A stretch of DNA of 64,000 nucleotides, from assembly GCA_030407315.1 (NCBI GenBank), contig JALQPE010000911.1, positions 39,139 through 103,138 on the forward strand, given 5' to 3'. A program made the translations under genes and the position numbers. This DNA comes from Asparagopsis taxiformis (Eukaryota; Rhodophyta; Florideophyceae; Bonnemaisoniales; Bonnemaisoniaceae). Below are positions 1 to 64,000 of this stretch, piece after piece (within the stretch, counting starts at the first letter, position 1; each line of letters begins with the position of its first letter). The notes under the pieces were generated by a model that searched no databases, had not been told where the DNA came from, and was given only the letters and a program-made list of their open reading frames with translations.

Positions 1-515
1 TATCCTTTACCTTCTGTCCTTCAGTCCTAGGCTAACCTACTTCATAACCATCGATGTAAGGTGAATATCTAGATTCCTACCTACTTGAGAGTATAGTTTA
101 TTATAACGGGAAACGGACGGTTTTGTATAGTCAATGTGCTACACAGCACCAGGAGTAGATTTTGCGCACCGATAATCTATGCTTGATATTGGAGAGACCG
201 GCTTCTTGTAGCCTCGGAAAATGTGCAGGTAGTACCTTTCCAGAGGTCCTGGAGGTGTTCACACCAACTCTAGTCCATTTTAACGAGTTTGAATTTCGAC
301 CGCCAGAATCTCTGTCGTGAGAAAATGGTGGTCGGAATTTACCGTGCTGCTCTCCCAATACTGAACTTTTTAGGTAGTTCAGCCCGGGTGAACAAGACAC
401 AGATTGCTCTTCAAAGCCGCCCGAAGCCGTCGAAACCATCCTTCCACAATGTTCCCGACTTCAAAATTCCTATCTCACCCTTCCCAAAGTGAGAGAGGGA
501 CCAAGGTACCAGACG

Positions 516-894
516 CTTACAGCTGAGGCAGTTTACCAGGGATGCTTACAGCAAAGTCATCGTTACGATGACTTTGCTGTAAGAAAAGAAAACATTACAG
601 TGGGCGAAGGATTTTACCGGGTGAAAAAATCACCAAGAATTTTTTTACCGGGTAAAAAATCGTGGCTACTGTAATGAAACGTTTTCTTACAGCAAAGTCA
701 TCGTAACGATGACTTTGCTGTAAGAAAAGGAAACATTACAGTAGGCGAAGAATTTTTACCGGGTAAAAAATCACCAAGAATTTTTTTACCGGGTAAAAAA
801 ACGTGCCTGCTGTAATGTTTTCTTTCCTTACAGCAAAGTCATCGTAACGATGACTTTGCTGTCAGCACCCGCGGTAAACTGCCTCAGCTGTAAG
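516..894. repeat. Palindromic cassette 1
   Basis: The cassette is bounded by perfect 22-bp inverted ends that begin CTTACAGCTGAGGCAG. Inside are three copies of a hairpin with arms CTTACAGCAAAGTCATCG and a TTA or TAA centre, at about 548-587, 685-724 and 826-863 (the last has one changed base). They are separated by AT-rich spacers with small ACCCGGT/ACCGGGT palindromes. No protein is encoded. Confidence 0.85.
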
Positions 895-1583
895 CGGTCT
901 GGCTTCACCCTCTCTCTCATGTCTCTTGTCTTCCTTCATCCCAGCCTATCCCAACCTCCCTTCTATGTCGACTCCGGTGTCACTCCAGCCGACCCTTCAG
1001 TGAGTGCAATCCTTCTCTACCACCGCCATAATCTACTCATACTATCCCCTTCATGTTGCTGCATACCTACCCTCCCATCCTTCCTGATTTTCCTACAATC
1101 CTAGGCTAGCCTACTTACCAACTATGTTGGTATTGAAGGCAGCTAGATTCCTAGTAACTCAGATCTATAGTCTGCTGAAAAGGGCGATTTGGTGTGGTCA
1201 CTGTGCCACACGGCACCAGGAATAGAATCTGGCCACGGATACTCTATGCTTGATCTCAGAGAGAACAGCTGCGCCAATGCTCCGAAAACGTGCTGTCAGT
1301 ACCTTTCCAGACGTCCTGGAGGTGCTCATGCCAGCTCTAGTTCATTTTAGGGAGGTTGAGTTTCGACAATCAGAATTTCACTCTTGAGGAAATTGTGTTT
1401 GAAATTTTGTGCACTCCTCCCGCCGTACCAGGCAGGGCACCCAGCCCAGACTGGGTTAGCACGACGCAGAGTGCTCCCCAACACCGCTAACAGCCGTCCA
1501 AACCATCCCTCTGCCATGTTTTACGGCTTCACAATTCCTTGCTCACCCTTCCCAAGGTGAGGGAGGGACCAAGCTCCCAGCCG

Positions 1584-1793
1584 CTTACAGCTGAGGCAGT
1601 TTACCAGGGATGCTTACAGCAAAGTCATCGTTACGATGACTTTGCTGTAAGAAAACGTTTTCATTACAGTGGCCAGGAATTTTTTACCCGGTAAAAAAAT
1701 CATGGCTACTGTAATGAATTGTTTTCTTACAGCAAAGTCATCGTAACGATGACTTTGCTGTAAACATCCCTGGTAAACTGCTCCGTCTGTAAG
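1584..1793. repeat. Palindromic cassette 2
   Basis: This is a shorter member of the same family, with two copies of the 18-bp-arm hairpin (about 1612-1651 and 1725-1763) and one ACCCGGT palindrome between them. The ends are CTTACAGCTGAGGCAG on the left and a slightly mutated complement on the right, finishing at CTGTAAG. Confidence 0.8.
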
Positions 1794-2036
1794 CCGTTGG
1801 TCTCAACCCTCGATCTCATGTCTGTTGTCCTCCTTCATCATCTCCACATCCCTTCCTGCTAAGCATCACTTCTCTAGTGTCACTCTACCAGTCCTTTTCG
1901 TGCATGAAATACTTTTCTACCACTGCCATAGTCTACACATACTATTGCCTCTATACTTCTGCATGCCTACGCTTCCATCTTTCTCTCCCGTGCTAGGCTT
2001 AGAGAATATCCTACTTCCTGAAGATCATTGTACAGT

Positions 2037-2097
2037 GAGGCAGTAAAAATCACTGTCTCACCGTACTGTCTGAGGCCCCCTTTTCAACACCGTAGTG
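2037..2097 (+). mobile_element. Orphan CACTA-type right terminus
   Basis: The sequence has ACTGTC motifs followed by a terminus reading ...CTTTTCAACACCGTAGTG. It is nearly identical to the terminus at 8587-8630 and is the inverse of the CACTACGGTGTTG end at 50326. The block ends in TAGTG, as CACTA-superfamily elements do. No matching left end lies nearby, so this is a truncated or deleted copy. Confidence 0.6.
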
Positions 2098-2320
2098 TAT
2101 AAGGGCTGGAGTGGCTCTGGGGATTACAGAAAGGTGTTTTATCTGTCCGTAAAGCTTCTGGCTTGCGCATTAGGGCTGGCAGAATGCATCGATTTTTGGT
2201 CATCAGATTCTCACAACTGCAGATATGATGAATTTCGGCCATGGCCAAAATTCAACTTTGTCGGAACGACGTAGATTTGGACTGGATGCCTCCAAGTGCA
2301 TGCACTTGAAAGTGCACTTA

Positions 2321-2390
2321 GTCCAAAAAATTGTCCAGAGTACGCTCCCAGGCGATGGCCTGGAAGTGTACTCTGGACAAGTTTTTGGAC
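2321..2390. repeat. Long imperfect hairpin
   Basis: The 70-bp segment folds on itself. GTCCAAAAA, TTGTCCAGAGTAC and CCAGGC in the left half pair with their complements in the right half, leaving small internal loops. A shorter palindrome (CAAGTGCATGCACTTG) lies just upstream at about 2293-2308. It is probably the core of a small foldback element. Confidence 0.6.
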
Positions 2391-2928
2391 CTGGAAGAGG
2401 TTGAATTGCACAATGCTTGTGTTGAAATGAAACATTTATATGGCCCATTCTTTACTCGGACAGCTGAAATCCTATCTACTCGAGAGTAAAGTATATAAAA
2501 ACTGGAAACAGACGGTTTTGTATAGTCAATGTGCCACACGGCACCAAGAGTAGATTTTGCCCTCCGATAATCTATGGTTGATTTCAGAGAGGATAACCGC
2601 GTGCAGTCACAGGACATGTGTTACCAGATCCTTCCCAGAGGTCCTGGAGGTGTTCACACCAACTCCAGCCCACTTTAACGAGTTTGAATTTCGAAAGTCA
2701 GAATCTCTGTCGTGAGAAAATTGAACCATTTCCGACCACGTGGTAGAAATTTCGTACACTCCTCCAACCATACTAGACACAACACCCAGCTCAAACCGGG
2801 TGTAAACAACACAATGTGTTACCTATTGCCGCCTACAGCCGTCCATACCATTCCTATACCCTGTTTCCTGACTTCATAATTCCCTCCTCACCCTTCCCTA
2901 GGTCGGAAAAGGACGGAAGTACCTGCCG

Positions 2929-3391
2929 CTTACAGCGGAAGCAATTTACCAGGGATGCTTACAGCAAAGTCATCGTTACGATGACTTTGCTGTAAGAAAA
3001 TAAATCATTACAGCAGCCATGATTTTTTACCCGGTAAAAAATTCTTGGCCACTGTAATTGAAACGCTTTCTTACAGCAAAGTCATCGTAACGATGACTTT
3101 GCTGTAAGAAAATAAATCATTACAGCAGCCACGATTTTTCACCCGGTAAAAATTCTTGCTGATTTTTTACCCGGTAAAATTTCTTTGGCCACTGCAATGG
3201 AAACGTTTCCTTACAGCAAAGTCATCGTTACGATGACTTTGCTGTAAGAAAATAAATCATTACAGCTGCCATGATTTTTTTACCCGGTGAAAAAATTCTT
3301 GGCCACTGTAATGGAAACGCTTTCTTACAGCAAAGTCATCGTAACGATGACTTTGCTGTAAGAATCCCCGGTAAACGGCTTCCGCTGTAAG
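2929..3391. repeat. Palindromic cassette 3
   Basis: This is the largest cassette, with four copies of the CTTACAGCAAAGTCATCG hairpin (about 2959-2997, 3070-3109, 3209-3247 and 3325-3363) and spacers carrying TTTACCCGGTAAA palindromes. The ends are CTTACAGCGG and its complement. The inverted similarity continues outward on both sides for roughly 100 bp. Confidence 0.85.
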
Positions 3392-3809
3392 GGGCTGAGA
3401 GTTCCGTCCCCCTCCCACCTAGGGAAGGGTGAGCAAGGAATTGGGAAGTCAGGAACATGGCTCAGCAGAACGTTTGTACGGCTGTGAGTGGCTTCCAGGA
3501 GCATTCTGTGTCATGTGTTATCTCAGCAACGTCTCTTATAGTCGAACCTCACGGGTTGTCAAGGTCTAAAACTAGTTCCCCCCTACGGTCTAGCTAGTGA
3601 AATCATGTAAAGTTGTAGACTAATACAAAAATGTAGCAATCAATAGGCTTAGTAGCACTAAACTATGACATGAAGGTCAGATGTATAGATGAAAATAGAA
3701 AGGTGGGCTAAGCGAATAATGTTGAGATGAGAAAGACAGAACTTCATAGCAGGGAACAATAGCATAGGTTTTAATACTTCTCGTATGCTATCTATTGCTC
3801 CTGTCATAC

Positions 3810-5935
3810 TTTTAATATTCGACGGTGTGGATGTGGTCCGTGAGGACGTCCTTCTCCGTCTTCAAGTAGATGTGGCCGCGCGTGGGCAGACCATAGACTA
3901 AATTCTGCTCCCACAGGAAGATCTCCTCACCTGAAGCCGACCCCGTAATGGTAAAGGTCACCGCGATCAACTAAGACGGAATAGGGTGGCACATAAAAGT
4001 GGTTAACGGGAACCTTCCACATGTCGGCGTCCGTATGGACCAGGCATACATGACTATAAGGTGCAGCTACTATAAAGAACCCATCGGATCCGCTCGACAT
4101 CATGAAATAGGATGGGGATTGGGTAGGTCCGACTCCTCAAAATTGGGATTCTCAGAAGTCCGTGTGCCCATCCTGGTCCGCAGCCCCATCTGTTTTAAGA
4201 AGCAGCCGTAATCCTGTCTTCGGGAAAAAGACAGGATCCTCACCCTCCATTCCCAACTTCAAGAAATCCGCACAAACACCAAGAGCAAGCTCTGCCACCA
4301 ACTTGTTCCTGTACATATCCAAATTCCCCTCCTCCAGCTTGTCGCACAATTCACACCGCGGCAGGGGGAGTCGCCCACGACCACCATCTATGCGGTCCTT
4401 CGCAGCACCCACGTTGTGGATGAAATGCCACGGCGAAGGATCAAAACCGGGCTTGGCGAAATCTGGGGGCTCGTCCTGTGGTTTCCTGTCTTCATAATCA
4501 GAATCAGACTGCTGGGAGGGTTTCTGTGGCTTTTCAACCTCCTCAACCAGCTGGAACTGCCGAGAAAAGTGACTGAAGAGGTCATGCGTCGCACTACCAG
4601 CCGTGGACGACTGCAAGAGGCCTTCCACAACAACCACCCCCATGTTGTCCAGCAACGCCGCTTCACCGCAAAGTACTATTCCACCACCGAGTCCTCAGCA
4701 CCTGGCGATGCAGCTGCCAGGAATGCTGCCGCCTTTATTTCCGCCCGCACCGTCTCTACCGTCGTAATTTCCATGTAGTACTTCATCGGGCTACCAGACG
4801 CAATTGCGTTAGGGAGAACGGCGGCCACATTCTCATCGACGATACTGTCGGGAATAGGATTTTCATGGGCGTCGTCGAACTGGAGAATCGGCTCCCGAGA
4901 ACGTCCTCTGGAAGCCGACTTGGATTTCTTTGACGACGACTTTGATGAAGTCTCACTGAGCTTCCTCTTTTTGGTAGAGGGCTCGGGCGTCGCAGAAGCG
5001 GTTTCCCAGTTGCGCTTCCCGAGGATGGAGCTTTTACCCGCATCCTTGGGTGCGCTCTCCAGCTCGACGACCTGAATAGGGCTCGCACCACCCGCCGTCG
5101 CTGTTCCACCACGACCGGAACGACTCTCTTTCAGGCAGGTACTCCTTTTGGGCATCACTTTCCCAGAAGTTTCCACTCCGGACGATGCAGACACGACAGG
5201 GGCAGTGGCAGAAACAGAGGCAGCCTCGGAATAGCTGGAAGAATCTAATTGAGGTGGTACTACCTCAATTGGATTCTTCAAAGGCAAAGGAATGGAGGAT
5301 GAAGGGATGGTCAGGGAAATGGAAATGGAAGGGGAAGGGTTGGCGGAATCATGACCACATGTGACTGGGAGCGCAGCATGTGGGATGTGTGGGTCCACCA
5401 CGTAAAATTGTTTCCGCATTTACATGTCGCGGTAGCCAGTTACGCGCAGGAGCATTTTCCTGGCGTCCTTTCAAAACACAGACTTCCGATTGGGAAAGAT
5501 CTTCTCAAACTTGGAGCCATTGGGAGGGCCTTCCTTGGGATGTAAGTCCGCTCAGAACCCCTTCTTGGGCACCATCAGCGCAAAAACTTCGACAACGCGT
5601 GAGTGAATGTCGAAGCTCTTGCTCGGGTCACCCACGCTGGGAATGGAGCCATCCAGCATCCTCAACACATCCGAAACGTTCCAATACTCGGCCACCTCCT
5701 TCACGTACCCGAAGATTTCCAACAAACCAGCAATCCATTCCTGCCCAATGGTACCAACCGAGTTCGGTTTCAGCCCGGCCCACCAACGGCTACAAGTGTA
5801 GTACGCCGTCATCTCGAGGTTGACACAATTTTGGACGTCCGGAGCACCCCTAAACGATCCGTTGAACAACAATTTCACCGTACACCCAGCCAGATTCTCC
5901 GTCGAAGAGAACTGCACGAACTCTGGCCTGTTCGG
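3810..5935 (-). pseudogene. Decayed ParB-family transposon gene, copy A (N-terminus lost)
   Basis: This copy is homologous along its length to copy B (60353-63869). Surviving open pieces read right to left: a conserved middle domain (5552-5917, with IGQEWIAGLLEIFGYVKEVA), a Ser/Pro-rich basic segment (4676-5419) and a C-terminal domain (4152-4655, with ELALGVCADFLKLGMEGEDP). The terminal 'GHIYLKTEKDVLTDHIHTV' end is recognisable near 3830-3900. In-frame stops and shifts separate the pieces. The ParB-like N-terminal part found in copy B is missing beyond 5935. The gene sits between the palindromic cassettes and a CACTA right end, the same order as in the right-hand locus. The function of the middle and C-terminal domains is not recognised. 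Confidence 0.7.
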
Positions 5936-7858
5936 AATAGTTTTCTGCAGCCAAATCCGTTTTCAAGAATTGCTCCATCGTTGCAGACTTCTTCAACCAC
6001 TAGCCAACGACCTCTGATATTCACTTTGCGAGGTTCAACTTGCACTTCAGACGAACTATACTGGGCAATATTGATGCATGTCTCGCTTGCTGAAGGAGAT
6101 TTACTCTTTTCCGCTACTTCTCCGCTATAGTGCAGAATTATATTTCTCCGCCACTAAATTCAACCATTAAGAAACCTTTCCTGGCTTTCATTCGATCCAA
6201 TGAACTGTTTCACCACAATGATTTGTCCTATGCTCATTACTTTATGCACAATGATTGCTATTTCATCCGGGCTCGACCTACTCAATATCGTTTTGCTATC
6301 TTGTATCGCATTCCCTAAACACCAGCCTGGCCAAGACGTATCCACTTCCGTTTGTTACGCAGTGATGCTCTAAGCACTAATACTGAATCTGATTTTCTCA
6401 TGCACGTAGTTCCTACTCGTATACTCTACCATATTCTCGGCCCTATTCACAAGGTGAAAACACGATGTCTCGTTGAATCGTACTCGGTGTGATATCTTAA
6501 ATTAGGATACATTTATATATTGCAATGCAGACTCACTGCTCGCTTGAAACATGAAAATTATAAAAATTCTTCGACACTGCTGTTTCCTAACCGCCACCAT
6601 CCACGTGGCCCGCTTTGACTGCCTGCCAAGTGTACTCGGAGCATACAATGACGTTATCGATATATACCATCCACATCATCACTGGAAGGGCGGACTCCTC
6701 GTCCAGGAAAGTGCGCCATTTTTCTTACTCTTCACCTCCGCCTGTCCTGTAGGCCCCATATGCTAGTGTTTTTCCTATATTTCTGTAGTGATGACGTCAT
6801 TCTAGACAATAAAAGGCGGTAGAAGATACGATAATGTGCGCCTCCTCTGCCAGATCATGTGCTTCCAAGCGTAATTCGCAGCCTAGGTATCGTTTTTCTG
6901 GGCCTCCCATCGCACCGCTCTGTTTCAAATTCATCCCTCTATTGTTCTCCTACACGTCATTTCCGCCCGCAGAGTGCTACTTAAACAACAGATTCTGAAA
7001 ATCCCTGTTTCCATCTTCATATCCGTCGGAAACAAAGCAACAACCCTGGCCGTGGAAGCCGTATAGATCATCTAAACTGCTTCCAAAGCGTAAGTTTTAG
7101 ATCATCAATACGGCTTCCAAGGCCAAAGTTGTTGCTTTGTCTCCGACGGATATGAACCATGATGGTACGTTTCCACAACTCACGCCACTAACCCAGTTTT
7201 CTATTCGTTTTCTCTTTCTCAGGTTTCCAGTCGGTGAGTGTTCCACTTCTACTTTCATTTATCTTTCTCTCTTACCACTTCTCCACTACTTTTCTTTTCT
7301 GCCTGTGAGTACATATCTCAATTTGGGATGCAATGGTATTTGTTAAGGTACGTTAGTCTCCTAATCACCATCAATTTCCCTCTCCAATTCAACGTCACTA
7401 ACTTGTTTCCTTTCTCTACATCATTTTTTCTTCTTCTCTTCATTTCCTAGCTTATTCATGCAGCTCAATCAGTTGATAGATTTCTAGACTTTTCTAGTAG
7501 TTTTAGTTTTACTCGTCGGAATAGTGTTAGTTGTAGTAGCATTTTTAACATAGGGATTGTTTATTCTCAATGTAGCCTGCGCAAATAAACAAATCCAGAG
7601 TGAAGCTTCCCATATCGCACCCTCTTAGATTGCTACCTATCCTACCGCGTATACCTCTCGCTAGCTCATAGTCACTACGAAATAAAAATTCCTAGCCGTA
7701 CTATTCTGTCCATTCCCATATGAATACCGTCCATGCCCCATCCTCATAGCGCTAGAACTGCCTTCCTCTACCCCGGAAAGATGCCCACGACAGCGTGACG
7801 CTCCATCTCATCCACCACTCCCAGACACCGAATTTTACTATATCAGGACACTACTTTT
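5936..7858. other. Non-coding stretch of the left CACTA copy
   Basis: No convincing gene is seen; the short ORFs lack domains and bias. The stretch holds one clear structure, the foldback at 7016-7156. It lies between the decayed ParB-family gene and the subterminal repeats, so it is probably internal sequence of the same transposon. Confidence 0.4.
7016..7156. repeat. Foldback with ~60-bp arms
   Basis: The left arm begins TTCATATCCGTCGGA and continues through ACAAAGCAACAA and TGGAAGCCGTAT. The right arm is its reverse complement with a few mismatches, separated by a short loop around 7078-7090. This is consistent with a small foldback or MITE, or with a hairpin RNA source. Confidence 0.7.
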
Positions 7859-8275
7859 ACTGTCTCCAGGTGCTGCCCAGGGCAGCACGAAATACTGTCT
7901 CCAGGTGCTGCCCAGGGCAGCACAAAGTACTGTCTCCAGGTGCTGCCCAGGGCAGCACGAAATACTGTCTACAGGTGCTGCCCAGGGCAGCACAAAGTAC
8001 TGTCTACAGGTACTGCCCAGGGCAGCACAAAGTACTGTCTACAGGTACTGCCCAGGGCAGCACAAAGTACTGTCTACAGGTACTGCCCAGGGCAGCACAA
8101 AGTACTGTCTACAGGTACTGCCCAGGGCAGCACAAAGTACTGTCTACAGGTACTGCCCAGGGCAGCACAAAGTACTGTCTACAGGTACTGCCCAGGACAG
8201 TGAAAATCACTGTCTCCAGGTACTGCCCAGGACAGTGAAAATCACTGTCTCCAGGTACTGCCCAGGACAGTGCAC
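7859..8275 (+). repeat. 35-bp tandem minisatellite, about 12 units
   Basis: Units of 35 bp are built from TACTGTCTACAGG followed by the palindrome CTGCCCAGGGCAG and CACAAAG. About nine near-identical units are followed by three variants in which the palindrome has changed to CCCAGGACAG. The array leads directly into the CACTA terminus, so it is best read as amplified subterminal repeats. The open frames across it are a by-product of the 35-bp period. Confidence 0.85.
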
Positions 8276-8630
8276 CGTGTTGGTTCCATCTATTGTCCCA
8301 GGCAGCGTATTTCACTATCCGGCCATGTTGCCTTGGCCAATACAAAACACTATCCGCCAACACTGCCCAGTACAGTAAATTACATCATATCCAACTATTG
8401 AATAAATCATTAATTTTTACTGTCTCCATTCACTGCCTCAGACAGTACTGTGAGACAGTGTTTTTTACTGTCTGCAGACAGTGTTCCGTACTGTCTGCCA
8501 GACAGTGCAAATCACTGTCTCCAAGTGTGGCATTAATTTTCATTTGCCGCATAGTGATTTTTACTGTCTCAGACAGTAAAAATCACTGTCTCGCAGTACT
8601 GTCTGAGGCCCCCTTTTCAACACCGTAGTG
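8276..8630 (+). mobile_element. CACTA-type right terminal region of the left copy
   Basis: Dense ACTGTC/GACAGT motifs lead to a terminal inverted repeat that ends CAACACCGTAGTG at 8630. This is the inverse of the CACTACGGTGTTG start at 50326. CACTA elements typically end CACTA...TAGTG and have subterminal repeat arrays bound by the transposase complex. A TGG triplet follows and may be the 3-bp target duplication, but the other end is outside the window. Confidence 0.7.
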
Positions 8631-8644
8631 TGGTAGGGGGGACC

Positions 8645-9132
8645 TGTTGGAACGAATTGGTCGCTTACCGAGCGTTTATTGAATCTGCGAGCTCACTACA
8701 TTATTTGTATTCTCGCCGAGGTGCGCCGGCGGTGCTAAGGACAGCCTGTTCATGGCTGCTCCAGACAGACTGTCACTGACAGTCTGTCCTAGCAAGCACC
8801 CGCTGCCAATCTGGTACACGTGGGCTTCTCTATCATATCATCCACACGTGTACACTTATCATAACATTTTCCCTCTGCCATGATGGCAACCCATCCTGGC
8901 ATTTCTAATTACTAATTGAAAGTATGAGAAACAAATTGAAACTTCGGACGCTATTATCTCCATGAAGAAAGGTCGTAGAAGCTTCGGAGAAGTTGCTACC
9001 CTACTAATTCGGGCACGCTGAACACGATGAGATAGGTTTCGGAGCGCCTAGAGCACTCTTTCTAGGAGGAATCGAGGGTCAAAGTTTTCTCACGTAATTG
9101 AGCCCCTCAGGGCCAATTCCAGTGCTCCAACA
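8645..9132 (-). repeat. Copia1 3' LTR
   Basis: A 488-bp LTR with TGTTGG...CCAACA ends; it is the 3' LTR relative to the minus-strand genes. The last codons of the pol frame run into it. Confidence 0.95.
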
Positions 9133-12100
9133 CTCCCCCTCTTTGACCTTCTCGATTAATGATCTGGTAGTTACCCCCATAAGTTCACGAAGCTTGACGA
9201 ACTGAATCCTTTGCAGAGGCTTAGTGAGGACATCCGCTACCATATCGGATGTTGGACAGTAGTCGATATCGAACATCCCTTCGAGGAGGCAATCGCGGAC
9301 AAAGTGGTACCGAATGTCGATATGCTTCGTGCGGGTTCCAGAAGCATCGTTCCTAACCATTTTGATAGATCCTTGATTATCCACATTGATGAGGATAGGA
9401 TCTGCAGGATTTGTACCGCTGCTGAAACCAACGATGTTTCTCAGCCAGATTGCCTCCTTCACTGCTGCACTGAGAGCCATGTATTCGGCTTCTGAGGAAG
9501 ACTGGGCTACACAGCCTTGCTTACGAGACTTCCAGCTCACCGCTCCTCCAGCCATCTTGAAGACATAGCCACTAGTCGACTTCCGGTTGATAGTACAACC
9601 GCCCCAGTCCGAGTCGCTGTACCCGACTGGTGCAAGTGTTGCTGTAGCTCTGTACATCACGCCAAAGTCCCGTGTACCAGCGATGTAGCGTAGGACACGT
9701 TTAACGGCTACCTAGAGAGCTTTTGTCGGGGCCTCAACGAACTGTGCAAGTCTCCCAACGGCAAATGTGATGTCAGGGCGAGTTCCCACCGCTAGGTACA
9801 TCAGGCTACCAATTGCTCTGCGATAGAGCGTAGAGTCGATGGGCTCAGTTTCTGTATCCCCGACAGAGATCTGAGCTTGCATTGGCGTAACAGCCGGACT
9901 TGCGTTTTCCATTCCAAACCGTTCCAATACCTTCTCAGCGTAGCGGGACTGATTCAAGTGTAGCAGTCCTTTGGAGGTGTTGCGCGCAATCTCTAGGCCA
10001 AGACATACCCGAGCTCTACCACAATCCTTCATCTCGAAACGCTTACTGAACTCTGCTTTCAGCTCATCCAACATATCTCTACTGCTTGAAGCAAGAAGAA
10101 TATCGTCGACGTATAGTGCAATGATGATCATAGAGTCGTCACGATACCTGACGTAGAAACATGGATCGTACGGAGAGCTCTGGAAGTCGAGCTGTGAAAT
10201 GAGAAAGTCATCGATCTTAGCATGCCACTGCCTCGGAGCTTGTTTGAGTCCGTATAGAGCCTTTTGCAGTTTGCAGACATGGTCTGGATGCTTCGAGTCG
10301 ACGAATCTCTCCGGCTGCTCCATGAATATGTCCTGCTCGAGATCTCCGTAGAGGAAGGCTGTTTTGACGTCCATTTGATCGCAGTGCAAATCGTGGTGGA
10401 CAGTGAGCGCAAAGAACATGCGAAGAGTACAGAACTGGACAACGGGGGCATAAGTCTCGGCGTAGTCGATGCCGTACTTCTGCTGGAATCCTCGAGTTAC
10501 GAGTCGAGCTTTGTGTTTGATCGAGTGCTCACCAGTTTCACTGACAACATCTTTGCGTTTGAAGACCCACTTCGAAGTGAGGAGGTTGAGAGCTTCATTG
10601 CGGGGGACCAGAATCCAGGTGCCATTTGCTTCGAGGGAATCCATCTCGGACTGAATGGCCTCAATCCAGAGATCTTTCTCCTCCCCCTTGGTCACCTCAG
10701 TGAAGGTAAGAAGATGTTCCGGAGTGGTATCAGCAGTAGTGGAGACAAGGGCAGTTGTTTTCCACCACTCACCCGGAGGTTTACGAGATCGAGAAGATTT
10801 ACGCGGAGCGTTAAGGAGAGACTCATCAGTAGATGCTGAGGGAGTTGGTGGAGGAGATTGAGGTTGTGGAGCGTTGGTGTCAGAGTCAGAGTCCGAATGG
10901 GATGGAGGAGGAGTATCCTGTTTGATAGAGAGACCAGACTTGCCGTCTCCATCCCATGGCTCAGTATTGGACTCAGAAGCAGCATCAACGCCGTTGTAGT
11001 CTGTATCAGAAGATGGCAAACGCTTCTTTTGCAGCTCGTCGAACACTACGTCTCGCGACAAAACTACCTTTTCATTTGCTGTGTCCCATAGTTTGTAGGC
11101 TTTCTGGGAGCTTGCGTATCCAAGCATAATTGCTTCCTTTGCCCGCAAATCAAGGGTCTAAAGAAGTTTATCAGGCGTTTATCAGGCGTTTTGTACCAGC
11201 ATCTACTTCCGAACGTTCGCATATGAGCAATACTCGGTTTCCTACCATACCAGATCTCATGTTGCTGTGATGGAGCATGGCACGAATTTGATCTTTGAGG
11301 GTTCTGTTCATTCTCTCTGCCACACCATTCTGTTGCGGAGTGTATGCACAGGTGGTCTGACGTTTGATGCCTTTGCTGTCGAAGAAGGAGGTAAAGTCGT
11401 TTGAGAAGAACTCTCCCCCTCCATCCGAACGTAGTTGGCGGAGTGTACAACCAGTTTGCATTTCAGCCATGCGCAGGAATCTCTGGAAGGAGTCGAAGCA
11501 GTCGGACTTACGGTGAAGCGGGTATACCGTTAGCCATCGGGACTTGTCATCAACAAACGTCACAAAGTATCGAGCTCCCCCTTTCGAGAGTACTTCCATC
11601 GGCCCTGCCAGATCTGTGTGAACCAACTGGAGTAGCTCAGATGCTCTCGTTTCGGAGAGCTTTGGAATAGCTGCTCGGGGCATTTTGCCGGTTATGCATC
11701 CTTCACATGGGGCACCTGCATCTGATTTCTGAGATTTGATTCGGAGGCCCTTCACAGCAGATAGCTGTTCCATGCGTGAGATACCGGATTTGTTGACATG
11801 CCCGAGCCGCTCGTGCCAGAGCTGTAGCGAGGCCACACAGGCTGTTTGCTGCACATGATCTTTTGGGGCCTCTGACGAGAAGAGATCAATGGCATAGAGT
11901 CCCTTGCTTCTCCGTCCAGTGGCTATCGGTTTGTTGTTCTGATTCAGGATGACTGTATTGTTGTTGAACTGCACCGATATGCCTCGAGTAGTGAGGGTGC
12001 TGACGGAGATGAGAGAAAATACAAAAGAGGAAACGTGGAGGACGTCACGAAGTATGCACTGTTTTATTTCCCCATATAGAGAGATCATTAAACGAACATC

Positions 12101-12541
12101 ACCACGGCCGACTGCCATTGAGGTAGACTTATCTCCCAGAGTTACGGAGAACGGTGTTATTCCCTTATAGGAAACAAACACGGAGCGATCAAAGGTCATG
12201 TGAGAGGTGGCAGCAGAGTCTATGTACCAAGTTGATGTATGAAGAGATCCAGGCGTAGTTGACATGAGGCAAACATACTCTTTCTCTTCATCATTATGGA
12301 AAGTAGACGCGGAAACCGTGTTTGATGGAGGATTGCCTTCTGAATCGGTGAGAGTAACCATGGCAGAAGGTTTGGACCTTGCAGGCCGAGAGCTGGATGG
12401 ACGGCCATACTTTTGCCAGCAATACGGTTCAGTGTGGTTGGTACGACCGCAATGAGTGCATTTCTTTCGGTTACTGCCGGGCTGTTTCCCAGACCTAGAT
12501 AATAATGCAGCCGAGTCAGAAGAAGAGCTTCCAGGTTTCAA
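9079..12541 (-). pseudogene. pol: Copia1 pol (protease, integrase, RT, RNase H), frame-broken
   Basis: Read right to left: a zinc knuckle (CTHCGRTNHTEPYC), an aspartic protease motif (DSAATSH), a GAG-pre-integrase HHCC motif (LWHERLGH...CEGC), the integrase core with DLAGP and a DDE-type glutamate (SDGGGEF, then PQQNGVAERMNRT), RT with YVDD (ALYVDDILLASS), and RNase H with DSDWGGC and SSSEAEYMAL. Breaks seen: an 11-bp tandem duplication (TTTATCAGGCG twice) near 11170-11195 shifts frame after the integrase; a TAG lies in frame near 11158; and a TAG at about 9710 replaces an expected Trp at the RT/RNase H junction. The pol frame is also offset from gag at 12541. A single gag-pol polyprotein is usual for copia. 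Confidence 0.93.
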
Positions 12542-13125
12542 ATAGAAGCTCTACGTTCCTCCTGAAGAAGGAGACTCCGGACTTTGTCGAAAGTGAATGT
12601 AGGGTCCTCATCACCTATAGCATCAAGAGCAGTAATGAATGTCTGGAAGGAAGAAGGAAGACCATTGAGGACAGCCATAGCCATTTCCTTGTCGTCGATG
12701 ATCACGCCCATAGAGCTGAGAACCGAGGCCATCTGTCGAACACGATTGATGTAGACGAGCATCTGTTCACCGGACTTCATAGTGGCAGTATAGAAATCAC
12801 GCCTTGCAGCTAGTTTGTTTAGGAGAGTGTGCCTTTGGTGCACGTTACAGATCTCCTGCCACATTTCCAGAGCAGTAGTGGTGTGTGAGACGTTCTTGAG
12901 CATCTCATCAGACAACGTGATCCCGATGGTCATCCGAGCAGTCTTATCTTTGCGAAGCCACTTGGACAGTGCTTCCTGGTCTGCAGGGCGTGGAGGACGT
13001 AGGTCAGGATCGATCATTTCGTCCACCTCGCGGTGTCCGAGGATGAGCTCCATCTTTTGCTTCCATGAGTGGAAGTTGGAGTAGTCCAGCTTTTCAATGC
13101 GAATGCCGGATGAAGTGCTCTCCAT
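12538..13125 (-). CDS. gag: Copia1 Gag
   Basis: A 195-aa Gag of the UBN2/copia type. It begins MESTSSGIRIEKLDYSNFHS with the usual N-terminal 'W...M...L' pattern (SWKQKMELILGHREVDEMID), followed by MWQEICNVHQRHTLLNKL and LNGLPSSFQTFITAL. It would form the capsid of virus-like particles in the cytoplasm. The ATG is well placed. It stops just before the zinc-knuckle ORF, which lies in another frame, so either an indel or a programmed shift separates it from pol. Confidence 0.9.
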   Translation of the reverse strand: MESTSSGIRIEKLDYSNFHSWKQKMELILGHREVDEMIDPDLRPPRPADQEALSKWLRKDKTARMTIGITLSDEMLKNVSHTTTALEMWQEICNVHQRHTLLNKLAARRDFYTATMKSGEQMLVYINRVRQMASVLSSMGVIIDDKEMAMAVLNGLPSSFQTFITALDAIGDEDPTFTFDKVRSLLLQEERRASI

Positions 13126-13308
13126 GGCTCTGCAGTAAGTCTTATCTGTTCGACCCTTCCCAAGTGGACAACCGATAGTCGTCTAGGGCCAAGCTGGGAT
13201 CTATAGGATAGAGACTTTTAGCTAAGAGCAAGATGAGTGGAGAACAAGAAACAAGGTTTATCAAGGAGAAATCAGCTAGATTTCTAGTGTGTCTAGAGAA
13301 GAGGAGTA

Positions 13309-13825
13309 CTACTTATCGGAGGAGGAGGAAGCCCTAGAGGCTTTAGCGGCTTTGAGAGTCTTTTCGATGGCACGGTGGCGGCTACCGCGGAGGTGGTTGT
13401 CGAACTCGCTCTGGGTGCGAACGATGACACCGCAGGGCTTGCAGACCTTGAGACCACCTTCCTTGAGGCGTTCGATAGTCTTCTTATGTCTAGAGCCGCT
13501 GAAGTGTGCGACTCTAGACTCGGCGGAGTTGAGAAAGACGTTGCAGTGATGGCACCTCGAGCGGTTTGCCTTCTTGTGAGCGGCGTACTTCTTCTTGTTA
13601 TCCCTCCTTTCGGCGATGCTGTAGGCTTTGCGGAAGACCCGGTCTTGAAGAGACTCCCCCTCGCGACGAAGCCTGGGAGGCTGCTCGTCGTTGCGCGGTT
13701 CCACGCGGTCTTCGTCACTGCTAGACACTGCAGAGAGAAGAGAACAAGAGAGTTAGAAGTTATACCGATCAATACTAAGGTCTAAACCTTGAAATAGACC
13801 GAAAGGTGAAAGGTATAAACTTACT
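13309..13825 (-). CDS. Copia1 extra ORF upstream of gag: spliced double zinc-finger protein
   Basis: A 139-aa basic protein encoded between the 5' LTR and gag on the element's sense strand. It carries two C2H2 fingers of the U1/matrin type, C-x2-C-x12-H-x5-H: CHHCNVFLNSAESRVAHFSG followed by SRH, and CKPCGVIVRTQSEFDNHLRG followed by SRH. This finger type usually binds double-stranded RNA or RNA-protein complexes. The genomic frame has no ATG. However, a GTAAGT donor at 13824 and a polypyrimidine-CAG acceptor at 13731 define a 94-nt intron. Splicing joins A (13825) to TG (13730-13729) and so creates the start codon, followed by SSSDEDRVEPRNDEQ. The coding exon is 13309-13730 with the A at 13825. 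It may be a captured host exon; its role in the element is unknown. Confidence 0.75.
13731..13824 (-). other. Intron in Copia1 leader that creates the start codon
   Basis: The donor GTAAGT is read on the minus strand from 13824. The acceptor has a pyrimidine-rich run ending CTCTCTGCAG at 13731. Both are canonical. Excision places A next to TG and yields the only ATG for the zinc-finger ORF. Confidence 0.7.
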
Positions 13826-14497
13826 TGTGGATAGAGTTGATGAGAAAACCAAACGTCCGATGAGTTTATTCGGTGATATGTAAAGGCTATAACGCTATAC
13901 CGATCAGGACAAGGTCACTGTCTTACAAGAGCAGGACCGAGTTGAGAAAGGTATAGACTAGCCAATATAAAAGAAAAGGTCGATTCCACTAATTGGGCCT
14001 TGAGTGGCCCGGTAGCCGAGTCGGTTGGACGGTCCACGGAGATGTACAGAGCCTTGGTTCGAGTCCCAGCAGCGACGCTGGCCAAACTTTTTCCTTCGCA
14101 CGCGAACCCCAGATAGAAGAATGATGTCACCTGATGACGATGACCAAGAGACGGATGGCAAGATGACAGAGTGTCAGTGTGACACAGTGTGGATGACAGG
14201 ATGTCAGTGACATGATGACATAGTGTCGGCGCGGAGCGGCGACAGACGTGCGGCGCGGCGAGAGGTGCGCGGCGGCGACAGAGGTGCGCGGTGGCCGAGG
14301 AAGAACGCGGTGATCGCCGCGGGAGCGTGGAGGAGACGCTCAGCAAGACCGCGGAAGCGCGGGAAGGCGCAGAACGGAAGAAAAGCGCGCAAACGAAGAG
14401 AAGAGAAAACGGGGCGAGAACGAGACGAAATAGGTAAGAGAACGCCGACGCAAACGACGCACTTACCGAAGCGCTAGAGAATAAGAAACGACCTACG
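13826..14497 (-). other. Copia1 long 5' leader
   Basis: This is untranslated leader between the primer binding site and the spliced ORF. It contains a tRNA-like block (14004-14078, opposite strand) and a run of short GTGACAGAGTGTCAGTG-like direct repeats at about 14160-14225. No other gene is visible. Confidence 0.5.
14004..14078 (+). other. tRNA-like block (A-box/B-box) in Copia1 leader
   Basis: The sequence has a D-arm/A-box-like TAGCCGAGTCGG and a B-box-like GGTTCGAGTCC at tRNA spacing, with a T-arm that pairs except for one mismatch. I could not form a 7-bp acceptor stem, so it is a tRNA relic or SINE head rather than a functional tRNA gene. It lies antisense to the retrotransposon. Confidence 0.3.
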
Positions 14498-14517
14498 AGC
14501 GCGCTGGGCCCATAACC
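14498..14517 (-). promoter_or_regulatory. Copia1 primer binding site for half initiator tRNA-Met
   Basis: The 20 bases abutting the 5' LTR read AGCGCGCTGGGCCCATAACC on the plus strand. This matches the D-stem-to-anticodon part of eukaryotic initiator tRNA-Met, including the CAT anticodon. The minus-strand RNA would therefore pair with an internal part of the tRNA ending a few bases past the anticodon. Drosophila copia is known to prime with such a 5' half of initiator tRNA-Met. Confidence 0.8.
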
Positions 14518-15005
14518 TGTTGGAACGAATTGGTCGCTTACCGAGCGTTTATTGAATCTGCGAGCTCACCACATTATTTGTATTCTTGCCGAGGTGCCCC
14601 GGCGGTGCTAAGGACAGCCTGTTCATGGCTGCTCCAGACAGACTGTCACTGACAGTCTGTCCTAGCAAGCACCCGCTGCCAATCTGGTACACGTGGGCTT
14701 CTCTATCATATCATCCACACGTGTACACTTATCATAACATTTTCCCTCTGCCATGATGGCAACCCATCCTGGCATTTCTAATTACTAATTGAAAGTATGA
14801 GAAACAAATTGAAACTTCAGACGCTATTATCTCCATGAAGAAAGGTCGTAGAAGCTTCGGAGAAGTTGCTACCCTACTAATTCGGGCACGCTGAACACGA
14901 TGAGATAGGTTTCGGAGCGCCTAGAGCACTCTTTCTAGGAGAAATCGAGGGTCAAAGTTTTCACACGTAATTGAGCCCCTCAGGGCCAATTCCAGTGCTT
15001 CAACA
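14518..15005 (-). repeat. Copia1 5' LTR
   Basis: A 488-bp LTR with TGTTGG and CAACA ends. It differs from its partner by roughly seven substitutions, for example at the last bases (TTCAACA against TCCAACA). Confidence 0.95.
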
Positions 15006-15315
15006 GGACCGTCTCTTCGGAACGTGCTTGTGTGTTCGCAACCTTGCCAGCAGGCGACGCTGGATCAGCGGGGCCTTTGGCGGCAGTCGAACGCGTTCGC
15101 GTTTGCGATTGAGCCACGGTGGCTGACGGCGCGCGTGGCACGGAAGTCGACGAAGACTTAGCCGGTGTAGGCGGAACCCCGGTGGGGGAGGAGGAAGCTT
15201 GGTGGCGAGTCGTGGGACGGCGAACGCTGGAGCGTGTGGTCGGGCGGTTGGGCGAACCCATACTGTCTCCTTCCTCTTCGGAGGATTCGAATTGAATCGG
15301 AGCACGAGGGGTCAT
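15006..15315 (-). pseudogene. Gag-like N-terminal fragment cut by Copia1
   Basis: The ORF starts MTPRAPIQFESSEEEGDSMG and continues as a Pro/Ser/Thr/Arg-rich chain until the Copia1 insertion at 15005 truncates it. Composition and start resemble the low-complexity N-termini of LTR-element Gag proteins, such as the one at 19525-20142. No domain is recognised, so the assignment is weak. Confidence 0.35.
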
Positions 15316-15817
15316 CCTAAAAGCCAGTAGAGGCGATGACGGACGTTGATAAAAACCCTGAAGCGGGACGAACAAGTGGCCTATTGGCTTAAGTCTCCGG
15401 AAGGGAGCTGCGCTATTCAACCCAGGAAGGGGATCGCGAGGCAATGGGCCGAAACGGCGAATGCAAGCCTCGAATTGGCACCGCTCGTGCGATCACGCGG
15501 CTAATTATTTAGCAGATGGACGCAAAAACCCTTTGAGGGATAATGGAAAGGACGCGAATGCGTGGACGCAGTTGGGCACCGAAGGGGTGAATGCGCTGTT
15601 TTGCGTTAGGACGATGATGAACCTGTAACAGTTATTGATTCCAACAGGAAACGGTCGGGCGGAACTCGGGAAGAGTCGGATGGACAACACATTTAGTGTG
15701 CACGCGCCGCGCGCGGGAAAATTTTGAATTGCACAATGCAACGGCCACAGCCAAAAATTGTAATTTTTATTTTTGATCAAATTTTGTCGGGACGACAAAT
15801 CTCTCAGGAGGGGGCCG
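15316..15817. other. No gene seen
   Basis: About 500 bp without a supported gene. It contains an AT-rich patch (about 15755-15790) and a GAATTGCACAATGC motif also present near 2403-2416. It is probably leader or flank of an old retroelement. Confidence 0.3.
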
Positions 15818-16500
15818 TGTCGTACCGCCTGGCGGTCCTCGCTGATCGAGCCGTGTCGCTTCCCTATTGGGTACCCACTCACGGGATGTGCCAATCAGAA
15901 GGCACCAGCCAACTGGCGTGTTTCCTATACTTGGGACAAGCTAAGGCTGACAAATAACCCCACCCGGGCCTATCGGCCCCGGCCAAGACCCCACAAGGGG
16001 CAAATTTTAACTTAGGCTGATCAGCCATACATTACAATGTAAGCCTATTGGCAATGACCTCGCGGGTAGGCGAGCGCCAGTAATTGGGTTCTGATTGGTC
16101 ACTAACTGGATATTTATTCCTAACCACTAACCCTAGCTTACAGTAGACTTAGTATAAAACTGCCACTGGAATAGCCAGTAGGCACGGTTTCTAGAGTAAC
16201 GTAAACTCAAGTGGAATTACGACCCACAGGAACAGTGTTCGCATACCTATTGTTCAACCCCTCTCCGGGAAAACCTTAGGGTTATCCAACAGCTCGACGG
16301 ATTACGTCATCTTGCTCCATTAATACCCACCTCGCGTGAGCGCTATAATCGCACAACCCCCTCCGGGTAGCGATACCTTCTCTCATACGAGACTACCCGC
16401 CGGATACCTATAAGGTTCATCTGCTCTACCACTTCCTCTACCGAGGCTCGGGACACCTGTCGGGTGGTTTGCCGCTCTAGCGGATTTTCTACCTGCTACA
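15818..16500 (+). repeat. LTR-B copy 1 (probably solo LTR)
   Basis: A 683-bp LTR with ends TGTCGTACCGCC and TTTTCTACCTGCTACA and a TATAAAA box at 16153-16159 in the plus orientation. It is closely similar to copies at 21626-22311 and 40559-41243. The flanks GGCCG and GCCAG do not form a clean 5-bp duplication, unlike the other two copies. It truncates the C-terminal end of the zinc-finger ORF at 16501-17063. Confidence 0.85.
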
Positions 16501-17063
16501 GCCAGTGCTAACTGCCTGCGGAGCATGTCGACTGGGTCGCGGAGGTACAGCTGTGCCGAGTACTTACCAGTCTTGTCTGGAATGATGTGGCTCTTGTAAC
16601 CTTCGGTGCGGAAATGTGTTTCGACCATGGAAGCGGTAACGTGGCGACATTCTTCTACGGTGCGAACGGCGCTGTTGAACTTTTCTAGGGAGAATGCGGG
16701 GTCTTGTAGGATGGTTATGACTTCGCTCACGCGGCCAGCGCCGGCCTTGTACTCGAGGGTTGTGAGACTGGCGGCGAGGGATAGCACGAGGAGGTCTGCG
16801 CGGGAGGGGGTTGAGGTTGGTGGCAGTGGACCGTCACAGGGTGAGTCGCTGGAGGAAGCACGGCCAGATTCTGGGTCTGGGGAGCTGGGTTGCGGGGAAT
16901 CATGGTCGCCGTTTCGAGCAGGCTCATGGGTGACGGCAGGGACACGAGCGTTGTTGAAATGTTGGGGAGAGGGGTTGAAACGGTAGCGACACGCTCGCTC
17001 ATGCAGCGCGAGCGCATAAGCATCTACGCAGTAGTAGAAGCACCCTTCATACTTGCATTCCAT
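16383..17063 (-). CDS. Zinc-finger-like hypothetical protein, C-terminus replaced by LTR-B
   Basis: The ATG at 17063 opens a 226-aa frame. It starts with a Cys/His cluster, MECKYEGCFYYCVDAYALAL followed by HERAC (spacing C-x3-C-x8-H-x3-C), which looks like a small zinc-binding module. A Pro/Ser-rich linker follows, then a helical region with VRTVEECRHVTASMVETHFR and DPVDMLRRQLALA. The last ~38 residues come from the LTR inserted at 16500, so the native C-terminus is lost or shortened. It may be a transposon-borne DNA-binding protein. I do not recognise the family. Confidence 0.4.
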   Translation of the reverse strand: MECKYEGCFYYCVDAYALALHERACRYRFNPSPQHFNNARVPAVTHEPARNGDHDSPQPSSPDPESGRASSSDSPCDGPLPPTSTPSRADLLVLSLAASLTTLEYKAGAGRVSEVITILQDPAFSLEKFNSAVRTVEECRHVTASMVETHFRTEGYKSHIIPDKTGKYSAQLYLRDPVDMLRRQLALAVAGRKSARAANHPTGVPSLGRGSGRADEPYRYPAGSLV

Positions 17064-17664
17064 GTCGAGTTTTGACGCAAAAGGGAGGATTGCGAGCTGA
17101 ACAGGGGAGACTGTGCCGTCCAGATGCGACCAATTTTATTTTTGTGGTGCTTTCGAGACTTGGAATGTAACGTGTTCGTTCGTAGTTTTGTGGGTAGTAG
17201 TTTTGTGCTCACTCCAGCTGACATCCCAACGGTGGAATTTAACCGAAAGTTCAATCATTTCCAACTGTTACATCACATTGCGTGCTGGCAACGTGTGCAT
17301 GGAAGGACGAACGACCGCCCTGGGAGATGAATTTTCAATTAATTCATTTGTAATAATAAACTTTTTTATTTCCGAACTTCGTGGAATCTGAATGTGCTTT
17401 ACAGCGGATATGCCACAGATCATGTAAGGAAAGCAAATGGATTCTCATATATATGATTATATGTTTATATTCGTTGTTCTCGATCCGGATCTCATTGTTC
17501 GGGGATTCAGAGACCATGGTTTGGGCCATACTCAATCCCACTGCCGGCGATGATTTCGAGTATGCACAGCAAGACTTAAGCGGACGCAGAAAGCTGTCCG
17601 GTCGACGCCGCAGGCTCCACTCCGCCCTCATCACCGACTGATATTCTTTGACCGACTTTGCTTT
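17064..17664. other. Upstream region of the microexon gene
   Basis: Contains an open stretch on the plus strand ending at 17641 (with MVWAILNPTAGDDFEYAQQD and a basic tail). It could be an upstream exon of the microexon gene, but I found no splice pair that proves it. Otherwise nothing is recognised. Confidence 0.25.
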
Positions 17665-17702
17665 GTACGTGCGCGAATCTTGATCAAGATTCGCGCACGT
17701 AC
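17665..17702. repeat. Perfect 38-bp palindrome
   Basis: The left half is GTACGTGCGCGAATCTTGA and the right half is its exact reverse complement with no spacer. It lies where the first intron of the microexon array would begin (GTACGTG). It would form a strong hairpin or cruciform. Confidence 0.95.
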
Positions 17703-17828
17703 CTTCGTTCCATCCTCTACCCTCGAGGGTATTCGTTGAGGGAAGCGTGGGTTTTGAGTCTGACTATTTCCGTTGATGCGATATTTTTCATTGGAAGCCT
17801 GTTGATTCATGCTGTGTATTGAGCGGAG

Positions 17829-18914
17829 GATGGAAGAGAGGTACGTGAAGTTTTGAAAGTATGCTGCGAGGGAAGGTTGGTTTTGGGTCTGACTGTTGTG
17901 GTTGATTCCGATGTTGTGTAGATGATGCAGGAATGTTGATGACGGAAGGTAAGTTTCATTGAGTGCCAAGATGTGCTTTGCGAAGATATGGACTGCTGAC
18001 TATGATTATTCATTGCAAGGTTTTTGGATCATGGTTTGTATTGTGTGTAGGATGGATGAGAGGTACATTTGCGAGTTCTCAGGGTATGTAGCGAGGGAAA
18101 CGTTGGTTTTCAATCTGACTGTTGCGATTGATTCCGATGTTGCGTAGGTGATGGAGGAATAGTGATGACGGAAGGTAAGTCACATTGGGCGCCCAGTCCG
18201 GTTGTGCGAAGATGCGGAATGCTGACTAATTTTATTGGCTACACGATTACGTGATTTATGGTTTTTATTGTGTGCAGGATGGAACGGGTAAGGTAAGTGT
18301 GCGAGTTTTGAAAGTAAGCAGCGAGGGAAGGTTGGTTTTGAGTCTGACTATTTCCGTTGATGCGATATTTTTCATTGCAAGCCTATTGAGTCATGGTGTG
18401 TATTGTGTGGAGCGAAGGTAAGTGTGCGAGTTTTGAAAGTAAGCAGCGAGGGAAGGTTGGTTTTGGGTCTGACTGTTGTGGTTGATTCCGATATTGTGTA
18501 GGTGATGCAGGAATGGTGATGACGGAAGGTAAGTTTCATTGAGCGCCAGGATGTGTTTTGCGAAGAATGGACTGCTGACTTTGATTATTCATTGCAAGGT
18601 TTTTCAATCATGGTTTGTATTGTGTGTAGGATGGATGAGAGGTAAGTAAGGGAGTTTCTAGGATATCTGTCGTGGTAAGCGTTGCTTTTGAATCTGACTG
18701 TTGGGGTTGATGTTTTGTATGTGATGCAGGAGTGGTGAAGCAGGAACGGCAGGTCTCAAGGAGAGTGAAGAAGGGATCTAAGAAGATGGGGAATGAAGCT
18801 GTGAGGTGTTTCTGGTATGTGTATATTTTCGGGCATACGATAGAAGTGAGAGTGGGTTTCAAGTGGTGTAAGATTTTGCTGACCATGTTCGTGTTTGATG
18901 TCTTAATGATTTAA
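17829..18914 (+). CDS. Spliced gene with a tandem array of microexons
   Basis: Short exons alternate with GT-AG introns of about 80-120 nt: 17829-17840, 17922-17948, 18051-18062, 18148-18174, 18278-18287, 18413-18417, 18502-18528, 18630-18641, and a last exon 18730-18914. The exons are 12, 27, 12, 27, 10, 5, 27 and 12 nt. Donors are GTAAGT, GTACGT, GTACAT or GTAAGG. Acceptors mostly end TGTGTAG, TGTGCAG or similar. Joined in the one open frame they encode a 13-residue repeat (WMRGDAGMVMTEG), then VVKQERQVSRRVKKGSKKMG and a hydrophobic C-terminus ending at 18914. The introns are themselves repeated, so the array arose by tandem duplication of an intron-exon unit. The 5' end is not resolved and the function is unknown. 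Confidence 0.6.
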
Positions 18915-19397
18915 TGGGCTGGGGTCGTGTCGAGGAAAGCGGGGATGGAATTGGGAAGGAGCGGATTTTTTGTAATCTAGGTCGTGAGGGTTCTTGAAGT
19001 ATGTGCGGATGGTGGTGCATGGCGTTCGGATGGTAGGGAGAACGCGATAGTGAGGGAGATGGGTGATCGACGATATGCTGACAGGTATTTTGTAATCTGG
19101 CTGGATACGTATTTCATATTCTGGCTGGATACATATTCCGTATTCTGACTGGATACATATTCCGTATTCTGGCTGGATACGTATTTCCTATTCTAACCGG
19201 GTATTTATTTCCTATTCTGACCAGATATGTATTTCCTACTCTAGAGAGACGTATTGTACACGAGCAGTTTCGTAAATGAGAGAATAAAATACGGTCCGAT
19301 ATGGGCCCTGAATTTACCATCCGCTGTAATTTCTTCCCTCCCGGTTTTCGCTGATATATTGTATACTGGATGTCGGGTCCTAGTATTCCGCCATATG
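18915..19397 (+). repeat. 24-bp minisatellite in non-coding DNA
   Basis: From about 19088 to 19235 a ~24-bp unit (TATTCTGGCTGGATACGTAT plus TTCC) repeats about six times with decay. The rest of the interval has no supported gene. Confidence 0.7.
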
Positions 19398-19524
19398 TAC
19401 TAGAGAAATTGGACGTCCGCATCCAAAAAATTTTTATTTTTTTTTGGACGCGGACGTTCATTTGTTCTAGTAAATCTCAGGGCCGACTAGGACCCGTACT
19501 AGAGAGACTGGACGTCCGCGTCCA
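19398..19524. repeat. Foldback insertion (TACTAGAGA...GGACGTCCGC)
   Basis: The left arm 19398-19430 (TACTAGAGAAATTGGACGTC...) is inverted at 19438-19472. A third copy in direct orientation at 19497-19524 abuts the broken gag-like ORF. It was probably a small foldback element inserted into that gag. Confidence 0.6.
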
Positions 19525-20142
19525 CTTCCGAAAACACAGTCGTAGACGGTCTTTAGCCAACGCGGCGACATCGTCATCCGTGAGTGCCGTGCGAGGCAAT
19601 GCGGCCCACGCGTGGGTCAGAGCGTCTACGTTGAGCGCCACACCGTCACGTAGAGGGCTGCCGACTGTTGCAGCGGGATCACCACGTTCCGGCGAACCCT
19701 GACGAGGAGAACGGGGCGAACCGTCACGACGAGGTACGCCAGTGCGGGCCACTGCCCCAGCCCGACGCGATCGAGCGGCCGCTGCCATCGCGGCCACACC
19801 CAGGGACGAGGCTGCGACTCCTGGGATTATGGGTGACGAATTCCCTGAGTCTGACGCCGTTGCGTCAGTGCCGCGCGGAGCGTCAGCCTTGGCAGCCTCG
19901 ACAGGCGTTACGGAAGCCAGCGGGCGAGACGAAGCCATCGGGCGAGACGATGAGGCAACGGCCTGTAGAACACCAGCTTGAGCCGCCCTAACGGATGGGG
20001 CGGGCGCGACGGACGCTTCCGTCGCTGGCGGCGCACCGACCCTGGCGAGGGAGGGAGCGCCCTGCGAAGGGTTCCCCGCTCCACCTCCAGCAGAGCCGGC
20101 GGGCCGCGGAGTGTTGGTATCGGTACTGCGCGTGTTAACCAT
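19525..20142 (-). pseudogene. LTR-retrotransposon Gag-like fragment
   Basis: From the ATG at 20142 the frame begins MVNTRSTDTNTPRPAG, a start typical of plant and algal LTR-element Gag proteins. An Ala/Pro/Ser-rich segment with basic patches follows. The frame is cut at 19524 by the foldback insertion, so capsid, zinc-knuckle and pol parts are absent. It reads away from the tRNA-like LTR end at 21430-21623, so it may be the remains of that element. Confidence 0.45.
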
Positions 20143-21429
20143 CGGGGTTACCGTGTACACGACGAAAGCGACAAGTGCAACGAGCACGAAGGGAAAAGCC
20201 ACACGGGCGAGACGGGAGAAGAAGAAAACGAAAAAGGCTGCGAGCCGATGCAGGACGGGTTGACGAAGCGAAACGGCAACGGCCTAAGCGATGAGGATGA
20301 CGGATAGGGAAGCGACGAACGCTCCGGCGTCTGAGCCGCGGCTTAAATAACGCTCCGAAGACCGTTGTCGCAAAACCTGCTGGCACGAAATACGCGAGAT
20401 GGCCGCGGCCTGCGTGCGTATCACGCTGATTCGAACCTCACCGGCGTGGTGGAACTGGAAACTGCATTCGATTGCAAGAGACGCCTACGCGAGGCATTGT
20501 AGAACGATGCCAACGGGCACGCCCGATGATGAAGAGGAGGCGGGAGCGCACGCTCCGGCGCCGTGGCCAACCGATCGGCCAACCGGGCCACGTTCGTTTA
20601 AGCGAGATTTTTCGGGACAATTGCCACGTCCGCGATTGTACCCGAAAAGGCGCCAAGGCCCCGTGTCTCAGGCGCGTCCTGACGGGCCTCGCGTGGCTGG
20701 GACGTCCACGTGTGGGGGTGGGGGTGGGGCTGTGTAGTATACGTGGCCAATTCGAAAATGGCAAATATTTACGATTTCCGCGGAATTCTAATTTCGGCGG
20801 ACACGACCGGCGACAGCAAGGTACGAGCATTGCTGGCGCATGCGCGCGCGCAATCGGAACACGTGTGCAGCGAACGGACTGGCACGCGGCCAACGGACCA
20901 ACAGGTCCACACGCGCGACCCACAAGGTCCTTTCCCATTCGGGGAAGTTACGAACAGTGTTTACACTGTAATGCGATGCCATCGTGGCTAAATCGGTATT
21001 GGCAACGTGCCGGGAGGGAAAGGGGACAAGCACCAGAACGAGCAACGGCTCTAGTCTACGACTGACTTCTACGTTTACGTTTTACGTTTTCGCCTAACGA
21101 GGTTTCGTTTCCGTCCAGCTGCGCACTCCCTACCCTTGGCCACACGTGAGGCTGATCGCGTGTCGTGCCTACGGGCTTGGATGATAGCGCCTCCGGTGAC
21201 GTGCCACTTCGTTGCCGAACGTAATCCTCGCGTGGATTGTTGCGTCGTGACGCTCGTGTCTACTCGCTAACCTTCTACTCTACCTTCCTACCTACCAATA
21301 CAGTCAAACACCAGCGGGTGGCACTGTTCCGTTGTTTCGTTTAAAGGACAGCGTGTCCACTGGCTCGTACCAGCTACTTCGTCTACCGAACTATCGTTCC
21401 ACAGGTGCAACACCATGACTCTCCATGTG
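20143..21429 (-). other. GC-rich retroelement leader or LTR body, no gene
   Basis: No supported gene. A TATTTAAG box on the minus strand near 20343-20350 could be an LTR promoter. Together with the tRNA-like terminus at 21430-21623 this may be a decayed long LTR of the LTR-C family, but I could not place its other end. Confidence 0.3.
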
Positions 21430-21623
21430 ACCACAGGATTCTAGAAAGATCGTCAGTGTGGCCTTCCAACCCACACTAAGGCAGGAGATTCGCCTTTTCT
21501 CTACCAAACTCGACTCGAGCCTGACTACCGGGACAGGGGGGCTCGAACACCCCGCGGTGGTTCGCCGATTCGGCTTACAGCCAAGGCTGCCCGTTGTCGA
21601 ATCGACAAAGCCATTGCACTACA
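21430..21623 (-). repeat. LTR-C terminus with tRNA-like module
   Basis: The last ~190 bp are similar to the end of the solo LTR at 22993-24234 and finish CATTGCACTACA. Read on the minus strand, the terminus starts TGTAGTGCAATGG. Within the first 90 bases it has an anticodon-arm-like CTTGGCTGTAAGCCGAA (GTA triplet) and a B-box/T-arm GTTCGAGCCCC. It would provide an internal RNA polymerase III-type signal at the edge of an LTR. Confidence 0.45.
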
Positions 21624-21625
21624 CT

Positions 21626-22311
21626 TGTCATACCGCCTGGCGGTCCTCTCAATCTGAGCCGTGTCGCTTCCCTATTGGGTACCCACTTAAGGGATGGGCC
21701 AATCACAAGGCATCAGCCAACTGGGCGTGTTTCCTGTAATTGGGACTAGAGCAAGGCTGTAAATACCCTACTCGGGCCTATCGGCCCTGGCCAAGACCCC
21801 ACAAGGGACCCATTTCTAACTTAAGCTAACCAGCTGTACATTACAATGTTAGCCTAACTGGCAATAACCTCGCGGGTAGGCGAGTGCCGTTAACTGGGTT
21901 CTGGTTGGTCAATAACTGGATATTTATTCCTAACCACTAACCCTAGCTTACAGTAGACTTAGTATAAAACTGCCACTGGAATAGCCAGTAGGCACGGTTT
22001 CTAGAGTAACGTAAACTCAAGTGGAATTACGACCCACAGGAACAGTGTTCGCATACCTATTGTTCAACCCCTCTCCGGGAAAACCTTAGGGTTATCCAAC
22101 AGCTCGACGGATTACGTCACTTTGCTCCATTAATACCCACCTCGCGTGAGCGCTATAATCGCACAACCCCCTCCGGGTAGCGATACCTTCTCTCATACGA
22201 GATTACCTGCTGGGTACGCTATAAGGTTCATCTGCTCTACCATCTCCTCTACCGAGGCTCGGGACACCTGTCGGGTGGTTTGCCGCTCCCGCGGATTTTC
22301 TACCTGCTACA
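21626..22311 (+). repeat. Solo LTR-B copy 2
   Basis: A 686-bp LTR with ends TGTCATACC and CTACCTGCTACA, flanked by a perfect ACACT duplication (21621-21625 and 22312-22316). A TATAAAA box lies at 21963-21969. It is a single LTR left by recombination, inserted 2 bp beyond the LTR-C terminus. Confidence 0.93.
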
Positions 22312-24429
22312 ACACTATCTGTACCAAAAGGATGTTCCTGGAGTCGACTCTCAGATTATGTACAACTGGGCTGAAAACTTTATTATGGAGACCGGAAAGC
22401 TTCGAGATGATGAACAGTTGCTTTTACTTGTTTTACACGGCTACAGAGCACATATGCAGTTTAGTACGCTTGAGATACTTCGTAGGAATCTAGTTATTGT
22501 CATTGCTCTGCCTTCTCAGACGTCGCATGTACTCCAACCTCTTTCTGTATCGGTATTTTCGGCGTACAAGTCATACTTGCAGAGATAAACCCATAGTGCA
22601 GCGCAGAGTACACCTACTCTCAATGCCTTCACCATTGGAGCTTTAATAAACATTGCATATTCCAAAGCGCTCATAGTAGCCAATATTAAGGCAAGTTTCA
22701 TGAAATGTGGGATCTGGGACGAAAGCAGAAGATCTACGAACGATTCAGAGCCCAAAAGTCTATTCAACGGCATTTATGATTCTAATAGCTCCAGGGCACC
22801 TACAAAGAAAACAATGCCGCTCAGTGAGTTTTTGGAAGCATTTAAAGCTAGGAGTAGATCACTACTGAGAGATGCGGATGTCGAGGAGGAAGGGAGGATA
22901 CGTATTGGAACAAGAACGGGATTTCATCTATCATCAGATATTGTACTGGGAGCTCTCGGAAAACGAGGGGCGGAAAAGAAGAATAGTATACTTGTGGTGC
23001 AATGACACATGGTGGACCGCCTTGTGTGGTGAAACACCAAATATTTTGCAAATCTTTTTGGGACTTTAATTCACATCGTATTTTGGATACTTTACCTGTC
23101 CACAGTGAATCACTGAACACAGTACACTTGGACTCTGTGGTACACTGAAGTTGTACTCCAGCACTAGCTGTTGTACAATACACTAACAGTGGGTTTACCC
23201 CGCCGGCCACCCCGGCCACTTAGGGTTTTTCCAACCACCCTACTGTACCAGTATTTAGCCTATCCACTGACAACCGTAGAAGTTCACTTAGGGCTAGCCA
23301 CCGTGCTGTAACATAATATTTATTTTACAGCGGATCACCCAGTTCTTCGATTGTAAAGTCACCGGAAGTTCGTTTCCCATTCTGCTCCCAAGGTGCGTTT
23401 CGCCGTCTCATCTAGCCTGCTTCTCCGTTGGCTATAGCGCTTGGCACCCTTCCGGAACCCGTTCGTCGCTGATCCAGCGCTTACCCTTGGCACTCCATCC
23501 GCTGTATCAGCATTATCTCTTACCACGCGCAGCCTGTGGCGTGCGTGCCCCTCTATCAGGATTATTCGGCCTCTTGGTGCACCACCGGACCTGATCGTAT
23601 CGCTTCGATCCCATCCTGCGGATTGCAGTAACTGTTTTCCTACTCCGCCTCTGGTTATTGTGTGTGGCACAAGCCCGACCTTACTCTGACTGCTGTACCA
23701 GCACCTCCGGCGTCGTTGTCTCGCTGTATCAGCTTCTCCTCTGCCCTTTCAGGGTCTCTTACCTGCACATGCCACCTGTGGTACACGTGCCCACTCACCC
23801 TTCTCCACCTACCAGGTACCCTCACCTGCTTGGTGTACCACCATTCACGCTTTATTAGCTCCCCTTCATCTCCTTCTCGACCGTTGGTCATTCCTCTCAC
23901 ACACTAAGAGTCCGTTGACACCCTGTGTATTACCGTCACACACTACCACTTCAGTGCACCACTGATCCAGTGTTTGCGCTATCCATTCTACCCCTTTAAA
24001 GTTGGCCTGACAAGCCAACCTCTCACTTGCATAGCAGTATCACTTGAACCAATATTTCTCGACGTATCATCTGTGTGGCCTTACAACACACAGTCAGGCA
24101 GGCGATCCGCCTTAGCTCCACCCCTTCTACCTTGAGCCTGACTACCGAGACAGGAGGGCTCGAAGACCTCGCGGTGCTTATCCGAATCGGCTCACTTCCC
24201 TAAGTCGAATCGAAAGCTCAGGCATTGCACTACAATACTGAAGAGGGTGATGAAATCAAATGAAGAGACCAACTGTTACAACGAGCCAGTTGCAGATATT
24301 GGTCACCCCATGTCACTTGTAGACAGGAGGTTTGAGCAGCGCAAGCGGTTGCGGAACACCCGAACTTTGCGAAGAATGGTTCGTAGAGCAACAGAAGAGG
24401 CAATTTCATGTGTGATGCAGCTGGCGTGA
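22312..24429 (+). pseudogene. pogo/Tigger-like DDE transposase fragment
   Basis: The C-terminal half of a DDE_1 transposase. It has the hallmark ALPSQTSHVLQPLSVSVFSA and a following helical region with ALIVANIKASFMKCGIWD. The second catalytic Asp expected in the 'LDGH/LDNH' motif reads VLHGYRAH, an Asp-to-His change. A TAA lies in frame at 22586-22588. The frame continues past a 1242-bp LTR insertion (22993-24234), resuming LKRVMKSNEETNCYN to a stop at 24429. The N-terminal HTH and first catalytic Asp are missing on the left, where LTR-C and LTR-B lie. It is inactive. Confidence 0.8.
22993..24234 (-). repeat. Solo LTR-C, 1242 bp
   Basis: Ends TGTGGTGCAATG and CATTGCACTACA, flanked by ATACT on both sides (22988-22992 and 24235-24239). 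Removing it restores the DDE transposase frame exactly. Near its right end (about 24138-24225, minus strand) it holds the same tRNA-like T-arm (CTTCGAGCCC) seen at 21430-21623. The short ORFs inside are not supported as genes. Confidence 0.9.
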
Positions 24430-24439
24430 TATTCATTTC

Positions 24440-25603
24440 GGTGGGCCACGGGGTGGACAGAGCTTGCAGATCACGAGCGCATGAGTGGCTGAGCTCGAAA
24501 AGAGTTTGGCTTTGAGCAAAGATATCTCAGCTCTGCAAAGGACTTAAGATCCACCACTTTGTCGAGAGAAAGAGACTCGTCTTGCAAAGGAGGAAGGATT
24601 GGAATCAGTTGGAATGGGAAATTTCTCGCTAGAGGCGTCAGTTTATAGGTAGGTTACTGTATCCCCATTTTGTGCATATTTGTCGAATAAGGAGCACAAC
24701 GGTTACCTTGACTGTCCGATATCAAGCTGGCGTGGAGTGATAAGATAAATAGGCAATCACTAAGGCGATCGTTTAAATTGTAGCTTGTCGAAGGGCAAGG
24801 GGGCTGTTTTGCGATTTTATTGCTATGAGCAACCAATGAAATCGTCGCAAACAAGGGGCAGCGATGTGATTGGGTGAAACGCGTAGACAAGGCGGGCGGT
24901 GCGCTTTGAGTATGGACGGTACATTGGGAGGCTGGTCGCATGCTCATTTTCATGTTTTGCCGATAAATTTTGCAAAGACTATGGCAGCAAATGGAACGCA
25001 CGCTGAGCAAAGTAGTGTGTGCAAAAATGATATATATCGGACGAGATCGTGCGGTTGCAACAGGGGAAATTTGTTGTCTGTATGCGCGCACCGAGCGTTT
25101 GACGCGAAAATTTGGGCGCACAGGGCGTATGAAACGGGTGGTGCCGCGGAGGCGACAACATGGCGACTGGTGCAATCGCTGGGGATATGGACAGCGGACG
25201 AGATACGGGAGTCGATCTCGAAAAACAAAGGTGAACATTGTTGCTGGGTGGAACAAAGTGCGATGTGTAAGGCGGAGGCGGAGCACTTGCGCGATGGTTG
25301 TCACCAATGGCGACATGACAAGTGGCCGATAAGGGGGACGCGCAATTGTACAGCGCGATATATGCCACCGTCAGCAAACATGTCATTGGTGCGCTTTGCA
25401 AATGGACCGCGTGTCGTCATACAAAGCAACACAACGGCCTTACTTTCCACCCACAACGACTTGCGCGTTCGACACGCCCAGCGCCAGCCGCAGCCGCGTT
25501 TGGTTGCCACCATGCGTGCATATCACCGCATGTCTGCGCCGCCTGCTTTCCGCGCGTGTGCTCGCGCTGTCACCCGTTGCGCAGACCATGCCCATCCGTC
25601 GTC
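24440..25603. other. Upstream region of host gene island, no gene seen
   Basis: Several overlapping ORFs occur in this GC-rich stretch, but none shows a domain or a plausible ATG context. It probably contains the promoter and 5' untranslated region of the gene starting at 25604. Confidence 0.3.
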
Positions 25604-27259
25604 ATGCGCTTGCTTCGCACACTGCTCGTCGCCCTCGCGCTCTTTCACCTCCTTGTGCGCGTCCGCGCCGCGCGCAAACAGCTCTTTCAACTCGGCGATA
25701 ATGTCAACGACGGCACCAGCTCCATTGCGACTGACGCGCCCGTCACCCGTGCGTTGGAGGACAACCCGGATATGAAAGCGCGTGTTGACGCGCTGTATGA
25801 GCTTTTCGATATTGCTATCGGTGTTATGGATAATCGACTCATTACCAAGGCCAACCTCTCGTGCAATCTCCCCAACCGTGAGCCCTGGTTGAGACAGGCA
25901 AAGTCCAATTCGATGGTCCGACAGCTGGGTATCACTTCCGATGTGTGTCATAGCCGTCTTGATGTCACTAGCGCAATTGAAAGCGGTGAGCTTCCGGACG
26001 GCTTTGTCTTGCGTTCCAAGTCGATTATGAGCGATGCTACCGACGCCTTGTTCCAGGTGGCTAAAACTATCCCCCAGATTCCAGATTCTAATGATCCGAA
26101 TTTGAACTGGACAAACGGGCCCCATCCGTTGGCCGGTTGGCAAATTAACGAAGACGACCAGACGTGCTCCGTCGAAAGTGCATTTGCTTATCGTAAGGAT
26201 GGCAAGTTGTTTCTGCGCTCCAGGATAACCAACAATCCGCTCAACGCATTTCTGCCGCAGTTTCAACGACAATTTATCGACGAATTCATACCGCGCGACC
26301 TCTCCTTTCCGATTCAACTTTTGCACCGACGCCACAACGATTTAGAAACGCTCGAACTCTCCACAACCATTCTCTTGCGCTTTGGCGGTCGCGCCAATTT
26401 CGCCACCTTTGGTACCATGACTGCACGCACCAACCCTGCAATTTCCGAAGCACTACGACTCAACGAACTTGCCGTCGACCAAGCCAACGAAGCGCTCACC
26501 GTTTCCAACGTTGCCATTCTCGCACTGCCCATGGTCATGTCATTGATTCCGGTCGCCTTTGTGGCCGACCTCAACACATTGGCGACCTTGTGGTATATTA
26601 TTTTCACCGATGTGTTTTCGGTGCTGCCGTTTATGATCAAGGGGGTCGAATTGATCTCGAGTGCGTCGAGCGCGCACAGTGAAATGGCTGTGTTTTACGC
26701 GGGCAATTCCACGCTGGGCTCGCTGGAAATGTGGTCGGCCGAATGCAAGGGCGAGAGTTCGTTCAAAGTGGTCGGTATCATCTTTGTGTGTATCGCGATA
26801 TTTGCGCTGTTGTTTGGCATACTTCTGGAGGCGGTGGCGTCGCGCGCGATGCGTCGGCGTCGTTTGGCCAAGGGCGCCAGCACGGGCGGGCCGTTTGGAA
26901 CGGTTGCGTTTGATAATACCAAATTTGCGCCGTTTGGACGTATCGATGAGGGCGTCGCCGAGTGGGAACGACGATACAGCGAAGCGGAAGCACGATTGAC
27001 CGAGGAGGAAATGCTGGCGCCCATGGATCGGCGAACGAGTAAGGAGATGTTGGAGGACATGGAATTGGAGCTCGAGGAGGAGGATGGACGGGGACGATGG
27101 TGGGAATTCCGACGGAGGAGGAAGAGGAAGGAGTTGCAAGAGATGGTACGCGAGTATGAAGTCGAGTTGGGATTACGTCAGAGAAATAATGCGCGCCTGA
27201 CGAGCCAAGATGATGATGATAATAATCAAATCGTCGGCGCGCCAAATAGTGCAAAATAA
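25604..27259 (+). CDS. Secretory-pathway membrane protein, unknown family
   Basis: 551 aa. I chose the ATG at 25604 because it opens a clear signal peptide (MRLLRTLLVALALFHLLVRV plus RA); the longer upstream frame lacks one. A lumenal or extracellular domain of about 280 residues follows, with Cys residues and N-glycosylation sequons (NLSC, NWTN). Next come one or two hydrophobic spans at about 300-355 (LPMVMSLIPVAFVAD, LWYIIFTDVFSVLPF), a loop with NSTL, a last transmembrane helix at about 388-412 (VVGIIFVCIAIFALLFGILL) and a ~140-residue charged, coiled-coil-like cytoplasmic tail. I do not recognise the family. The neighbouring glycosyltransferase and sulfotransferase suggest a cell-surface or Golgi role, but that is inference. 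Confidence 0.8.
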   Translation: MRLLRTLLVALALFHLLVRVRAARKQLFQLGDNVNDGTSSIATDAPVTRALEDNPDMKARVDALYELFDIAIGVMDNRLITKANLSCNLPNREPWLRQAKSNSMVRQLGITSDVCHSRLDVTSAIESGELPDGFVLRSKSIMSDATDALFQVAKTIPQIPDSNDPNLNWTNGPHPLAGWQINEDDQTCSVESAFAYRKDGKLFLRSRITNNPLNAFLPQFQRQFIDEFIPRDLSFPIQLLHRRHNDLETLELSTTILLRFGGRANFATFGTMTARTNPAISEALRLNELAVDQANEALTVSNVAILALPMVMSLIPVAFVADLNTLATLWYIIFTDVFSVLPFMIKGVELISSASSAHSEMAVFYAGNSTLGSLEMWSAECKGESSFKVVGIIFVCIAIFALLFGILLEAVASRAMRRRRLAKGASTGGPFGTVAFDNTKFAPFGRIDEGVAEWERRYSEAEARLTEEEMLAPMDRRTSKEMLEDMELELEEEDGRGRWWEFRRRRKRKELQEMVREYEVELGLRQRNNARLTSQDDDDNNQIVGAPNSAK

Positions 27260-27453
27260 TTTTTATAGATTGCGTCATATCGATTGAGCAAACAATTACA
27301 GTTGGTCAACACGGTGCGTTGTTAAATAATTTCAAATCAAACGGTCCCGATTCGCACTTTGCAGATCGTGTCAGCTCAACGTATCATCGATGCAACGCGC
27401 ATAACTCAATCGCTGCTCCCTCTCCAACGTCGGCATGTAACCGCGTCCGCTGC

Positions 27454-28632
27454 ATGCCTCGAGCCACAATGAGCGCCTCATCATCGCCCAGCAAACCATT
27501 GCCAACAATGTCCGCTCTGAAATCGCGCGCCCGCTTCTCACGTCCAGACCGCAGGCTCATTCTCATCTGTGTCATCCTCATCCTGACGCCCTATCTCACC
27601 ATCAACGTCGCCGACCGCGCGCTGTCGGCGACGATGCGCATGCGCCCGCTGCCGTCGATGGCGCGATTATTCGGCGCCTCTGCGCACGCCCCGTGCGTGC
27701 ACCAGCCGGAAGCACTGGCACCGCGTGTGCCGCTCGTCTCGCAACAGCTCACTATCGCTATTAAAACCTACGTGTGCGACGCCTCCAATCTCCGTCTCGT
27801 CGCCGGACTCGTCCGCTCCATCCGCAACCTCTACCCCACCGTCACCGTGCTCGTCGCCAACGACGGCCCCGTCGCTCTGGCGCGCCAGTCCTTTGTGGCC
27901 GACGACGCGCACACGCGCATGGTGCACGTGCCGCCCAATTCGGGCATTTCGTTTGGACGAAACGCACTCGTCAATGCCACCACCACGCCCTTCTTTCTGC
28001 TTCTCGACGACGACCACCTCTTCGATGTCGACATCGACCTGTCCAAGTTGGTGCACGCCGCTGACAAGTTTGCGTTCGATTTGGTGGGTATGCGTGTCAG
28101 AAATCTGCCCGGTATTGAAGAGTTGGAAGAGGACGGCATTTTGATTCCGAGATATGTGGCCAATATTACGTCGTTTGAGAATCGCCAATTGACGCTGTGC
28201 GTTTGGAATGAAAACGTCGGTCCAGATGTTCGACACATGGTCAAACCACTGCGTGTCGATGTGCTGCATAACGCCTTTCTGGCACGAACCGATGTGTTGC
28301 GACGTCATCGCTGGCGTAATGAATTGATGGTCAATGAACATATGAGCTTTTTCATCGATGCACGCGCCGCCGCGCTGAAAGTTGGCTACTTGCCGAGCGT
28401 GTTTGTTCACCATCGACCGAGACGGAAATCAACGTGCTACGAGCGCGTGCGCTTTCGCGAGGAAAAGTTTGAACGATTGTTGGATTACAAGGACGACTTT
28501 AAATGGACACCAAATTGCTACAAGGGATTTGTAGAATATGCGGCGCAACATGTGCAGTCACAATTGTCGCCCGATGGTTCACAAAGCGGTAACGTTAGCG
28601 AGAGCGACGATCCTGTCGAGTTGGAGTCATGA
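27454..28632 (+). CDS. Golgi type II glycosyltransferase, GT-A fold, B4GALNT-like
   Basis: 392 aa from the ATG at 27454 (an in-frame ATG at 27469 is also possible). A short basic N-terminus precedes one membrane anchor (LILICVILILTPYLTINV). The catalytic domain starts near residue 95 (LTIAIKTYVCDASNLRLVAG, LYPTVTVLVANDGP). It continues to the DxD-type metal and nucleotide-sugar site LLLDDDHLF (DDD at 185-187) and ends with a HNAFLARTDVLRRHRW...NEHMSFFIDA block and a HHRPR motif. The pattern is that of beta-1,4-N-acetylgalactosaminyltransferase-like enzymes (GT12/GT2 clan). In a red alga it would probably act on sulfated galactan or glycoprotein. It begins 195 bp after the membrane-protein gene, on the same strand, and is intronless. 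Confidence 0.88.
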   Translation: MPRATMSASSSPSKPLPTMSALKSRARFSRPDRRLILICVILILTPYLTINVADRALSATMRMRPLPSMARLFGASAHAPCVHQPEALAPRVPLVSQQLTIAIKTYVCDASNLRLVAGLVRSIRNLYPTVTVLVANDGPVALARQSFVADDAHTRMVHVPPNSGISFGRNALVNATTTPFFLLLDDDHLFDVDIDLSKLVHAADKFAFDLVGMRVRNLPGIEELEEDGILIPRYVANITSFENRQLTLCVWNENVGPDVRHMVKPLRVDVLHNAFLARTDVLRRHRWRNELMVNEHMSFFIDARAAALKVGYLPSVFVHHRPRRKSTCYERVRFREEKFERLLDYKDDFKWTPNCYKGFVEYAAQHVQSQLSPDGSQSGNVSESDDPVELES

Positions 28633-30135
28633 CATTGTTGAAAATTATGTATAGTGCAGTACTTTTTACTCTAACAAGTTTTTGTCGGTTGCAGCAACGC
28701 GCGTCAATTGCGTTGTTGGTACCTTTGTAAATCGCGTCGAGAGTAGTTTTAACAAGCCGGATCACAACAATCAAGCAAGCAAGCGAGCGCTGATCACACC
28801 GTGACGTGGCAATAGGTGGCGCGTCGAGCAACAGCCAAGTGGTCGTCACTATGACGGGCCGTGTGCGCGAGGACGGTGTTTCACGGACGAATCACACGAG
28901 CGATTGTGAAGGTAGATAGCGCGAGCTCTTACAAAGCGATGGACGAAACGCGGTGATGAGTCGTGCGCGGACGAGATGGACGCGACGCATCGGGCCGCGC
29001 GTTGATGCGGTGGCATGAGTCGCCGCGACTGAGCTCGATGACGGACGCGCGAAAACGCCAGTTACCGTTGGGACACTTGAAAGTAGCCAATGAAATTTGA
29101 CTACACTTCAGTCAACTTGCTTCGTTTTCTCGCCTCCCATTGGCCGCTCGCTGCCCGTCCGAGCCGCCCGTTCGGCCAGACGCGCTCCGCTTTCGCGCAA
29201 GCAAGTCCCTTCAATGTTTTGTCTCCGCGCGCCGCGCCCACATCTCTCGCCACTTTGCGTCTTACAGCTTGCTGGATACAAGTTGTAGAAGGGGTGTTGC
29301 TTCCTCATGCTATCCAATATGCTGCCTAGGTCGTCCTGGTCATCGCTGTCCCGAGTTGCTGCCACACATGTCAACCAGATATGAGTGGTACCAACAACGA
29401 GCGCGTGCAACGCAATTGGTGGCGGTCGCCAGTCTTCAGGTGTTTGCCAAACCACTGTCACACATTGGCACAGCCTCAACTTTACATCCAGAAAACGGTT
29501 TGTCACCGTCAAATCATTGGCCGTCTACGCGCCGCTTGAAAACATCCATCTCGTTTACATAATATCTCGTGTATGCCGCTGCTGCTCCCAATGTAAGCCA
29601 TAGTAGTGGACTGTACTAAATAGTTTAGTCAAGCTCGCTGTTGTGGCTGCATGCAACCCATTGTTATATACCCAATAACATTACTGCAACTGTCAATGCC
29701 TCACTTACTACGTGCGTCCTCCGTTGCCTCCATCAAAGCGTGCCACCATGAGATCAGCGTGACCCGATAAAGGCGCCCCCTCCCCCCCGGTTCTGTTCGC
29801 ATTGGTTAGAATCTCAACGACGGCGCCGTAACGATCAAATGACCCGCCCGTATTGCTTTTATTCTCACAACACCAGCGCCCGCGTCGTCCGCTCAGTTAA
29901 CATGTCCAACTTGCCACATTTCGCAACAGCCGATTTTACACTATTGTGGCCGTTTTTCATCTATACAGCTACCTTGCGTTCTTAATCCAAAACACCAATA
30001 GCATACACACACTCTCGCATACGCACACACGCGCAACACTTCCGTTGCAACCATCAAAGTGAACACCTCTTCTTGACGCCGATTGTCGTCCCGATTCACT
30101 CCGTGCTGCAGCAGCCGTAATCCTACAGTACAAAC
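28633..30135. other. Intergenic region, no gene seen
   Basis: About 1.5 kb between convergent genes. ORFs around 29100-29560 on both strands overlap one another and show no recognisable domain. No repeats were noticed. Confidence 0.3.
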
Positions 30136-31434
30136 TTACCATAGTTCACGTCCAAGCATCGCGAACAACTTGGCATTAGCAGGAGCATAAAACTCTTCCA
30201 AAAACTTGCGCGTACTCGGCAAAATTTCCACCAAGTACTTATCGTTACCAGCATACGTCTCAAAGCCCATCTTATCCAATCCCTGTGCCGCAGCCTGTTG
30301 CCCAAAGCTCATCGTGGATCCCTTGGCGCGATACCTCTCAAGCTGCTCCTCCGTGTACGGCTTGACGCACAGAAACTTGGCCACGTCCTGCATCGTCTCC
30401 GATTTGCCGGAAGAGATATCGTCAAATGGAACAAACATCATGCGGTTGGACGGATAATATTTCATCCACGTATTGATGTGCACATGGTACAGACCGCGTG
30501 TCACATACAACAGATCGTTGAACGTGTGCTTGTCATTGTAGAAGCACGTCAACAACTGCGACATGGAACCCTCCAAATTACCAGTAGACGCGTCGTATCC
30601 ACACTTTTGAATGCGTGCAACTTCTTCGCGCACAACTTCATCAAATCGCTCTGGTGTGGCAGATGTTTCTTCGATTCCCTGTGCCCGACGATCCTTGTTG
30701 AACAGTCGAATCATCATGTTGAATTGCGACAGAGCGCGTGAAATCGGCTCGCGAAGCGTCATAATGATCTTGGCGTGCGGCGTAATCGAATGGGCGAGAT
30801 ACGCTACACGTTCTGAAAGCATGTATTCCACGGTGCTGTCCATGACAATAGAGCGGTTTCCGTCAAGTGAACCATCGATGACTGGGATGTTGTCGGCATT
30901 GACGTCTGCATCTCCTGGGAAACCCGATTTGTAATGCTGCAGTCGTAGAGCGTGCAAATCCTGTCCCGTGTATTCTCGATGAAGTTGTGTGGGATATTCT
31001 GGATGATCCGGCGCACGGAGTTTTTCGAAGAAATGCCACTCCTTTATCATTCCTTTACGCATGACATTGAGATGTGAAATGCGCATAGATAGTTCCGAAG
31101 TTGCTGATTTCTGTGTTCCAATAATATACGCGTCCAAATAAGACGAGCTCATATGCTGAGCGGAGAACCACTGTCCACATGTTTCAGAGGATGAACTCCA
31201 TGACTTCAACAGGTTGCGCACAGACACATCGGGCACAACTTTGGTTTGAACAATTGTCCGCGGTTGCTGCACAATGGCCGGCTGAGACGACACCGATTCC
31301 GGAAGCGAATTGAGTTCGATCGATGGTGCACTCGGCGTCGAAGTCAAGGTTGTCACAATAATACCGGCTACGAATGCGAGAACGAGTGACGGCAGCGTCG
31401 CGGTTGAAACGCGACGTTTGAGGTTGGACGTCAT
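30136..31434 (-). CDS. PAPS-dependent carbohydrate sulfotransferase, Golgi type II
   Basis: 432 aa from the ATG at 31434; the upstream extension of the frame begins at TTG. A basic N-terminus (MTSNLKRRVS) and one anchor helix (LPSLVLAFVAGIIVTTL) give the usual type II Golgi topology. The 5'-phosphosulfate binding loop is IIGTQKSATSEL (about residues 102-113) and the 3'-phosphate site is KIIMTLREPISRALSQF (about 220-236). Between them is KEWHFFE, as in GalNAc4S-6ST and heparan-type sulfotransferases. It transfers sulfate from PAPS to a sugar hydroxyl. In a red alga the expected acceptor is a galactan of the carrageenan or agar class, which I infer from lineage and neighbours. The frame is intact and intronless. 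Confidence 0.92.
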   Translation of the reverse strand: MTSNLKRRVSTATLPSLVLAFVAGIIVTTLTSTPSAPSIELNSLPESVSSQPAIVQQPRTIVQTKVVPDVSVRNLLKSWSSSSETCGQWFSAQHMSSSYLDAYIIGTQKSATSELSMRISHLNVMRKGMIKEWHFFEKLRAPDHPEYPTQLHREYTGQDLHALRLQHYKSGFPGDADVNADNIPVIDGSLDGNRSIVMDSTVEYMLSERVAYLAHSITPHAKIIMTLREPISRALSQFNMMIRLFNKDRRAQGIEETSATPERFDEVVREEVARIQKCGYDASTGNLEGSMSQLLTCFYNDKHTFNDLLYVTRGLYHVHINTWMKYYPSNRMMFVPFDDISSGKSETMQDVAKFLCVKPYTEEQLERYRAKGSTMSFGQQAAAQGLDKMGFETYAGNDKYLVEILPSTRKFLEEFYAPANAKLFAMLGRELW

Positions 31435-33490
31435 GAAGGGCGTAGCTTGAACGGAGAGAGGTTTTCCCGCACTTGGGGAACGTGAAAGCTGGCGTGGGCG
31501 ACGAATGGTGACGGGTAGCAATGTGGAGAACGGGTACGAGATGTCTGGCAAGGGGTTGGAGGGAGTAGAGAGGTGATGAAAGAGTGGTGTGTGTTGTGTT
31601 CTGCAGCCCTACAGAGGGGTGGTGTGTGAATGGGTAGCGGGCGTTGTGTCGTGCTGGGCAAGAGTAGCGAGGGGAGGTTGGAAGCGCTGGTGGATATATG
31701 TGGTGAATTGACGATGTCTAGAGCAATTACATTACTGTGAGAAGCTGATGTTCCCGGTGGATGGACGGCGTTCATTTAAAGGAGGATACAAAAATGGTGC
31801 CAGTGTGTTGAAGAGGACATTCAATGAGAATTTAGGTGAATGATTATGTGTTATGTTAGTCACGATTTAACCGCTATACTACAGTAGTTAGTCATGGGCA
31901 ATGGCACACGTGACAGAGCGTGGCGTCACGCAGATGAACGTAGAAAGATTACAGCAGAGGCGGAGGAACGGCACGGTACGCAAAATAGCAAGAGCGTCGA
32001 GTTGAATTTACCAATGGAATGGGCGACGAATCGGCGGCGAGTCCAACGTTGGAGGACGTGGTACACTATTATGGAAGCATTCTAACCATGATTGTTTTAA
32101 CATAGTTATTGCATTCTACAGTACATACAAATCAACTACTTACACATGTTGAGCATGACGACACGTTAAGCGAGCGAAGCAATGAGTGACTGCGGACTGT
32201 TTTGCTTCCAGGCCATGGACATTACAGCGCATTAATAACTTATTGTCAATAAGAATCTGAATCGGTCGCTGTCAAGCATCGGCGGTTTGAATTCTCATTC
32301 CCCAACGCACGAGCCGAAAATAAAAGCACTTGCTGGTGCGCCGAATCGCGTCCGTCACGAAACATCACATCAATTGCACAGCCCCCCGTCTGCTTCAACC
32401 CTGTCATCCGCAGCCGCACGCTCAGTAACTTTCAGTCAGAAACAGCACCCGACTGCGACCGTCTTGCTTTCACATTGACCACTTATTCATGTGTGTGCAC
32501 CGTCACGGACAAGCTTGGCAGCCTAGTTTATTCCAATTTCTTGTCTGCAAATAAGGCAACAACGTGGATTTAAACCTCTGCTTGACACTGGGAGAGTTGC
32601 GATTATGAAAAACTCGGTATCATATGATGCTTTTTGTTGTCGATGAGCTGTTCCTATTTTTTTATCTCCAGAGATATTCCCGGTTGGCGCGAGATAGTTT
32701 CACAAACTATCTGCTAACGGTAAATTAGCCGGCTTTGCAGCATGGGTCTATACTAGGGCGGACCTGTTTCTGTGCAAAGTGTGCTGATGATACTTAATTC
32801 GCTGCAATAGTAGACTACATGGACTTGATTGGCGCCGGGTTGAACTTAGAATCGAATGGTAGAGGTTAACCCGAGTCGACGTGAAGGAAGGCGCGGCGGA
32901 GATTGCGACGAGATTTTTGTTATCCCCATGTACATAATTGTTTCGTGGCGTCTAGTGTGGCGATGACGAAACATTTCATACAATTTCAAAGGTGAATCCC
33001 ATCGTAGAGAACACATCTCTACGAAAGGCTGGCGATCATTACGAAATCTTCGCTGGCGCGATATAACAGCTAGTGTGATGAAGCGAATCACCAGTATCGA
33101 ATAGTATGTGGCCACGACAACACCCGACTCTAAAAAGCCATAGATCCGGGATGCTCGGCGCATGTGATAGCTAAGCCTGCATTACATCATAGATACGTGC
33201 CAAGGCTCAAGACGCCTGAAAACCGCGCGCGCGCGCTGTGTTATTCGCACGTCAAGAAACATGATCAACGCAAGCGCTCGCGGCGATCGTCTACTAATAT
33301 CACTCCCGCACCGACGACCCGCGAACCGAACTAGCACAGCACGCTAGGCTCGCGGGTCGTAGCACTCGCAGACAATCGGCGCAGCAACCGGAAGCGTCCA
33401 TGCTCATGACACGGATGCGGACGCACTGTCAGCCGACGGTGGCTACTGGCGACAAGGGGGCGCGCTGCGCATCCATCCACTTGCGCCGTG

Positions 33491-33526
33491 CTTCCAAACC
33501 TGCAGTGCGCACTGCAGGTTTGGAAG
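33491..33526. repeat. Perfect 36-bp palindrome
   Basis: CTTCCAAACCTGCAGTGC is followed at once by its exact reverse complement. There is no spacer and no mismatch. Confidence 0.95.
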
Positions 33527-34371
33527 AAGGGCGTGATTTGGGTCGGCGCGCGTCGGGTGGACATGGACGCGAGAGACGCAGATGGACTTGTGGTCGGACG
33601 AATGGATGCAGTGGAATGTGCGACAAAATTCTAAAAATATCATTTGCCGACCAAATGAACACAAATGATTCAACTGGCGATGAAGCGCCCACGAAATGTT
33701 TAGTTGGCTTGTCCTCGTTTGTTCGAGTCGTATGACGCACGTTGCGTTGCGCGCGGAAACTCGGAGACAGACGCGTGCGCCAAGTTGAAACGACGCTGCG
33801 CGAGCATTGTTACCACCGTAATTTCGAATCGAATGTACACCTCTCGCGAAACTGTTACATGAGACCGTTTCATTGCGGGACAGCAACGTATCATCGGCCC
33901 GTCGGGTACGCTCCCAATGCAACGTTTGACAACTCAACTCTGAAACGGCGTGGAGCGGAGCCATGCGATGCGATACGATTATTTACTCGAGTCTTGCAAC
34001 TATTTACGTCGGCGCGATCCGATGACGTCGCATCGGCGCAACGTCAGCTTGATCCGCTTCTACGTGTTCGCTGCGCGATGCGGCGAATTCAAAGGTGCGT
34101 GGCAATCGTGCGTAATCGGTCGCGCGGACCTACGATTACGTTGATCGAGCGAGCAACGTTGCGTGCGAGTGTTCGAAAAAGTTATGTTTACAAATCGAAA
34201 CTAGGTTCCGAACGTATCTAGCAACAAGTGCCCTGATATACAAGTAAATTCAACTCTCTCCCTTTGCATGCGCGTGCGACGAAATGCGCCGCGCAATGCG
34301 CAGTTAGTCTCAACCAAAGAGTTGAGTGCTCCGAGAAGGGGACCCATGCTCGCCATATCCCAACGCCAAAA

Positions 34372-34390
34372 ACACACACACACACACACA
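34372..34390. repeat. (AC)n microsatellite
   Basis: About nine AC dinucleotides, lying 44 bp beyond the stop codon of the glycosyltransferase gene at 34435. Confidence 0.95.
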
Positions 34391-34434
34391 TCATCTGTAC
34401 AACGCGCACAATCAGCATAAACTGTCGGCGCACC

Positions 34435-36153
34435 TTACCAAGCGTGACAAATCCACTTGTCAACCACCGAGGACACTCTTCCACAAACCTTACTCTTCTC
34501 ACAGTCATACTCCACCGTCAGCCCGACCAGCCCGCCAATATCGCCCAATTCAGCATCCCACGCCGCACAGATGGTTTTGGCCTCCGACAGCATCACGCCC
34601 CACGATCGGTCGTGTGTCGACTCTTGCGACGCGTCGCTTCGCACCGATGTGTCGCACGTGGCGACGCGCAGACCGGAGCGCATCGCACGGATCCAAAACT
34701 CATCGTGCGTAGCGGCGCCAAACTGCGGACGAAACGCGTGCTGCAGCAGGACGTCACGTCTGGCCATGAAGAAATCGGACGTTCTATGCACACGACTGCA
34801 TCCCTTTGAAATATGTACAAGTGGAACGGCCTCCTGTCGGAGCGCCATTTCCGAGCGGAACGAGTAGCGAATGGCAATGCCGGTGCCGGACGACGTTTCC
34901 GAATCGGGGAGCGTTTTGTTGCTGTACGGCGTGATATAGCCTCCAACAATGTCGTAGAGATTTTTATGTATTGGCGATAGCATGTGCGACAGACGCGTGG
35001 ACGCTGCGAGAAGGTGAATGTCGCGCAGGAAGAGCACATAGGTCGTTTTGGCCGATGCGACCAGCACGTTTCTCGCGGAGGAATCGCGCGTCGTCGGAAT
35101 AATATGGGTGTAGCGATCTATCGGCTTGTACGCGGCAATTCCATGCGGTTGAGATATGAGAATCGGATTGCGCGGGAGCAGCGTTCGAATGGATGCGATA
35201 GACTTTTCAATATGCACACTCGTCTTGTCATGTGGATCGCGCAACACGAGAATCGACAGATGGGACAACGGCGGAATGTCCTTGACAAGTGGCGCACATT
35301 GCGGATTGTTGTCTATACATCTGGACGTATGTTCAAGCGGAATATCGGTCAATGCATGTGTGGCGGACGGAACTCGACACGGCAACTGCTGCTGTTTGTT
35401 CTTCTCCTTCTGCCGTTGCTGCTGGTCATGTTGCGCCAATTCGAGATGAATCGGCATCGCTCCCGCCAATCTCGCTGCGTGCACAATGTTATCAAAAGTG
35501 ACATTTCGCCTCGCGGAGGACAATCTATCAACGGTACCGCGGGACAAAACGACATGGCGTCGATTCAACGGCACGTCGGAGTTGTTAGAAAACAGCTGCG
35601 CAAGAAAGACGCGTCCGCGCGGATCGAGATCCACGAGTCTGTTTTGCAGCGTGGACACGCAAGGGTATGTACGAAAGGTCGACAAGAACAACCAGTCGTG
35701 CTTTGGCAAATTGGCGAGGATACGGGGCACGGATTGGCGACGATTAAGCAAGACCGATTCGCAACGCGTATGCGGAATGGCGAGATCTGTCGGGAGATCT
35801 GTGACGTGGGGACGTCGTGTGAGCACGACGCAACAAGTACCCGGGGTGCGTAGCGGGATGTTCTCCGGCGTTCGCGATGGAAACGCACCGTATACTAGCA
35901 GAATGGTGCATGAAGACTCGGCGAGCGACACGAGGGATAGCATGTCACTCGCGGACCACAACGGGAGGTATTGCAGCGCGCTCGCGACGAGCAGGAGCGT
36001 CACCAGCGAGCAGGGCAGCGCGAGACGACGCGGGAAGCGATGCGACGGCGTGAGATAGGTGCGTACGTTGGGTTTGCGACGGTGCGATTTGGACGCGCTT
36101 GGCGGCGCGTCCTTGGCGGATGCGGCGAGCATTGCGGACAGACGGAGATACAT
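34435..36153 (-). CDS. Divergent GT-A glycosyltransferase-like protein lacking the DxD motif
   Basis: 572 aa from the ATG at 36153; the longer frame starts at GTG. A membrane anchor follows a ~50-residue basic head (LALPCSLVTLLLVASALQYL). The N-terminal half is not recognised. The C-terminal half follows the plan of the glycosyltransferase at 27454-28632: a ThrSer-rich strand-helix start (LSILVLRDPHDKTSVHIEKS), then TYVLFLRDIHLLAAS where the DDD site should be, and a THDEFWIRAMRSGLRVATCD block matching the catalytic-base region. The metal-binding acidic triad is replaced by LRD. It may be catalytically altered, or act as a partner or chaperone of the active enzyme. Intact and intronless, which argues against a pseudogene. 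Confidence 0.75.
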   Translation of the reverse strand: MYLRLSAMLAASAKDAPPSASKSHRRKPNVRTYLTPSHRFPRRLALPCSLVTLLLVASALQYLPLWSASDMLSLVSLAESSCTILLVYGAFPSRTPENIPLRTPGTCCVVLTRRPHVTDLPTDLAIPHTRCESVLLNRRQSVPRILANLPKHDWLFLSTFRTYPCVSTLQNRLVDLDPRGRVFLAQLFSNNSDVPLNRRHVVLSRGTVDRLSSARRNVTFDNIVHAARLAGAMPIHLELAQHDQQQRQKEKNKQQQLPCRVPSATHALTDIPLEHTSRCIDNNPQCAPLVKDIPPLSHLSILVLRDPHDKTSVHIEKSIASIRTLLPRNPILISQPHGIAAYKPIDRYTHIIPTTRDSSARNVLVASAKTTYVLFLRDIHLLAASTRLSHMLSPIHKNLYDIVGGYITPYSNKTLPDSETSSGTGIAIRYSFRSEMALRQEAVPLVHISKGCSRVHRTSDFFMARRDVLLQHAFRPQFGAATHDEFWIRAMRSGLRVATCDTSVRSDASQESTHDRSWGVMLSEAKTICAAWDAELGDIGGLVGLTVEYDCEKSKVCGRVSSVVDKWICHAW

Positions 36154-37307
36154 CGACGACGGGTCGATGCGATGCGATGCTATTCGCGCGTCGGAACGGA
36201 CGGACGAATCGGTCGTGTCGAGACGGTTGGTTGGAGATGAACGAGTTTTGAATCGCAACACGTGGCGAGACGTTTGTCATGTCAGACGCGTTGGCGAGCC
36301 ACGTGTGGATGGCTGGTTGGTCATATGGTGCATCCAGACGCTTGGACATGTTGTCTTGTTGGATGTCGTTTTGAATTTTTCGCCCAACAATTCATGGCGG
36401 CTGGTCGAGTCGTTGCCGCTATTGCCGCTGCGGCGGTTACGTTGGTCGTGTGGCGCGCGGAGCGAGCGATGCGATGCGTCGCCATGTCATCCAGTTGTGT
36501 CATGTGTTGACCCGATATGGTAGGTAGGTAGGTGGCTGCCTGTTGATCGGTGCGGAGCTCGTTATCTGGTGTGTGTAGACGCGCGCGTTTGTTGACCTGT
36601 TTGGGATGAGTGGCCTTATTGTCAATTTGCCAATTTCTATCCCGCTGTTTCAATGGTTAATTACACAACCACTATGATCTGATCTGATCCAATCTGATCT
36701 GATCCAGACGCGCCAATGCCGCCGCATCCCGCATGAGCTGCATCGATACCATATCGCACCAGATCTCCAGTGCCAGACCGCCGTATGAGGCGCTGCTAAA
36801 CGTTAGACGCGCGCCCACCTCTCGAGACCTGCCGTCTACGTTGCGATACTTCCGTCATCGCATCATTAATACTTATCCCCCGCGCAAACCGACCAATCGC
36901 GTCCATCTTCATGCCCGTTGATTCACTCCCTGACTAACCACATCACACTACAACGCGTCGCCCAGCGCAGCGATCACTGCTCCATCCGCACACGCACCAT
37001 TCGCCGCGACCAATTTTCATTCACATGTCCCCAACCAGCCAACCGTTTTCCGCTTTCCGCGATTAAAACTCATCCTTACTACTGATTATCTTCCTACACC
37101 TCATATACCCTCCCAAACCACCTTCGATATATCCGCACGAGCCCGTCTCCATCTGTATACCTACGTCCATATATGTTTGTTTCTCTCCTAACCCTAATCT
37201 GTCGAAATTAAACCTCAACACCACCATGGCCCCCAACGCCGACAACCTCTCACCAGCCACCCACCCAATCGAGAGAGCCGACAAACCCTCTCGCGCCCAA
37301 AATTCTC
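36154..37307. other. Intergenic region, no gene seen
   Basis: About 1.15 kb. The only feature noticed is a short direct repeat of TCTGATCTGATCCA at about 36677-36706. Confidence 0.3.
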
Positions 37308-37315
37308 TATATAAA
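37308..37315 (+). promoter_or_regulatory. TATA box of the small secreted protein gene
   Basis: TATATAAA lies 72 bp upstream of the ATG at 37387, in an otherwise C-rich leader. The spacing fits a TATA box about 30 bp before a transcription start and a short 5' untranslated region. Confidence 0.65.
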
Positions 37316-37386
37316 CCACCGCACGCCCTTCCCAACCGACCCGTCCATCCACCACCACCACCACAACGCCTCGATCCCAATCCACA

Positions 37387-37860
37387 ATGGCCAGTCTCCA
37401 CCTCATCCTCGCTCTGCTCCTAACCACCGCCACCGCCGCCCACGTCGCGCCAGTCGGCGCCGACGCGCGCGCCAATCCCAGCCTGCAGCATCTCGCGCGC
37501 CACCGCGCGTCGCAACCCGCCCTCCAGCCGCTGGCGCTTCTCCGACTCCGCGCCGAGCAGCTGCATTCCACGACTGCACTTCGTCTAGACGAGCAGGCGC
37601 ACCAGCTCTCCGTCGCCCGCATCGCGTGCGAGCAGCTCGCCCGCGGCGACCAATCGCCCCATGTCCGCCGCGCATGTGGTCGCGTGCGCACCCTCCTTCA
37701 CAGACATCGCCATGCCCAAATGGCGCATCGACACGCCCGACGTGCGTTGCAATCCATCTCCGTCCGCTATCGCAGCCAACTCGCCGCCAATCCTACCGCT
37801 TTCAGACTGCTCAATCCGCTCGTTCGACAGAGTACGCCCTCCGTTGCTCCGCGCCCGTAG
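37387..37860 (+). CDS. Small secreted protein, unknown family
   Basis: 157 aa. It starts with a clear cleavable signal peptide (MASLHLILALLLTTATAA, then HVAPVGA). The mature part is Arg/Leu/His/Ala-rich and predicted helical, with two Cys (IACEQLARG and RRACGRVRT). A well-placed TATA box upstream supports a real transcription unit. No family is recognised. An antisense ORF overlaps the 3' half and has less support. It is the last host gene before the Harbinger insertion at 38321. Confidence 0.6.
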   Translation: MASLHLILALLLTTATAAHVAPVGADARANPSLQHLARHRASQPALQPLALLRLRAEQLHSTTALRLDEQAHQLSVARIACEQLARGDQSPHVRRACGRVRTLLHRHRHAQMAHRHARRALQSISVRYRSQLAANPTAFRLLNPLVRQSTPSVAPRP

Positions 37861-38432
37861 ATGTGGCCTTGCGTCGGATCCGCGGTTTTTGGCCGTGCTT
37901 CGTTTTGCTGATCTCGTGATGCAGGATTGATTGATGCGCTGTTGAGTTGCGTTCAGTGTTGAACCACCGAGATTCTTCGTACGGAGGAAGGCGTCGTGAT
38001 CTCTGGCGTAGGCGATGCCAGCCATGAACGCTTTGGATATGGCGGCTGTGACCAATTGCTTTCCTTCGTTGACAGGCATGTTCAGAAAACTTGGCTCGTA
38101 GTAACAATTAAAATATTCAGTTCTTTCCAAAATTTAGTGAATATATTCATGGCGAAGAGAGTGAAATTGTCGCGACCTCTGTATTTCCCAGCGACGTGGC
38201 TAATTTCAATGGCGCGTCCAAATCACCACGAGGAGCAGAAAAAAGCCCAACGTAGTGTAGCACCCGCCTGATGGTATCAGTAACTGTTGATGTGGAGGAT
38301 CGTAATATCATGTATTTATTAGAGAGTTTTGGCAAATTCCCACGTGGGAAGTTTCGTGGCAACCGATGATTCAGCGAACGAAGCAACTTCGCATTTTCTA
38401 ATAACAGAACCCATGTTAACGAACAAACGGCT

Positions 38433-38988
38433 TGACAAATAACTCTTCAATCCTTTAATTAATTAATTTAATTAGATTCACAGTAGACTCAAGCGTGCAC
38501 ATATACATTGTTGTGACAATTACAAAAAAAATAGTCAGATCAAATTGTCGTCGCGTAACGTAATTGCCCGTGGATAGCAAATTGAGTAAAGACAGACTGT
38601 CCTTTTACTGATGAAGCTTTGATGAAGAAGATGACGATTCGATTCAAGTTCGCTACCCGAACTGGAGCCATTTTATACTACCAATTGCGGAGGTAAAACC
38701 TGCCTAAAAACACCCGCTATGCTAGGTTAGTCTAAATGTGCCCCATACGGCCAGGAGTCTAAAATGACTAACCTTATCACTAAATAGTGACTATGCACTA
38801 GGTTAATGATAGTCCCGTAGGATAAATTATAGTGTAAACTAATTACAATCCTATAGGCTGCTAATGTAAAGCCAATAAAAGTACACGGAGTAGGATGTTT
38901 TATGATAGAGTTAGAATTTACTCAACAACATACATGGCCGACGACGCGCCATCATGTAAACGTCCGGCAGGACGAATATTTCTCAAAA
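38433..38988 (+). repeat. Copia2 5' LTR, split by LTR-D
   Basis: Begins TGACAAATA and ends TTTCTCAAAA; the last bases are mutated from CAACA-type as seen in the 3' copy. Excluding the inserted LTR-D and its duplication it is about 129 bp. Confidence 0.85.
38509..38930 (+). repeat. Solo LTR-D, 422 bp, in the Copia2 LTR
   Basis: Ends TGTTGTGACAATTAC and TTTACTCAACAACA, flanked by TACAT duplications (38504-38508 and 38931-38935). The orientation is uncertain. It is not otherwise present in the window. Confidence 0.9.
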
Positions 38989-39008
38989 GGTTATCGGCCC
39001 AGACGCTA
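38989..39008 (+). promoter_or_regulatory. Copia2 primer binding site (half initiator tRNA-Met type)
   Basis: Directly after the LTR the sequence reads GGTTATCGGCCCAGACGCTA. This matches the minus-strand Copia1 site (GGTTATGGGCCCAGCGCGCT) at most positions and hence the anticodon region of initiator tRNA-Met. One changed base falls in the anticodon complement, consistent with age. Confidence 0.65.
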
Positions 39009-40027
39009 CAATTTGCGCTCGATCTCAAGCCCACCCTTCCGCGCCCTCCGTTTCAGCAACGAAATCAGCTCTACTTTCACACCCCGCCTGCACCCTCGAC
39101 GTGCCCACTCCGGCGACATTCACAACCCGCCTGCACCTCCGACGTGCCCACTCCGGCGACAACACCTCCTTGTCCATAATAGAAAACAATCCCGCCCAGC
39201 CTGCCGTTTCTGCCCACACTTCGCCCCCTTCCATACCCCCTCTTCACTCAGTTGAAATCCCAACTTTGACCACAGTCAATTTCATTGCATGGCGAGTGAG
39301 CGTTGAACATGTCGCCTGCACCCAGGAACTCATGCATTACTTCTACCAACCTACATTGCATTCCGAGTCGCAACAAGAAATTAGTGCACACCTCATCCAT
39401 TATGCCCAAGCACAAGTTCTTATCATGCCTTCCCTCTCAACGGAGATATTGCCCTACTTCACGGACATAGAGCTTCAGGGTCCTTTACACGTTTTTTACG
39501 ACAAGATTCATCTCAAGCTCACCTCCCCTAACCCAGCCCATACCCCAAGTCAGCTGCATCGCAAAGCGCATCAAATCAAGTGGCAGCCTGGCACTACAGC
39601 AGTCGAATATGTTCAACAGCATATCGAACTGCGCCAACTCAAGGTTAGGTCAAATTATCCAGATATATCAGATGAACAAACTACAATCTGATTCATCTTG
39701 GAAGGGCTTGAACATGAATCTTCTTGGATCGCCTTCTTACAGACCATCTCTATGCACAATGATCTCAACACTAAACAACTGCTATGCTTGGATCAAGTAA
39801 TCACCATGCTCATCAAACAGGATGAAATTGTCAAACAAGCCTCGCTCACTTCCCATACCACTCTAGCTCAAAAAATTTTCACAAACTCCCACCACTTCCG
39901 CCGCTCCCCTGCCAGTCAGCGAAACCCAGCCGAACAACGCTACACACAAACATTCCGCCCGGACAATAACATAATACCACCGAAAAACTACAGAGGCCCC
40001 TGGTGCGAATTCCATGGCAGCGCACAC

Positions 40028-41976
40028 TGTAGGACCTTAGCCCTGTTAGATAGATTGTACCTCCGAGGGGGATAAGAGTATAGGGATAAGGCTTTGAACT
40101 CACAAGTGAGAGCACCGATTCGACGAGGCTGACGCCTCGTGCGATCCTAGTAGCCCGAGGGCTGTGTCGGGTGGATCGATCCCTCGGAGCCCGGACACCT
40201 GTCTCCCAACCCGATAGCAGTTGGTAGAGCGGGGTCCAGGACGGCTGGATCTAACCTGCCGGAGGGATCTATCGGCCGTGGCCGTCCTCAAACCACTTAA
40301 GGGTTAACTAGGAACATGGCGCGATGGATCCCTGCGGGGAATTGTGGTCGCCTCTACGCGTGGCTGCCCACACAGCGGATTCCGCAACTGTGATACCGCC
40401 GGCGGCTGCGGTCGAGACCGATTGAGAAGCCCACGGGCGTTGGCTCGGTTGACCGGATGGGGGTGCCGAACCGATAGCGCTCCCAGTCGGTAGCCTTGTC
40501 CCGGTGGGCGGAAGGCCACTCCCGGTCGCCTGACGGCGTTAAAAGAAGCGGGAAGGTGTGTAGCAGGTAGAAAATCCGCTAGAGCGGCGAACCACCCGAC
40601 AGGTGCCCCGGGCCTCGGTAGAGGAAAGTGGTAGAGCAGATGAACCTTATAGTATACCCAGCGGGTAGTCTCGTATGAGAGAAGGGGATCGCTACCCGGA
40701 AGGGGTTGGGCGAATAGGAATGCTCACGCTAGGTGCGTATAGATGGAGCGAGTGATGTAATCCGTCGAGCTGTTAGCTAACCCTAAGGTTGTCCCTGAGA
40801 GGGTTAAACACTAGGTATGCTAACACTGTTCCAATGGGTCGTAATTCCACTTGAGTTTACGTTACTCTAGAAACCGTGCCTACTGGCTATTCCGGTAGCA
40901 GTTTTATACTAAGTCTACTGTAAGCTAGGGTTAGTGATTAGGAATAAATATCCAGTTAGTGACCAATCAGAACCAAATTACTGGCGCCCGCCTACCCGCG
41001 AGGTCATTGCCAATAGGCTTACATTGTAATGTATGGCTGATCAGCCTAAGTTAAAATTTGCCCTCTTGTGGGGTCTTGGCCGGGGCCGATAGGCCCGAGT
41101 GGGGTATTTGCAGCCTTGCGCTTGTCCCAATTACAGGAAACACGCCCAGTTGGCTGGTGCCTTGTGATTGGCACATCCCGTAAGTGGGTACCCAATAGGG
41201 GAGTGACACGCTCAGATTGGGAGGACCGCCAGGCGGTGCGACAAGGTGGTCCACTACCGCGGAGACAGATGCCCTAGGGCAATCCACGTGCACTCCCGCC
41301 GGAGGAGGCTCGCGGCGGGCAATAGGGGACGAGTGCGAGCGGTCCCCAATTGGAGATCGGAACGAAGCGGCTGGTATCCTGTGAAGGAATTACCGCCGCC
41401 GTTTAGTTGTAAGTTAAACGACCACGGTCGAATGATTTGGAACCGAAACGATCTGCCTTTATTGTACCTTAGTGGTCAGTCCGTTAACCTTAAATGGTCA
41501 ACGAGACTGCCGGGACCGGACCCGTTCCGGCGTCCAATGGACCTTGTGGGGTGTTTATGCGGCCCAGGGGCCTTACAGAGTAAGCTGCTACGTTGCTACG
41601 TGTAAACTAATAGAAACGGCCAGACGTAACGTACAGGTGCACAGTTGTAACGGGAGAATCTTCCCGCTCGCAAACGTGTGCGACTAATCGCGCCTATATC
41701 GCTACACGTTGCACACTCGCCGAAGGGCCCCGCGCAAGCAATGTTGCCCGGTGCCAACGCAAGGCGGCACGCGCCTATTCGCCCTTGGGCTACAATTCCT
41801 TTGCCACGTCACCGCGGCTAGCGATTAGCAACGCGGCTCTTCGCGGCTGATTCCTTACCGAACGCCCACTCACGCGCGCGAGCGTACCGCTTAAGAGACC
41901 CCTCCTGGCGCCCTTTCCAGACGCCTGGAATTATCCTCCCGCGACCGCTCGCAGCGCAATAGGTACGAGTCCCACA
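40028..41976. repeat. LTR-E insertion in Copia2 gag, itself carrying LTR-B
   Basis: Ends TGTAGGAC and GTCCCACA form a short inverted terminus, and CACAC flanks both sides (40023-40027 and 41977-41981). Removing it restores the gag zinc knuckle. Without the nested LTR-B it is about 1.26 kb, without ORFs, so most likely a solo LTR. It is GC-rich and contains a D-arm-like AGCAGTTGGTAGAGCG near 40214-40229. Confidence 0.8.
40559..41243 (-). repeat. Solo LTR-B copy 3
   Basis: A 685-bp LTR in minus orientation (plus strand begins TGTAGCAGGTAG and ends GGCGGTGCGACA). It has perfect AGGTG duplications at 40554-40558 and 41244-41248. It lies inside LTR-E, inside Copia2, inside Harbinger: the fourth nesting level. 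Confidence 0.93.
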
Positions 41977-42139
41977 CACACCACACAACAGAAAACTGCA
42001 GAGCCAGAAAGTTCTTCCTTAGCCGTCACGAAAGGAAACAGAAGCCTCAGAAACCCGTTCGTGCTCTTGCAATTCGTACAGACTGATGTCAACAACATTT
42101 CAGCGAAGAGTTTGAAAACGACTCGTCTGACAGTGTAAG

Positions 42140-45100
42140 TCCCCAAGAGCCTCAAACCTTCATCCTGGACTCCGGCGCTAACCCCACTCACCTAACTCGG
42201 GCCCTCCCAGGAATGACAAAGCGCACGTCCACGGCTGTCACCGCAGACGGGCATGCGTCTCGAACAACCCATCGTGACACAGTCACCCTATCTTTGTCCG
42301 ACAAAGAACCTTACCCCAACATACTGCTGTTGTTGCACCTTCATTAAGCACAAACCTACTTTCAGTAGGACAGCTTACTAAGACGCATGACGTCATATTC
42401 ACAAATGACTGTGCTTACATCACTTCACCCTCTGCTCCTCCCCCACCTGAGTCCATACTGGCCTCAGTTCCAAAAACCTCCAAAGGCCTCTACCAGACCA
42501 CTCCTTATTCAGTGTCCTGCACTACTCACACTTTCGCCAGCAATGCTGCCCGCTCCTTTCCCATCATGGATAAGCGCACTAAAAATCCCAAACGTGGCAA
42601 GAGCAACCTACCCACTCCGAACCCACCTCGTCTGCCAAGAGCATCCCTCTGTAAATGACCACCATTCTGTCACGGCAATATCCACCAAAAAACGCGTAAA
42701 GAGAAACAGAAGCGACGCCTGGCGAGACGTAGTCACCCCCTCCGAAAATTCGTGTCCCACTTCCGTCAACCCTACGTGACTATTATCATTGGCACATCAA
42801 GCTAAACCACATTCACCCGGCCAAACTTCACCATATGGCGAAACATAAATTATTCAACGACCTGCCCGACACCCTTCTCCGCCCACCTCCGAAATTTACA
42901 TGTTCGGGTTGCGCGATGGGAAAATGCCTGCTGCCCCCTTCCATCGCCACCCGCGCACCGATCCCATCGGCTCTCACCTACACATTGATATATGTGGCCC
43001 CATGCCTATCCCCTCTCTCTAATAACCTCCATTTCATAACTTTCCTTGACCAGGGGAGACGATACCTTCGTATAGTATGTGCTCCGACAAAATCAGAAGC
43101 GGCCAGAAACATTCAACCTCACATTGACCATGTCCATCGCACTACCCCCATCGCATATCTCAGCTCACATCCGAAAATTCCCGTGAGTTCTATACTCACG
43201 TCCTCAATAGGTTCTACTCAGATAACCACATTTCTACAAACGCTACGATTCCCCATACCCCGCAGGAAAATTCGCTGGCAGAACGAATCAATCGCACCAT
43301 AATGAATACTGCACGTACGACCCTGCTGTCTTCCGGCCTCCCCCTTGAGCTCTGGGACTATGCAGCGTTTGCTGCAGCTGACACATACAACCACACCCCT
43401 CATAGCGCAACTGCACAACTCCCTGCTGCACTATGGTTCGACTGCAAACCTGAGATCCACACCATCCTTCCATTTGGTACGATTGGATACGTATACGACC
43501 CTGCGCCGCGAAACAAACTTCAGCCCCGAGCTACCCTCCACCATTACATCGGTCGTTCCGATTACTATCACTACTTCATATATAATCCATCGACACAGAA
43601 AGTAACCCGATGCCAAATCGCTAATTTCCATCCCTATAATCCTGCCACTGACCCTGTCAGCACCATTCATACTGCTAACGTCAGTACCCTTCCCGATACC
43701 AACAGCACCATCCCCCCTCGGCCATATACAGAGACCAAATCAGTCAAAGCAGCTCGAGAAGCCCCGGACGCCACTGAATGGCAACTTGCATGGAACAAGG
43801 AATTGGAAACTCTGGAACAGCGTGGCACATTGACCTTCATCCCTAAATCCCAGCTTCCCCCAGGAACCCAACTACTCCCATTCACCACCGTGCTAAAATG
43901 AAAACGCTACGAAAATGGCACCCCGGTCTTCCGAAAAGTCCGCTGTACAATACGCGGAGACCGGCAGGTAGCCGGACTACATTTCGATCCTACAGACCTC
44001 TCCAGCTCAGTGGCGAATCGCGATACTAACCGTGCGGCTCTCGCCTTTACAGCAGCACACAATTACACTGCGTTACATTGGGATTTAGAATCCGTCTTTC
44101 TGCACGAAAAATTTACCGAAGACCGCAACATATACCTCCACCAACCACCCCGTTTCGATGGCTCACTCAAGTATCCAAATCATGTAGCACATTTGACGGG
44201 AAACATGTACGGGTGCAAACAAGCCTGTAAAATTTTCACCCTAGGCCTGGCTGACATCCTCCATTCTATCAACTTCCATCAACTGCATTCCGATCCGTGC
44301 TCATTCATTACCCACTCGGAGGACGACAAGTCCCCATTCGTTCTCCTCGTCATAACAGTCGATGAATTCTTGGTTATCACTAACTAAATACCTCTGGCTG
44401 ACAATATCCGCGACCAACTCTCTCAAAAATACAAAGTCAAGGACACCAGTAAGCCTTAAAGATGTACCAAAGATGGCCGTATGATGAACCTATGACATGC
44501 ATGGTGTTCCTCTGATGTACGGATAAGGAACATTTGCTCTCAGCTGATGGCCGCATAGCAATACATCAATGATGGACGGGAGATGTCCATACGCTCATCT
44601 CCCGGACATCAGCGAAGTATCTCTTGCGTACAGTAGAGATATCACGTACATCATTGGTTCATCTAAAGCATATCAGGGGTACATATTCCTTTTCTTATAG
44701 GGGACTTAGGACATGTTCAGCCCATAATTGGTTGGAAAGTTGAGCGTGACGACAGTGGAATCACTATTCACAGCCTGGCTACATAGCTTCCCTCCTCGAA
44801 CGATTCAGAATGTTCTACTCAAAGACCTTCACGTCTCCTATCGCATCAGAACTCCTTTCCTCAAACCAGTCTTCTGCTAAACCGCTCGACACATCACGCC
44901 ACGACTATAAAGCCCTAATTGGGTCACTAGGACACCTGGCAGATTCAACTAGACCAGACATTACGTTCATTGTCGGATATCTAGGTCGATCTGCCCATAA
45001 ACCAATGACTCACGACTGGCAGGCAGGCCTACGTGTTCTGCGCTACCTAAAAGGCACCCTTACCACCGGTATACACTATATCAGCCTCTTGACCTCCACT

Positions 45101-45620
45101 TTATCTGCGTATTCCGACTCTGACTTCGCCGCATGCCCCTCTATTCGTCGCTCCACCACCGGTTCCATCATCATCTACAACGGCGCGCCGGTGGCCTGGC
45201 AATCTAAACGACAGCGGCACGTATCATCTTCTACGTTTGCCGCTGAATACACTGCTGCCTTTCACACAACAACGCTAATTTAAACAATCGTAGGCTTCTT
45301 AGCCTCCCTCCCGGGCCATGACAACACACCTGTCGACCTTTCATCGACAACACAGCAGCGATCACATCTTCAACGGCCAAACACCCCAGCCTCAATCACG
45401 CCATGTCGATGTTAAGTATCACTGGCTCCGGGAGCAGGTTCAGAACGCGGCCTCATATCGCCAACACACATATCCACAACGCAGAACCCGCTGACCTACT
45501 CACGAAGTCACTCAACCGGCCCAGTTCACACACTGTGTTTGTGGCACAAACTCCCACTACTTCGCCTCGCAGCACACAAGGTGCGCGGCGACTGACAAAT
45601 AATCTTATATGCTCTACGCA
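42140..45620 (+). pseudogene. pol: Copia2 pol, heavily decayed
   Basis: Recognisable in order: protease (FILDSGANPTHLTRALPG), pre-integrase zinc site (WHIKLNHIHPAKLHHMAK...CSGCAMGKC), integrase core (a degenerate DNHIST region, then SLAERINRTIMNTARTTLLS), RT (LHWDLESVFLHEKFTEDRNI, YGCKQACKIF, and ITVDEFLV in place of YVDD) and RNase H (STRPDITFIVGYLG, SDSDFAACPSIRRSTTGSII). Stops and frame changes occur near 43200, 43900, 44385 and 44790. The RT active-site second Asp has become Glu. It is not functional. Confidence 0.85.
44448..44700. mobile_element. MITE-like insertion in Copia2 pol
   Basis: About 250 bp with no coding potential interrupts the conserved 'K-Y-x-V-K-D-(T)/L-G' junction between RT and RNase H. 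The two edges are imperfect inverted repeats (CC..TAAG...GATGTACC at the left and its complement at the right). Inner motifs GATGAACC and GGTTCATC are also inverted. The exact ends and target duplication are not certain. Confidence 0.5.
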
Positions 45621-45640
45621 CTGTGTCTAATACTACTAAC

Positions 45641-45768
45641 TGACAAATACTTCCTCAATAATTTAATTTATTTAATTTCATTCACAGTAGACTCAAGCGT
45701 GCACATATACATGGCCGACGACGCGCCATAAAGTAAAACGTCCGGCAGGACGAATCTCTTTCTCAACA
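45641..45768 (+). repeat. Copia2 3' LTR
   Basis: A 128-bp LTR, TGACAAATAC...TTTCTCAACA, containing GTAGACTCAAGCGTGCACAT, which is also in the 5' copy. It is followed by the CGGCT duplication. Confidence 0.88.
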
Positions 45769-46243
45769 CGGCTTGAACAGAAAATGGGAAGTGCATTCAT
45801 CCGCACGATAGAGGCGTTACCAGTTTTGGGCGGGAACTGAAATCAATTTCAATTCTGTCACAGTCATATTTGTTCGTGACATAGCACAGCATAGGACAGA
45901 TGTCTTCAGTCGGAGATGAGGCAGACGTGAACATTTCTCACATGCGTCAGACTTGACTAGCAGATGAACCCATTTTTAAATCAACTTCGTGAGATCCCGG
46001 TTTCCTGTTGCGCGTTCAGCCTTTCTATCTTGAAAATCAGACCCAAGCATGCGTATTAGTCAAACTCAAAAGGACTTCACCGCGTCGAGAGTGCGATCCC
46101 TATATGCTCGCAATATCCTTTTACTTGCTCGGGCTCGAGCAGCAGATTCATCTACTGCAATGAGTCTATTGTTTCTACGGGAGGTCATCAAATAATATAA
46201 CGACATGTACCTGAATATGTAGAGAAGATACGGCCTCTTCTCT

Positions 46244-47215
46244 ATGCGTTTTGATCTCGAAAAACTAGAGGACTTTGAATCAATGAGGAGATTCAGATTC
46301 ACCAAGTGTGGTATCAAGAAGGTAGTATCAGCACTTGGATGGGAAGGTGAAAGATTTATAACCGAACGGAAGCAGTACCATACAAATCCTGTTGAGGCGT
46401 TCTGTATCATTGCTCGCCGCTTGAGCTACCCATGCAGATGGAGAGATTTAGAGGTCGAATTTGGGAGGTCATCATCTAGTCTCTGTGAAATATTCTACTC
46501 GGCGTTAGAGAGTTTTTATCTACACTTTGACCACTTGATTCGGATATTTCAAGCAGAATTTGTTAAAGAAAGAGCTGTGCAATATGCCAGAACCATTTCT
46601 GACACCGGTGCTCCACTAGAAAGTTGTATTGGATTCCTGGATACCACAAAATATCTACATTTCAAGACCAATCGGTATCATGCAAAGAGCAACATATAAT
46701 GGACATAAGAGGCGTAACTGCATCAAGTTTCAAGGAATAACGTTAACAAATGGAATATTTTTTACATATCAGCGGCCCGAAAGAAGGAAGGAGACATGAT
46801 CGTACTTTGATTCGAGACTCGAACATCGAAACAGACTTAGAACAACACTTATGTGTGGGACAGCGGCAGTTTTATTAGTACGCCGACTCTGCATACCTTC
46901 TTAGATCGTATATGATAGTCGGTTTTAGAGGTACTGCACTGTCTGAGGACCGAAAGAATTTCAATGCGTCGATGTCTAGGCTGAGAGTTCAGTGAGTGGG
47001 CATCCAGGGAGGTCAAAAAGTGTTATACTCATCTTGATCTAGCCAGAAAGATGAGGCTTGTGCTATCTCCAGTAGGTTTATGGTACTATTCCGTAATCAT
47101 CTTGACCAATTTCAGAACTTGCTTTTATGGTTCGCAGAACAGCGCAAGTTTCGACTGTCAACCCCCGAAATTTGAAGATTACGTCAGGTTGGTGATTAAT
47201 GAGGACACAGACTGA
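46244..47215 (+). pseudogene. HARBI1-type (PIF/Harbinger) transposase, decayed
   Basis: The open part (151 aa) has the DDE_4-family N-terminal helical domain (FRFTKCGIKKVVSALGW, NPVEAFCIIARRLSYPCRWR, DLEVEFGRSSSSLCEIFYSA) and reaches the first catalytic Asp (IGFLDTT). A frameshift near 46695 is followed by YNGHKRRNCIKFQGI, a RHDRTLIRDS segment with the second Asp, YADSAYLLRSY, and MSRLRV...VEWAF-like sequence ending near 47215, with further stops. It is the transposase of the element bounded by the 38321/49205 inverted repeats. Confidence 0.85.
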
Positions 47216-47400
47216 TATAGTGAGGGATATATTGTGAAGGAAGGAGTAGGGAGACGAAAGACGAAGGAAAAACTTCGCATTAGTTCTTTTCGGTGGATTA
47301 TGTAGTTTTGTTGTAGATGTATCCGTTACTAACGGGTCAAGTTTGTAATCATTCTATGAACATCGCAGAACTTTTTTCAAACTTGAACCCTAGGAGAACA

Positions 47401-48493
47401 CTACAACTCACACTTCAACCCGAGCAGATCTGTCTCTAAGCGCCTGTATTTGGCCTCCGTCAGCTTCTTTTCCATTGCAAGCCTCTCCTCTTCCAATGCA
47501 AGCATTTTCTTAACAGCTGGAGCTTCTTCTTCCCGGTATCTCTCCTCCATTTGAAGTCGTGATATGTCTCGTTTCTCACTTCTCAGGGCTAGCTGAACAC
47601 GAAAGTCTTCGTTTTCACGGAGAATAGTGTACACCTCAGTTATGTCTTCCATACCTCTCTCCCTGGTTTCCTTTCGAACATCTGAACCGGGTTTCGCGAC
47701 AATGTCTTCCTTTGTAGAGGTATCAGGAGACATTAAATCAATAACAGCACTTCCTCTCCTCCGATTCATTGCATTTGTCCGAATCATTTCTCTTACCTTT
47801 TTTAGTTATGAACCTTTGCAGCGTTTTCATCTCTAGCTTCAATGAACTTTTCAATCTCTTCACGGGTTTCCTTCACCAGCTGCTTACAAATCGTCGAAAT
47901 TTCTGATAATACCCCACCTCGCGGTGCTGGAGAAGAATCGCTAGAATTCTTCTTGATCCTCTCATACTTTTTGATTAACATCCGGTAGCAATCAGCACAA
48001 TGCTTGCTATCGGTAATCCATGGAAGCATTCCTGCTTCGTTCAGACTTTCCGCGACTGTTTTGAACTTTTCTGTCCTAGATCCGCGACGGGAAACATGTG
48101 TTCTACACTTTAAAATTCATTGAGCAGAATTGTATCTAACCACTTCGTGAATTTTCGTTTTGTAGAAGTCGTATTTCCCGTTTACTTCTGTTTCTCTGCA
48201 TCACTTGAGGCGCTGTGCATACCTTTTTCATCACTGCTGCGAGGTGTAATCTTGTTCTGGGGATCGCACGTGAGCTGCGGTGAAATTAGTGCAGAATTGC
48301 GATCATCACTCAAGTCGAGTGCACTGTCCGAAACTTCTCGTTCTATGTTTCCGTCTTCGTAAGGAGTAGGAGCTGGAAACATTGACCTTTGCCTTCCATT
48401 AGATCGTTTCAATCCATAATTCTCCAATTCGTTCTCATCTTCTCGAACGAGAAGAGATGAAATCTGCATTGAGCTATTATTATTCGACCCCAT
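47401..48493 (-). pseudogene. PIF/Harbinger second protein, Myb/SANT-like
   Basis: Three open pieces on the minus strand: 48182-48493 (MGSNNNSSMQISSLLVREDE, acidic), 47802-48029 (MLPWITDSKHCADCYRMLIK followed by KYERIKKN, a Myb/SANT-like trihelix core) and 47401-47787 (a long Glu/Arg/Lys coiled coil ending ETDLLGLKCEL). PIF/Harbinger elements carry such a DNA-binding Myb-like partner that helps the transposase enter the nucleus and bind the ends. Stops separate the pieces. Introns are possible, but I could not prove splice sites. Confidence 0.6.
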
Positions 48494-49175
48494 ATGAGAG
48501 GAAGGTATGTTCTCCGATGTTTCGGCGTCTCACTGCAGGAAGGAGAACAATAAAACGACAAAGAAGTACAGTTACGCAATAATCCTCGAAGAGGAAATAC
48601 ATATCGCGTAACATAGACTTCAGTCGTTCACCTACTTAGCAGTTCTATATGTGGGCCATCGCAGCAAGCCGGAATGCTAATATTCGGGGTTTTTGACGAA
48701 AAAACTTGTGTGTCTTTGAAAGACCAGATCACCTTTTTCAATCTATAGCGTGTCTGTTTTGGCCGCATGCATTGAAGATTGAGCAGCAATCCTGCGATCT
48801 GGTTGCTGCTCCATCTGTAGCTGTCTTGTGGTGGGCCTTTGAAACCTGTGGCGAGGTCACAGAAATGCTTCTCATCGAAGCTAATTTGTTCAGTTTGGAG
48901 TTACTTGCGCCGTTGACCGCGTACCACACTGCACGACAACTGTCCAGAACTGGGAAGGTCACGGCGTCCCTTCTCTAAATGACAAAATGAAATCTCGCTC
49001 AAGTTTCAGGGAAGTTTGGCGAAAACGAATGAAAGTACTTTGACCTGAACTTCTAGAATTACAGTTGATTTGCTGGGGCTGGTCATCAGGAAAATGAAAA
49101 CATCTCAACCCCAAGGAACGTTAAATGCACAGCGATACTTATGATAAGCCTATATCCCTCCGTAACTCACCAAAG
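48494..49175. other. Harbinger 3' non-coding region
   Basis: No supported gene between the Myb-like ORF and the right terminal repeat. Small ORFs here lack any recognisable motif. Confidence 0.35.
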
Positions 49176-49207
49176 TTCCCACGTGGGAATTTGCCAAAAC
49201 TCTCTAT

Positions 49208-49347
49208 TGTGTGATCTCGTGATACGGCGGCGGTATAAATACTGGTTGTATCAGTGTATTATATGTGTGTCTTAGTGTATATGTATGATCATCCGACAAC
49301 GTAGGATCTCGTTGGTTGCGCCGTGGAGATGATGTGATCATCCGACA
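49208..49347 (-). repeat. Copia3 3' LTR
   Basis: On the minus strand it reads TGTCGGATGATCA...ATCACACA, about 140 bp, with TG/CA ends. GATGATCA occurs twice in it. It begins within the ATT that flanks the Harbinger terminus, so the two insertions abut. Confidence 0.65.
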
Positions 49348-50325
49348 GTCGCCGCACGGCGCAGGCTACGAGAGACGGAGGAGAGGTAGGCGTTCTTTGT
49401 ACTGCGCAGGTTTAAATGCTTTGGTTAATATGTCGGCACAGTTTTCGCTGGATGGATGTACGAGATACTTATTTCTTTGCGGTCGATTAGTTCCTTAATG
49501 TAGTGGTATTTCACGTCGATGTGTTTCGATTTGGGCGTTGGGTGAGTGGTGTTGGCTGTTGTTATCGCCCCGGCAATGTCCATGCGTAGTAGCGTTAGCT
49601 CGGTTTCAGCGTGGTTGAGATCTGCAAGGAGATTGCGTAGACAACGACGTGTTGGGCTGTGTGGAATACCGCGACGTATTCAGCAGCCCAGGTACTTTTC
49701 GCTATGACTCGCTGTTCGCTTGGACTGACAAGTAAATGGTGAGTCGTTGTATAGGATATATGTTCCAGATGTGGAGCGTCTTGTGTGACGCATGCAGCAT
49801 AGTCACTGTCTGAATGGGCTTGTATGGTGGTATGTACTCCTGTCTTGTAGTGTAATCCTTGGTCTTGTGTGGCGTTGAGGTATCGAAGCACTCTGAGTGC
49901 CTCCTGCCAGTGTGCTGTGGTTGGCTTATGGGCGTTTCTGCCTATGAAGCCTGTGATGAAAGAGATATCTGGTCTCGTGGAGTCTGCAAGATAACGGAGA
50001 CTGCCTACAAGACCGTGGTAGTCATATTTCTTTGTGTCAAGTGCCTTTGTGTCGTGTTCTGGTGTGTTGAGAATTTCTGAGGCAATGGGAGGTGGAGCTG
50101 ATTTGGCGTCCTGTAGGCCATATTTTGTTATGAGTGTCTTGACGTAAGCTGGTTGCGATAGTTTGATTCCGGTGGTTTGTCGCGTGTGACCTTCCAGCCC
50201 AGAATGTGCGTCACTGGTCTTAGTTTTTGAGCTTGTACTTGGTTTGTATATGTTTGGCTTTGTCGCGGAGTGGGTTTTTTTTTTGATGATGACAAGAAAA
50301 ATCATCCACTGTGACCACGGAAGTA
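49348..50325 (-). pseudogene. pol: Copia3 pol 3' part, cut by the CACTA element
   Basis: On the minus strand: a degenerate VTVDDF (the YVDD site of RT) at the right edge, then GHTRQTTGIKLSQPAYVKTL, DYHGLVGSLRYLADSTRPDI, WQEALRVLRYLNATQDQGLH, SDSDYAACVTQDAP and KSTWAAEYVAVFHT, which form the RNase H region. A decayed tail including a KHIDVKYHYIKE-type motif follows. It is closely related to Copia2. The reverse transcriptase stops exactly where CACTACGG begins at 50326, so its upstream half should lie beyond the right end of the CACTA element, outside this window. Confidence 0.8.
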
Positions 50326-50715
50326 CACTACGGTGTTGAGAATGAAAACAGACAGTAAATTTACTGTCTGAGACAGTAAAAATTACTGTCTGGCCAAGAC
50401 AGTGCGCGGAGACAGTAAAATTTACTGTCTGGAAATTTCAGAATACTGCTGCAGCAGTAAACTGGCACGAAATCTGGACAGTACCAAAAACAGTAAAATT
50501 TACTGTCCAGAACAGTAAATTTTACTGTCCGGAAGTGTTGCCGCCAGACAGTATGTGCAGACAGTACATTTTACTGTCTGAGACAATACATTGTACTGTA
50601 TTACTGCACTGTCTGGGGAAATCTGTAGACAGTAGTGTAGATAGCAAATTGTATTGTCTGCGGGTAGTACCGTGCATTGTTTGACAACACTGTCTGGTGG
50701 AGTGGACTTAGAGGA
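50326..50715 (+). repeat. CACTA left terminus and subterminal repeats
   Basis: After the terminal repeat come at least a dozen ACAGTA/TACTGT and ACTGTC/GACAGT motifs in both orientations, several forming perfect palindromes such as ACAGTAAATTTACTGT. This matches the subterminal transposase-binding arrays of CACTA elements, and the motif is shared with the 7859-8630 region. Confidence 0.75.
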
Positions 50716-51227
50716 AATATGGAGCATAGTGTTGGTGTGAAGGTAAATATTGGAATGGTGTGTGGTATACGACTATATTAATTGTGATGGTGCTTTACAG
50801 ATAGTTGGGTGCGGGGAAGCTAGATGCTGAATAGGACGTTGGAGAAAGGAAGATTGGGAGAACAGAACATATCTGGTTTGTCTCACCGTAAGGAGAGAAT
50901 GTACATAGTAGCTATAATATGTTGAGTTTAGCATTTCAAATTATACCTATCTATCTTTGCATTGAAAGTGTCTAGTAGGAGACGTCAGTCTGGTAGCGAG
51001 GTGTGGTATGCACAGGACGTGGGTGGTGGCAAAGGAAAGAATACGCACCATCCACCACTAAATTATGAAAAATAACCGTTACGGAGCACTGGGAAGCATT
51101 ATTATTATGTAGAGTAGACCAGGATGGATGCATCCACTGAAATGATATTTGCTACAACACTGCTGTACTAAGCGTGACATCCTTCAAAGCAATTCTCCTT
51201 TTAGCAAACTCCAATTGCAAGGTCAAG
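50716..51227. other. 5' region of the coiled-coil gene
   Basis: About 500 bp without a gene, between the subterminal repeats and the first ORF. It presumably holds the promoter. No clear TATA box was identified. Confidence 0.35.
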
Positions 51228-52754
51228 ATGAATCCCGAAACCTCCGTAAGCATCGCCGCATTTTCCGAAATAACGCGTGAGGGCTTTTCGAACATCACTG
51301 CAGAGTTGAAAGCCCTGAGTGATAAAATGGATGCCGTCGAGAAGAGCACCATTCAATTACGCGAGACTCTCGGAAATGTCGCCAAGACTGTCTCCATGCT
51401 AAACACCGATATGCAGGAGGTCAAGAGCATCGTCGATGGGCTTCTGAGCCAGGGACAAGGACATCCGAAGAAGATCGCCTCCGAGAAGGACAGGGAACGT
51501 CTCCGCATTGCGCAGGATGCGGAGAAATCGTTCACGTTCGAAATGGTGTGTGCTGTGCTGTGTGCTGTTGTTCCAACGTACACGAAGGCAATGGTGGATA
51601 AGAGGGATAGGCATTTCAACGGATGCCAGCTAATCAATACGCTGATGTTCGCCAGGCAGAGCAATGAGCGAAAGGATGTGTTCAATAGGACGCTTGCCGG
51701 CCGGAACCACATTGAATTGCGCTGCCAAGTTGTGACCTCTTTAATCAAGAATACGTGTCAAAACAATTCTTTCAGAGAGGGAGGAGACCGTTCCAGCTCC
51801 AATGGAACGTCGGAAGGTATCGAACGGTGGAGGGCGCGGGGGTATGTGACTACCGGGACCATTGAGGAGACAATTCGCGGAACGGACTCTGCTCGCATGG
51901 ATGGAATGCATGGGACGTCCGAGGGAAGTGATGGGGCCGCTCGAAAGCAGAAGCGAAGAAAGGTTGGAGACAATGGGCCGTTGCACAGAAAGGAGGTAGG
52001 CATCACTGTGACGAAATCGGCACTCACAGCAGTGACCGGGTTTATGAACAAGTCCAGAGATCATGTGCGAAACCGGTTCATCCGAGATCTTGGATTCGTT
52101 CTATACAGTGGGTTTCAAGGTTCAGTCCGAATGGAGCATCATTTGCACGACGGTGGGCTGGACATTGAGTCAGTTCCAAGTCTGTACTCGGCGCAGAGGA
52201 AAATGAATGCAGCGGAGCGTGCAGCAATGGATGACAAGAATATGAAGATTCTTCGCGACTTCATTGCAGTGCGAAAAGAAATGCTATTCAAAGTCGAGTA
52301 CGAAGTTCAAATAATTGGAGAACCGGACAAGAGGTTTTTGACTAGGAGGATCAATTTAGTAGAGGTTGCACTGAACTTTGCAGTCGCCTACACGCAATGT
52401 TCTGATAAGAACATGTTCCTGCGACGTTCAGAATACTCCTTGCAATTCATCTACATACTTGCATACGGGTTCCGAACGATTTTGAAATTTCAAAGTGGAA
52501 CAGAGGTGGAAGGAGCGCAAATCCGGGAAATCAATGAAGCAGTGAAACTGCTTCTTCCCGGGGAGCGGGTGAGTAGTCGGTTCATGAATGAGGAGGTTTT
52601 GACTATATCGCGTGATAGATATGAAGAACTGAACGTAGACGATGGGGGGGAATCAGTGCTGGAGGAGAGCTTCAGGTCTATGGAAGAGGACGGAGGAGAT
52701 GCAGAATATGTGAAGGTATTCGTCGATGATGAAATCGAGAATGAAGGGGAGTAG
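51228..52754 (+). CDS. CACTA cargo gene 1: coiled-coil protein of unknown family
   Basis: 508 aa from the first ATG (51228); the longer frame starts at GTG. Residues ~1-75 form a heptad-rich coiled coil (AELKALSDKMDAVEKSTIQL, LNTDMQEVKSIVDGLLSQ). A Cys-containing helical segment follows (MVCAVLCAVVPTYTKAMVDK). A Gly/Ser/Arg-rich linker with a KQKRRK nuclear localisation motif comes next, then a C-terminal domain of ~240 residues (MNKSRDHVRNRFIRDLGFVL, RINLVEVALNFAVAYTQC) and an acidic tail. It may be an oligomerising DNA-binding protein comparable in role to TnpA of CACTA elements, but that is only inference from position. Intact frame, same strand as the ParB-MTase-SET gene. Confidence 0.75.
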   Translation: MNPETSVSIAAFSEITREGFSNITAELKALSDKMDAVEKSTIQLRETLGNVAKTVSMLNTDMQEVKSIVDGLLSQGQGHPKKIASEKDRERLRIAQDAEKSFTFEMVCAVLCAVVPTYTKAMVDKRDRHFNGCQLINTLMFARQSNERKDVFNRTLAGRNHIELRCQVVTSLIKNTCQNNSFREGGDRSSSNGTSEGIERWRARGYVTTGTIEETIRGTDSARMDGMHGTSEGSDGAARKQKRRKVGDNGPLHRKEVGITVTKSALTAVTGFMNKSRDHVRNRFIRDLGFVLYSGFQGSVRMEHHLHDGGLDIESVPSLYSAQRKMNAAERAAMDDKNMKILRDFIAVRKEMLFKVEYEVQIIGEPDKRFLTRRINLVEVALNFAVAYTQCSDKNMFLRRSEYSLQFIYILAYGFRTILKFQSGTEVEGAQIREINEAVKLLLPGERVSSRFMNEEVLTISRDRYEELNVDDGGESVLEESFRSMEEDGGDAEYVKVFVDDEIENEGE

Positions 52755-53029
52755 TATCGGATGAAACCAGTTTCGGTGTAGTAGACGAAGAATGAAGAAA
52801 TAAAATTTCTGTTGAGGTGAATTTTGTAATAGATGGAAGTAGATAGGTGCGAGACATCAGGAAACCAGTCAGACGATAGTGTCAAGTCGAAGGAACAGCG
52901 CAGAGACAGGTAGTGGAATAGTCGAAGTAGGAAGGGGCGAGGGTATCCGTCTTTACTAGAAATTGATGGCCACAGGAGCTCTAGAATGGAATACCCAGGA
53001 ACAGGATAACTACGGATAGGTGTGCTTTA
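52755..53029. other. 3' ends of convergent genes
   Basis: A 275-bp spacer between the convergent coiled-coil and Tudor-like genes. It contains AATAAA at 52798-52803, a possible polyadenylation signal for the plus-strand gene. Confidence 0.45.
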
Positions 53030-54391
53030 TCATTTTTGCTCCGGACTGCAGGTGGCAGGTGGAGGAGAGGGTGGGTGGGTAGTGTCTGAATCCGCATTGA
53101 AGCCAAGACGAGAGATAGCCTCATAGCCAATGTCTTCAAGCTCCTGGCATATAGTAGTACCACTGAAAATACAGCAAGGTAAGCGTAGATGTAGTGTACC
53201 AAACGTCTCTGCGGTTGATAGAGGCTGGAAAGTGCTGTAACAAGCTCGGCGCTGAATACGTCTCCACAGTAACGAAAACGTTGCTCCATAAGTAACAGTA
53301 GCCTTATCACGTAGGTGGAAAGAGTCCACGATGCTAGACTGTGATAGTTGGCTAAGACATAGGGGATGTAAAAATGTATTGTTGACATGGTCAAACTCGT
53401 AGGAGTCTCTGCAAAGAACTGTCATACGTTGGTCTGGGCTGGACAGGACGTAAGCAGATGAGCCGACGAGAAATGCGGAAGAAGGAGCATCATGAGAGCA
53501 GTCAACGTCGACTAGATTTCCTAAAATTCGGACAATCGATGAGCTGCCTCCATCGCGTTCCGCCCTGCTCTTCACCAATATTTTCTGGAACCCGTGTTGC
53601 GAGGTACCTATGGAGTCACATAGTGCCTGAAAGGTGGGGAAAATGATGGAAAGATCCGACTCATTTCCAGAGGGAAAGGTGATGTCCTCAAAGGACGGCA
53701 GGAAGAGAACATCACGATTCTCTTTCGCCTTGCATTGAATGGCAATAGTGCGGAATTGAGCAAGGGAGCAGTCAGCCTGTACTCTGATTTCTTCTTGCGA
53801 TGTTTGTCGCATTCCCCTGGAGTGCTCGGATTTTGTCATCCGGAGGGAGAGGGGCTTGTCCGTGTACACACCAAGCTTCTGAAACAGAATGCTACATACA
53901 GTCAGAGCAGAGGAGGTCATGGAGCTGTTGGAATCGAATGGAGGGGGAAGAGGATGTTTGGCAGCTGACTCCAGCTTTTCCAATCTTGCCAGCATTTCTG
54001 CTATGGTCTTCTTCATTTGATCCGCAGTGCAATCTTGAAGGATGCCGCGGTGGCGGTGGCGAGTGTGGTCAATGCCGTAGTCCGGGTCTCTCTCTGCTGG
54101 GGATGCAGGTGAGTCCATACTGCGAAGCTCACCACTTCGCCACGGGAGAACCCTTCCGGAATCCTTGTCGACGAGCTCGTTACGATCTGAAATCTTGACT
54201 TGAGAAAGGGTAGAGTCGAAACCATATTCAGCTTTGTATTCGAGCAATGCATGGAGGAATGGGTCTGTTTCGGTCTTGACCTGAGTAATTTCCTTGACGA
54301 TTGCAGACCACCACACAATTTTTCGTTTCCTCCCAAACGGCCGAAGTTCCCATTGAACTTCTATAACGTCGTTTGGAGCGAGAGGAAGCAT
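53030..54391 (-). CDS. CACTA cargo gene 2: Tudor/chromo-like domain protein
   Basis: 453 aa; the ATG at 54391 opens a small beta-rich domain at residues ~5-75 (NDVIEVQWELRPFGRKRKIV, then WWSAIVKEI and a YKAEYGFD strand). The 'VxW...WWxAxVxxI' pattern is typical of Tudor-like royal-family domains that read methylated lysine or arginine. A short coiled coil follows (MKKTIAEMLARLEKLESA), then a long region without recognised domains (LFLPSFEDITFPSGNESDLS, VRILGNLVDVDCSHD) and a Pro-rich C-terminus. It is divergently transcribed from the ParB-MTase-SET gene, with a 513-bp shared upstream region. A methyl-lysine reader beside a SET methyltransferase suggests a write-and-read pair, but I infer this from context. 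Confidence 0.7.
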   Translation of the reverse strand: MLPLAPNDVIEVQWELRPFGRKRKIVWWSAIVKEITQVKTETDPFLHALLEYKAEYGFDSTLSQVKISDRNELVDKDSGRVLPWRSGELRSMDSPASPAERDPDYGIDHTRHRHRGILQDCTADQMKKTIAEMLARLEKLESAAKHPLPPPFDSNSSMTSSALTVCSILFQKLGVYTDKPLSLRMTKSEHSRGMRQTSQEEIRVQADCSLAQFRTIAIQCKAKENRDVLFLPSFEDITFPSGNESDLSIIFPTFQALCDSIGTSQHGFQKILVKSRAERDGGSSSIVRILGNLVDVDCSHDAPSSAFLVGSSAYVLSSPDQRMTVLCRDSYEFDHVNNTFLHPLCLSQLSQSSIVDSFHLRDKATVTYGATFSLLWRRIQRRACYSTFQPLSTAETFGTLHLRLPCCIFSGTTICQELEDIGYEAISRLGFNADSDTTHPPSPPPATCSPEQK

Positions 54392-54904
54392 GTTGGGATA
54401 GCTATGGGATAGAATTGTTGTATTAGTGAAAGCCTAACCGTTACCTTCTGCTAAAGAGTAGTATATACTAGGAGGATTGGAAAGGTCCAGAAGAGATGTT
54501 TAGGTGGTGTAGAAATAGAATGGACAATTGACAAAATTGACACGTCAGTGTGGATGATGTCTGCCATGAACTGATTGCAGCATAAAATTTGATGTGAATA
54601 ATCGTTCTAGAAGTGAATGTCGGATGCATACGATTGGACTACAAAGATACGCTTAGAGATGTTACGGGGCCCAATAAATTGCATGGAAAAATATTTTGAG
54701 TATTACTTTAGTATTACATTGATTATTGAGCTAACAGTCGATGTAGTTATCTTGTAAAGGTTCGGACAGGGGTGGAAAGGAAACAGCCACCGAAGTGCTA
54801 CCACTCGCTGACACTTTGTTTTAAACAACCAACTTCTGCTTTGCGCCACCCTGGTCAAGCAGCAACCAACTATCCCTTTCTTAAAAACTCTACCTTTGTT
54901 CGCC
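54392..54904. promoter_or_regulatory. Divergent promoter region
   Basis: 513 bp separate the two divergent start codons. It is AT-rich in its centre and contains AGTAGTATATACTAGG (about 54456-54471), a near-palindromic TATA-like sequence on the Tudor-like gene side. I see no ACTGTC subterminal repeats in it. Confidence 0.35.
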
Positions 54905-57900
54905 ATGGAAGGAACGTTCCACAATCACGGTGAAAAGCACGACGGATGGGTGTTCATCGACCCCAATCAAGTCAGCAAATTCGTATCGATTCGCGATGTT
55001 GATGCAAGTCATGTGGAAGCGCTCATGGAGAGCATTCGCAACAGCGGTTATGACACAGCTCATCCCGTGACTGGCAGGTTTCGAGAAGGCGTTCTGGAGA
55101 TATTGGATGGAGCGCACCGCTGCATGGCAATTGTACGTGGAATGGAGAAGGGCGTCTTTCCTCCTGGCGTTACGATTCCTATGCGAGAAGAGTCTATCGT
55201 GGCGGACACCAACAGCAGTACTGCTGTTGTGCTGGACCGTGTGAGAGCGACGACATCCAACGACATTGCAGGCCTGCAAAGGCGCATGATGTTTGTTGAG
55301 TATCTGATGATCGCCGTTGATCTCAGAGACGAGTACTGGGTCCAAAAAGGAAAGGACAAGTACGCTCATATTTCGTCTGTGAGGATGGCCGATGTGTTGG
55401 GCTGGATCAAGTCCTGCGATCCAAGCGGCCAAATTGCTTCAAGCCTGAGTGGTAAACCGCAGTACAGCTCATGCATGTCTATCCTGGCTGTGCTTCGGCC
55501 GTATCACCGAGCAGAAGATTCGAGTGCGATTGATTTGCGTCTGTGGCAAATGTTTTGTCATGCATGGGGACTCAATGCAGAGATGGGTGATTCTCCGAGG
55601 ATGGTTGAGTTTCCGAAACAGGTGGGGGTGACTAGTTCTCGTGCCGTCGAAATGTTTGGCAAGACACCCCGCGGAGAATTGTCCTCTCCACTGAACCGCG
55701 AACTGCTTTCGAGCAGGTACTTTCTAGACGGCGCTACATCCGACATGCAAGATTCTTTGCAGGCTAGCCAGAAGCGGTTCAGGAGGCTGATGGTTATGAT
55801 GTGCCAGTGTATCTTGGCTATTCGCAGTAAGGAGATGGGCAGTGCGCCATCTAGGCGGGCCAGAGCCACATCCGGGGCCATTGGTGGTGGTGGAATGGTT
55901 GGAATTGCAACATCCAGTGCGCAAGCCAACCAGCTTGGATTTGTTGTCGACCGTGTGTTAGCTGCGTGGGATACCGGGGCAAGAGTGTTGGGGTATGAGG
56001 ATGTTGAATCGATGTGCTGGCCGTTCATGGTATTCGATCCTGCGAGCCTTTGCTTCAGGTCACTCCCGAATCGGTCTGATGGCTGCGCGGTCGAGGAGCA
56101 TCGGAAAAACCTGACCATTGTCCCGAAAACTGTAGACAGTGAAAACGGGTTCTGTGCCGACCTTCCAGTGGCTGTGGATGCAAGGCTGCGATCATTGACA
56201 AGCGCCTTCCTGCTGTCGATACGCCAATGTGTCACTGAGGTGAATGTGTTCGCCGAGCGTGGTCAGCTGATGCAGAGACTTCGAGCCTTGCTTTTCGACA
56301 CTCCTGACAAGTTCGGATTGAACTCGTTCATGCGAGCCAAGTTGAACACGTCTCATGCCCTGGATGGTCAGAGGAGGCTGAAGGCTTGGTTATTGCGAAC
56401 CCGAGAGCAACGAAAGCTTCCTCTGACCATGGATGAGTTGCACAGTCTTGAGGATACGCCCGAGCCTGGCATCCTTGAAGGTGCACCTGCGCAGATGGAA
56501 ATATCCGCAGCAGTGCCAAACAATGGCAGCGAGGATATAGAAGAGGATAGTCTGGAGCCACAGAGGAAGAAGGCTAGGCTGGAGCGCGGTGGTGGAGAGG
56601 ACGATAATGCGGCGGTTGCTAGCGAAACAGCAACAAGAGAAGGTGCGGCCGAGGATGACGCTATGGAGGTTGACACTGTATCGCCTACAGAAGCACCGCT
56701 CGTTGACGTCGGAAAGGAATCCAAGCCGGAATATGTCACCAAGCTGGAAGCTGTGATGGGGCGTTACATTCACACTGTGAATTGTGACGCCACTGATGTA
56801 GCCAAAGAGGTGGAGGACAAAATTAGTTTCCTGGAAGATGGCGTGTTGGAGGACAGTGTTCAGCTTGTGCTCACTGATCCTCCATTCAACACGAGGCGGG
56901 AAGGCGGCAGAGAAAACTCGGAGTACGATATTCTGGAGCCGGAAGAGTTGGCGAGTGTTGCGTGTGAAATAGTTCGAGTTCTTCGGCCTGGCGGTCATGC
57001 TCTAATCTATTCCAGCGTGCGCCAACTCGTGGCATGGATGGATGCAATCAGAAATGCCGAGCCTGGCAAGATGATTGTGGACAGTGTTCCAGTCGTGCTA
57101 TCTCGCCGACCACACAGCTTTACGTCCAATCCATCGACGAAAACGTGCACACTGCATAATATGCACGATTTCGTTATCCATGCGTATAAGCGGGGGAAGG
57201 GTATGGCTGCATACGATATGGTGGATTACAGGTTGCACAATCCGGACATATCGAGGCACCCTGGGTTCACCAACGCGATTGACAACGTTCCGAGGTTGTC
57301 GGCTGGTGAAGCTCAATACGATGGGCAGAACAACCGACTGCGCCATGAGCAGAAGGCGTTGACCACTCTTCGTGAGCTTCTGGAACGATTTTCGAAGCAG
57401 AACGATATCGTGATGGATTTCTTCTCGGGAACATACAGCACAGCCATAGCGTGTATGACGTTGAGGGATGGTACGTATCGTCGGTTCATTGGGTGTGAGA
57501 AGGAAAAAAGGTGCCACGATGCATCGCAGGAGTGGATACTGCATGCTTTCGTCAGTGAGGTGAAAGCCGGGCGATATGGGGGGATCTTGCAGCGTGAGGT
57601 GGAGAGTATTCTTGGGGACGAGTCGGTACCGGTCACAGGAAAAGCTCCAAGGCTTCGTCAGAAGCACATCTCAGATGCACCAGAAGGTTTACCTGCTGTG
57701 ACAGCATTGCCGAACCATCTGCTTGTGTTCGTTGCGTCAATGAAGAAGGACGGTTCTATGCTTCACAGATTGAGCGGGGTGCCTATGGACCAGTGGCCGG
57801 CCGAGGACATGCACTCGTTTTGGAGCATAGACCCGGACGCGATTCTGGCTGCTGATGCCGCATTCTACGGTGTCTATGTTTCGCAATCGGAGGTAAGAGG

Positions 57901-58372
57901 TGGTGGGTTTGGCGTATTCGCGGCGAAGAAACTGAAGAAGGGGACGGTCATTGGCTGGTACAACGGGACGATTTTCTATGCGAAGATTCGAGACTCGGAA
58001 CCGCAGAGATCAGTGATGTACGGCCCGGAAGGATTTGGGTGCACAGGACAGAGGTTCCAGGACTACAACATGGAATTGGAAACCACGTACATAGGGAGGG
58101 GTGCACCTGTTCGGAAGGTCTGGCTCGTTCCAGCGGTCTATAATTGTACCAGCTACCTCAATGATTGTCGGGTCATTGACGGAACGGAGAAAGCGACCGA
58201 GGTGAGTCGAACACAGTCAGCCGAGTTTCGACAAGGCGATGCCATAGACAAACCGGACTTTGCTTCGAATATCAAGAATCCCCATGCTGTCAAGGTCGTT
58301 CTGACCAGAGACGTTGAAGCTGATGAGGAGATATTTGCTGACTATGGTAGAAAATATTGGCCAGCTAACTGA
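54905..58372 (+). CDS. CACTA cargo gene 3: ParB-like / DNA adenine methyltransferase / SET fusion
   Basis: 1155 aa from the ATG at 54905 (context GCCATGG); the in-frame TTG upstream is not used. Domain 1 (about 10-90) is ParB/sulfiredoxin-like: WVFIDPNQVSKFVSIRDVDA, then the phosphate-binding EILDGAHRCMAI (DGAHR at 68-72). A helical region follows (90-450), then an acidic linker with a basic nuclear-localisation-like patch (RKKARLERGG, near 555). Domain 2 (about 625-890) is a beta-class DNA methyltransferase: motif IV VLTDPPFNTRR (DPPF 658-661, N6-adenine type) precedes motif I IVMDFFSGTYSTA (838-842) and IGCEKE. Domain 3 (about 990-1155) is SET: GGGFGVFAAKKLKKGTVIGW, NCTSYLNDCRV, then EADEEIFADYGRKYW. 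No introns or breaks. Predicted to methylate DNA and protein lysine in the nucleus. Confidence 0.93.
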   Translation: MEGTFHNHGEKHDGWVFIDPNQVSKFVSIRDVDASHVEALMESIRNSGYDTAHPVTGRFREGVLEILDGAHRCMAIVRGMEKGVFPPGVTIPMREESIVADTNSSTAVVLDRVRATTSNDIAGLQRRMMFVEYLMIAVDLRDEYWVQKGKDKYAHISSVRMADVLGWIKSCDPSGQIASSLSGKPQYSSCMSILAVLRPYHRAEDSSAIDLRLWQMFCHAWGLNAEMGDSPRMVEFPKQVGVTSSRAVEMFGKTPRGELSSPLNRELLSSRYFLDGATSDMQDSLQASQKRFRRLMVMMCQCILAIRSKEMGSAPSRRARATSGAIGGGGMVGIATSSAQANQLGFVVDRVLAAWDTGARVLGYEDVESMCWPFMVFDPASLCFRSLPNRSDGCAVEEHRKNLTIVPKTVDSENGFCADLPVAVDARLRSLTSAFLLSIRQCVTEVNVFAERGQLMQRLRALLFDTPDKFGLNSFMRAKLNTSHALDGQRRLKAWLLRTREQRKLPLTMDELHSLEDTPEPGILEGAPAQMEISAAVPNNGSEDIEEDSLEPQRKKARLERGGGEDDNAAVASETATREGAAEDDAMEVDTVSPTEAPLVDVGKESKPEYVTKLEAVMGRYIHTVNCDATDVAKEVEDKISFLEDGVLEDSVQLVLTDPPFNTRREGGRENSEYDILEPEELASVACEIVRVLRPGGHALIYSSVRQLVAWMDAIRNAEPGKMIVDSVPVVLSRRPHSFTSNPSTKTCTLHNMHDFVIHAYKRGKGMAAYDMVDYRLHNPDISRHPGFTNAIDNVPRLSAGEAQYDGQNNRLRHEQKALTTLRELLERFSKQNDIVMDFFSGTYSTAIACMTLRDGTYRRFIGCEKEKRCHDASQEWILHAFVSEVKAGRYGGILQREVESILGDESVPVTGKAPRLRQKHISDAPEGLPAVTALPNHLLVFVASMKKDGSMLHRLSGVPMDQWPAEDMHSFWSIDPDAILAADAAFYGVYVSQSEVRGGGFGVFAAKKLKKGTVIGWYNGTIFYAKIRDSEPQRSVMYGPEGFGCTGQRFQDYNMELETTYIGRGAPVRKVWLVPAVYNCTSYLNDCRVIDGTEKATEVSRTQSAEFRQGDAIDKPDFASNIKNPHAVKVVLTRDVEADEEIFADYGRKYWPAN

Positions 58373-58647
58373 GCTACTTTGATAGATTTGAGTAAACACG
58401 CATTGACAGAGACAATAGACTGTGCATCATCTTCCAAGAGCGCTAGATATTATAGACTACACTACAACAATCGTGACATGACTGCAGGAAGGCATCTGCG
58501 GCCTGGAGTGCAAACTATCCACTTTTCAACTGCTATACCTATGGATACGAAAGGGAGAGAAACTAGAAAGATGTGAGTGCGAAATTGTGTAGCAACGCAG
58601 CATGTAGAACACCAGTAACAGAGCGATGTAGGAGAAGCAGTCACCCC
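58373..58647. other. 3' flank of the fusion gene
   Basis: 275 bp without a gene between the stop codon and palindromic cassette 4. Confidence 0.4.
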
Positions 58648-58996
58648 ATTACAGTGCGGGCCGTTTACCGGGGATGCTGACAGCAAAGTCATCGTTACGA
58701 TGACTTTGCTGTAAGAAAACAAATCATTACAGCAGCCATGATTTCTTTACCGGGTAAAAAAATTGTGGCCGCTGTAATGAAACGTTTTCTTACAGCAAAG
58801 TCATCGTAACGATGACTTTGCTGTAAGAAAGCAAAACATTACAGCGGCCACAATTTTTTACCCGGTAAAATTTCTTGCTGATTTTTTACCCGGTAAAAAA
58901 TTCTTTGGCCACTGCAAGGAAACGGTTCCTTACAGCAAAGTCATCGTAACGATGACTTTGCTGTAAGGAACCCTGGTAAACGGCTTCAGCTGTAAG
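58648..58996. repeat. Palindromic cassette 4
   Basis: Same family as the cassettes at 0.5-3.4 kb: three CTTACAGCAAAGTCATCG hairpins (about 58675-58715, 58789-58829 and 58928-58967) with ACCCGGT/ACCGGGT palindromes between them. It lies 276 bp after the stop codon of the ParB-MTase-SET gene. The sequence just to its right (58998-59080) contains an inverted repeat with GAGTTTCGTCCTTCTCCC and its complement. Confidence 0.88.
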
Positions 58997-59528
58997 CAGC
59001 AGGGAGTTTCGTCCTTCTCCCTTCTTGGTAAAGGTACCTTTACCAAGATGGGAGAAGGACGAAACTCCCTGCTGTCTCACATGAGAAGCGAAGTGTGAAG
59101 TAGGGAACATCACGGGAGGATGGTTTGGACGGCTGTTGGTCGCAAAATCTACTCCTTGTGCCGTGAGCCACAGCGACCATATGGTACCTGTGCCTCACGG
59201 CATAAAATATATATTCAACCCGCCCGGGCGGGAACCGGCGCCGGTTCCGGTGCACTATAGTCGTCAATAAGTAGGACTCTAGCTACTCACTATACAACTA
59301 TAATCGTAAGGTAGGATAGCCTAAGATCGTAGTACGGAAGAGACGGATGGGAGGGTGTGTGTAGAGGAAAATTAAGGCGGCAGTACGAGTAGCCTATCGT
59401 GGTAATAGACGAGTATTTCATTGCGAGAGGGGGCGTGAGGGGGGAAACGAAAGGCGTCAGTCGTCACCAGAGAGGCTGGGATGCTGAAGGCGGAGTAGAG
59501 AAATGGGGGAGAGGGTGAAGCCAGACTG

Positions 59529-59877
59529 CTTACAGCTTTGGCAGTTCCGGCGGGGTGCTGACAGCAAAGTCATCGTTACGATGACTTTGCTGTAAGAAAA
59601 CAAATCATTACAGCAGCCATGATTTCTTTACCGGGTAAAAAAATTGTGGCCGCTGTAATGAAACGTTTTCTTACAGCAAAGTCATCGTAACGATGACTTT
59701 GCTGTAAGAAAGCAAAACATTACAGCGGCCACAATTTTTTACCCGGTAAAATTTCTTGCTGATTTTTTACCCGGTAAAAAATTCTTCGGCCACTGCAAGG
59801 AAACGGTTCCTTACAGCAAAGTCATCGTTACGATGACTTTGCTGTAAGGAACCCTGGTAAACGGCTTCGGCTGTAAG
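59529..59877. repeat. Palindromic cassette 5
   Basis: Almost identical to cassette 4 over its whole length, including spacers; a few differences such as TCTTCGG against TCTTTGG are visible. It has three hairpins at about 59560-59599, 59671-59709 and 59809-59849. The pair with cassette 4 is a recent direct duplication of ~880-bp period. Confidence 0.88.
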
Positions 59878-60352
59878 CAGCAGGGAGTTTCGTCCTTCTC
59901 TCATCCTGGTAAAGGTAAGAAGCGAAGTTTGAAGTCGGGTAAATTGCTCAGCAAAGGTCTGTACGGCTGTGAGCAGCTCTCAGGAGTATTTTACCTCACG
60001 TGGTCTCTGTTCAGGTTATACCCTGTATATATATAGGTAGCCTAGTGTAGGTGGGAAGATAGACGAAAATTCTACAAATAATTTATCACAGTGACGGCTC
60101 TCGTAGTCGAAATCTGCGCGTTGTCAAGGGTTGAAACTAGTCTCCCCCTACGGCCTAGCTAGTAAAATCATATAACGTTGTAGACTAATATTAAAAAGTA
60201 GCAAGCAATCTGCTGAGTAGCACTAAACTATGAGATGAAGGACAGATGTATAGATGAGAACTGAAAAATGGGCTAAGGTAACAATGTTGAGATGAGAAAG
60301 ACAGAACTTTATAGCAGGGAACAGTAGTATAGGTTTTAATACTTCTGATATG
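59878..60352. other. Spacer between cassettes and copy B
   Basis: Non-coding; collinear with 3420-3810 of the left copy (shared CTAGCTAGT and GTAGACTAATA segments). This shows that cassettes and ParB-family gene belong to one repeated unit. Confidence 0.6.
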
Positions 60353-63300
60353 CTATCTATTGCTCCTATCGTACTTGTAATATTCGACGGTGTGGATGTG
60401 GTCCGTGAGGACGTCCTTCTCCGTCTTCAAGTAGATGTGGCCGCGCGTGGGCAGGCCATAGACTAACTTCTCGCCTGCAGGAAGATCTCCTCGGCTGAAG
60501 CCGACCCCGTAATGGTAAAGGTCACCGCGACCAACCAATACGGAATAGGGTGGCACCCAAAGATGAGAGGGGGAACCTTCCACATATCGGCGCCCGGACT
60601 GGCCAGGCATACATGACTATAAGGGGCAACTACTATAGAGAACCCATCGGCTCCGCTCGACATCATGAAATATGATGGAGACGTGGTAGGACTTCCAACA
60701 CTATTCGTCGCTACCTTGAAGTCCGTGTGCCCATCCTGGTCCGCAGCCCCATCTGCTGTAAGAAGCAGCCGCAATCCTGTCTTCGGGAAGAAGACAGGAT
60801 CCTCACCCTCCATTCCCAACTTCAAGAACTCCGCACAAACACCAAGAGCAAGCTCTGCCACCAACTTGTTCTTATACATCTCCAAATTCCCCTCCTCCAA
60901 CTTGTCGCACAACTCACGCCGCGGCAGAGAGAGGCGCCCACGACCACCATCGATGCGGCCCTTCGCATCACCCACGTTGTGGATGAACTGCCACGGCGAA
61001 GGATCGAAGCCGGGCTTTGCGAAAGCTGGCGGCTCGTCCTGTGGCTCCCTGTCGTCATCGTTAGAATCAGACTGCTGGGAGGGTTTTTCAACCTCCTCAA
61101 CCAGCGGGAACTGCCTAGCGAAGTGACCGAACAACTCATGCGTCGCATTACCAGCCGTGGACGATGCCAACAGGCCTTCCATAACAATAACCCCCAAGTT
61201 TTCCAACAATGCCTTCTTCACCGCAAAGTACCTGTCCACCACCGTATCCTCAGCACCCGGCGATGCAGCTGCCTGGAATGCTGCCGCCCTCATTTCCGCC
61301 CGAACCGTCTCCACCGTCGTACTTTCCATATAGTACTTCATCCGGCTGCCAGACGCAATTGCGCTGGGGAGAACGGCGGCCACATTCTCATCGACGATGC
61401 TGTCGGGAATGGGATTCTCCTGGGCGTCGTCGAACTGGAGAACCGGCTCCCGAGAGCGACCTCGGGAAGCCGACTTGGATTTCTTTGACGACGACTTTGA
61501 TGAAGTCTCACCGAGCCTTCTCTTTTTGGTAGAAGGCTCGGGCGTCGCAGAAGCGGCTTCCAAGTTACGCTTCCCGAGGATGGAGTTTTCACCCGCATCC
61601 TCGGGGGCGCTCTCCAGCTCGACGACCTCCACAGCACCACCCGCCGTTCCACCACGACCGGAACGACTCGCTTGCAGGCGGGTACTCCTTCTGGGCATCA
61701 CTTTCCTCCCAGAAGTTTCCACTCCGGGCGGTGCAGAATCACTGACTTCAATGACATCTTCGTCAGGATCTGCACCGCCCTTCGCACTGCTGCCCTCGAC
61801 CACATTCTCGGGAGTAGGGCCCTCCGTCGAAATCCTCGCAACCGTCTTCTGTCCAACCCCACCGGATGGTGAAGGGACGAAGCTGTCATCGCTGGAGCTT
61901 CCCGAACTGCTAGCAGATGCAGAACGGGAAGCTTCGACAGCGGGGGCCGGAGCAGCAGGGTGCTGCTCGGCAGCCGGAGTCGCAGGCTCAGGCTGCGAAG
62001 CCGGTGAGACCTGCTCCTGCGCGGCTTGGACAGGACGGTTGGGGGTACCAGTCCCGGCGTGGGAAACTGGACCAGAGCGTTCGCTGCCATCCTGGGGACC
62101 ACGCGCAGTCGGCTTGACCGGGGTCACCGCAGGGGAGGATGCAGACACGGCAGGGGTAGAGACAGGAACAGGGGCAACCTCGGAATTGCTGGAAGATTCC
62201 AGTTGAGGTGGTGGGGGCAAAGGAATGGAGGATGAAGGGATGGGCAAGGAATTGGAAGAGGAAGGGATGGGGGCATCATCACCACATGTGGCTGGGAGCG
62301 CAGCATGTGGGATGTCTGGGTACATCGCGTGAAAGCGTTTCCGCATTGCATGTCGCGGTACCCAGTGACGCGCAGGAGCATTTTCCTGGCGTCCTTCCCG
62401 AAGACAGACTTCTTACGGGAAAAATATTTTCGTAACTGTAACCATCGGGGGGGCCTTCCTTGGGACGGAAGTCTGCCCAGCACCCCTTCTTGGGGACCAT
62501 CTGAGCAAGAACTTCGACAACGCGCGAGCGAATGTCGAAGCTCTTGCTCGGGTCACCCCGGCTGGGAATTGACCCATCCAGCATCCTCAACACATCCGAC
62601 ACGTTCCAGTACTCGGCCACCTCCTTCACGTACCCGAAGATTTCCAACAAACCAGCAATCCATTCCTGCCCAATGGTACCAACCGAGTACGGTTTCAGCC
62701 CGGCCGACCGACGGCTACAAGTGTAGCGCGCCGTCATCTCCAGGATGAAACACTTCTGTACATCCGGAGCACTCCTGAACGACCCATTGAACAACAAGTT
62801 CACCGTACACCCAGCCAGATCCTCTGTGGAAGAAAATTGAACGAACTCCGGCCTGTTCGGGATGCTCGACCAGTATTGAAAGCAGGGCTTTCAATGGTCT
62901 TGAACCCTCGCGCGATCGAGACGTAGCGCATGAGCTGTCTCGGACGAATCCAGCTCAGCGCTTTCCGTTCTTTTATGTATTGAACGGTCGGCTCGATCTT
63001 CTTCTTTCCCAGGCGGTGGATATTGATGAACTCCATCACAGAGCACACATTGTCAGCAACTGTTACCTCGCTGACATTGTGGGTGTGGAAGTTCATCAGC
63101 CGTGAAAGCGGGAGTACTTCTTCGGAGCAGAAGACATCCCGGCCAAGCCGAGTCGGTGGGAGGAGAAAGTCGACTGGAATAGTTCCAAAGCGACGGTAGA
63201 TGTCAGACTTGACAAACTCCTCCCACTCTGGACTGTCCTTCGCAGGAGCAGGTCCAGCCGACTCGAGAATGGCCTTCAACGCGGTCACTCGGTGAGATCC

Positions 63301-63869
63301 ATCGACATATTGCAGTCGTACTTTTGCATTGGAATCAATCACCTCGCAGACGGACACGCGTGAAGCAATCACGGAAAATCCCTGAGTGAGAAACGTTTTC
63401 TTCAACTCATCAACGCGATGCGGCCTGACCACCCTGGACACGACTGCCGGAGGAGAAACATCCAGGGGGGAAATGAAGACTGGAATGTTTCGGCAGCTCT
63501 CCGGACTTATGTCGTAGTCCACATCCACCGGGATGGGCACTGTGCCAGGGTAGGCCAGCCTGGTGCTGCGGAGAGGCTTGTTCGGTACGATGTCACGAGC
63601 GTTGTGATCATCGACCTTCTCCGCATCCTCTGCCAAGTCGCTGCCGGACGCGATGATCATGTCCGGAGCAGGCGAGCTGGGCAGAGGAGCACCAGATCCC
63701 TCGACGGCTGGCGCCGCTTCGGCAGATTGAGCCGGGGAAGCGGAGTTGCGGGAACGCCAGCGTCGATTGTCGGGACAACCGCGGGATCGGAAGCGGAAGG
63801 GGGGGAGGGGACGGGCTTAGGTGCTGGCTGAGCTGGGGTCAGCGCTGCAGCAGCTTCGCAAACGTCCAT
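60353..63869 (-). pseudogene. Second ParB-family gene, copy B, frameshifted
   Basis: Read right to left: a Pro/Ala/Ser-rich head, a ParB-like domain in an intact 286-codon piece (62800-63660; VVRPHRVDELKKTFLTQGFS, then LQYVDGSHRVTALKAIL with the DGSHR motif), and a helical region (FINIHRLGKKKIEPTVQYIK). Next come the middle domain also present in copy A (GQEWIAGLLEIFGYVKEVAE), a long low-complexity segment with basic KKSKSASRGRSRE, and a C-terminal domain (ELALGVCAEFLKLGMEGEDP ... GHIYLKTEKDVLTDHIHT) ending at 60353. Single-base shifts near 62860, 62430, 62340 and 60580 break the frame; comparison with copy A places the middle two precisely. The domain order resembles the N-terminal half of the ParB-MTase-SET gene, without methyltransferase or SET. 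Confidence 0.75.
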
Positions 63870-64000
63870 GGGGACAGGGGGGCCAGAGAAGGAGAAGGAG
63901 AGGGAGAAGGAGGAGGGGAAGGAGTGGGAGAATCGTTGTCACGGCGGCTGGCGAGCGCACCTGGCGGTCGAAAGCGTTGGGGATTGTTTGAGCCATTGCT

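Follow-up and report, generated by a model that had tools for sequence, protein, structure and literature searches.

The red alga Asparagopsis taxiformis carries a gene, here called gene A, whose product combines a ParB-like domain, a beta-class N6/N4 DNA methyltransferase and a SET domain in one frame of 1155 codons, and this gene is the cargo of a high-copy mobile element. The copy that we started from lies in a stretch of 64,000 nucleotides, hereafter the window, and its features are collected in Table 1. The uninterrupted frame announced by the first-pass annotation was indeed found. That annotation had also named one outcome that would speak against it, namely a lack of ParB, methyltransferase or SET profile matches; all three domains were matched.

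Table 1. Features of the window (position 1 is its first base)
Feature	Positions	Strand	Basis or remark
Mobile-element copy, left 13.7 kb; left terminus CACTACGGTGTTGAGAATG at 50326-50344	50326..64000	+	left-end anchor, exact left ends
Left subterminal repeats ACAGTA/TACTGT, many as palindromes	50346..50780 (limits approximate)	.	hexamer counts, tandem repeats
ORF508, element-borne protein	51228..52754	+	85 of 85 scored own-genome matches identical and open, the window's included
ORF453, element-borne protein	53030..54391	-	common to other copies
Gene A: ParB-like domain, helical region, disordered linker, beta-class DNA methyltransferase, SET	54905..58372	+	1155 aa
ParB-like N-terminal domain of gene A, residues ~11-112, DGAHR 68-72	54935..55240	+	PHROG 1033; AF2, Foldseek, VIA
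Methyltransferase domain of gene A, residues 615-886: DPPF 658-661, EQK 815-817, DFFSGT 838-843	56747..57562	+	
SET domain of gene A, residues 986-1155: GFGVFA, GWYNGT, YLNDCR, EEIFADYG	57860..58369	+	Pfam PF00856
Palindrome array (six copies of the 37-bp unit, 58678-59847), where the 3' ends of genes A and B face each other	58649..60008	.	
Gene B: ParB-like N-terminus (DGSHR), disordered-looking region, 2OG-Fe(II)-dioxygenase-like C-terminus	60353..63816	-	frame broken in the window copy

A three-domain protein and its family

The N-terminus of gene A, proposed to be of ParB type from its DGAHR motif, matched PHROG 1033 in a profile search, and its AF2 model resembled ParB, Noc and sulfiredoxin when compared with Foldseek and VIA. 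Both sequence-level hallmarks of a ParB-CTPase fold are present, the ParB-like fold itself and the conserved arginine within DGxHR. When VIA was run on the full gene A model, it covered residues 615-886 only; the ParB and SET calls have other support. The beta-class order of the methyltransferase also held, since motif IV (DPPY/F) precedes motif I (FxG) and the domain fits the PF01555 profile. As for the SET domain, PF00856 was matched above the Pfam cut-off (E 4.2e-6), the tyrosine of the EExxxDYG stretch is present (Y1147), and the family profiles matched SETD7 (4e-5), an EZH2-SUZ12 chimera (8.6e-5) and KMT2C (4.5e-6).

We then asked how far this protein is shared. A first search at E <= 0.001 gave four proteins, the window protein, P0002, P0003 and P0004, of which P0002 is a full-length homolog with all three domains that is 43% identical to the window protein. 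A profile search at E <= 1e-5 (7995 candidates scored) raised the number to 66 related proteins, P0003 and P0004 among them, and includes relatives in Chondrus crispus (P0041) and Pyropia yezoensis (P0069 and P0070). In Pyropia yezoensis, the two annotated copies are truncated, lie on two long contigs and share 88.6% identity over 385 residues, which fits a dispersal in that genome also. The family alignment comprises 68 sequences, that is, these 66 proteins together with the window protein and P0002. DPP[YF] is kept in 67 of the 68, with DPPF in place of DPPY in 9 of the 68, and DxFxG in 65; the SET residues N1086, Y1147 and G1021 are all kept in 51, and 48 retain every checked methyltransferase motif and SET residue. 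DGAHR is present in 8 of the 68, whereas P0015 and P0018 align at this site without the motif and the remaining proteins start later. Because 66 relatives were found and 48 of the 68 aligned proteins keep the checked motifs and residues, a chance fusion was rejected. Moreover, the window protein and P0002 agree best in the domains (identity 54% in the methyltransferase, 54% in SET and 40% in the ParB-like part), somewhat less in the helical region (38%) and least in the linker (21%), a pattern that would be expected for constrained domains.

These data bear on the idea that the intact frame had been kept by selection amid decayed sequence. As an account of one old gene the idea fell, because the gene belongs to a mobile element and is present in at least 40 identical copies, which rules out a single gene preserved by selection in isolation. 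What stood is the long-term part: as judged from sequence, the family alignment shows long-term selection on gene A.

The target base of the methyltransferase also has to be considered. The enzyme might write N4-methylcytosine, like the chromodomain enzyme of bdelloid rotifers, and not N6-methyladenine. We find this quite unlikely, since DPP[YF], which prevails in the alignment, is the usual form in adenine enzymes, and since the best sequence and fold matches of the domain are the adenine enzymes CcrM, M.BceJIV, MboIIA and M1.HpyAVI.

Gene A as cargo of a mobile element

In its own assembly (141.5 Mb, 3156 contigs), the gene A protein was found in at least 40 places, the window copy included, at 100% identity and with no stop. 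All 40 scored matches were of this kind, and the count is a lower bound because these were 40 of 3827 first-look candidates. The copies are spread over 39 contigs. In 30 excised loci, counting the window's own place, the DNA is 99.7-100% identical to the window over 5.4-6.5 kb, and this near-identity suggests a recent spread. Genome-wide, 212 exact matches to the 30-bp left end were counted, against 0 for the reversed control. Among 22 left-side loci that were fetched, 20 contain the left-end anchor, which is absent from L074 and L080; of these 20, one is cut off by the end of its contig and two represent a single place. Beyond CACTACGG the flanks are unrelated between copies, except at two places on contig C1577, which look like a segmental duplicate.

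The contig of the window (C911) stops at its position 103138, which equals window base 64000; the missing right half of the window copy includes gene B' and the right end. The right end reads ...TCAACACCGTAGTG and, inverted, is like the left terminus at 17 of 19 positions. On contig C168 the left end is at 28895 and the right end at 2748, a span of 26,148 bp, and between them the landmarks ORF508, gene A, a B'-side motif and the transposase-like frame lie in a single orientation. Two ends oriented in the same matching way were also located on contigs C44 (27,188 bp) and C74 (25,264 bp), gene A not being among the 40 scored places there; the element length was accordingly taken from C168 alone, where gene A is known between the ends. 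Two earlier candidates for the right end were discarded: position 58967, because the copy on contig C788 runs on through gene B, and the motif CAATCTA at about 18.7 kb, because the C168 right end lies ~7.5 kb further and contigs C632 and C168 agree past this motif.

The gene order of the element is a composite, with the left part taken from the window, the middle from C788 and C632, and the right part from C168. From the left end it reads: subterminal repeats, ORF508 (+), ORF453 (-), gene A (+), a palindrome array, gene B (-), a second array, gene B' (-), a third array, a transposase-like frame (-) with an upstream frame (-), subterminal repeats and the right end. For ORF508, Pfam gave nothing above cut-off. 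ORF453 matched nothing in Pfam, PHROG or NCBIfam; from 53405 on it is common to 30 of 30 loci, the window's own included, at 99.7-100% DNA identity, and its remaining part to 3 of 3 loci at 100%. Copia elements are present in the window as well.

The right part holds a transposase-like frame of 1016 aa (-), without a Pfam match, and a frame of 286 aa (-) upstream of it. In the wording of PMC12730594, EnSpm/CACTA transposases are characterized by a C(2)C motif and an H(3-4)H motif. The 1016-aa frame has CHIC at 397-400 and no H(3-4)H downstream of it. The ends resemble those of EnSpm/CACTA transposons, with inverted 5'-CAC...GTG-3' termini and subterminal repeats: 16 ACAGTA/TACTGT hexamers were counted over the 700 bp at the left end (0.44 on average in mononucleotide shuffles, maximum 3) and 17 over the 1200 bp at the right end (shuffle maximum 5). 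A 3-bp target-site duplication was seen in 0 of 3 end pairs (CAA/ACA, CTA/AAC and TGC/GCC), of which only that of C168 is known to enclose gene A. For this reason the element was not assigned to EnSpm, and we describe it from its sequence as a mobile element with CACTA-like inverted ends.

The parallel drawn earlier between the ParB-methyltransferase half and phage or bacterial fusions was upheld by a 403-aa protein on a viral contig (L002), in which a ParB-like part is followed, by eye, by a methyltransferase. In all, 5 loci matched in viral contigs and 15 records in phages, the latter in the methyltransferase part only. In the tree, L002 grouped within the algal family, but with only 18% of its columns filled, and this placement is held to be unreliable; the rows L001, L003, L004 and L005 had been excluded beforehand. 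In prokaryote genomes, the family profile found 24 loci, 21-25% identical, with a match confined to the methyltransferase, their flanks not having been scanned for SET. The bacterial type of the methyltransferase and ParB parts might suggest that the assembly is contaminated by bacterial or viral DNA. This is extremely improbable, however, given the SET domain of gene A, the copia elements, the dispersal of the copies over many contigs with flanks differing where read, and the restriction of the prokaryotic matches, as far as they were scanned, to the methyltransferase.

Companion genes and palindromes

In the C788 copy (L082:1721-4963, minus strand), gene B has an uninterrupted frame of 1080 codons; that of gene B' spans 1087 codons in C788 and C632, and in C788 both genes follow on from gene A. 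The two are 33% identical and have in common a DGSHR motif close to the start of the protein and HTD...H...R towards its C-terminal end. HxD...H...R, here H956, D958, H1028 and R1051 in the numbering of the L082 frame, is the residue pattern of 2OG-Fe(II) dioxygenases. At the level of this motif alone, both genes appear 2OG-Fe(II)-dioxygenase-like; no 2OG family was found for them in Pfam at E 10, and a search of PDB sequences with the companion genes gave one match at E 2.1, which is unrelated.

The N-termini of B and B' seem ParB-like from the DGSHR motif and from a weak profile alignment to gene A. When the gene A N-terminus was aligned by hhalign with the ParB-like region of gene B, P was 0.0036, whereas the best among 10 shuffles reached 0.13; the HH probability, however, was only 9, and the test failed when repeated against the L002 protein. 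A protein search with the window frame 60463-62412 of gene B gave no match among 7106 candidates. Between two copies of gene B (A and B), substitutions by codon position were 11/11/34 and 3/7/17 in two frames. In the long frame they were 33/37/52 in the 3' part, but 66/53/63 over the whole frame, and in a 64-base overlap 0/7/1.

The 37-bp palindrome occurs 15 times in the window (expected 0.00), 6 times in the array of the element and 9 times at 546-3361, in neighbouring related sequence; 12 of the 15 are exact. The mean pairwise identity of the core is 0.975, against 0.60 for the 30-bp flanks ungapped and 0.795 for the 40-bp flanks gapped, and beyond the third palindrome the sequence varies between element copies. 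An exact search in the viral contigs gave 0 matches. If the palindromes were bound by a protein of the element, their conservation would be accounted for; alternatively, it could stem from gene conversion between hairpins.

A possible chromatin writer and its precedents

We propose that the cargo gene probably encodes a chromatin writer with two heads: a methyltransferase half predicted to methylate DNA adenine, and a SET half predicted to do so for lysines of proteins close by, likely histones. The element would be a cut-and-paste DNA transposon. From their families, the methyltransferase would most likely write 6mA and the SET domain would act in lysine methylation. The ParB-like domain may serve for nucleotide-dependent DNA loading or for dimerisation of the enzyme, perhaps on the element's own palindromes. 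The element would then mark its own chromatin, these marks may keep its copies active or protected, and the two companion ParB-dioxygenase genes may remove or tune the methyl marks. The coupling of DNA-adenine to histone methylation put forward at first is a prediction for the gene A product. One could go further and imagine a portable chromatin system in which ParB-like clamps sit on the 37-bp palindromes in a parS-like manner, one clamp writing DNA and histone marks and two dioxygenase clamps erasing them. This extension appears doubtful; if it were true, the element would set and reset its own epigenetic state independently of the host.

A different role, which we consider unlikely, is that of a transposition regulator: the protein would mark newly replicated or hemimethylated element DNA, and its SET half would modify a transposition or replication protein instead of histones. 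Indeed, for some bacterial transposons, newly replicated or hemimethylated DNA is marked by Dam, and CcrM, which the methyltransferase resembles, is a cell-cycle maintenance enzyme. Gene A also shares its element with a transposase-like frame, and the histone substrate of the SET domain is a prediction only. On the other hand, the SET profile matches are mostly histone enzymes (SETD7, KMT2C, EZH2 and KMT5A), which would favour the chromatin writer, although the substrate does not follow from resemblance in fold or profile.

Finally, gene A could hitch-hike as passive cargo, with no chromatin role for the element. Fungal TET/JBP genes move frequently but passively between transposon lineages, according to the available part of PMC12730594, and in the clade holding P0004 the checked SET residues are not all retained in 10 of 10 rows, as judged from the tree and the alignment. 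Nevertheless, passive carriage seems very unlikely in view of the full-length three-domain homolog, the 48 aligned proteins with all checked catalytic residues and the ParB-like N-termini in three genes of one element.

Among the top-ranked literature matches (titles and abstract starts), we found no report of a ParB-methyltransferase-SET fusion or of a red-algal methyltransferase-SET protein. The closest relatives of parts of the system are the phage proteins in which a ParB-CTPase fold is fused to an N6_N4 methyltransferase, described in a PNAS 2025 survey (PMC12704722). Like gene A, these have a ParB-like domain, a PF01555 methyltransferase and a link to mobile elements; however, they belong to phages and prophages, and the term 'SET domain' is absent from that text, whereas gene A resides in a eukaryotic mobile element. 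The N4CMT of bdelloid rotifers likewise joins a bacterial-type PF01555 enzyme to a eukaryotic chromatin domain, but this is a chromodomain and not SET, the gene is an acquired host gene, and no ParB-like domain is described in the part of PMC8885841 at hand. Fungal DNA transposons with TET/JBP, including EnSpm with CAC..GTG ends, also carry a DNA-modification enzyme, but as far as the accessible text of PMC12730594 goes they have dioxygenases only, without a ParB-methyltransferase-SET gene. By analogy, and within these portions of the sources, the rotifer enzyme and the fungal transposons may be taken as precedents for parts of the proposed mechanism, not for the whole. HarbingerS DNA transposons reportedly encode a SET histone lysine methyltransferase (Kojima & Jurka 2014); they resemble the present element as DNA transposons with a SET gene, and the 2014 title mentions no DNA methyltransferase. 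Mobile elements carrying a DNA-modification gene or a SET gene are therefore already known, whereas no element combining one DNA methyltransferase-SET protein with ParB-like dioxygenase genes turned up among the literature matches listed. If confirmed, the element would add to these systems a protein that by itself connects the methylation of DNA with that of lysines, and would show the ParB fold at work on mobile DNA in a eukaryote.

Related elements and possible nested insertions

The left part of the window holds two right ends of related elements and, in the stretch that finishes with the second of them, a relative of gene B, a companion gene in the element, lying left of a 35-bp tandem array. 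The match is 87% over 1681 columns and 84% over 759. Elsewhere in the genome, another element's left end adjoins an element copy in inverted orientation (C767), follows the sequence CAATCTA (C788) or lies within gene B (C1577), as if the elements preferred to insert into one another.

Features of the left part and middle of the window
Feature	Position	Strand	Remarks
Right end, related element	2079-2097	+	CCTTTTCAACACCGTAGTG
Gene-B relative	3518-5938
35-bp tandem array	7858-8270		11.8 copies
Right end, related element	8612-8630	+	CCTTTTCAACACCGTAGTG
Ty1/copia-type element	8642-15005		LTRs 8642-9132, 14515-15005
~690-bp repeat	15815-16500, 21624-22311, 40559-41246		three copies, one inverted
Family-2 glycosyltransferase frame	27319-28632	+	Pfam
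Sulfotransferase frame	30136-31551	-	Pfam

Other repeats and possible host genes

The LTRs of the Ty1/copia-type element are 98.6% identical and enclose gag, integrase and RT frames, and the ~690-bp copies share 89-92% identity. The sulfotransferase and glycosyltransferase frames are perhaps host genes.

The bromoform-gene locus

A figure legend in PMC12115072 depicts the bromoform-gene locus of Asparagopsis taxiformis with genes labelled 'adenine-specific' and 'site-specific DNA methyltransferase'; these may belong to the family of gene A, the methyltransferase-SET fusion.
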